Of a stretch of 25,024 nucleotides of DNA, positions 1 to 25,024 are shown one piece after another. Where the stretch lies: the IMG/VR virus record IMGVR_UViG_3300042521_002270, positions 1-25,024 of that record. One strand, 5' to 3'. This DNA comes from a virus. Under the pieces are notes generated by a model. The model made no database searches. It had not been told where the DNA came from and saw only the letters and a program-made list of their open reading frames with translations. The position numbers and the translations under genes were made by a program. Numbering within the stretch: position 1 is the first letter of the stretch; each line of letters begins with the position of its first letter.

Positions 1-117
1 AGGGCTAGGTACTGGGCTAGGCACCGGACTTGGTACTGGGCTAGGCACCGGACTTGGTACTGGGCTAGGCACCGGACTTGGTACTGGGCTAGGCACCGGA
101 CTTGGTACTGGACTTGG
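1..117. repeat. 24-bp tandem repeat encoding PSPVPSPV
   Basis: About four and a half copies of a 24-base unit (plus-strand form GGTACTGGGCTAGGCACCGG followed by ACTT), nearly identical, with a 12-base half-unit that matches at protein level (PSPV). The array runs off the left edge, so its copy number is unknown. It is in frame within the partial gene at 1-855. Near-identity at the DNA level points to recent expansion by slippage or recombination. Confidence 0.93.
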
Positions 118-855
118 TATATCACATAGATATCCACATAGATATCTACCGATGCCTTGATAAAAATAGTTAACTGTTGATGATGTATTGTTGGTGTTCA
201 ATTCAAACCCATTTACAAAATATGAACCTGACAAATATAAATTGTGGTTACCATCGTCGGCTATATATGCAACTATATCGCCGGTTTGGTTGTTTATTAA
301 AATGCTTTTTGGTCTAATGCGATCACCACTTTGAGTAACATTGAGTGTATAACTTACAAACTTATCGTCAAGATTTAATTGTGCTAACGATGTATCATAT
401 CCGTCAAAACCAAACTGTTGGTATGCATTGTTATAATTATTATAATACATCTTTTTTATTGTATTATAAACTTGTCCTTGATATGTTCCGTCCAAATTAG
501 TAGGATTTGTAAGAGGATTATAATTTGGGTCACCAACAGGGTAAAATACAGAACTTGAAGGTATATATAAACCTAATCTGAAAGACGGATTGTTTTGATC
601 AGTAAATGGAGAGCAGGCTAAAAATCCATTTGTATTGTATGTTGAACCATCACATACATAATTAATTGTAGCAAACGATCCTGTTTGTAAACTATTGTAG
701 TTGTAATCACATTCCTGTATAGGAATGAGCAACGGAAAATCATACGTACCGTCACTAGCTAGAATGAGGTCGTAAAATATATTATCAGAAACCTTTTTCT
801 TAGCTACTGCAAATGTAGTAATCTGTATATCTTGATTTTTGAGAAATTTAATCAT
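1..855 (-). CDS. Partial phage structural protein ending in a Pro-Ser-Pro-Val repeat
   Basis: The frame is open from an ATG at 855 to the left edge, giving 285 residues with no stop; the C-terminus lies outside the window. It begins MIKFLKNQDIQITTFAVAKK. The body is rich in Asn, Tyr, Ser and Gly, like the neighbouring virion proteins. After a short Cys-containing stretch (RYLCGYLCD) it becomes an uninterrupted PSPV repeat of about 39 residues that runs to the edge. Such proline-rich tracts usually form stiff extended linkers, so a stalk or linker leading to a distal domain is plausible, but that is inference. I do not recognise the N-terminal family. It lies 35 bases downstream of the structural gene ending at 891. 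It has no Shine-Dalgarno sequence but has TATTTATA five bases before the ATG. A tail-fibre or baseplate-attached role is the best guess from position. Confidence 0.85.
   Translation of the reverse strand, partial: MIKFLKNQDIQITTFAVAKKKVSDNIFYDLILASDGTYDFPLLIPIQECDYNYNSLQTGSFATINYVCDGSTYNTNGFLACSPFTDQNNPSFRLGLYIPSSSVFYPVGDPNYNPLTNPTNLDGTYQGQVYNTIKKMYYNNYNNAYQQFGFDGYDTSLAQLNLDDKFVSYTLNVTQSGDRIRPKSILINNQTGDIVAYIADDGNHNLYLSGSYFVNGFELNTNNTSSTVNYFYQGIGRYLCGYLCDIPSPVPSPVPSPVPSPVPSPVPSPVPSPVPSPVPSPVPSP
123..146. repeat. Perfect 12-bp direct duplication
   Basis: CACATAGATATC occurs twice back to back on the plus strand. On the coding strand this gives the repeated residues YLCG and YLCD. It lies just before the PSPV array in the same gene and places two Cys residues four positions apart. 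Confidence 0.85.
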
Positions 856-860
856 CCCAA

Positions 861-868
861 TATAAATA
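861..868 (-). promoter_or_regulatory. TAYTTATA start-proximal box (TATTTATA)
   Basis: TATTTATA on the minus strand, five bases (TTGGG) before the ATG at 855. One of seven exact matches placed 3-7 bases before a start codon. This one lies within a run of structural genes, with no terminator before it. Confidence 0.5.
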
Positions 869-890
869 GGAAAAATTAAACTTATTTAAA

Positions 891-2012
891 TTAAAAATCA
901 ATTCTACACTTAATCAACAATTCATTATCAAATGTTTTTTGTGTAGGTTTACTTAATTTACCTACGGCCAATAATTCGTTATTAGAATCATATAGACCGA
1001 TGGTAGTAATATAAGTGGTTGGATTACTAATTAATTGAGGATAAATAATTGTACCTTTTGTTAAACCGTCCGTACCATCCGAAACGAATGTTGGATTGTT
1101 ACTATAATTAAACTCTTTGTTCTTAACTCTGATAAAATAGTTGGTGGAAGGTACAAATTCACTCTTTCTCACGGCCATATTACGAGTTGATCTTCTTAAA
1201 CTATTATAGAATTTACGAATCCAATCTCTCCAATAATTTTTGAACTGTGTTGATGTAGCATTTGATGGTCTTGTAGATGTAATCTGAGGACTGCCACTTG
1301 GACTTGTAGGAGTAATGCCGACTTTAGCATCCAATTTGATTGCATTAAAAACTACGATGCCTGTAGTTGGATAAAACAATCCAATTCCTTCATAAACAGC
1401 GGTTACAGTGCTGCCTTTTGTATATGGTGTAGGTACACCGTTAACAATTGATCCTGAAATTAAATTGTATACATTTTGTTGTGTATTTACCACCTGAGAA
1501 TCATCTATATAAGAATATTGTCCACGGGATCCGGTAAGATTTATTTGGATTTGACCTGGGTCAATTTGATCTTGGAATTTATCTGCTACATAATTAACTA
1601 CAAAAATTGCAGAACTATCTACCGCTGAATCTACACTACTAGAAGCAAAACTAAAATAGGTATCTCCAGGTTGTAATAAGGTATTCTTATATTGAGTATA
1701 TGTTACCTTTGTTTCATTGGTAAATACCTTAGCTATACTTTGACCAGAATAGTCAAAATAACTACTACCAGAATTATAGTAATCACCGTATGTGATGGAA
1801 AAATATTGATCTCCGCCGCTATAAACGTCAATATAATACTGTCCGTTTTTAACATCAAAAGGACTTGAACCGGTCAACACGTTAGCTTGTGCTGATGCCG
1901 AGGTAAATGTAGATTGTGCAACGGTCAAACTACCAGTACCAAACATACCCGATGATACTTGGTTAATTCTACCTGCTACTATATCGTCTGGAGTAAATGG
2001 AGTAAATATCAT
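891..2012 (-). CDS. Phage virion structural protein, baseplate/tail region
   Basis: 373 residues beginning MIFTPFTPDDIVAGRINQVS. There is no signal peptide or membrane segment. The N-terminal two thirds are rich in Ser, Tyr, Gly and Thr, as in beta-structured tail proteins. A basic Arg-rich patch (YWRDWIRKFYNSLRRSTRN, around residues 262-280) is followed by a C-terminal region with YFIRVKNKEFNYSNNP and YITTIGLYDSNNELLAVGKL. From memory, that style of C-terminus occurs in uncharacterised virion proteins of large T4-like phages; I cannot check it here. It ends 35 bases before the partial gene at 855 and starts six bases after the stop of the gene at 2019-2660, so it is probably cotranscribed. 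No Shine-Dalgarno is seen. Virion component is likely; the specific subunit is unknown. Confidence 0.85.
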   Translation of the reverse strand: MIFTPFTPDDIVAGRINQVSSGMFGTGSLTVAQSTFTSASAQANVLTGSSPFDVKNGQYYIDVYSGGDQYFSITYGDYYNSGSSYFDYSGQSIAKVFTNETKVTYTQYKNTLLQPGDTYFSFASSSVDSAVDSSAIFVVNYVADKFQDQIDPGQIQINLTGSRGQYSYIDDSQVVNTQQNVYNLISGSIVNGVPTPYTKGSTVTAVYEGIGLFYPTTGIVVFNAIKLDAKVGITPTSPSGSPQITSTRPSNATSTQFKNYWRDWIRKFYNSLRRSTRNMAVRKSEFVPSTNYFIRVKNKEFNYSNNPTFVSDGTDGLTKGTIIYPQLISNPTTYITTIGLYDSNNELLAVGKLSKPTQKTFDNELLIKCRIDF

Positions 2013-2018
2013 AATTTA

Positions 2019-2660
2019 TTAGTTCGTAGTTGGAACGCTTACAGTAACGTTGATTGAAGCACTACCACCACTTTCATTACCAATCAGTGTAATATTTGTT
2101 GTGGTTGTCTTTGACAATGAACCGTTTGGTATAAATCTGAACTTATTACCCACAACAACTTGAGATGCTTGTGAAGCAAGATCGCCTGAGAATGTAGGAA
2201 TTGTCGCTGTAGCTGAATTCAAACTATTTGTTTCAGTTACTACAAGTGTACCAACATTTTTATTTGCCAAAATAGCTGTATAACCCAAAGTTACGTTGTA
2301 AACAGGACTTGTATTAGGAACGATGTCAATTGCCGCCGTATATGTACGTGGTACGGAGATTACAGGTGGCGCTATACTGATTGTTGGTACAGAAGTAACA
2401 CCATCATTGAGTGTTACTAACTTGTATTTCATAGTTTGAGTTTCGTCTGTAACAGGCTCCATAATCGGAGTATTACGAATTGCAATATCAAAGTATGCAC
2501 TGCCCATCGGATGTGTTGGATTATATTGTGTATAATCGATTTCATCGTCCGCTAAAGCGAAAGCTGTAATGTTCAATCCGCCCGTCTTTGCCAATACTTC
2601 ACGACCCTTTTTTGTCAAAATTGCGTTGACGGTAAGAACGTTGTTATTAAGGTATGCCAT
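2019..2660 (-). CDS. Phage structural protein with conserved N-terminal module and Thr/Val-rich C-terminus
   Basis: 213 residues beginning MAYLNNNVLTVNAILTKKGR. The N-terminal half has a recognisable style (LTKKGREVLAKTGGLNITAF, then ALADDEIDY and NPTHPMGSAYFD) that I associate with uncharacterised structural proteins of T4-like phages of aquatic bacteria; this is recalled, not searched. From about residue 95 it becomes Thr/Val/Ser-rich with alternating hydrophobics, suggesting one immunoglobulin-like or other beta-sandwich domain. There is no catalytic motif. It lies between the large tail protein upstream (49-base gap) and the structural gene at 891-2012 (six-base gap). The leader is A/T only, with TATTTAAT a few bases before the ATG, a weak relative of the TAYTTATA box. 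The exact role is unknown. Confidence 0.85.
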   Translation of the reverse strand: MAYLNNNVLTVNAILTKKGREVLAKTGGLNITAFALADDEIDYTQYNPTHPMGSAYFDIAIRNTPIMEPVTDETQTMKYKLVTLNDGVTSVPTISIAPPVISVPRTYTAAIDIVPNTSPVYNVTLGYTAILANKNVGTLVVTETNSLNSATATIPTFSGDLASQASQVVVGNKFRFIPNGSLSKTTTTNITLIGNESGGSASINVTVSVPTTN

Positions 2661-2709
2661 ATATATTAAATAATTATCAATCGTTTTCGGTTTTTAATCA
2701 AAAAATGTG

Positions 2710-5700
2710 TTATAAATTCATAATATAATTGTTCAGACTAGCACTAGTACATGTAGAACATGTTAACGGTTGTTGTACGAACAAACTATTTGGAGCGCCG
2801 GCTGAACCAGTTAGAGTACCATACTTAGGGAAATTATCACTTTCAATATCTACACTCAAGAATCCTGGTATTGTAATAATAGGAGAACTTCCGTTTGGCA
2901 ATCCTTTACGGTTAACTGTTGTAGAAGCGTCATTTTGACCCTTAACATATGTATAATATGTCAATGCTCCGTTAGAAACTAGTTTAATGCCGTTAACTAT
3001 CTTATAGAAAGACCCAGAGACAGCCTGTTTTTTAACTCTAGAACCAACTCTTACAAATTTGCTCAAATGTCTTTCTGAATAACCATTACCGGACGATCCA
3101 CTATAAAGATTTTTTAGAGATCTACTTCCAGTTATTTGATTTGATAATTCACCGGATCCTGATCCAATTGATTGAATCAAATCATAACTTGATGTAAATG
3201 TGACGATTGCTGATCCTGTATTATTTGTGGATAAATAGTAATCGTTGGTTGGATATTTAACTACATTACGTACATTATAACCGTTGGAGTTTACATATAC
3301 ATTCTTACCATACTTAGCAAAGATAAAGTCTCTATCGTCCACAATGTCCTTAACTTCAAACAATGAAAAGTTACGTGTGTTGTTATCGGTCTTAAGACTG
3401 TTTATACCAGTGATATCTATAATTGAGTAACTAGAAGTATCATTCGTATCAAGTAAGGATGATGTAAATTTAGGATTGATATTAAACAAAATTAAACTTG
3501 AAGTTGTATTTGGATCCAACGGAGAAAATACAGCATCTTTATAGTTAAATTTTACACGTTCAAATATTGATGGTTCTAACAACAAGCCGGTTTTTAAAGT
3601 ACTACGAGTTGGTGTCAACTTTTTAACAAAGTCAAAAATAGAAAAGTCAATATAAAACCTATAAGTGGTATAATATTCTTGTGGATATGTGTACTTAATA
3701 TTTGCAGCTGCAAATTCTTTTTGTCTCAACTTTAATTCAGGATAATTTCTTGCCGTTAAATATTTTGGATCGCCGATTATATCACTAATTCCTTCCTTAC
3801 CCAAAAAGTCTTCAATTTTAGTGTTTAAATAACTATATGGAGATATATAATATCCAATTAGATTAGAATCACTTCCTAAAATATCGTTAGTATACGTAGA
3901 GTATTCATATGGAACCAAGTTTGAACTAACACGTTGGTCAATTTTATTTATATTAGCATTTGCCTTGTAATTGGGTCCGTATCTATTTGAATTAATAGCC
4001 TGTTTAACATTAAACTTCTCAAATTGATATGGAAATGTATCGACTGATGCACTATCACAATATGGTACCCCACGTGCAATTAAATCTTGATCGAAATTAT
4101 ACGCACTAAATGTATTTGTGTATTTATAGTTTTGATTTGGTACGACTGTATATACACTTCCTTGTGTATATAAATTAACAGGAGTATCAAATGACCACAA
4201 ATAATACATATTCTCATATATCAATCCCTTTTCAGGTATAGAAATAGAATTTAGATTATAAGAATGTTCTTGAAAATCACTATCACTCAAAGCATACTTT
4301 TCAACTTTAATCTTATCGATGTTTCCTAGGAAATAAATTGAACTAGAATAATTACCTACATAATAACTTCCCGTAGAAAAGAATTGATTTTGATTGTACA
4401 ATATAGTCTTCTTTTTAACATCCGTAAAATTCAACTGACTTCCATAGTACTGATTTACCTTTAATGTATACGTGTGAGGAACAAATTTATCAGCTGCTGA
4501 AGAGGTCAGTGATTGTGTTAAATTGTATGATTGTGTAATTGTGTATAAAGAATCAAACTCAATAGTATCATTTGGTTGTTTTCTTAACATGAACGTATAG
4601 AAATCACCATTTAAATAAGGCAGTTCAATAGTAGATATACTAGATGTCGTTAAAGACTCTTTAGGAGTAAACTCAAATACTAATTTTGCAGATTGTGCTT
4701 GTGTAGTCTTATAAAGATAAATTTGCCAATCAACCTTTTTATTTCTTATCTTTTTAATTAATGGAATTCTATCTCTAAAATTATACTGTGTGAATTGATT
4801 TGATCTAAATGTACCTTCGATTGTAGATACACCTGTAAATCTTTCTACACATGAACGTGTTATTTGACTGTTTACACTTCCACTTATACTTCCACTATAA
4901 AACTGTTGTCCTGCAAACAATTTATATTCACTTCCTGTAAAGTTAAATTTGATGTATTGGTTGTTATCAAACTTAGTAGCATATATTATGTCATCAAAGT
5001 CATAAAATACATTTCTATTGGCCAATACGTCCGGACTTGTATATTCAACTACATTGATTAAATCTGAAGAAACGCCAAATATAGATCGAATCAAGTTAAA
5101 AGAATCAGATGTACCTTTTGTCTTATAAATGTAAGGTAAATTGTTGGTTATACGATTGAAAATAGACTTTGCATACGTAAAGTAAGATGAAGATAAACTT
5201 CCGGTCAATTGATTTTGATCAAACAATAACTGTGCAATGTTGCTTTTATTAAATTTAACGTTCGTAACATCCCAGTTAAAATTATTTAATAACTCTTCGA
5301 TATAATTTTTTGGATAATGATTATTATCATTATAATCAATTGGGTATGACTTAGGAAACTTTTTGATAAATACCAAAATATTATCGAAAAAATGACCAAC
5401 CATTGCTGTGAACTTTACATAATCACCATAAACAGACTCGCTCTTAATATAGTCAGGCAATTGATAAAATAGACTATTGAAATTGTTTTTATCAAAGTCA
5501 ACACCTTGATCTAGTTTGTCATCAATGCTTCCTGTATAGTAAAACAAATATGACTCATATTCATCAAAACTATCAAGTAAAGAAATCTGTTCCTCAATAA
5601 CAATCTTTAAATCTTGTGAATATGAAGCCGAAATCGATACGTTTGTTGTAGCCGATGATTTGGTTTTAATCGTTGCTTTAGTAACGTCATACGATTCATA

Positions 5701-7173
5701 CTTAGATAACTTACTTTTAGCAATCTTGGTTCGTAACTCAGCTGACGAAAAGTTGATAAAGTTACTAAAATCACTGTAATTTATTAATAAATCGTTTATT
5801 TTTTGTTGTAAACGAGACTCTGCTGCAAATAATGTATTTGATTTATTATCGTCAAACTTATCATTCGTAGGGTTTACGGTTGGAGTTACCACACTGAAAT
5901 TAACACCATTCAAATAAACTTTTTTAGATATAGGTGCCGTATATAAATTGGTTTTGAAATATAATGGTGATAAAGAAATGTTTGATATCCAACAAGTATC
6001 TTTTATACTATATTGTAATGGAAGAGGTTGGTCCAATTTAATCTGTACATTTACTCTACCATCAACTGGATTTATATAACTTGTATGATTTAAAAATTTA
6101 ACCAAATTACCGTTGTCAAAATTTAAAGCATTTTTAAAGAATCCATAAAACTTATCGTAATAATTTGTTAACAACTCAGTTGTTTTTGGAGATAACCAAT
6201 CTCCGAAAATTATTTGTACGAATACGTTTAATGTTTCTTGTAGATCTACGTCGGTTAGTGTTGTACGTTGTAGAATTGCATCTTGACTTACTTTAGTAAC
6301 TATAATTTGAAACGCAGTCAATATTTCATCACGGCTAAATTCAGTTTCGTTGTATTGATATACGAAATTTCTTAATTGTTCTGCTATACCAACAAACTTA
6401 ACATTTTGACTTACAACTGAATCGGGATCAAATGATAAATTTATATTCTTATCATATCCAACATATGTGGAGTCGATGAACTCTTGCAATTCAGCGACTG
6501 ATTTAAAACCTAATAATTCTGCGTATTTAAAATAATTAAAATTATTACGTTCCAAATTAAAACTAGTATCAATAGTATTGTTATTGATAATCGGAATAAT
6601 TTCATCTATTATTTGTAAAAATACAAACTTTTTATCTGCAAATGCTGATATTTTAACAGAATCTAATCTATTGGTTTCATTTAGATTTGTATTGAATGCA
6701 AACGATAAACGAATTTCAGTTCTACTAGGAGAAATTTCTTTAATGAATAATTTATTTGTAGGATTTCCAGCGATATTTCTTATCGGATTATATAAAGCAT
6801 AATATAAACCAGGACTTAATTCATTTATTCTTAAATCAAATTGAGTATGTAATAACAAGTCATTATTATTCAAAGCATAATTTGTAAATGGATTTGCTAC
6901 TTTATACGATTGTGGTTGGTTATTAATATCTCTATAACTCGATTCTACAATACTAAAAGTTGTACTTGGAATTATTCTGTTAAATAAAATTGGTTGTTGA
7001 TTGCTATTATAAATGCTTAGTTCAATAATATCATCATTCGTGTCACCAAAGAATGCTTCATTGTCCACGATCTGTTGTTCATACAACGATTGTAAATCGC
7101 TGGATAAATAAGACGCACTTACTATACCGTAAGATAAATCTTGTTCATTGATTGTTAAATAATCGTAAGGCAT
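2710..7173 (-). CDS. Very large tail/baseplate protein with P2-I/gp7-like motif and lectin-like region
   Basis: 1487 residues, the largest gene here. Residues 580-712 resemble phage tail protein I / wedge proteins: a helical segment then NNLPYIYKTKGTSDSFNLIR and IFGVSSDLINVVEYT, a pattern (PY-x-KTKGT, xxGI/V-x-x-L) I know from P2-I-like proteins. Residues about 720-975 look like a concanavalin/LamG-type sandwich: a target-like start (NQYIKFNFTGSEYKLF), FYTFMLRKQPNDTIEF, HTYTLKVNQYYGSQ, and a closing IYFLGNIDKIKVEKYALSD. The remainder is Ser/Tyr/Asn-rich and ends CSTCTSASLNNYIMNL. It follows gp25 and gp6 homologues, the place of gp7 in T4 (1032 residues), so I infer a gp7-like wedge protein extended by a binding or display region. 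Its start is one base after the upstream stop (TAATATG). Domain calls come from motif recognition only. Confidence 0.88.
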   Translation of the reverse strand: MPYDYLTINEQDLSYGIVSASYLSSDLQSLYEQQIVDNEAFFGDTNDDIIELSIYNSNQQPILFNRIIPSTTFSIVESSYRDINNQPQSYKVANPFTNYALNNNDLLLHTQFDLRINELSPGLYYALYNPIRNIAGNPTNKLFIKEISPSRTEIRLSFAFNTNLNETNRLDSVKISAFADKKFVFLQIIDEIIPIINNNTIDTSFNLERNNFNYFKYAELLGFKSVAELQEFIDSTYVGYDKNINLSFDPDSVVSQNVKFVGIAEQLRNFVYQYNETEFSRDEILTAFQIIVTKVSQDAILQRTTLTDVDLQETLNVFVQIIFGDWLSPKTTELLTNYYDKFYGFFKNALNFDNGNLVKFLNHTSYINPVDGRVNVQIKLDQPLPLQYSIKDTCWISNISLSPLYFKTNLYTAPISKKVYLNGVNFSVVTPTVNPTNDKFDDNKSNTLFAAESRLQQKINDLLINYSDFSNFINFSSAELRTKIAKSKLSKYESYDVTKATIKTKSSATTNVSISASYSQDLKIVIEEQISLLDSFDEYESYLFYYTGSIDDKLDQGVDFDKNNFNSLFYQLPDYIKSESVYGDYVKFTAMVGHFFDNILVFIKKFPKSYPIDYNDNNHYPKNYIEELLNNFNWDVTNVKFNKSNIAQLLFDQNQLTGSLSSSYFTYAKSIFNRITNNLPYIYKTKGTSDSFNLIRSIFGVSSDLINVVEYTSPDVLANRNVFYDFDDIIYATKFDNNQYIKFNFTGSEYKLFAGQQFYSGSISGSVNSQITRSCVERFTGVSTIEGTFRSNQFTQYNFRDRIPLIKKIRNKKVDWQIYLYKTTQAQSAKLVFEFTPKESLTTSSISTIELPYLNGDFYTFMLRKQPNDTIEFDSLYTITQSYNLTQSLTSSAADKFVPHTYTLKVNQYYGSQLNFTDVKKKTILYNQNQFFSTGSYYVGNYSSSIYFLGNIDKIKVEKYALSDSDFQEHSYNLNSISIPEKGLIYENMYYLWSFDTPVNLYTQGSVYTVVPNQNYKYTNTFSAYNFDQDLIARGVPYCDSASVDTFPYQFEKFNVKQAINSNRYGPNYKANANINKIDQRVSSNLVPYEYSTYTNDILGSDSNLIGYYISPYSYLNTKIEDFLGKEGISDIIGDPKYLTARNYPELKLRQKEFAAANIKYTYPQEYYTTYRFYIDFSIFDFVKKLTPTRSTLKTGLLLEPSIFERVKFNYKDAVFSPLDPNTTSSLILFNINPKFTSSLLDTNDTSSYSIIDITGINSLKTDNNTRNFSLFEVKDIVDDRDFIFAKYGKNVYVNSNGYNVRNVVKYPTNDYYLSTNNTGSAIVTFTSSYDLIQSIGSGSGELSNQITGSRSLKNLYSGSSGNGYSERHLSKFVRVGSRVKKQAVSGSFYKIVNGIKLVSNGALTYYTYVKGQNDASTTVNRKGLPNGSSPIITIPGFLSVDIESDNFPKYGTLTGSAGAPNSLFVQQPLTCSTCTSASLNNYIMNL

Positions 7174-7174
7174 A

Positions 7175-7648
7175 TTATACTAGTGGTAAAAACGGAAAGT
7201 CATCTGAGAAATCCGAAGGAACTTTTCCTTGTCCCAACTGAATTCTTAAATTTAATATAGTGTTCTTTTGTGCATCAATTACTTGCTTATCATCGTTGTT
7301 TTCATATTTTTCAACGAGTTCGTTAACCGTTTGATTCAAAATTCTATTTTCGGCCAATAATTCATTATATTGTTGCAATACGTCGTTTATATTTTGCTTT
7401 TGCTGAGTTTCGGGCGTCTGTAATTCTGTAAAATCTGATGAATTTGAATCCACAATTTTGTTTTCATTATAGACAAACGTTTTTAATGGTACTTTTACAT
7501 AGTTAACATTTGCATTAACGGATTGTGCTACTGAGTATACTAGTTGTAGATTTCCAAATGAATCGGCATTATTGGTAAATGTACCAAAGTTTTTAAAAGC
7601 TGATACTTCATCAACCGCAACATCATAATTTAGTGGGATATTTGCCAT
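7175..7648 (-). CDS. Small tail-operon protein with central coiled coil
   Basis: 157 residues beginning MANIPLNYDVAVDEVSAFKN. The N-terminal 70 residues look globular. Residues about 78-135 form a predicted coiled coil with hydrophobic heptad positions (QKQNINDVLQQYNELLAENR, then ILNQTVNELVEKYE). The tail ends DDFPFLPLV, a hydrophobic Pro-containing tip. There is no signal or membrane segment. It is embedded in the baseplate operon: its ATG is one base after the stop of the DNRLRE-like gene, and its own stop is followed after one base by the ATG of the 1487-residue gene. A small trimerising or adaptor part of the tail is a reasonable guess; I do not recognise the family. Confidence 0.85.
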   Translation of the reverse strand: MANIPLNYDVAVDEVSAFKNFGTFTNNADSFGNLQLVYSVAQSVNANVNYVKVPLKTFVYNENKIVDSNSSDFTELQTPETQQKQNINDVLQQYNELLAENRILNQTVNELVEKYENNDDKQVIDAQKNTILNLRIQLGQGKVPSDFSDDFPFLPLV

Positions 7649-7649
7649 G

Positions 7650-9317
7650 TTATCTTGTTATCTTAAATATTTTCTGAGTGTCCGTAATGTCAACGGTTCC
7701 ATCAGCATATTCAGCTTTAATAAATATTTTCAAATATCTTTCTTGTGGTAAACCAGTTGTTTGTAATTTGAAATAATTTCCATTATTAGGTTCACAACTC
7801 AACTTCGTATATCGATCAAATCCTACTAAAACTTCTTCTGATTCAGCGTCCTTAATCATATAATAAGAACTCGTAGGAAGATATTTAGGAGTCACCATTA
7901 CTGGTTGTTGATATGCTTTTTGAAAGTTCTTTAATGGATATCTATCTCTAGCAAATACATAAATCTTAGGTAAACTACCAGCTTTATAAGCATCTTTCAA
8001 ATAGTTCAATGTAATTAAATTCTGAATTGATCCAGAAACAGGCTTCAAACTTCCGGTTATGAATACACTGTCATCCCAAGCTACATCAACATATGGGCTA
8101 TAAATGGTATTTGTATCTCTACTAAAGAACTGTAACAACCCATTTGTTTGTTGTAATGGCGGAGTAGAAATCTCTAAAGAACTTATTAAAACCAAACCTT
8201 GATTAGGTACACATCCACATAACCAAGATCTAACAATTCTAGTTATATCCATAGAAATGTCACTTTGTTGTCCGTAGCTAAAAGATTGACTACAAATTAA
8301 ACTTGAGTTTACTAAAGATGGATATTTAGAAGAATTACAAATCCATTTTGGTTTATTGGTATATGTAGCCGGAACCTTATAAAACCATGTACCGCCTTGA
8401 TTTTGAAAACTAGCACTTGAATACGATGCGGTCAACAAATAGTCTACCTGTGTGTAACTGTTTGTGATTTGACTACCATACCAAATACCGTTTCCATCAT
8501 AATTTTTATAATTCCAACTAGCACCCAATTGAGATCCGTTGTCTGCATATCTACCGTTTCCATTGTTCCAACTTTGACTAATTGGATACGCATAAATTTT
8601 ATAGTTTAGTGGCAAGTTTCTAGCACCGCACGATTTTAAGTTGAGTGTAAATTTAATATTTGATCCGCTAATATTATTACTTGATATAGACTGACTTAAT
8701 TCACTTATATCAAACTTAAGTAATGTTCTAGAGAATTCAGGATAATTTAAATAAGTTGCTGTAGATGGTCTAGTAAATGAACCGCTATATTGACCTTTAA
8801 AATACCCGGTGAAATTTGTTACATTAACAAAATAAGACACACTTGAGGTGTTGGTGTTAATGATCGATTTAAAACTTGAACTTGAAAAACTACCACTGAA
8901 AGATCTACTCACACAATTTGATCCTGTGATACTTCCAACAAATCTTCCAGCTGCAAGTGTTGCTGATCCAGAAATATAAAGTGACTTTCTAGGAACGGTT
9001 GTTACATTAGACAATCTACCTGTAAAATTAGCTATAAATGATGTGAATGGTATAACGGATGAAGTTAAATTGTATGAATACCATTTACTTCCCGAATAAA
9101 TAAACAACGAAGATGTGGTATAAGCTAACCAACCATTGTTACCATATGATGATGCAGTAACTGGAGCTGGATGCCAATTAGGATCGGTGTATACAGTTGT
9201 AGTACCTTTGTTGGATGCATAAATTTCCAAAATTTCATCAATTCCAAAGTTTTTATCAATGAATTCTGGTGAATTATTTATGTAAGTGTCTTGAGATGGA
9301 TAAATAAATGTATGCAT
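7650..9317 (-). CDS. Structural protein with a split DNRLRE-like domain
   Basis: 555 residues. The start (FIYPSQDTYI, residues 4-13, then NFGIDEILEIYAS) and the later blocks SRTLLKFDIS (196-205) and ISMDITRIVRSWLCG (354-368), PNQGLVLIS match the DNRLRE/CBM-like pattern known from bacterial surface proteins: a DTYI opening, an R-x-LLxFD strand, a D(V/I)T-x-x-V-x-x-W strand and a following G-(F/L)-x-L strand. The domain is interrupted by about 150 residues rich in GSF/TGS repeats (for example SRSFSGSFSSSSF) that resemble the fibre proteins at 19209-22843. The C-terminal 140 residues hold a different beta-rich region (LPKIYVFARDRYPLKNF). It sits one base after the gp6-like gene (TAATATG) in the baseplate operon. 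A surface-exposed tail protein, possibly carbohydrate-binding, is inferred. Confidence 0.87.
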   Translation of the reverse strand: MHTFIYPSQDTYINNSPEFIDKNFGIDEILEIYASNKGTTTVYTDPNWHPAPVTASSYGNNGWLAYTTSSLFIYSGSKWYSYNLTSSVIPFTSFIANFTGRLSNVTTVPRKSLYISGSATLAAGRFVGSITGSNCVSRSFSGSFSSSSFKSIINTNTSSVSYFVNVTNFTGYFKGQYSGSFTRPSTATYLNYPEFSRTLLKFDISELSQSISSNNISGSNIKFTLNLKSCGARNLPLNYKIYAYPISQSWNNGNGRYADNGSQLGASWNYKNYDGNGIWYGSQITNSYTQVDYLLTASYSSASFQNQGGTWFYKVPATYTNKPKWICNSSKYPSLVNSSLICSQSFSYGQQSDISMDITRIVRSWLCGCVPNQGLVLISSLEISTPPLQQTNGLLQFFSRDTNTIYSPYVDVAWDDSVFITGSLKPVSGSIQNLITLNYLKDAYKAGSLPKIYVFARDRYPLKNFQKAYQQPVMVTPKYLPTSSYYMIKDAESEEVLVGFDRYTKLSCEPNNGNYFKLQTTGLPQERYLKIFIKAEYADGTVDITDTQKIFKITR

Positions 9318-9318
9318 A

Positions 9319-11298
9319 TTATACTACAAGTCCTTTAATGTCAGAATCCATATATTTAACTTCAAATATTGCTGGATCTTTTGGTGGATATACAATATTG
9401 TTTTGTGTTGCAATGCTTATATCATAAGCAACAGGTGAATAATTGCCATCATCAATCGTTAAATTTTTGATCGCAATTTCACTCACAGACTGCACACCTT
9501 CGTTTTGCATTATTTCAAAGTTGATTTGACTAAGGTTAATTGGTTGATTGAAACTCCAGTTATCAATATCAAAAAAGCTCTTTACGGATTGAATACAGTT
9601 ATTTAATACTTCCGATTTATTGAATCCTTTAAATACAGTAATTTTAAATTGCACTCCGATGTTAATAATATACCCATCTACTATATTAATTTTATCCGTT
9701 AAGATCTTATAATTTTGTAAATATGCAATTAAGTTTTGAAGTGTTGCTGGATTAATTTGAGTTAGATTTTTATTTGAATCATAACCTAAAAGGTACAAAT
9801 TATTCGTAAGTGGATTATTTGATTGTAAGAATTTTCTTCTATCAAGTGGATTTAAAGGAGTTAAATCAACTGTAGAATTATTCTGTGTATTTACTACACC
9901 TGTAATTAATCCATTGTATTGTACTTCTCTCGTCAAATTGCTTTGAACATATGCTTTTGCGATATTTCCAAGTTGTGGTGGTAAAGCATAAACTCTCAAC
10001 AAGAAATCATCTTCGGTAACCATACGATTCTGAGTAGAAAAATTCAATATAGCATTTTGTCTAATCTCTTCATTAGATTCAGCATCGTCGCCACCTGTAG
10101 AAGATTCTACGTTATTTACACGTAAAGAGTTCTTAATTGTGTTTAATAGGGTAACTTCACTATCAGTTAAAGAGGTTACGTCATTCAAATAAGATACGGC
10201 AATTATACTTTTAATTTCTCCAGAATTAACATTAGAATTTAATCCGCCCCCAATGATATATGAAATGGTCAATGTGGTGTTGGCCGGAGAAACTCCGTAT
10301 GAATTTGCTTTCAACACATTCGTGTTATCCAACGAAATGTTTAGATTTTTTAGATTTGAAAGAGATACTCCAATGTTACTTGAATTTGGAATGATGACCG
10401 TATTATCATAGTTCTCAGTATTAGCACCAAATTGAATTGATGTTTGATTGTTTTCATCAATCGTGGTTACAAATCGTTTTTCAGTTCGTAGATATTTTAA
10501 AACCTTTGGAGTTTCACTTCTATATTGAGAAAGAGTTTGATTGTTTAATGGTACGTTATCTAATTCAATAGGAATTGTATCTTGAGCCAAGTAATCAACT
10601 TCATAATAGTTGTTATTATTAGAATCAATTACACTTACAATTTTCAAAACGTTAGTTTCATCTAACTTAATAGAATAAAATGGAACTTGATCGCCAACTG
10701 AAAACTGTTTTATTATAACTCTACCTGAATAAGCCTTGGCTGATTTCTTTATCAAATAAAACTGTGGTGCGCCTGTGTTGTCACGACTATATACGGTTAT
10801 TTCTCTAGGTGAAAACTTTGTATCTTGACTAAAATCTATACTTTCTTCCACTACGAAATTGACTCCTGATACACTAGTTAATTGTGTAAAGGGTTTTAAT
10901 ATCAAACAATAACGTTCGTCTGGACTATAAACATTATCTCTTGAACGTGTCGCTGGTAATAGTTGAAATATATCTACTATAGTGGACGAAGCAGATGCTA
11001 CCTTTGGTTTATAACCCAAGAATTTAGCACCATTTATGATGTTTCTACGATCTTGTGCAAATTGAATAAAACTTTCAAAAAACTGCTGATCCGTATAATA
11101 AGAAAGTACATCTCCAACATATGCTGCTTGTTCAATGAATATTTGACCAGGTGAACTTTCGCTAAAGTCTTTGTAACTTTGTGGGTAATACTGTTTAGTA
11201 AAGTCGATTAGCTGTTGACGTAAAGATGCGAAATCTCTATTAAGATAATTAATATCTTTTGTGTTTGCATTAAACGTTTTGTTAATTAATGTTGACAT
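9319..11298 (-). CDS. gp6: Baseplate wedge protein, gp6 / baseplate J family
   Basis: 659 residues, matching the roughly 660 residues of T4 gp6. The N-terminus has the family style: DINYLNRDFASLRQQLIDFT, SESSPGQIFIEQAAYVGDVL, YTDQQFFESFIQFAQDRRNI and GAKFLGYKP. A later block, NRMVTEDDFLLRVYALPPQL, corresponds to the R-x-V(T)-x-x-D(F/Y) stretch of baseplate J proteins, and the C-terminal third has FDIDNWSFNQPINLSQINFE. In T4, gp6 dimers form the continuous ring linking wedges around the hub, with gp25 and gp7 as partners. Here gp25 lies immediately upstream with a TAATG overlap, and the downstream gene starts one base after its stop. Intact, with no frameshift seen. Assignment is strong from length, motifs and context. 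Confidence 0.93.
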   Translation of the reverse strand: MSTLINKTFNANTKDINYLNRDFASLRQQLIDFTKQYYPQSYKDFSESSPGQIFIEQAAYVGDVLSYYTDQQFFESFIQFAQDRRNIINGAKFLGYKPKVASASSTIVDIFQLLPATRSRDNVYSPDERYCLILKPFTQLTSVSGVNFVVEESIDFSQDTKFSPREITVYSRDNTGAPQFYLIKKSAKAYSGRVIIKQFSVGDQVPFYSIKLDETNVLKIVSVIDSNNNNYYEVDYLAQDTIPIELDNVPLNNQTLSQYRSETPKVLKYLRTEKRFVTTIDENNQTSIQFGANTENYDNTVIIPNSSNIGVSLSNLKNLNISLDNTNVLKANSYGVSPANTTLTISYIIGGGLNSNVNSGEIKSIIAVSYLNDVTSLTDSEVTLLNTIKNSLRVNNVESSTGGDDAESNEEIRQNAILNFSTQNRMVTEDDFLLRVYALPPQLGNIAKAYVQSNLTREVQYNGLITGVVNTQNNSTVDLTPLNPLDRRKFLQSNNPLTNNLYLLGYDSNKNLTQINPATLQNLIAYLQNYKILTDKINIVDGYIINIGVQFKITVFKGFNKSEVLNNCIQSVKSFFDIDNWSFNQPINLSQINFEIMQNEGVQSVSEIAIKNLTIDDGNYSPVAYDISIATQNNIVYPPKDPAIFEVKYMDSDIKGLVV

Positions 11299-11699
11299 TA
11301 TATTCTGTTACCTTCCAAGTTAAGTTGGGTTTTACCTATAGTATTATTGTATCTAAATGTAATACTTATAAATATTGAATTTCTATCATTATTCTCTGGT
11401 TGTTGTGGGGATAATTCAACACTTAATATGGTTGTACCGTTGATGTATTTATCAACATCACGTTGTACTACATCAACAATCATATCATTTGTAACATCAC
11501 TTTCAATTGGTTGAAACAATAAATTATATAATCCAGAACCAAAACTATTATTAAATCTACGTTCTCCTGGTACAGTTAATAATAGATTTTGTATATTATC
11601 AGCTATTTGAGAAATAGTATCTTTATTAGTAGCAAAATAACCCTCGTTACCAAGTTGAATTGGTAAAGACAAACCTATTGCTTTTTTAGGGGTTGCCAT
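11298..11699 (-). CDS. gp25: Baseplate wedge protein, GPW/gp25 family
   Basis: 133 residues, the usual size of gp25 proteins. The diagnostic stretch is LLLTVPGERRFNNSFGSGLY followed by NLLFQPIE: the PGER motif and the FGS-x-L-x-x-LLF block of the GPW/gp25 family. The last strand region, ISITFRYNNT, also fits. In T4 and related contractile systems gp25 sits with gp6 and gp7 at the wedge core and helps start sheath assembly. Its stop overlaps the ATG of gp6 (TAATG), the conserved gp25-gp6 order. The start follows the upstream stop by eight bases, with AAGG upstream that could act as a weak Shine-Dalgarno. Confidence 0.94.
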   Translation of the reverse strand: MATPKKAIGLSLPIQLGNEGYFATNKDTISQIADNIQNLLLTVPGERRFNNSFGSGLYNLLFQPIESDVTNDMIVDVVQRDVDKYINGTTILSVELSPQQPENNDRNSIFISITFRYNNTIGKTQLNLEGNRI

Positions 11700-11707
11700 T
11701 AGTTACC

Positions 11708-12178
11708 TTATTTTTCTCCACGTTTCTTGTTTACCGCCTTCATTAAAGATCTATAGTCTCTATTCATAGCACTATAAACACTTTTTACTGGTTCAGGAGC
11801 ATTCTCAGGAACTTTTGCTTCCGTAATTACTTGAGATGTAGCACCTCCATATCCACCCATCATACCAACCATACCACCTTCTTGTGGTACTCCTCCAGTA
11901 GTTTGATTCAAAATATCATTCAACATAGGATTGTTTGTGTACTTTACAAACTTTTTAGCTGGTTTAACTTCTTCTTCAATAACGGATGATTCTTCCATAG
12001 TTTCCAATTCTTTGAGAATTTGTTGTTCTAAGTCAGAATCAGCTGATTTTTTCTTGGTCTGAACAGCTTCTTTGGAAAATATTTCAGCCAATTGAAGTTT
12101 GATTTCAGATTGTATTACATTACGTACTTCTTGTTGTACAGTTTTCTTGATGAATTCTTTTAATACTTCTATTTTCAT
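11708..12178 (-). CDS. Charged helical protein of the baseplate operon, unknown
   Basis: 156 residues. The first 75 are strongly helical and charged (MKIEVLKEFIKKTVQQEVRN, then VIQSEIKLQLAEIF), followed by an acidic stretch (LKELETMEESSVIEEE) and a Met/Gly-rich low-complexity segment (GGMVGMMGGYGGATSQV, about residues 101-117). It ends with a basic helix (YRSLMKAVNKKRGEK). There is no membrane segment or enzyme motif. It lies between the glycine-zipper protein and gp25; the leader is A/T only without Shine-Dalgarno or TAYTTATA. A tail assembly chaperone or minor baseplate protein is possible, but I do not recognise it. Confidence 0.82.
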   Translation of the reverse strand: MKIEVLKEFIKKTVQQEVRNVIQSEIKLQLAEIFSKEAVQTKKKSADSDLEQQILKELETMEESSVIEEEVKPAKKFVKYTNNPMLNDILNQTTGGVPQEGGMVGMMGGYGGATSQVITEAKVPENAPEPVKSVYSAMNRDYRSLMKAVNKKRGEK

Positions 12179-12195
12179 ACTATTATATATAATTA

Positions 12196-13887
12196 TTAAC
12201 CTAACGGAGATTTAGGTAAATTTAATAAATCTGTTGCACCTTTTGGATTTGATGGTCTTGGTATTTTGACAGTCTTGATACGTGGTGTACTAGGTGGTTT
12301 TGGTATATTTGGTTTAGGCATTCCTTTTTGTACACTTGCTAATTTAGCTGCAGCTGCCCCAACGGCTCCTCCTGAAACGGCACCAATTACAGCTCCTTTT
12401 CCACCTCCAACTATTCCTCCGATTCCGGCCCCTAACCCACCGCCTGCTAAAGCTCCTCCAGTTACACCACCAACGGATAATCCGGCACCAAGTGCAGTAC
12501 CACTTAATCCACCTATTAACGCTCCCTTACCACCACCGGCTAATGCTCCAATACCGGCTCCAAGAGCACCACCTAACAATCCACCTTTTAATCCTTTAGC
12601 TAATTCAGACGTAGATTCAACCATACCTGTTTTAGCATTTACAAATTTATCATTTCCAGCTATAGATTCAGGACTAAACTTATCTGGAGACCAATCCTTA
12701 CCCAACCCATCTGGTTTAATACCTTTAGGATTTAGTTTATCAAATACTTTACCAGCTACACCACCCGCAACTAATCCGGCACCGGCCCCAATCAATGCGC
12801 CTTTTCCTCCGCCTGCTAATGCACCTATACCGGCTCCTAATGCACCTCCGCCAATTGCACCCTTAACTCCAGATGACAAATTACTAAGTACACCACCAGC
12901 TGATTCTTGAGCACCACCAATTGCACTTTGTGCTTGACCAACAGCTCCATCTAATGCACCTTGAGCTTGACCAGCTGCGCCTTGTACTTGGCTAGTCAAT
13001 CCACCGGCCGCACTTTGTACTTGAGACGCAGCATTACTTGCTGCGCCTTGCGCTTGTGATGCTGCTTGTTGTGCTGCATTTGCGTCTAACCCCTTTACTT
13101 CTTGGGACGGTAGTTTTAAATTAGGATTGTCTACTACAGGAGCTTTATTTGCTACACCATTAATTGCTTGTGTAGGAGGTCCAGGTAACGCCGGGTCAGG
13201 ATCAGGTAAAAAACAAGCAGGAACATTCTCTTTTTTCCAAGTTCCAGACGAAATATTTTTATCTAAATCGGATTTGATCGATTTCAAAAAGTCATTAATT
13301 TTAGTTTCAGCTCCTTGCAAATTAGAATCGTAACTTGATTCGGGTAGTCTATTATAATTTGTCTGAAATTCAAAATATGAGGTGAAGAATAAGGCGGCCA
13401 AAGATTTGGTCAATAGGGTAGGATCTCCGCCCAACGACGACACTTGAGCAATACAATCTAATTTATCTCTAACCGTTTTTTTAAAAATATCCGTTTCTTC
13501 TAAATTTATTATAATATTACCTTTCATCGTGGTTATACCCGCGATAGGCGTTTTTATTTGATATGCGTCGGTGATATATAAATTATTTATTGAAATTATT
13601 CTAGCAAGTTTTTTAGTAAGATCTTTTTTATAAGTACCAGAACTAAGTTTAACATATCCATTTTGTTCCAGAGATGTTAAATCCGTATAATTTTTATAAA
13701 ACTCATCCCAAGTAAGGATTTGTTTTGGATTCAGAATGGCGTCATTATAGTTAATGGAATCTACATAAAAATCATAATTATACTTATATTTTTTATATGA
13801 TGGTATGAATAAAAAATTTCCACTTGGCAATGTTCTGCCAGAACCTGGTTGTAAGTTGCCAAATATGTCTACTATTTGTAATGCCAT
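12196..13887 (-). CDS. Baseplate-operon protein with Ala/Gln repeats and three glycine-zipper blocks
   Basis: 563 residues. Residues 1-215 are a normal globular N-terminus (starts MALQIVDIFGNLQPGSGRTL; one Cys-containing segment near 144). A Pro-rich hinge (LPDPDPALPGPPTQ) leads to an Ala/Gln/Ser amphipathic repeat (about 268-330, QAASQAQGAASNAAS style). Next come three Gly-x-x-x-Gly-rich blocks at about 342-380, 433-475 and 476-516. The 19-residue string ALGAGIGALAGGGKGALIG occurs identically in blocks one and two. The C-terminus is Lys/Pro-rich (PKPNIPKPPSTPRIKTVKIP). Glycine zippers are known to pack transmembrane helices, so membrane insertion is possible. It lies three bases after the gp5-like hub gene, so association with hub or spike delivery is inferred. 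An AGGA upstream of the ATG may act as ribosome site. The family is not recognised. Confidence 0.88.
   Translation of the reverse strand: MALQIVDIFGNLQPGSGRTLPSGNFLFIPSYKKYKYNYDFYVDSINYNDAILNPKQILTWDEFYKNYTDLTSLEQNGYVKLSSGTYKKDLTKKLARIISINNLYITDAYQIKTPIAGITTMKGNIIINLEETDIFKKTVRDKLDCIAQVSSLGGDPTLLTKSLAALFFTSYFEFQTNYNRLPESSYDSNLQGAETKINDFLKSIKSDLDKNISSGTWKKENVPACFLPDPDPALPGPPTQAINGVANKAPVVDNPNLKLPSQEVKGLDANAAQQAASQAQGAASNAASQVQSAAGGLTSQVQGAAGQAQGALDGAVGQAQSAIGGAQESAGGVLSNLSSGVKGAIGGGALGAGIGALAGGGKGALIGAGAGLVAGGVAGKVFDKLNPKGIKPDGLGKDWSPDKFSPESIAGNDKFVNAKTGMVESTSELAKGLKGGLLGGALGAGIGALAGGGKGALIGGLSGTALGAGLSVGGVTGGALAGGGLGAGIGGIVGGGKGAVIGAVSGGAVGAAAAKLASVQKGMPKPNIPKPPSTPRIKTVKIPRPSNPKGATDLLNLPKSPLG
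12340..12864. repeat. Three protein-level glycine-zipper repeats within the 563-residue gene
   Basis: Blocks lie at about 12748-12864, 12463-12591 and 12340-12462. In blocks one and two, 19 consecutive residues are identical, yet by my hand comparison about 14 of the 19 codons differ synonymously. The DNA copies are therefore old while the protein sequence has been held. Gly/Ala codons also make this stretch visibly richer in G and C than its neighbours. Confidence 0.85.
13630..13637 (-). other. Isolated intragenic TACTTATA
   Basis: An exact TACTTATA occurs here (position within a base or two) inside the 563-residue gene, far from any start codon. It is the only coding-region exact match in this orientation I found by eye and serves as a background example for the start-proximal boxes. 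No function is proposed. Confidence 0.3.
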
Positions 13888-13890
13888 ATA

Positions 13891-15594
13891 TTAATCCTGA
13901 AATTCAAATTCAACTTGTACTGGACCTTCACGACGATTTCTACCTTTGAAATCACCCACAACTCCAGCGCCTGTAACCGTATTAATTTCTACTGGGTCTT
14001 TACATTCACCACCACTACCAGGTGGTTTTACTCCATTACTACCAGGAGCATATCCTCCTCCTGTAACGAATACTCTTCTGCTTAATGTTTTGTGTAGATT
14101 ATCTCTTAGTAGTTTAAGTTTGATTTGTTGTACTGGTATTTGAGTTTGATCTGGATTAGCATCATTGGTGTTTTCAGCATCAATCTTACCAGCGTCTTCA
14201 TGTCCATGTGGATGTGGATGTACGTGATGATACCAGTGAACGTGATCTAGTAACCAGTTACATAAATCATACATCCAATCTACAGTTGTTTGACCCAATA
14301 ATGCTGGTTCATTTGTTTCTCCAAATTGACCCAAAAATATCTGAGGAGCATTTATACACGCCGTGTTATTAGTGGTTATAACTACATTGTCATTCGCATC
14401 AACTGTGTATTCGCTGTCGGTTGCTACAGCATAACGTTTTTTGCTAAAATGAAATGTTTCTGCAAATCTACTACTCAATATCAATCTATCACTATTTATT
14501 ACAAGTTGATCTCCGTCTAGATTTGGAAATTTAAATGTGGTTGATCCATTTGGATTATATCTAACTTGTTCTTCTGTAGGTTTATTATCACCTGTAATAC
14601 CGAAAACACTTTTATATACAGTGGTTTTCCAATTACTTACTGTATATCCACTTGTTAATTGAATGGTGCTACCATCATTATTAATATCTTCATCTATCTG
14701 ACCACCATAATTTTTCTCCCAAGGTGAAATCGCTGGAATAGGTGGCAATTTAGGATGTAATTGTTGTGCTTTTTTCTGTGCAATATTACGTTGACGATTG
14801 CGTATAGTTAATTTTGGATTTCCATATCCACCATCTACAGAATCTTTGAGTAAATTTCCAAGAAGAGCATATGAAGGATATGCACCTTTATCATTAAATC
14901 TATCATCATCATATGCACTAAAACGTATAGATTGGCCAAATCTACTTTCTACTACTGTATCCCCTTCAAACTTTCTTATACTTCTTATGAATGGATTTAA
15001 TATGAAATAATTGCCAAAGTATCCGTTTTGATTGATCGATTGAAATGCTGGATGACTAACATAACTTTTTCTATTGGGTGGTTGTAAATATGGAACTGCA
15101 CTTTTATTATTATCACTGTTAGATTTTTCAGTTACGAAGTCTCCATTGGATCCCAAATAATTTAATCTATTAAATGGCTTTGTATAGTAATATGTTTCTC
15201 CTACGTTCAATACCAACACTTGTTCATTTATTAATGGCAATTGTGTAACTGTATTATCTATTGCAATAGCCCACGGTAATTTCTCATAAGCAGTTTGTTG
15301 TTCTTCTCCTAGAATACGTATTTTAGCTCTACCAATATAACTATAGTCAGTATCAGATGGTGACGGTATTGTGTTTTCATAGTTAACTGGCAACTGTTGA
15401 TATTTGATTGTTGGAGGTGGTTGAGAATTTATATTGTCCGATGTTTTTCCAAAAAATGGATGTTTATCGTCTAATATAATATCTACAACTACCGCTAATT
15501 TATACAAAGCACTACCGTTTCCTTTAATTGCAGCCGCAATGTTGGATGATAAATTGCCTGAATTTTTAACTATGGTTGATATATTTGTACTCAT
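13891..15594 (-). CDS. gp5: gp5-like baseplate hub/spike protein with His-rich segment, lysozyme domain absent
   Basis: 567 residues, near the size of T4 gp5 (575). Residues about 30-135 match the gp5 OB-fold: GRAKIRILGEEQQTAYEKLP followed by WAIAIDNT resembles the family pattern V-x-V-R-I-x-G...LPWA. I find no T4-type lysozyme domain; the middle is instead NWKTTVYKSVFG and RYNPNGSTTFKFPNLDGDQL. Residues 451-465 are a dense His cluster (DHVHWYHHVHPHPHGHED at 450-467), a likely metal site. The C-terminus (RREGPVQVEFEFQD) is acidic and beta-like. In T4, gp5 forms the central hub and membrane-piercing spike. It overlaps the preceding gene by one base (TAATG) and has a clear AAAGGTG ribosome site. 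The lack of lysozyme implies cell-wall digestion is done elsewhere. Confidence 0.8.
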   Translation of the reverse strand: MSTNISTIVKNSGNLSSNIAAAIKGNGSALYKLAVVVDIILDDKHPFFGKTSDNINSQPPPTIKYQQLPVNYENTIPSPSDTDYSYIGRAKIRILGEEQQTAYEKLPWAIAIDNTVTQLPLINEQVLVLNVGETYYYTKPFNRLNYLGSNGDFVTEKSNSDNNKSAVPYLQPPNRKSYVSHPAFQSINQNGYFGNYFILNPFIRSIRKFEGDTVVESRFGQSIRFSAYDDDRFNDKGAYPSYALLGNLLKDSVDGGYGNPKLTIRNRQRNIAQKKAQQLHPKLPPIPAISPWEKNYGGQIDEDINNDGSTIQLTSGYTVSNWKTTVYKSVFGITGDNKPTEEQVRYNPNGSTTFKFPNLDGDQLVINSDRLILSSRFAETFHFSKKRYAVATDSEYTVDANDNVVITTNNTACINAPQIFLGQFGETNEPALLGQTTVDWMYDLCNWLLDHVHWYHHVHPHPHGHEDAGKIDAENTNDANPDQTQIPVQQIKLKLLRDNLHKTLSRRVFVTGGGYAPGSNGVKPPGSGGECKDPVEINTVTGAGVVGDFKGRNRREGPVQVEFEFQD

Positions 15595-15935
15595 TATTCA
15601 CCTTTACTGATTGTTATAACTTCTTCCATTAGTTGTTTTCTTTCATCTTCACTGAGTACCATGGCCGGTCCTTCTCCACTAGCTTCGCCTTTAGCAACCA
15701 ATCTTTGTACTACAGCTGCCAATTTTACTAATTGTTCATCGTTTTTGATACCCACATCATAGTAATCTTTGATTAGAGGTACGATTATTACAGCGTCATT
15801 GACAGTCTTAATTAAAGTACGTAACTCAGAAATCAAAATATCAATTTGATCCTTCTTATTTTCTGAATTTTTCACTATGTCCTTACAAAGACCAGAAAAA
15901 TTCTTTCCTTTGTAAATTTCGAAATTTAAGTCCAT
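15594..15935 (-). CDS. First gene of the baseplate operon, small helical protein, unknown
   Basis: 113 residues beginning MDLNFEIYKGKNFSGLCKDI. It is helical and charged throughout: SENKKDQIDILISELRTLIK, then VNDAVIIVPLIKDYYDVGIK and a final EDERKQLMEEVITISKGE. There is no membrane segment, signal or enzyme motif. It is the first gene after the strong terminator at 15951-15976; only about 14 bases separate the terminator T tract from the ATG, and they contain TATTTATA five bases before the start. The stop overlaps the gp5-like ATG (TAATG), so translation is probably coupled to the hub protein. A minor baseplate protein or assembly factor is possible. Confidence 0.85.
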   Translation of the reverse strand: MDLNFEIYKGKNFSGLCKDIVKNSENKKDQIDILISELRTLIKTVNDAVIIVPLIKDYYDVGIKNDEQLVKLAAVVQRLVAKGEASGEGPAMVLSEDERKQLMEEVITISKGE

Positions 15936-15940
15936 ATACC

Positions 15941-15948
15941 TATAAATA
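15941..15948 (-). promoter_or_regulatory. TAYTTATA box (TATTTATA) heading the baseplate operon
   Basis: TATTTATA on the minus strand, five bases (GGTAT) before the ATG at 15935 and directly after the terminator T tract. If the operon is not fed by read-through, the promoter must lie in or next to this box. If it acts like a T4 late box, the mRNA would start at or very near the ATG. Confidence 0.6.
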
Positions 15949-15950
15949 GA

Positions 15951-15976
15951 AAAACCACTCCGTTTGGAGTGGTTTT
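15951..15976 (-). terminator. Intrinsic terminator after the gp55-like gene
   Basis: A perfect 11-bp stem (AAAACCACTCC / GGAGTGGTTTT) with a four-base loop (GTTT), followed on the minus strand by TTTTTCT. It lies 17 bases past the gp55-like stop and could also stop plus-strand transcription. Confidence 0.9.
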
Positions 15977-15992
15977 ATTAACTATTTAGATT

Positions 15993-16973
15993 TTATAATG
16001 TTCCTCTATTACTATAGTTTCTCATTACCAAATTTTGATAACTTTTCATTTTATTGATAACTTTAGTTATTTGTTGAGTCTTACAATTGCTTAATTCTCT
16101 GATATAAAGATATAATGTTTTCTTGTTGAAGTTTTCAATTCTTTCACAGTTTCTGAACAATTCGATTACCGCATATGCTATATTTAGATCTTTTTGTTTA
16201 TTGAATATTTTCATTACATTAGCTTCCCAGTAATTTACTATAAGTTTCATAAATTCTTGGGTCTGAATGTCTTTATGATGTGCATCCTCTGTTTGTAAAC
16301 ATACTGAAGATTCACTTGGGGTTTCGCTAATATCTACGTGTTGATTGAATCTTTTATAGTTGTTATTGTTGTGAAATATTAAATAATTCTTGGCAACAAT
16401 GCTAAAATAACTAAATGCTTTACCTTTACCTGCTTGAAATTTATGAATATTAGTTACTAAATGTGATACTGTTTCTTTTTGAATTTCAATTGGACTATTA
16501 TCAAAGTATGTAAATTTAAATGTATTGAATATATTTTCTACTAATTTTTCAAAACTGAATTTTATTTTATTTTCATAAATCATATTACGTTTGATTTCAT
16601 CTTCTTCTGCGTTGTATTCAATGATAGCATCCTCTGTTTTTTTAGAAAAATAAATTTTTTCTTTCTTATTTCTTCCACGACGTTTTTTGCGTTCTCCATT
16701 AATATCAAATTGAGATTCTTCTTCAGAACCATCTTTAATATTTGCTTCGATTAATTCTGGTTTGATAGAACGTGGAACTTCTATATTAGATGTAGAAGTA
16801 GACTTGGTTGGTTGTTTAGATGGCAACAAAACGCCAATGGTAATTTTTGGTTTCTTTACCTTGGATACTACTTTCTTAAGTTTAGGCTTTATCTTGTTTT
16901 TGACATTCTTTTTTGTCTTAACAGAAGTAACCTTTTTAATCTTCTTATAAGATTTCGTTTTTGTTTTTTTCAT
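15993..16973 (-). CDS. gp55: Putative late sigma factor, gp55-like
   Basis: 326 residues from the ATG at 16973. In-frame ATGs at 17003 and 17000 would add ten residues but deepen the overlap with the preceding gene. The first 50 residues are extremely Lys-rich (MKKTKTKSYKKIKKVTSVKT), then a linker and a second basic patch (GERKKRRGRNKKEK). The core at about 130-240 holds KFQAGKGKAFSYFSIVAKNY followed by LIFHNNNNYKRF, which resembles sigma region 2 as found in T4 gp55-type late factors. T4 gp55 directs host RNA polymerase to late promoters with the box TATAAATA, together with gp33 and gp45. The 326 residues exceed T4 gp55 (185), mostly through the basic N-terminus. It ends at the terminator before the baseplate operon. 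Assignment rests on motif style and context; another DNA-binding factor is possible. Confidence 0.68.
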   Translation of the reverse strand: MKKTKTKSYKKIKKVTSVKTKKNVKNKIKPKLKKVVSKVKKPKITIGVLLPSKQPTKSTSTSNIEVPRSIKPELIEANIKDGSEEESQFDINGERKKRRGRNKKEKIYFSKKTEDAIIEYNAEEDEIKRNMIYENKIKFSFEKLVENIFNTFKFTYFDNSPIEIQKETVSHLVTNIHKFQAGKGKAFSYFSIVAKNYLIFHNNNNYKRFNQHVDISETPSESSVCLQTEDAHHKDIQTQEFMKLIVNYWEANVMKIFNKQKDLNIAYAVIELFRNCERIENFNKKTLYLYIRELSNCKTQQITKVINKMKSYQNLVMRNYSNRGTL

Positions 16974-17259
16974 TAAAATCGGAGGATTTATAATTATCAT
17001 CACTTTGAATTCTAGTATTTGTTATTTCAATGATAGTAAGCAAATCTGTAAATAGAACACCAACATCATCGTCTTTAACAAATATACCTCGGTCATCCAC
17101 AGATTTCAACTTATTATATGTATTTTTTACCAACGATTTAAAATCTACCAACCAACTTTCTAATAAGTCGATCTGATTAAATGCCTTTTTTAGCGAGATT
17201 ACCAAAAAAATATTTAATATTGTTGAAAACAACAATAAAAGTAACAGTATGTATATCAT
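16945..17259 (-). CDS. Small N-terminally anchored membrane protein
   Basis: 104 residues. A single N-terminal transmembrane segment (IYILLLLLLFSTILNIFLVI, residues 2-21) is followed by a Lys residue pair and a soluble helical domain (FNQIDLLESWLVDFKSLVKN) ending in an Asn/Lys-rich tail. The hydrophobic N-terminus lacks a signal-peptidase-like motif, so a membrane anchor with a cytoplasmic domain is likely. The ATG overlaps the preceding stop by one base (TGATG), and the gene's 3' end overlaps the gp55-like start by about 29 bases. It therefore belongs to a three-gene unit with the late sigma candidate. The function is unknown. Confidence 0.8.
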   Translation of the reverse strand: MIYILLLLLLFSTILNIFLVISLKKAFNQIDLLESWLVDFKSLVKNTYNKLKSVDDRGIFVKDDDVGVLFTDLLTIIEITNTRIQSDDNYKSSDFNEKNKNEIL

Positions 17260-17408
17260 CAGTTTAATTCATCTAACGTTTCGTCGTCATCTGCCAATTC
17301 TACATACTCTGATATATAGTCTATAGATTCTTGGATTAAATCCCAATTGGAAGTATCAAACCCACGTTTTAAATTTTTGTACAATTCTAATATTTCTTTT
17401 TCGTCCAT
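17259..17408 (-). CDS. 49-residue acidic protein, first gene of the gp55-like operon
   Basis: A 49-residue frame beginning MDEKEILELYKNLKRGFDTS, then NWDLIQESIDYISEYVELAD and DDETLDELN. It is acidic and helical with no Cys or membrane segment. Support for reality: the stop overlaps the next ATG by one base (TGATG), the residue composition is protein-like, and an exact TACTTATA box lies five bases before the ATG, as at other genes here. No Shine-Dalgarno is seen. A small regulator or accessory protein is possible; there is no family assignment. Confidence 0.75.
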   Translation of the reverse strand: MDEKEILELYKNLKRGFDTSNWDLIQESIDYISEYVELADDDETLDELN

Positions 17409-17413
17409 ATACG

Positions 17414-17421
17414 TATAAGTA
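17414..17421 (-). promoter_or_regulatory. TAYTTATA box (TACTTATA) heading the gp55-like operon
   Basis: TACTTATA on the minus strand, five bases (CGTAT) before the ATG of the 49-residue gene at 17408. It would place the late sigma candidate under the same control as the genes it may switch on. Confidence 0.5.
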
Positions 17422-17432
17422 CATATATAGAT

Positions 17433-17453
17433 AAAAAATTAATTAAATTTTTT
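17433..17453 (-). terminator. Possible weak A/T-only hairpin
   Basis: An 8-bp A/T stem (AAAAAATT / AATTTTTT) with a five-base loop follows the stop of the membrane coiled-coil gene. It contains no G-C pairs, so termination would be weak at best. It sits in the same relative position, just before a TAYTTATA box, as the strong terminators elsewhere. Confidence 0.25.
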
Positions 17454-17457
17454 TATT

Positions 17458-18519
17458 TTAAAAACTAAACATTCCTCTAACACCACTTGGTTTGTAAATT
17501 GGTTTTTCTATTATCTTTTGTACAGGCTTCTCAACTATCTTCTCAACTATCCTTTCCACTTCCACAGGCTTCTCAACTTCAACTATTTTCTCAACAACCT
17601 TTTCTACTTCTACAGGCTTCTCAACTTCAACTATTTTTTCAACAACCTTTTCAACAAAAGTTTCTTTAGGTTCAGTTACAGGTTCTTCTTTTTTAATTGG
17701 TTTTTGATCTTTATAAATTTCGTAATCATTAGTTTCTTCGTCATAAACTTTGTTTGTAGATATGTTATAAGCCAATAACAAAATAACAGCTAATGGATCG
17801 AATACAGCAATCAACACTGCAATAAACCACTTTACAACATTTTGTATTGTAGTATCAAATTGATCGGCAACGAATTTAAATGTTGTAATATCCTTCTTTT
17901 GACTATTATCCACTTTCAATTTAAAAATTCCTTCTTCAATTTCAGAAACTTTATCACTATAACGTTTTAGTTTTTCATTTTCTCCGTCCAATTGTTTGTT
18001 TAAATCTCCGATTTGATCGTTAATTTGATTTTGAATATTCTGTAATTGTATTGGATTTCGTGCAATTAAAACATTGGTCAATACACCATTTAGTCTGGAT
18101 TCTTGTGAACTTCTAAGAGCATATATCTTTTCTATCGACTTTTTAGTAGCTTCAATTTTACTATTTTCATCCAATTTTTGAACTTCCATTGTAGAAATTT
18201 TATTAATCGATAGTTCTGTTTCTAATGAAGACTTTTGAAATGCAGCTGTTAGAAATCCAAATATACCCAATGATGTAATTGCCATTAACGCAAATACAGC
18301 AATTATCATATATGTCCTCATTAATATATTAGCTTTGTTCCAATATCTAAACAACCATGAAGTTGTTACGAGTTTACCTAATTCTAGTGATGATGCCATT
18401 ATCATAGCAGCAATAGTTGCGCCTGAAAATAGTAAACCTATACCATATACGCTAAAATAAGCAGCACATCCTGCGATTAGAAGTGATGTAAATATTACCA
18501 AATGTTTAAACTGTATCAT
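17458..18519 (-). CDS. Four-segment membrane protein with coiled coil and Glu-Lys-Val repeats
   Basis: 353 residues. Predicted membrane segments lie at about 6-24 (LVIFTSLLIAGCAAYFSVYG), 26-47, 68-93 (MIIAVFALMAITSLGIFGFL) and 232-252 (WFIAVLIAVFDPLAVILLLA). Between segments three and four lies a coiled coil of about 110 residues (for example QLQNIQNQINDQIGDLNKQL). The C-terminal tail (289-342) is a repeat of VEK/IVE/VEKPVE units and ends GVRGMFSF. I recall unnamed membrane proteins of this layout in T4-like phages of aquatic bacteria, but the function is unknown; host membrane remodelling or lysis control is only speculation. It starts about 16 bases after the Hsp20 terminator, with TATTTATA three bases before the ATG and no Shine-Dalgarno. 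Confidence 0.88.
   Translation of the reverse strand: MIQFKHLVIFTSLLIAGCAAYFSVYGIGLLFSGATIAAMIMASSLELGKLVTTSWLFRYWNKANILMRTYMIIAVFALMAITSLGIFGFLTAAFQKSSLETELSINKISTMEVQKLDENSKIEATKKSIEKIYALRSSQESRLNGVLTNVLIARNPIQLQNIQNQINDQIGDLNKQLDGENEKLKRYSDKVSEIEEGIFKLKVDNSQKKDITTFKFVADQFDTTIQNVVKWFIAVLIAVFDPLAVILLLAYNISTNKVYDEETNDYEIYKDQKPIKKEEPVTEPKETFVEKVVEKIVEVEKPVEVEKVVEKIVEVEKPVEVERIVEKIVEKPVQKIIEKPIYKPSGVRGMFSF
17494..17655. repeat. In-frame 48-bp imperfect repeat (VEKIVEVEKPVEVEKV)
   Basis: Residues 289-342 of the membrane coiled-coil protein repeat a 16-residue unit about twice, with degenerate further copies. At DNA level the CTTCTCAACTTCAACTATTT stretch recurs with few changes, so the copies are recent or still being homogenised. 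The alternating Val/Glu/Lys pattern predicts an extended, charged rod. Confidence 0.85.
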
Positions 18520-18522
18520 ATC

Positions 18523-18530
18523 TATAAATA
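18523..18530 (-). promoter_or_regulatory. TAYTTATA box (TATTTATA) before the membrane coiled-coil gene
   Basis: TATTTATA on the minus strand, three bases (GAT) before the ATG at 18519, between the Hsp20 terminator and the gene. Confidence 0.5.
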
Positions 18531-18543
18531 TCTATAAAATAAA

Positions 18544-18569
18544 AACCCCGTTAATTTAATAACGGGGTT
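18544..18569 (-). terminator. Intrinsic terminator after hsp20
   Basis: A perfect 10-bp stem (AACCCCGTTA / TAACGGGGTT), six-base loop, followed on the minus strand by TTTTTATTTT. It begins 20 bases after the Hsp20 stop. Confidence 0.92.
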
Positions 18570-18589
18570 AATATAACCTTGATTGAATA

Positions 18590-19072
18590 TTAATCAATCT
18601 TTATTTTCTTTGTGACGGGAATTGTTGGTTTTACCTTTGATAGTGTAACCCTTAACAAACCGTTTTCAAATTTTGCTTGAGGTGTAGATTTATCAATTTG
18701 ATCTCCTAGAGTAAAACTACGTTTAAAGCTACTGTGTTTCAATTCTCTACGAATGTACTTACCAGCAAATTCTTTGTCATCAATTTTTTTGATTTTTTGA
18801 CCACTAATAGTAAGTACATTTTCTTGTACTTCTACAGAAACTTCATCTTTAGCTAAACCAGGAATCTCAGCTAAAATTTCTACTCTATCATTATAATCAA
18901 TAACATCTACTCGGGGATAACTTTGTTTTTCAAAGAAACCCACACCCAATTCTTTTGTTAATTCTGGAAATTGATTCGCGAATACTTCATCGAAGACACG
19001 ATCAAATGGAGCTAAAAATTCGTCACGATCAATGTGACGCAATGTAAACGGACTATATTTAATTACTGACAT
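18590..19072 (-). CDS. hsp20: Small heat-shock protein, Hsp20 / alpha-crystallin family
   Basis: 160 residues, a normal length. The alpha-crystallin domain spans about 51-148: YPRVDVIDYNDRVEILAEIP, GLAKDEVSVEVQENVLTISG, and the signature A-x-x-x-N-G-L-L at 133-140 (AKFENGLL). The C-terminal I-x-V motif (IPV, 151-153) that locks oligomers is present. The N-terminus (FDRVFDEVFANQFPEL) is typical. Such proteins hold unfolding proteins without ATP; hsp20 genes are known in T4-like cyanophages, where a role in virion protein folding or scaffold support has been suggested. It is a single-gene unit with its own sigma-70-type promoter 100-130 bases upstream, a purine-rich ribosome site (GAAAGGTAAAT before ATG) and a terminator, unlike the neighbouring structural genes. 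Confidence 0.97.
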   Translation of the reverse strand: MSVIKYSPFTLRHIDRDEFLAPFDRVFDEVFANQFPELTKELGVGFFEKQSYPRVDVIDYNDRVEILAEIPGLAKDEVSVEVQENVLTISGQKIKKIDDKEFAGKYIRRELKHSSFKRSFTLGDQIDKSTPQAKFENGLLRVTLSKVKPTIPVTKKIKID

Positions 19073-19174
19073 ATATTTACCTTTCTTTTTAATAATTCTA
19101 TTGAACTTATTAACCTAATAGCCTCACTCGAGCACTATAGTAGATAGTGTCTAATAGATCACCATCTAAGAATA

Positions 19175-19203
19175 TATATAAACTAAATTTGAATAGATGT
19201 CAA
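19175..19203 (-). promoter_or_regulatory. Sigma-70-type promoter for hsp20
   Basis: On the minus strand: TTGACA at 19203-19198, a 17-base spacer, TATATA at 19180-19175. The expected start near 19168 gives a leader of about 95 bases before the ATG at 19072. The leader contains a small hairpin, CACTAT-ctact-ATAGTG. I see no clear sequence sequestering the AAAGG ribosome site. The -35 overlaps the end of the fibre gene region at 19209 only marginally. Confidence 0.75.
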
Positions 19204-19208
19204 GAAAA

Positions 19209-20807
19209 TTAAAAATATCCAACAGCATATCCATTACATGTATTGGATCCTACATTGGTTGTATGTACCACTACCGAAATAGTACCTGTGGTAACGGCAG
19301 CTGGAGGTATACCTTCGATTGTGAAATGTGTAATTATATCACCCGAATCAGGATTATAATAATATCCTTTTTGCCATCCCCAACTTGAATACACATTTGA
19401 AGAAACTAATGTGCCACCCAAACTTACACCGTTTAGTGTTACACCATTATTTTCACTTACATTAAAACTACCTTCTATTTTAAACCATTTTAATGTTTTA
19501 CCAGCTGGTACAACTATATTTCCGAATGTATTTGCTGTGCCTGTACTAACAGGTGTTCCACCGCCTGTTTTTTGTACATAATAAGCATTTGCAAATATAT
19601 CTCCTCCGCCAGTTGATATGTAACTAGCCGTTGATGCCAATATGCTATAACTACTACTTACAGAATAACTTGAAGTACCATTATACGATACTTTTTTTCC
19701 GGTACCTTTAAAATTAGTAATGTTGTCAACTCCTCTAAAAGACCCGGTAACGCCTCTATTAACATTCAATTTACCATGTATGTAGGTATTACCACTTCCA
19801 GATACAAAGAATGTTTTTGTAAATCCGGTTGTAGTACTTCCAGATCCATAATTAACCAATATAGCCGTAGCACGATTTTCAACTGTTGCAGGTATACTCC
19901 ATGGACCTTCGCCACTACCACTAAACATGTTTATTTGTAGTTTGGCTCTTAAATATTTATCGAATGATCCTGTTGGTTCATTTGGTGGTTGTACACCTAT
20001 ACCAATAGCACCATCTCTAGATGGTGTATTGTTAGTCATATATGGCCAAAAATAGAAACCATTTCTTCTTTGTACCATACCATAAATAATGGCCTCTCCA
20101 GCTGTCGCCCGAGATACAACGCTTGAATTAGAAATTTCGTATGATCCAATCGGCGTTGTAAATGTTAAACTACCACTTCTGTTAGAAAAAATAGTCCATC
20201 CGTCACGATTTGGATAAGCTTCAGAGCTATTTAAATTAAATAGACTGATTGCAGCCTGATTATATTGAACACCTCCACTAGTTAATCCACGACTTGCGAC
20301 GTTTAAATAATTAAACGGTAAAGATGATGAAATACTAAGAGATTTTACACCAGAAGTGTTGTTATCGAATAATAAACCAGGAGCACTTATTAATCGTGTA
20401 CCGTCAAAGTAGCCTACTCCTTTTGTTGTGTTCTGTGTAGTTTGTAATAAATAAGATGATGTTTTGCTAAAGTTTGTTATGCCGTAAAAACTACCACTAA
20501 AACTTCCACTCACACTTGCGTTTTTGCCAATAAATTTGCCATAGTGACTACCACTAAAACTACCACTTAATTTTCCTTTAAAACTGCCTGTAAAACTACC
20601 ACTGAATCTTCCTAAAAAACTACCTGTATAAGATCCAGTTAATTTGTTAAGTGCATTTTTTAAATCTGCTAAAGTACTACGTCTTGAAGTTAAACTAGAA
20701 CCGGATTCAACGGTAAGAAAAAAATCGTTGGCATCAAGATTTTGATATCTTACAAGTTTACTTACCTTAATTGGGACTACATTTAAATTGTTACAAGGAC
20801 TTGGCAT
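19209..20807 (-). CDS. Tail-fibre-like protein with N-terminal docking module and GSF repeats
   Basis: 532 residues. The first 50 (PCNNLNVVPIKVSKLVRYQN, then LDANDFFLTVESG..SRRSTLADLKNAL) match the starts of the proteins at 20822-21160 and, more distantly, 21518-22843, so this is probably a shared docking module. Residues 57-110 are a run of (S/T)GSFxGx repeats. The middle is a long Ser/Gly/Asn-rich beta-type region (SGSGNTYIHGKLNVNRGVTG). The C-terminal 130 residues (GNIVVPAGKTLKWFKIEGSF) look like a globular beta domain ending NTCNGYAVGYF, the likely receptor-binding tip. There is no enzyme motif. It is the last gene of the fibre block; downstream comes the Hsp20 promoter. TACTTATA lies six bases before the ATG. 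Fibre identity is inferred from repeats, module and neighbours. Confidence 0.85.
   Translation of the reverse strand: MPSPCNNLNVVPIKVSKLVRYQNLDANDFFLTVESGSSLTSRRSTLADLKNALNKLTGSYTGSFLGRFSGSFTGSFKGKLSGSFSGSHYGKFIGKNASVSGSFSGSFYGITNFSKTSSYLLQTTQNTTKGVGYFDGTRLISAPGLLFDNNTSGVKSLSISSSLPFNYLNVASRGLTSGGVQYNQAAISLFNLNSSEAYPNRDGWTIFSNRSGSLTFTTPIGSYEISNSSVVSRATAGEAIIYGMVQRRNGFYFWPYMTNNTPSRDGAIGIGVQPPNEPTGSFDKYLRAKLQINMFSGSGEGPWSIPATVENRATAILVNYGSGSTTTGFTKTFFVSGSGNTYIHGKLNVNRGVTGSFRGVDNITNFKGTGKKVSYNGTSSYSVSSSYSILASTASYISTGGGDIFANAYYVQKTGGGTPVSTGTANTFGNIVVPAGKTLKWFKIEGSFNVSENNGVTLNGVSLGGTLVSSNVYSSWGWQKGYYYNPDSGDIITHFTIEGIPPAAVTTGTISVVVHTTNVGSNTCNGYAVGYF
20478..20639. repeat. GSF-type repeat array in the fibre gene
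   Basis: Residues 57-110 of the 532-residue protein repeat (S/T)GSFxG(K/R/S) about nine times. On the plus strand this appears as recurring AAACTACCACT / AAACTACCTGT strings. Similar runs occur near 8750-8960 in the DNRLRE-like gene. Confidence 0.85.
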
Positions 20808-20813
20808 ATATTA

Positions 20814-20821
20814 TATAAGTA
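20814..20821 (-). promoter_or_regulatory. TAYTTATA box (TACTTATA) before the 532-residue fibre gene
   Basis: TACTTATA on the minus strand, six bases (TAATAT) before the ATG at 20807. The box fills most of the 14-base gap after the preceding stop. Confidence 0.5.
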
Positions 20822-21160
20822 TCAAAGATTGTATAATAAAATTTTATATGTAGTTCCGTTGATTTTAACGGGTAAATAATTACTGGTTACAGATCCGGCT
20901 GTATTTGCTAGAGTCAATGATCCTGTAAATCCGGATTGAATATTTAAACTTCCTGTAAACGAACCTTTATAAGAACCATTTACAGTCCCAAAATAAGTTA
21001 TCAAACTACTACATGTAGCTTTTTTAGAATAATAAACGTTGTTTACTGAATCGAATTGTGAAATTGCAATTAAATCGTTATTGTTAATACCTGTAGATGC
21101 GGCTAACTGACTTATTCTCAGCGTTTTTACGTTTAAATTATTACAAGGACTCGTTGCCAT
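20822..21160 (-). CDS. Short fibre-module protein sharing the N-terminal docking region
   Basis: 112 residues: in effect the docking module plus two GSF repeats. The start, SPCNNLNVKTLRISQLAAST, then GINNNDLIAISQ, parallels the 532-residue fibre (PCNNLNVVPIKVSKL..LDANDFFLTV). After ATCSSLITYFG come NGSYKGSFTGSLNIQSGFTG and a short hydrophobic end (INGTTYKILLYNL). It has its own TACTTATA box four bases before the ATG and an intact reading frame, so it is not simply a fragment. A short adaptor or collar-like subunit for fibres, or a remnant of a former full-length fibre, are both possible. Confidence 0.83.
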   Translation of the reverse strand: MATSPCNNLNVKTLRISQLAASTGINNNDLIAISQFDSVNNVYYSKKATCSSLITYFGTVNGSYKGSFTGSLNIQSGFTGSLTLANTAGSVTSNYLPVKINGTTYKILLYNL

Positions 21161-21164
21161 ATAT

Positions 21165-21172
21165 TATAAGTA
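21165..21172 (-). promoter_or_regulatory. TAYTTATA box (TACTTATA) before the 112-residue gene
   Basis: TACTTATA on the minus strand, four bases (ATAT) before the ATG at 21160. Confidence 0.5.
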
Positions 21173-21192
21173 TATTAAATTGTTAGTTTATA

Positions 21193-21516
21193 TTAACAAT
21201 TAGTTAATGTTGCTGTTGGAGTGGATCGTGGAGCGGTACCAGATAAAGGATCTCCTCCATTTACTAATGTTAAAGCAGTAGCATCCGATGGTAAACATGA
21301 TGTAATTGTAACTGAAACTCCTCCAGGACATCCATCCAATGTACTATAAAAAATAGCAGATCCGTTTCCGGCACTCACGGATGTGTAACTATATTCAACT
21401 TCAGCTTGTCCATTGGCACACACGGCAGCATTAGATGTAGTTGTACCTGAAAATATTTTGTAAGTAACACCCGGTACGTCATCCACATTTTTCCAAAATG
21501 AAAACCCTTTAATCAT
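21193..21516 (-). CDS. Small Cys-containing beta-rich protein following the fibre gene
   Basis: 107 residues from the ATG at 21516. A longer frame from 21600 exists but overlaps the fibre gene by over 80 bases; the internal start is preferred because it recreates the TAATATG stop-start junction seen elsewhere. The sequence (MIKGFSFWKNVDDVPGVTYK, then VCANGQAEVEYSYTSVSAGN and GCPGGVSVTITSC) is rich in Ser, Thr, Gly and Val with four Cys, suggesting a small beta-sandwich. There is no signal peptide. A fibre tip, decoration or fibre-assembly protein is plausible by position; the family is not recognised. Confidence 0.78.
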   Translation of the reverse strand: MIKGFSFWKNVDDVPGVTYKIFSGTTTSNAAVCANGQAEVEYSYTSVSAGNGSAIFYSTLDGCPGGVSVTITSCLPSDATALTLVNGGDPLSGTAPRSTPTATLTNC

Positions 21517-21517
21517 A

Positions 21518-22843
21518 TTAACTGAAGTTTTGAATTGCTGATGCAAATATTTTTCCCTGAACATTGATAAATGTGAATATATCTTTTTTACCGGCACCAC
21601 TACTTACTGTTGGAACAGCTCCATTTTTCCAATAAATAGATACCGTACCAGTATCATTTAATCCGGTCCACGCTGTTACATTATTACCACTGCCGTTACT
21701 TTCAATTAATATTGTACTGGTCTGACCAGACTTCAATGACATCGTAATTGTACCACTAGAAGACAATTCCAATTTTATTGATCCGAATTTATCCCCATTC
21801 AAAGTACGTGTTTGGCCAGGTGTAGTAATTGTTTTGAGATCTTCATTATTTCTCAAAGAACCTGTAAAAGCACCCCCATCTCCAGAGCTAATATAAAACC
21901 CAGTTTTTGCTCTCAAAGGTAATTCAACAACATAGTCTGATGTGTTATAATAAAAACTATTCACATTTTTAATAACTCTACTACCATCCCAAATTGTTAA
22001 ATAATTTGCAACACCTACTGTACTAGCTGTTATTGGATTGGTCCAAATAGCATCATAATTTGTACCTGAATTTTTAGCTAAAAGTTGATATCTAGTACCA
22101 CCGATTGGTATACCATTTACAATAGTTCCGCCAGTAGCAGCATAAGCAGCCGTAAGAGCTTGATTTGCATAAGAACTAGTACCATAAAAATATGCTGATG
22201 AAACTCCTCCGTTTGGTGTTGTAGTAGTATTTCCACTTTCTAATACTTTTGTTGTTGTAGAATTATAAACATCTCCGGTTAAATTACCAGTTACATTTCC
22301 AGTTAAACTACCGACAAATCCAGTATTTGCTGTTATTGTTGTTCCAGTAATAACCGCGGCGGATGTAACACCTATTGTAGTCGCATCTATAGCGCCGCCG
22401 TTTATATCTACAGTAGTAAATGTACTTGTACCAGCTGACGTTATATCTCCGAGAATTATAGAAGAAAACGTTTTTGAACCACCCACCGTCTGTGTACCTG
22501 AAGTTCTTACTACAGTAGAATCTACGGCTAAAGATCTATTTGACGTTAATATACCCCCACCACTTAATCCATCTCCGGCAGTTATGGTTACATTAGTTCC
22601 TGTAGAGGTACCATATACATTTCCATAAAAACTACCCGTAAATTTATTATTGACGTTTGTAAATCTTACCTGATTAATAAACGGATTGAAACTAGCAGCG
22701 CTTAAAATAGAACTTGTTAACGCTGAATACGAAGTCCGTTTAGTAATCCCGTTCGACTGAATTAAAAATTCATCGGTCGCGCTAATGATTGATGTAGCGG
22801 GTAAACTAGAAATTAATCGTCCGTTATTAGATAATACTGCCAT
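21518..22843 (-). CDS. Tail-fibre protein with docking module and beta-helical repeats
   Basis: 441 residues. The N-terminus (NNGRLISSLPATSIISATDE, then FLIQSNGITKRTSYSALTSS) is a divergent copy of the docking module of the two downstream proteins. Then come GSFYGNVYG and the well-known fibre block AGDGLSGGGILTSNRSLAVD, TQTVGGSKTFSS, followed by repeats of T-x-D-I-N-G and FVGSLTGNVTGNLTGDV type, as in trimeric beta-helical fibres. The C-terminal region (GSIKLELSSSGTITMSLKSG, VTAWTGLNDTGTVSIYWKNG) is probably the receptor-binding or trimer-tip domain. It is first in the fibre block, 18 bases after phoH, with TATTTATA seven bases before the ATG. Its stop is followed after one base by the next ATG. 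Long-tail-fibre function is inferred from repeat style. Confidence 0.88.
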   Translation of the reverse strand: MAVLSNNGRLISSLPATSIISATDEFLIQSNGITKRTSYSALTSSILSAASFNPFINQVRFTNVNNKFTGSFYGNVYGTSTGTNVTITAGDGLSGGGILTSNRSLAVDSTVVRTSGTQTVGGSKTFSSIILGDITSAGTSTFTTVDINGGAIDATTIGVTSAAVITGTTITANTGFVGSLTGNVTGNLTGDVYNSTTTKVLESGNTTTTPNGGVSSAYFYGTSSYANQALTAAYAATGGTIVNGIPIGGTRYQLLAKNSGTNYDAIWTNPITASTVGVANYLTIWDGSRVIKNVNSFYYNTSDYVVELPLRAKTGFYISSGDGGAFTGSLRNNEDLKTITTPGQTRTLNGDKFGSIKLELSSSGTITMSLKSGQTSTILIESNGSGNNVTAWTGLNDTGTVSIYWKNGAVPTVSSGAGKKDIFTFINVQGKIFASAIQNFS

Positions 22844-22850
22844 AATAATA

Positions 22851-22858
22851 TATAAATA
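22851..22858 (-). promoter_or_regulatory. TAYTTATA box (TATTTATA) heading the fibre block
   Basis: TATTTATA on the minus strand, seven bases before the ATG at 22843, within the 18-base gap after the PhoH stop. Confidence 0.5.
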
Positions 22859-22861
22859 TAA

Positions 22862-23581
22862 TTATAGCAAAGTTTTAAGTTTTTTTAATACAAATTTGAC
22901 TAATCCACTTCTTACAATATCATCTTCACCGAATTTAAATACATAAACTCCATTGTTTCTACTTTCCTCGTCGTCAAATACATTCATCATCGGTACAAAC
23001 CCACTTTTACCATTAATATCACTTTGATCTGGATCACCGCAAATAAACAATTTACTAAATTCACCTACACGCGTGATTAACGTAGTAAGTTCTTTCTTAG
23101 TCATGTTTTGTGCTTCATCTGCTACAATACATTTAGCATTCCAACTTAATCCTCGTAAAAAGTTTATTGGAAATCCATGAATACGTTCTTCTTTTTTTAA
23201 TTTATCAATATCATGTTTTGGCAATAATTCTTCCAATTTATCAATAAGCGGTTGAATATATGGACTCATTTTTTCATCCATTTCCCCAGGCAAAAACCCT
23301 AACTTACTATCGCTGCTTTCAACTATACTTCTAACATATACTATTTCACTCACTCTTTTTTGATTTAATAAATATAATCCGGCTAATATACTAGTAAATG
23401 TTTTGGAAGTACCGGCAGGGCCTGATATGAAGACACATTTTGTATTTTTATTTTTTAATAATTCTAGTAATTCAATTTGTTTTGGTGTTAGTTCACGTTG
23501 ATCAATTTTAACATCATCTCTGATCTTTGCGTTTTGATGAACCTTTGGGCTTGTGTCTGATTTCTTGTTGTTTTTGCTCAT
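22862..23581 (-). CDS. phoH: PhoH-family P-loop ATPase
   Basis: 239 residues. Walker A is GPAGTSKT at 54-61, Walker B IVADEAQN at 152-159, and a sensor-like GDPDQSD at 182-188. The intervening LGFLPGEMDEKMSPYIQPLI is the characteristic PhoH segment, so the core is complete. The first 25 residues are Lys/Asn-rich and poorly conserved in style. PhoH proteins are putative RNA-linked ATPases widespread in phages of aquatic bacteria; their role in infection is unsettled. The chosen ATG overlaps the upstream gene by 68 bases; a later non-ATG start would reduce this but is not obvious. There is no Shine-Dalgarno, so coupling with the upstream gene is likely. Confidence 0.95.
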   Translation of the reverse strand: MSKNNKKSDTSPKVHQNAKIRDDVKIDQRELTPKQIELLELLKNKNTKCVFISGPAGTSKTFTSILAGLYLLNQKRVSEIVYVRSIVESSDSKLGFLPGEMDEKMSPYIQPLIDKLEELLPKHDIDKLKKEERIHGFPINFLRGLSWNAKCIVADEAQNMTKKELTTLITRVGEFSKLFICGDPDQSDINGKSGFVPMMNVFDDEESRNNGVYVFKFGEDDIVRSGLVKFVLKKLKTLL

Positions 23582-23876
23582 GTTGTTCTATTTGTTTTTT
23601 TAATTTAACTAACCGATCACAAAACTCATATTGTTCAGATTTGATGTAATAATCAAAAATGTTATCAATATTATCTTTAAAAGTGGATTGATCCAGTATA
23701 ACGATGAAGTCTGAATCCTCAAAATTAAACACTTCGACAGACGAAAATCCATTGCTTAGTGCGTATTGCACCGATAAAACAATTTGTTCTGTTAATTTGA
23801 CTCTGTTATTTTTTATGAAGATTTCCATTTCCTCATAATTTGATGGCAAAGTCAGTACACGAAATGATTCTGTCAT
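23514..23876 (-). CDS. Small unknown protein upstream of phoH
   Basis: 120 residues beginning MTESFRVLTLPSNYEEMEIF. It is a mixed alpha/beta N-terminus followed by a long charged helix (QYEFCDRLVKLKKQIEQHEQ) and a very basic tail (IRHKPKGSSKRKDQR) encoded within the region that overlaps phoH. There is no enzyme motif or membrane segment. It starts about 27 bases after the terminator at 23907-23932. TATTTATT, one base off the TAYTTATA box, lies six bases before the ATG. The long out-of-frame overlap with phoH suggests cotranscription and coupled translation. No family was recognised. Confidence 0.82.
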   Translation of the reverse strand: MTESFRVLTLPSNYEEMEIFIKNNRVKLTEQIVLSVQYALSNGFSSVEVFNFEDSDFIVILDQSTFKDNIDNIFDYYIKSEQYEFCDRLVKLKKQIEQHEQKQQEIRHKPKGSSKRKDQR

Positions 23877-23882
23877 TCACTT

Positions 23883-23890
23883 AATAAATA
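23883..23890 (-). promoter_or_regulatory. Near-match TAYTTATA box (TATTTATT)
   Basis: TATTTATT on the minus strand, six bases (AAGTGA) before the ATG at 23876 and just after a terminator. Seven of eight positions match the box. Confidence 0.35.
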
Positions 23891-23906
23891 TCAAATATAA
23901 ACAAAA

Positions 23907-23932
23907 AAAGACGTTACATTAGTAACGTCTTT
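23907..23932 (-). terminator. Intrinsic terminator after the two small early-type genes
   Basis: A perfect 11-bp stem (AAAGACGTTAC / GTAACGTCTTT) with loop ATTA, followed on the minus strand by a run of T (TTTTTTTGT). It begins 22 bases past the stop of the 75-residue gene. Confidence 0.92.
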
Positions 23933-23954
23933 CAATCACAATCAATAATTTGAA

Positions 23955-24182
23955 TTACTTATTTGTCTTTTTTGACTTGGGTTTAACTTCAGATTTTTCT
24001 TCTGATGTCGAATTAACATTCTTTAGATTCTCTAAAACTCTAAATCCTGTATTCTTCCAAGAAGCACGGGTTCTAGCACTTGCGAATTCATATGAATTGC
24101 CAATTTTCAATAACTTAACAATCTCTTGTTCGTTAGTAGCTTTAGCAATTTTTTCTCTTAGTCCAAACACTTCTTTACTCAT
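23955..24182 (-). CDS. 75-residue basic protein, unknown
   Basis: It begins MSKEVFGLREKIAKATNEQE. The N-terminal 55 residues form a compact helical pattern (IVKLLKIGNSYEFASARTRA, SWKNTGF), then a Ser/Glu/Lys-rich tail ends KPKSKKTNK. It has no membrane segment or Cys. The ATG overlaps the preceding stop (TAATG) and has a good ribosome site (AAAGGTAAAT). It is the last gene before the terminator at 23907. A small early regulatory or nucleic-acid-binding protein is possible; no family is recognised. Confidence 0.8.
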   Translation of the reverse strand: MSKEVFGLREKIAKATNEQEIVKLLKIGNSYEFASARTRASWKNTGFRVLENLKNVNSTSEEKSEVKPKSKKTNK

Positions 24183-24373
24183 TATTTACCTTTCACTTCA
24201 ACAATTTCAAGTTTACTGCCATCGGGCCAACGTGTAATTACCTTGTTCCAATGATCATATTCTGACTTAGCTTCATCTTTACTTAGATAATCCAAATCAG
24301 AAACTCTCATGCCATTTCTAATTACGGCATACTTTGATTGACGTTCGTTTGATATAATATTCTTCACTGACAT
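24182..24373 (-). CDS. 63-residue protein, unknown, first gene after a sigma-70 promoter
   Basis: It begins MSVKNIISNERQSKYAVIRN, then GMRVSDLDYLSKDEAKSEYD, HWNKVITRWPDGSKLEIVEV. The pattern (strand, strand, helix, strand) suggests a tiny alpha/beta fold. It lies about 70 bases downstream of a consensus promoter and shares its stop with the next ATG. No Shine-Dalgarno or TAYTTATA is visible before its own ATG. It is likely expressed early by host RNA polymerase; the role is unknown. Confidence 0.8.
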   Translation of the reverse strand: MSVKNIISNERQSKYAVIRNGMRVSDLDYLSKDEAKSEYDHWNKVITRWPDGSKLEIVEVKGK

Positions 24374-24544
24374 ATTTACAACTATATTTTGTGTTTAATA
24401 ATTGGTATACATATACTAGTCAAAGATTACCAGCCTTAGACTATAATCTAATTATACATACACAGTAGTCATTGTCAAATTTAATTTTAATCATAAAATT
24501 TATAATAACTAAAATCTAACTGACATACATATGTATTGCTAAAT
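24374..24544. other. Divergent intergenic control region
   Basis: 171 bases without a gene between divergent genes. It holds the consensus minus-strand promoter at 24451-24478 and a second weaker minus candidate, TTGACT at 24423-24418, 17-base spacer, TATTAA at 24400-24395. For the plus gene a TATAAT at 24501-24506 lies about 38 bases before its ATG, but the matching -35 position is poor. Confidence 0.5.
24451..24478 (-). promoter_or_regulatory. Consensus sigma-70 promoter
   Basis: On the minus strand TTGACA at 24478-24473, a 16-base spacer, and TATAAT at 24456-24451: both hexamers are perfect. The expected start is near 24444, giving a leader of about 70 bases to the ATG at 24373. It suits early expression by the unmodified host polymerase. 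Confidence 0.82.
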
Positions 24545-24826
24545 ATGAGTGATATCGTAAAATTTACAGACGTAGAACTACAAGCAATTGCTAAGTTACA
24601 AACTGATTATCAACAAAACATTTATATGCTTGGTCAAATTGACTTGGAAAAAACAGACTTGGAACAACAGTTACAAGAACTACAAACTAAACGTACCGAA
24701 ATATTCGAAAATTGGAAAAAAACCCAACAAGAAGAATCAAATCTTTTAAATTCACTGAGTCAAAAATATGGCGACGGTAGTCTTAACTTAAAAGATGGTA
24801 CGTTCAAACCAATCATTAAACAATAA
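24545..24826 (+). CDS. Plus-strand coiled-coil protein, unknown
   Basis: 93 residues from the ATG at 24545; a TTG nine bases upstream would add three residues but the ATG is preferred. Residues about 8-66 form a long coiled coil (VELQAIAKLQTDYQQNIYML, then EKTDLEQQLQELQTKRTEIF), ending SQKYGDGSLNLKDGTFKPII. It is the only convincing plus-strand gene here and ends seven bases before a terminator. The leader is A/T-rich without a Shine-Dalgarno. I recall similar short coiled-coil proteins in T4-like phages of aquatic bacteria, but no function is known to me. Confidence 0.85.
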   Translation: MSDIVKFTDVELQAIAKLQTDYQQNIYMLGQIDLEKTDLEQQLQELQTKRTEIFENWKKTQQEESNLLNSLSQKYGDGSLNLKDGTFKPIIKQ

Positions 24827-24832
24827 AAAATT

Positions 24833-24859
24833 AAACCCGGTTTTTACACCGGGTTTTTT
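24833..24859. terminator. Bidirectional terminator between convergent genes
   Basis: A 9-bp stem (AAACCCGGT / ACCGGGTTT) with a six-base loop, followed on the plus strand by TTTTTT and on the minus strand by TTTAATTTTTT. It serves the plus-strand coiled-coil gene and the partial minus gene ending at 24863. Confidence 0.9.
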
Positions 24860-24862
24860 GTT

Positions 24863-25024
24863 TTACTTAGTTGGATCTCCAATTGAAGCTTCTTCTACAA
24901 TCGCTTTAATTTCAGATTCAATTTCTTTCATGCGATCTTTGTAGCCAGCAGCTACATCCTTGAAGTCTTTCTTAACGTGTAAGAGATCTTCTGTTAGTTG
25001 ATATACTTTCTTTTCAGCTTCGGC
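24863..25024 (-). CDS. C-terminal end of a charged helical protein (partial)
   Basis: The last 53 residues and stop of a gene entering from the right edge: AEAEKKVYQLTEDLLHVKKD, FKDVAAGYKDRMKEIESEIK, AIVEEASIGDPTK. The frame is open to the edge, and the composition (Lys/Glu heptads) is that of a coiled coil. The stop is followed closely by the shared terminator. Similar short coiled-coil proteins exist in phage early regions; with no N-terminus no family can be given. Confidence 0.8.
   Translation of the reverse strand, partial: AEAEKKVYQLTEDLLHVKKDFKDVAAGYKDRMKEIESEIKAIVEEASIGDPTK

Follow-up and report, generated by a model that had tools for sequence, protein, structure and literature searches.

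The window described here contains a short A/T-rich box, TAYTTATA, placed 3-7 nt ahead of the start codon of seven genes, and this raises the question of whether the box serves the transcription or the translation of the genes that follow it. By the window we mean the whole stretch of DNA analysed, an IMG/VR record of 25,024 bp with nearly all of its genes on the minus strand. PhoH and Hsp20 are among these genes, as are two T4-like baseplate genes.

9319-11298: gp6-like baseplate wedge gene, T4-like
11298-11699: gp25-like baseplate wedge gene, T4-like

Judged by gp6, the closest named phages are Microcystis phage Mel-JY01, the uncultured phage LR756508 (484 kb) and Flavobacterium phage immuto, at 36-39% identity, and more than 100 IMG/VR records are nearer kin than any of these (below, the window and its near kin are called the clade). 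Our genome-scale tests used ten of the IMG/VR relatives, ranging from 60 to 304 kb, with genes taken from our own ATG-only, longest-ORF calls and not from curated annotation. The phages with the box are large, T4-like and from freshwater. As clues to the host we sought gp6 relatives in GTDB genomes and the gene psbA, and found neither.

Boxes and hairpins in the window

The initial annotation had described seven exact boxes on the minus strand, at gaps of 5, 5, 3, 7, 5, 6 and 4 nt from the ATG, and one near match. All of them are present as described, together with hairpins and a contrasting promoter that we read from the sequence.

861..868, minus strand: TATTTATA box, gap of 5 nt to ATG 855
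15941..15948, minus strand: TATTTATA box, gap of 5 nt to ATG 15935, terminator-like hairpin immediately ahead
15950..15974, minus strand: terminator-like hairpin AACCACTCC-AAAC-GGAGTGGTT with T run, its end adjoining the 15941 box
17414..17421, minus strand: TACTTATA box, gap of 5 nt to ATG 17408 of a short ORF (17282-17408)
18523..18530, minus strand: TATTTATA box, gap of 3 nt to ATG 18519
18544..18569, minus strand: terminator-like hairpin AACCCCGTTA-...-TAACGGGGTT, after Hsp20 and close upstream of the 18523 box
19175..19203, minus strand: contrast case, Hsp20 without a box; host-type promoter TTGACA-17-TATATA, read from sequence
20814..20821, minus strand: TACTTATA box, gap of 6 nt to ATG 20807 of a tail-fibre-like gene, overlapping the stop of the preceding gene
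21165..21172, minus strand: TACTTATA box, gap of 4 nt to ATG 21160 of a tail-fibre-like gene
22851..22858, minus strand: TATTTATA box, gap of 7 nt to ATG 22843 of a tail-fibre-like gene
23883..23890, minus strand: near-match box TATTTATT, gap of 6 nt to ATG 23876, terminator-like hairpin ahead
23907..23932, minus strand: terminator-like hairpin AAAGACGTTAC-TAAT-GTAACGTCTTT, upstream of the 23883 box, read from sequence

The final T of TATTTATT is tolerated by the matrix described below (0.30). The box genes had been said to lack a clear Shine-Dalgarno (SD) sequence, and indeed no SD-like 4-mer occurs at the usual distance from the start of any of them; in the window such motifs are found instead at operon-internal starts and at Hsp20. 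One count needed correction, since the exact box occurs twice in coding sequence on the minus strand (11367-11374 and 13629-13636) and not once. The leaderless habit proposed below is not universal: Hsp20 has a long leader with an SD (AAAGAAAGGT), and the gene at 24373 has TTGACA-16-TATAAT and a 77-nt leader.

At orthologous starts the box is retained while the flanking bases vary. Among distinct orthologous upstream regions, the exact box was found in 16 of 19 for the gene at 855, 17 of 25 for that at 18519 and 7 of 10 for that at 21160, but in only 3 of 12 for that at 17408; for the gene at 15935 it is exact in 15 of 25 and near-exact in 21 of 25. Stem bases of the hairpin at 15950..15974 vary on both sides among relatives. 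No orthologous upstream region of gp6, gp25 or Hsp20 has an exact box.

Placement of the box before start codons

The raw number of TAYTTATA copies in the window is uninformative, as the 13 on both strands are not over-represented against the 9.7 expected. The position of the box is what stands out. It lies 3-7 nt before the ATG at 7 of 25 starts, compared with a mean of 0.144 and a maximum of 3 in 5000 dinucleotide shuffles of the same upstream regions. The genome-wide count by start distance that the initial annotation had proposed was run against shuffled sequence on the ten relatives and bore out the pattern: the box is present in 122 of 1042 distinct upstream regions, and 100 shuffles gave 2.65 +/- 1.66 with no more than 7 in any one. 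Chance was rejected as an explanation.

An unbiased search for 8-mers at gaps of 2-9 nt before ATG in the ten relatives, with the window left out, ranked TATTTATA first. It preceded 120 genes, against 4 in the far upstream region and 0.3 (scaled) at internal in-frame ATGs, with 26, 52 and 31 copies at gaps of 3, 4 and 5 nt and hence a mode of 4. In nearly all of 21 relatives the arrangement box-N3-8-ATG follows the main gene strand and beats a reversed-pattern control. A matrix fitted to 268 aligned sites reads MTAYTTATW, holds its information in the box with none at the -35 position, and assigns a box to ∼22-43% of starts per genome.

We consider it quite probable that MTAYTTATW is the -10 element of phage late promoters without a -35 element, and that it would be read by RNA polymerase with a phage sigma remotely related to T4 gp55, encoded at 15993-16973. 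In the clade this element would have shifted against the start codon to a usual gap of 3-5 nt, the first transcribed base would be the A of AUG or lie no more than a few nt from it, and late genes, most of them structural, would be translated from leaderless mRNAs. That late promoters of this kind yield leaderless mRNAs was already the suggestion of the initial annotation, and the sequences compared here strongly support it.

A candidate reader of the box

15993..16973, minus strand: sigma-70-family gene, probable remote relative of T4 gp55

Membership of this ORF in the sigma-70 family is supported by sequence comparison. The gene itself had no match to PHROGs or Pfam at normal thresholds, making family-level searches necessary, and a profile search of solved structures with it found no sigma. 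Its family is present in immuto, Mel-JY01 and LR756508, and family members match the sigma70-ECF model (6.4e-6). Profile alignment of this family with the gp55 family covers region 2 (probability 85.7) and is remote, while the PHROG late-sigma profile matches only the immuto homolog (0.008). The AlphaFold model of the protein is modest (mean pLDDT 70), and the structures that match this model are mostly sigma factors, each match being weak (best PDB E 0.027). Relatives with 52% identity in gp6 reach 73-74% identity over its C-terminal 222 residues.

The co-occurrence of this sigma with the box makes it the likely reader. LR756508, where the sigma is present and no box is visible in the 220 kb examined, counts against this link. 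A search for the T4-type clamp domain PF02916 found the T4 clamp and none in records G001, G003 and G004, immuto or Mel-JY01. We consider it unlikely that the box is a true promoter giving leaderless mRNAs but read by a host sigma or another phage factor. Our assignment draws on remote similarity and co-occurrence, and some host-type promoters of the clade also lie at the ATG, as such a reader would have it. Box sites, however, carry no -35 information, a TTGACA-spaced -10 lies within 220 nt upstream of only 10 box genes, and the box is common to phages of very different hosts (Flavobacterium and Microcystis) that share the sigma family.

A signal for transcription or for translation

The main alternative in the initial annotation was an A/U-rich translation signal, a docking site for the ribosome or S1 in the SD position of longer mRNAs. 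The gap of 3-7 nt does equal SD spacing and the box genes lack an SD. Since the box gap is also the SD position, spacing alone cannot decide between the two readings. We nevertheless regard a translation signal as very unlikely, in view of the position of the box relative to operons, terminators and flanking sequence, and of its use in related phages; moreover, a fixed 8-mer is a narrower signal than a general richness in A and U.

None of 332 operon-internal starts (≤5 nt from the upstream gene) has the box, against 89 of 450 starts lying at least 20 nt away (P=1e-23), whereas SD motifs are present in both classes. Terminator-like structures directly upstream of the box point the same way. 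A GC hairpin with a T-rich tail ends ≤40 nt from the ATG at 33 starts, many of them orthologs and by our reading roughly ten independent gene families, and the box lies between hairpin and ATG in 30 (29 with the box at the ATG, one with a box and an SD-bearing leader). If these hairpins terminate transcription, the mRNA of the next gene must start within the remaining 14-37 nt.

Further evidence came from A/T-rich bands ∼16 and ∼28 bp before the box, which places them near -29 and -41 relative to the expected start, one helical turn apart. As the bands were first seen in one alignment, with windows chosen post hoc, they were retested on deduplicated, split and control sets. They stand out at 98 deduplicated sites (z 7.7) and at sites without any hairpin (z 7.0), and are recovered both from G001 by itself and from the remaining records without it. 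When the box is 10-45 nt away from the ATG they persist (z 4.2, n=36), whereas 78 coding copies of the same 8-mer lack them (z -0.5), and for these two reasons we take the box, not the ATG, to be their anchor. Bands that reach up to 29 bp upstream and follow the box in this way count against a translation signal.

Boxes lying further from the start codon bear on the same question. Where the box is 17-30 nt from the ATG, 8 of 14 have an SD in between, as in TATTTATAaacgaaagaaaggtacataattATG of G004, compared with 1 of 135 near-box genes, a difference due in part to the box occupying the SD position. Boxes at gaps of 10-16 nt come mostly from a few orthologous gene families and are weak evidence for a third spacing.

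In immuto (MW353175), which can be cultured on Flavobacterium sp. LMO8, the unbiased search also returned TATTTATA, mostly at gaps of 10-30 nt, before genes that include terminase, portal, tail sheath, tail completion and hub. A box with a gap of 13 nt precedes the immuto gene orthologous to that at 15935. In Mel-JY01 (PP395634) TATTTATA lies mostly 27-43 nt from the ATG, often with an SD. The A/T bands were sought at immuto boxes and not seen, and in Mel-JY01 it is mainly the nearer band that appears (P=0.018, n=12). The same search applied to T4 as a control returned TATAAATA, with SD-bearing leaders. A box found mostly 10-43 nt from the ATG in these two phages counts against a ribosome signal, and the five lines taken together (terminators, operons, A/T bands, SDs at far boxes, and immuto with Mel-JY01) strongly support a promoter. 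There is next to no chance that the box instead acts on the opposite strand, as a T4-type TATAAATA promoter giving antisense or divergent RNA, because, although TATTTATA is the exact reverse complement of the T4 consensus, the box is position-locked to the downstream ATG, its orientation follows the gene strand, TATAARTA in the gene-facing orientation shows no enrichment (3 vs 126 at gaps of 3-7 nt), and the A/T bands are on the far side of the box from the gene, where a sense promoter would have them.

The gene classes would broadly suit promoters that act late in the clade. Box genes of G001 include head maturation protease, head-tail adaptor and endonuclease VII, and its box-less set includes DNA polymerase, clamp loader, helicase and ribonucleotide reductase. 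Contrary to expectation for late genes, the major head protein and terminase of G001 are also box-less; perhaps they are operon-internal or have non-consensus boxes.

Transcript start and leaderless reading

The T4 late box occupies -13 to -6 (PMC1524935), so that in the T4 register a gap of 5 nt makes the A of ATG +1. With the modal gap of 4 nt the same register would place +1 on the U of AUG, which counts against an exact T4 register; the clade would need a register shorter by about one base, or a flexible one with choice of the A. Either way the predicted leader is 0 to a few nt long. It has been proposed that leaderless genes in bacteria can be recognised by a -10-like signal whose first T precedes the start codon by ∼12 nt (PMC3160421), and a box of 8 with the modal gap of 4 matches this TA-led spacing.

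The clade also has 40 sites at which a sigma-70-type promoter (TTGACA-N16-18-TATAAT-like) ends 6-13 nt before the ATG, several times the density found further upstream; T4, immuto and Mel-JY01 show no such clustering. It may thus be the clade as a whole, and not one particular sigma, that tends towards leaderless starts. On a broader account, towards which we lean slightly, the whole clade would have turned leaderless for its late genes and for part of the genes with host-type promoters, so that two unrelated promoter types sit at the AUG, and the reader of the box would be a diverged gp55-like sigma with a preference for the T4 box in reverse complement, assisted by A/T tracts that lie upstream at one and two helical turns.

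Phage late genes need high-level translation, and T4 achieves this with leaders carrying a Shine-Dalgarno sequence. If our explanation is correct, leaderless translation can carry heavy late expression, with the virion made from leaderless mRNAs, and the search for the host would be narrowed to bacteria whose ribosomes accept leaderless mRNA well. Immuto and Mel-JY01 with leaders, and the clade with none, would form a natural series for leader loss. The box would also provide a start-codon signal for annotating phages, in a group with more than 100 IMG/VR relatives.

Comparison with known systems

A search of open-licence papers for TATTTATA with late promoters and phages found no paper, which is weak evidence of novelty. 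Among the close counterparts are the late promoters that we infer for immuto and Mel-JY01, which share the TATTTATA box and the sigma family but have boxes mostly 10-43 nt out and leaders to be expected, A-rich in immuto and often SD-bearing in Mel-JY01. Late promoters of the giant phage AR9 likewise use a short phage-specific element. It is a different one, however (AACA-N6-TA/G), served by a phage-encoded multisubunit polymerase and followed by long 5' UTRs of 26-491 nt (PMC5312081). Host sigma-70 promoters differ in having a -35 TTGACA at 16-18 bp spacing, which the clade box lacks.

T4 late promoters (gp55/gp33/gp45) have an 8-bp A/T box at -10 before late genes, no -35 element, and a phage sigma (PMC2988020, PMC1524935), and in all these respects the clade, with its late structural genes and candidate sigma, resembles them. 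The clade departs from the T4 system in box sequence, TATTTATA being the reverse complement of TATAAATA and not a near copy, and in the leader, since its box lies 3-7 nt from the ATG without an SD whereas T4 has an SD-bearing leader. It also has box-anchored A/T bands that T4 sites do not show, and PF02916 was not found in G001, G003 or G004; a clamp loader is present in G001. With the TA-led leaderless genes of bacteria (PMC3160421) the clade shares a -10 whose first T is ∼12 nt before the start codon, and the lack of an SD; unlike them, its genes are phage late genes and its box is of phage type, not the host TANNNT. The clade box thus appears to work like a T4 late promoter and a TA-led leaderless gene together.

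Host-type promoters

Three entries describe the host-type promoters of the window and of its phage relatives (IMG/VR records G001-G011):

19175-19203 (-): TTGACA-17-TATATA, upstream of Hsp20, with a long leader
24451-24478 (-): TTGACA-16-TATAAT, upstream of the gene at 24373, with a long leader
Relatives G001-G011: sigma-70-type promoters close to the ATG, e.g. at L096/L108-type loci

Taken together with the Shine-Dalgarno (SD) sites at operon-internal starts, the window's two host-type promoters suggest that the host uses SD sites and sigma-70 promoters of the ordinary kind. In the relatives, about 40 sigma-70-type promoters (TTGACA-N16-18-TATAAT-like) have their 3' end 6-13 nt before an ATG, so leaderless mRNAs should arise from part of the clade's host-type promoters too. 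G002 and G004 carry a repeated early start element, TTGACTTTC...TATACT/TATAGT-ATTTCCACG-ATGAA, present in several near-identical copies within one genome.

Individual genes

In most relatives a separate terminator-box-ATG promoter serves the gene at 17458-18519 (-). This gene is conserved and of unknown function; it encodes hydrophobic N-terminal segments together with a coiled coil, and also contains a VEKPVEVEKVVEKIVEVE repeat. The window edge truncates the gene at 1-855 (-) inside its PSPV tract (SPVPSPVPSPV...), a coding tandem repeat.

Comparison with other phages

No clustering of sigma-70-type promoters ending 6-13 nt before ATG was seen in T4, Flavobacterium phage immuto or Microcystis phage Mel-JY01. 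Enrichment of the box sequence TATTTATA was not seen in 220 kb of the 484-kb uncultured phage LR756508.1, even though this phage encodes the sigma homolog.
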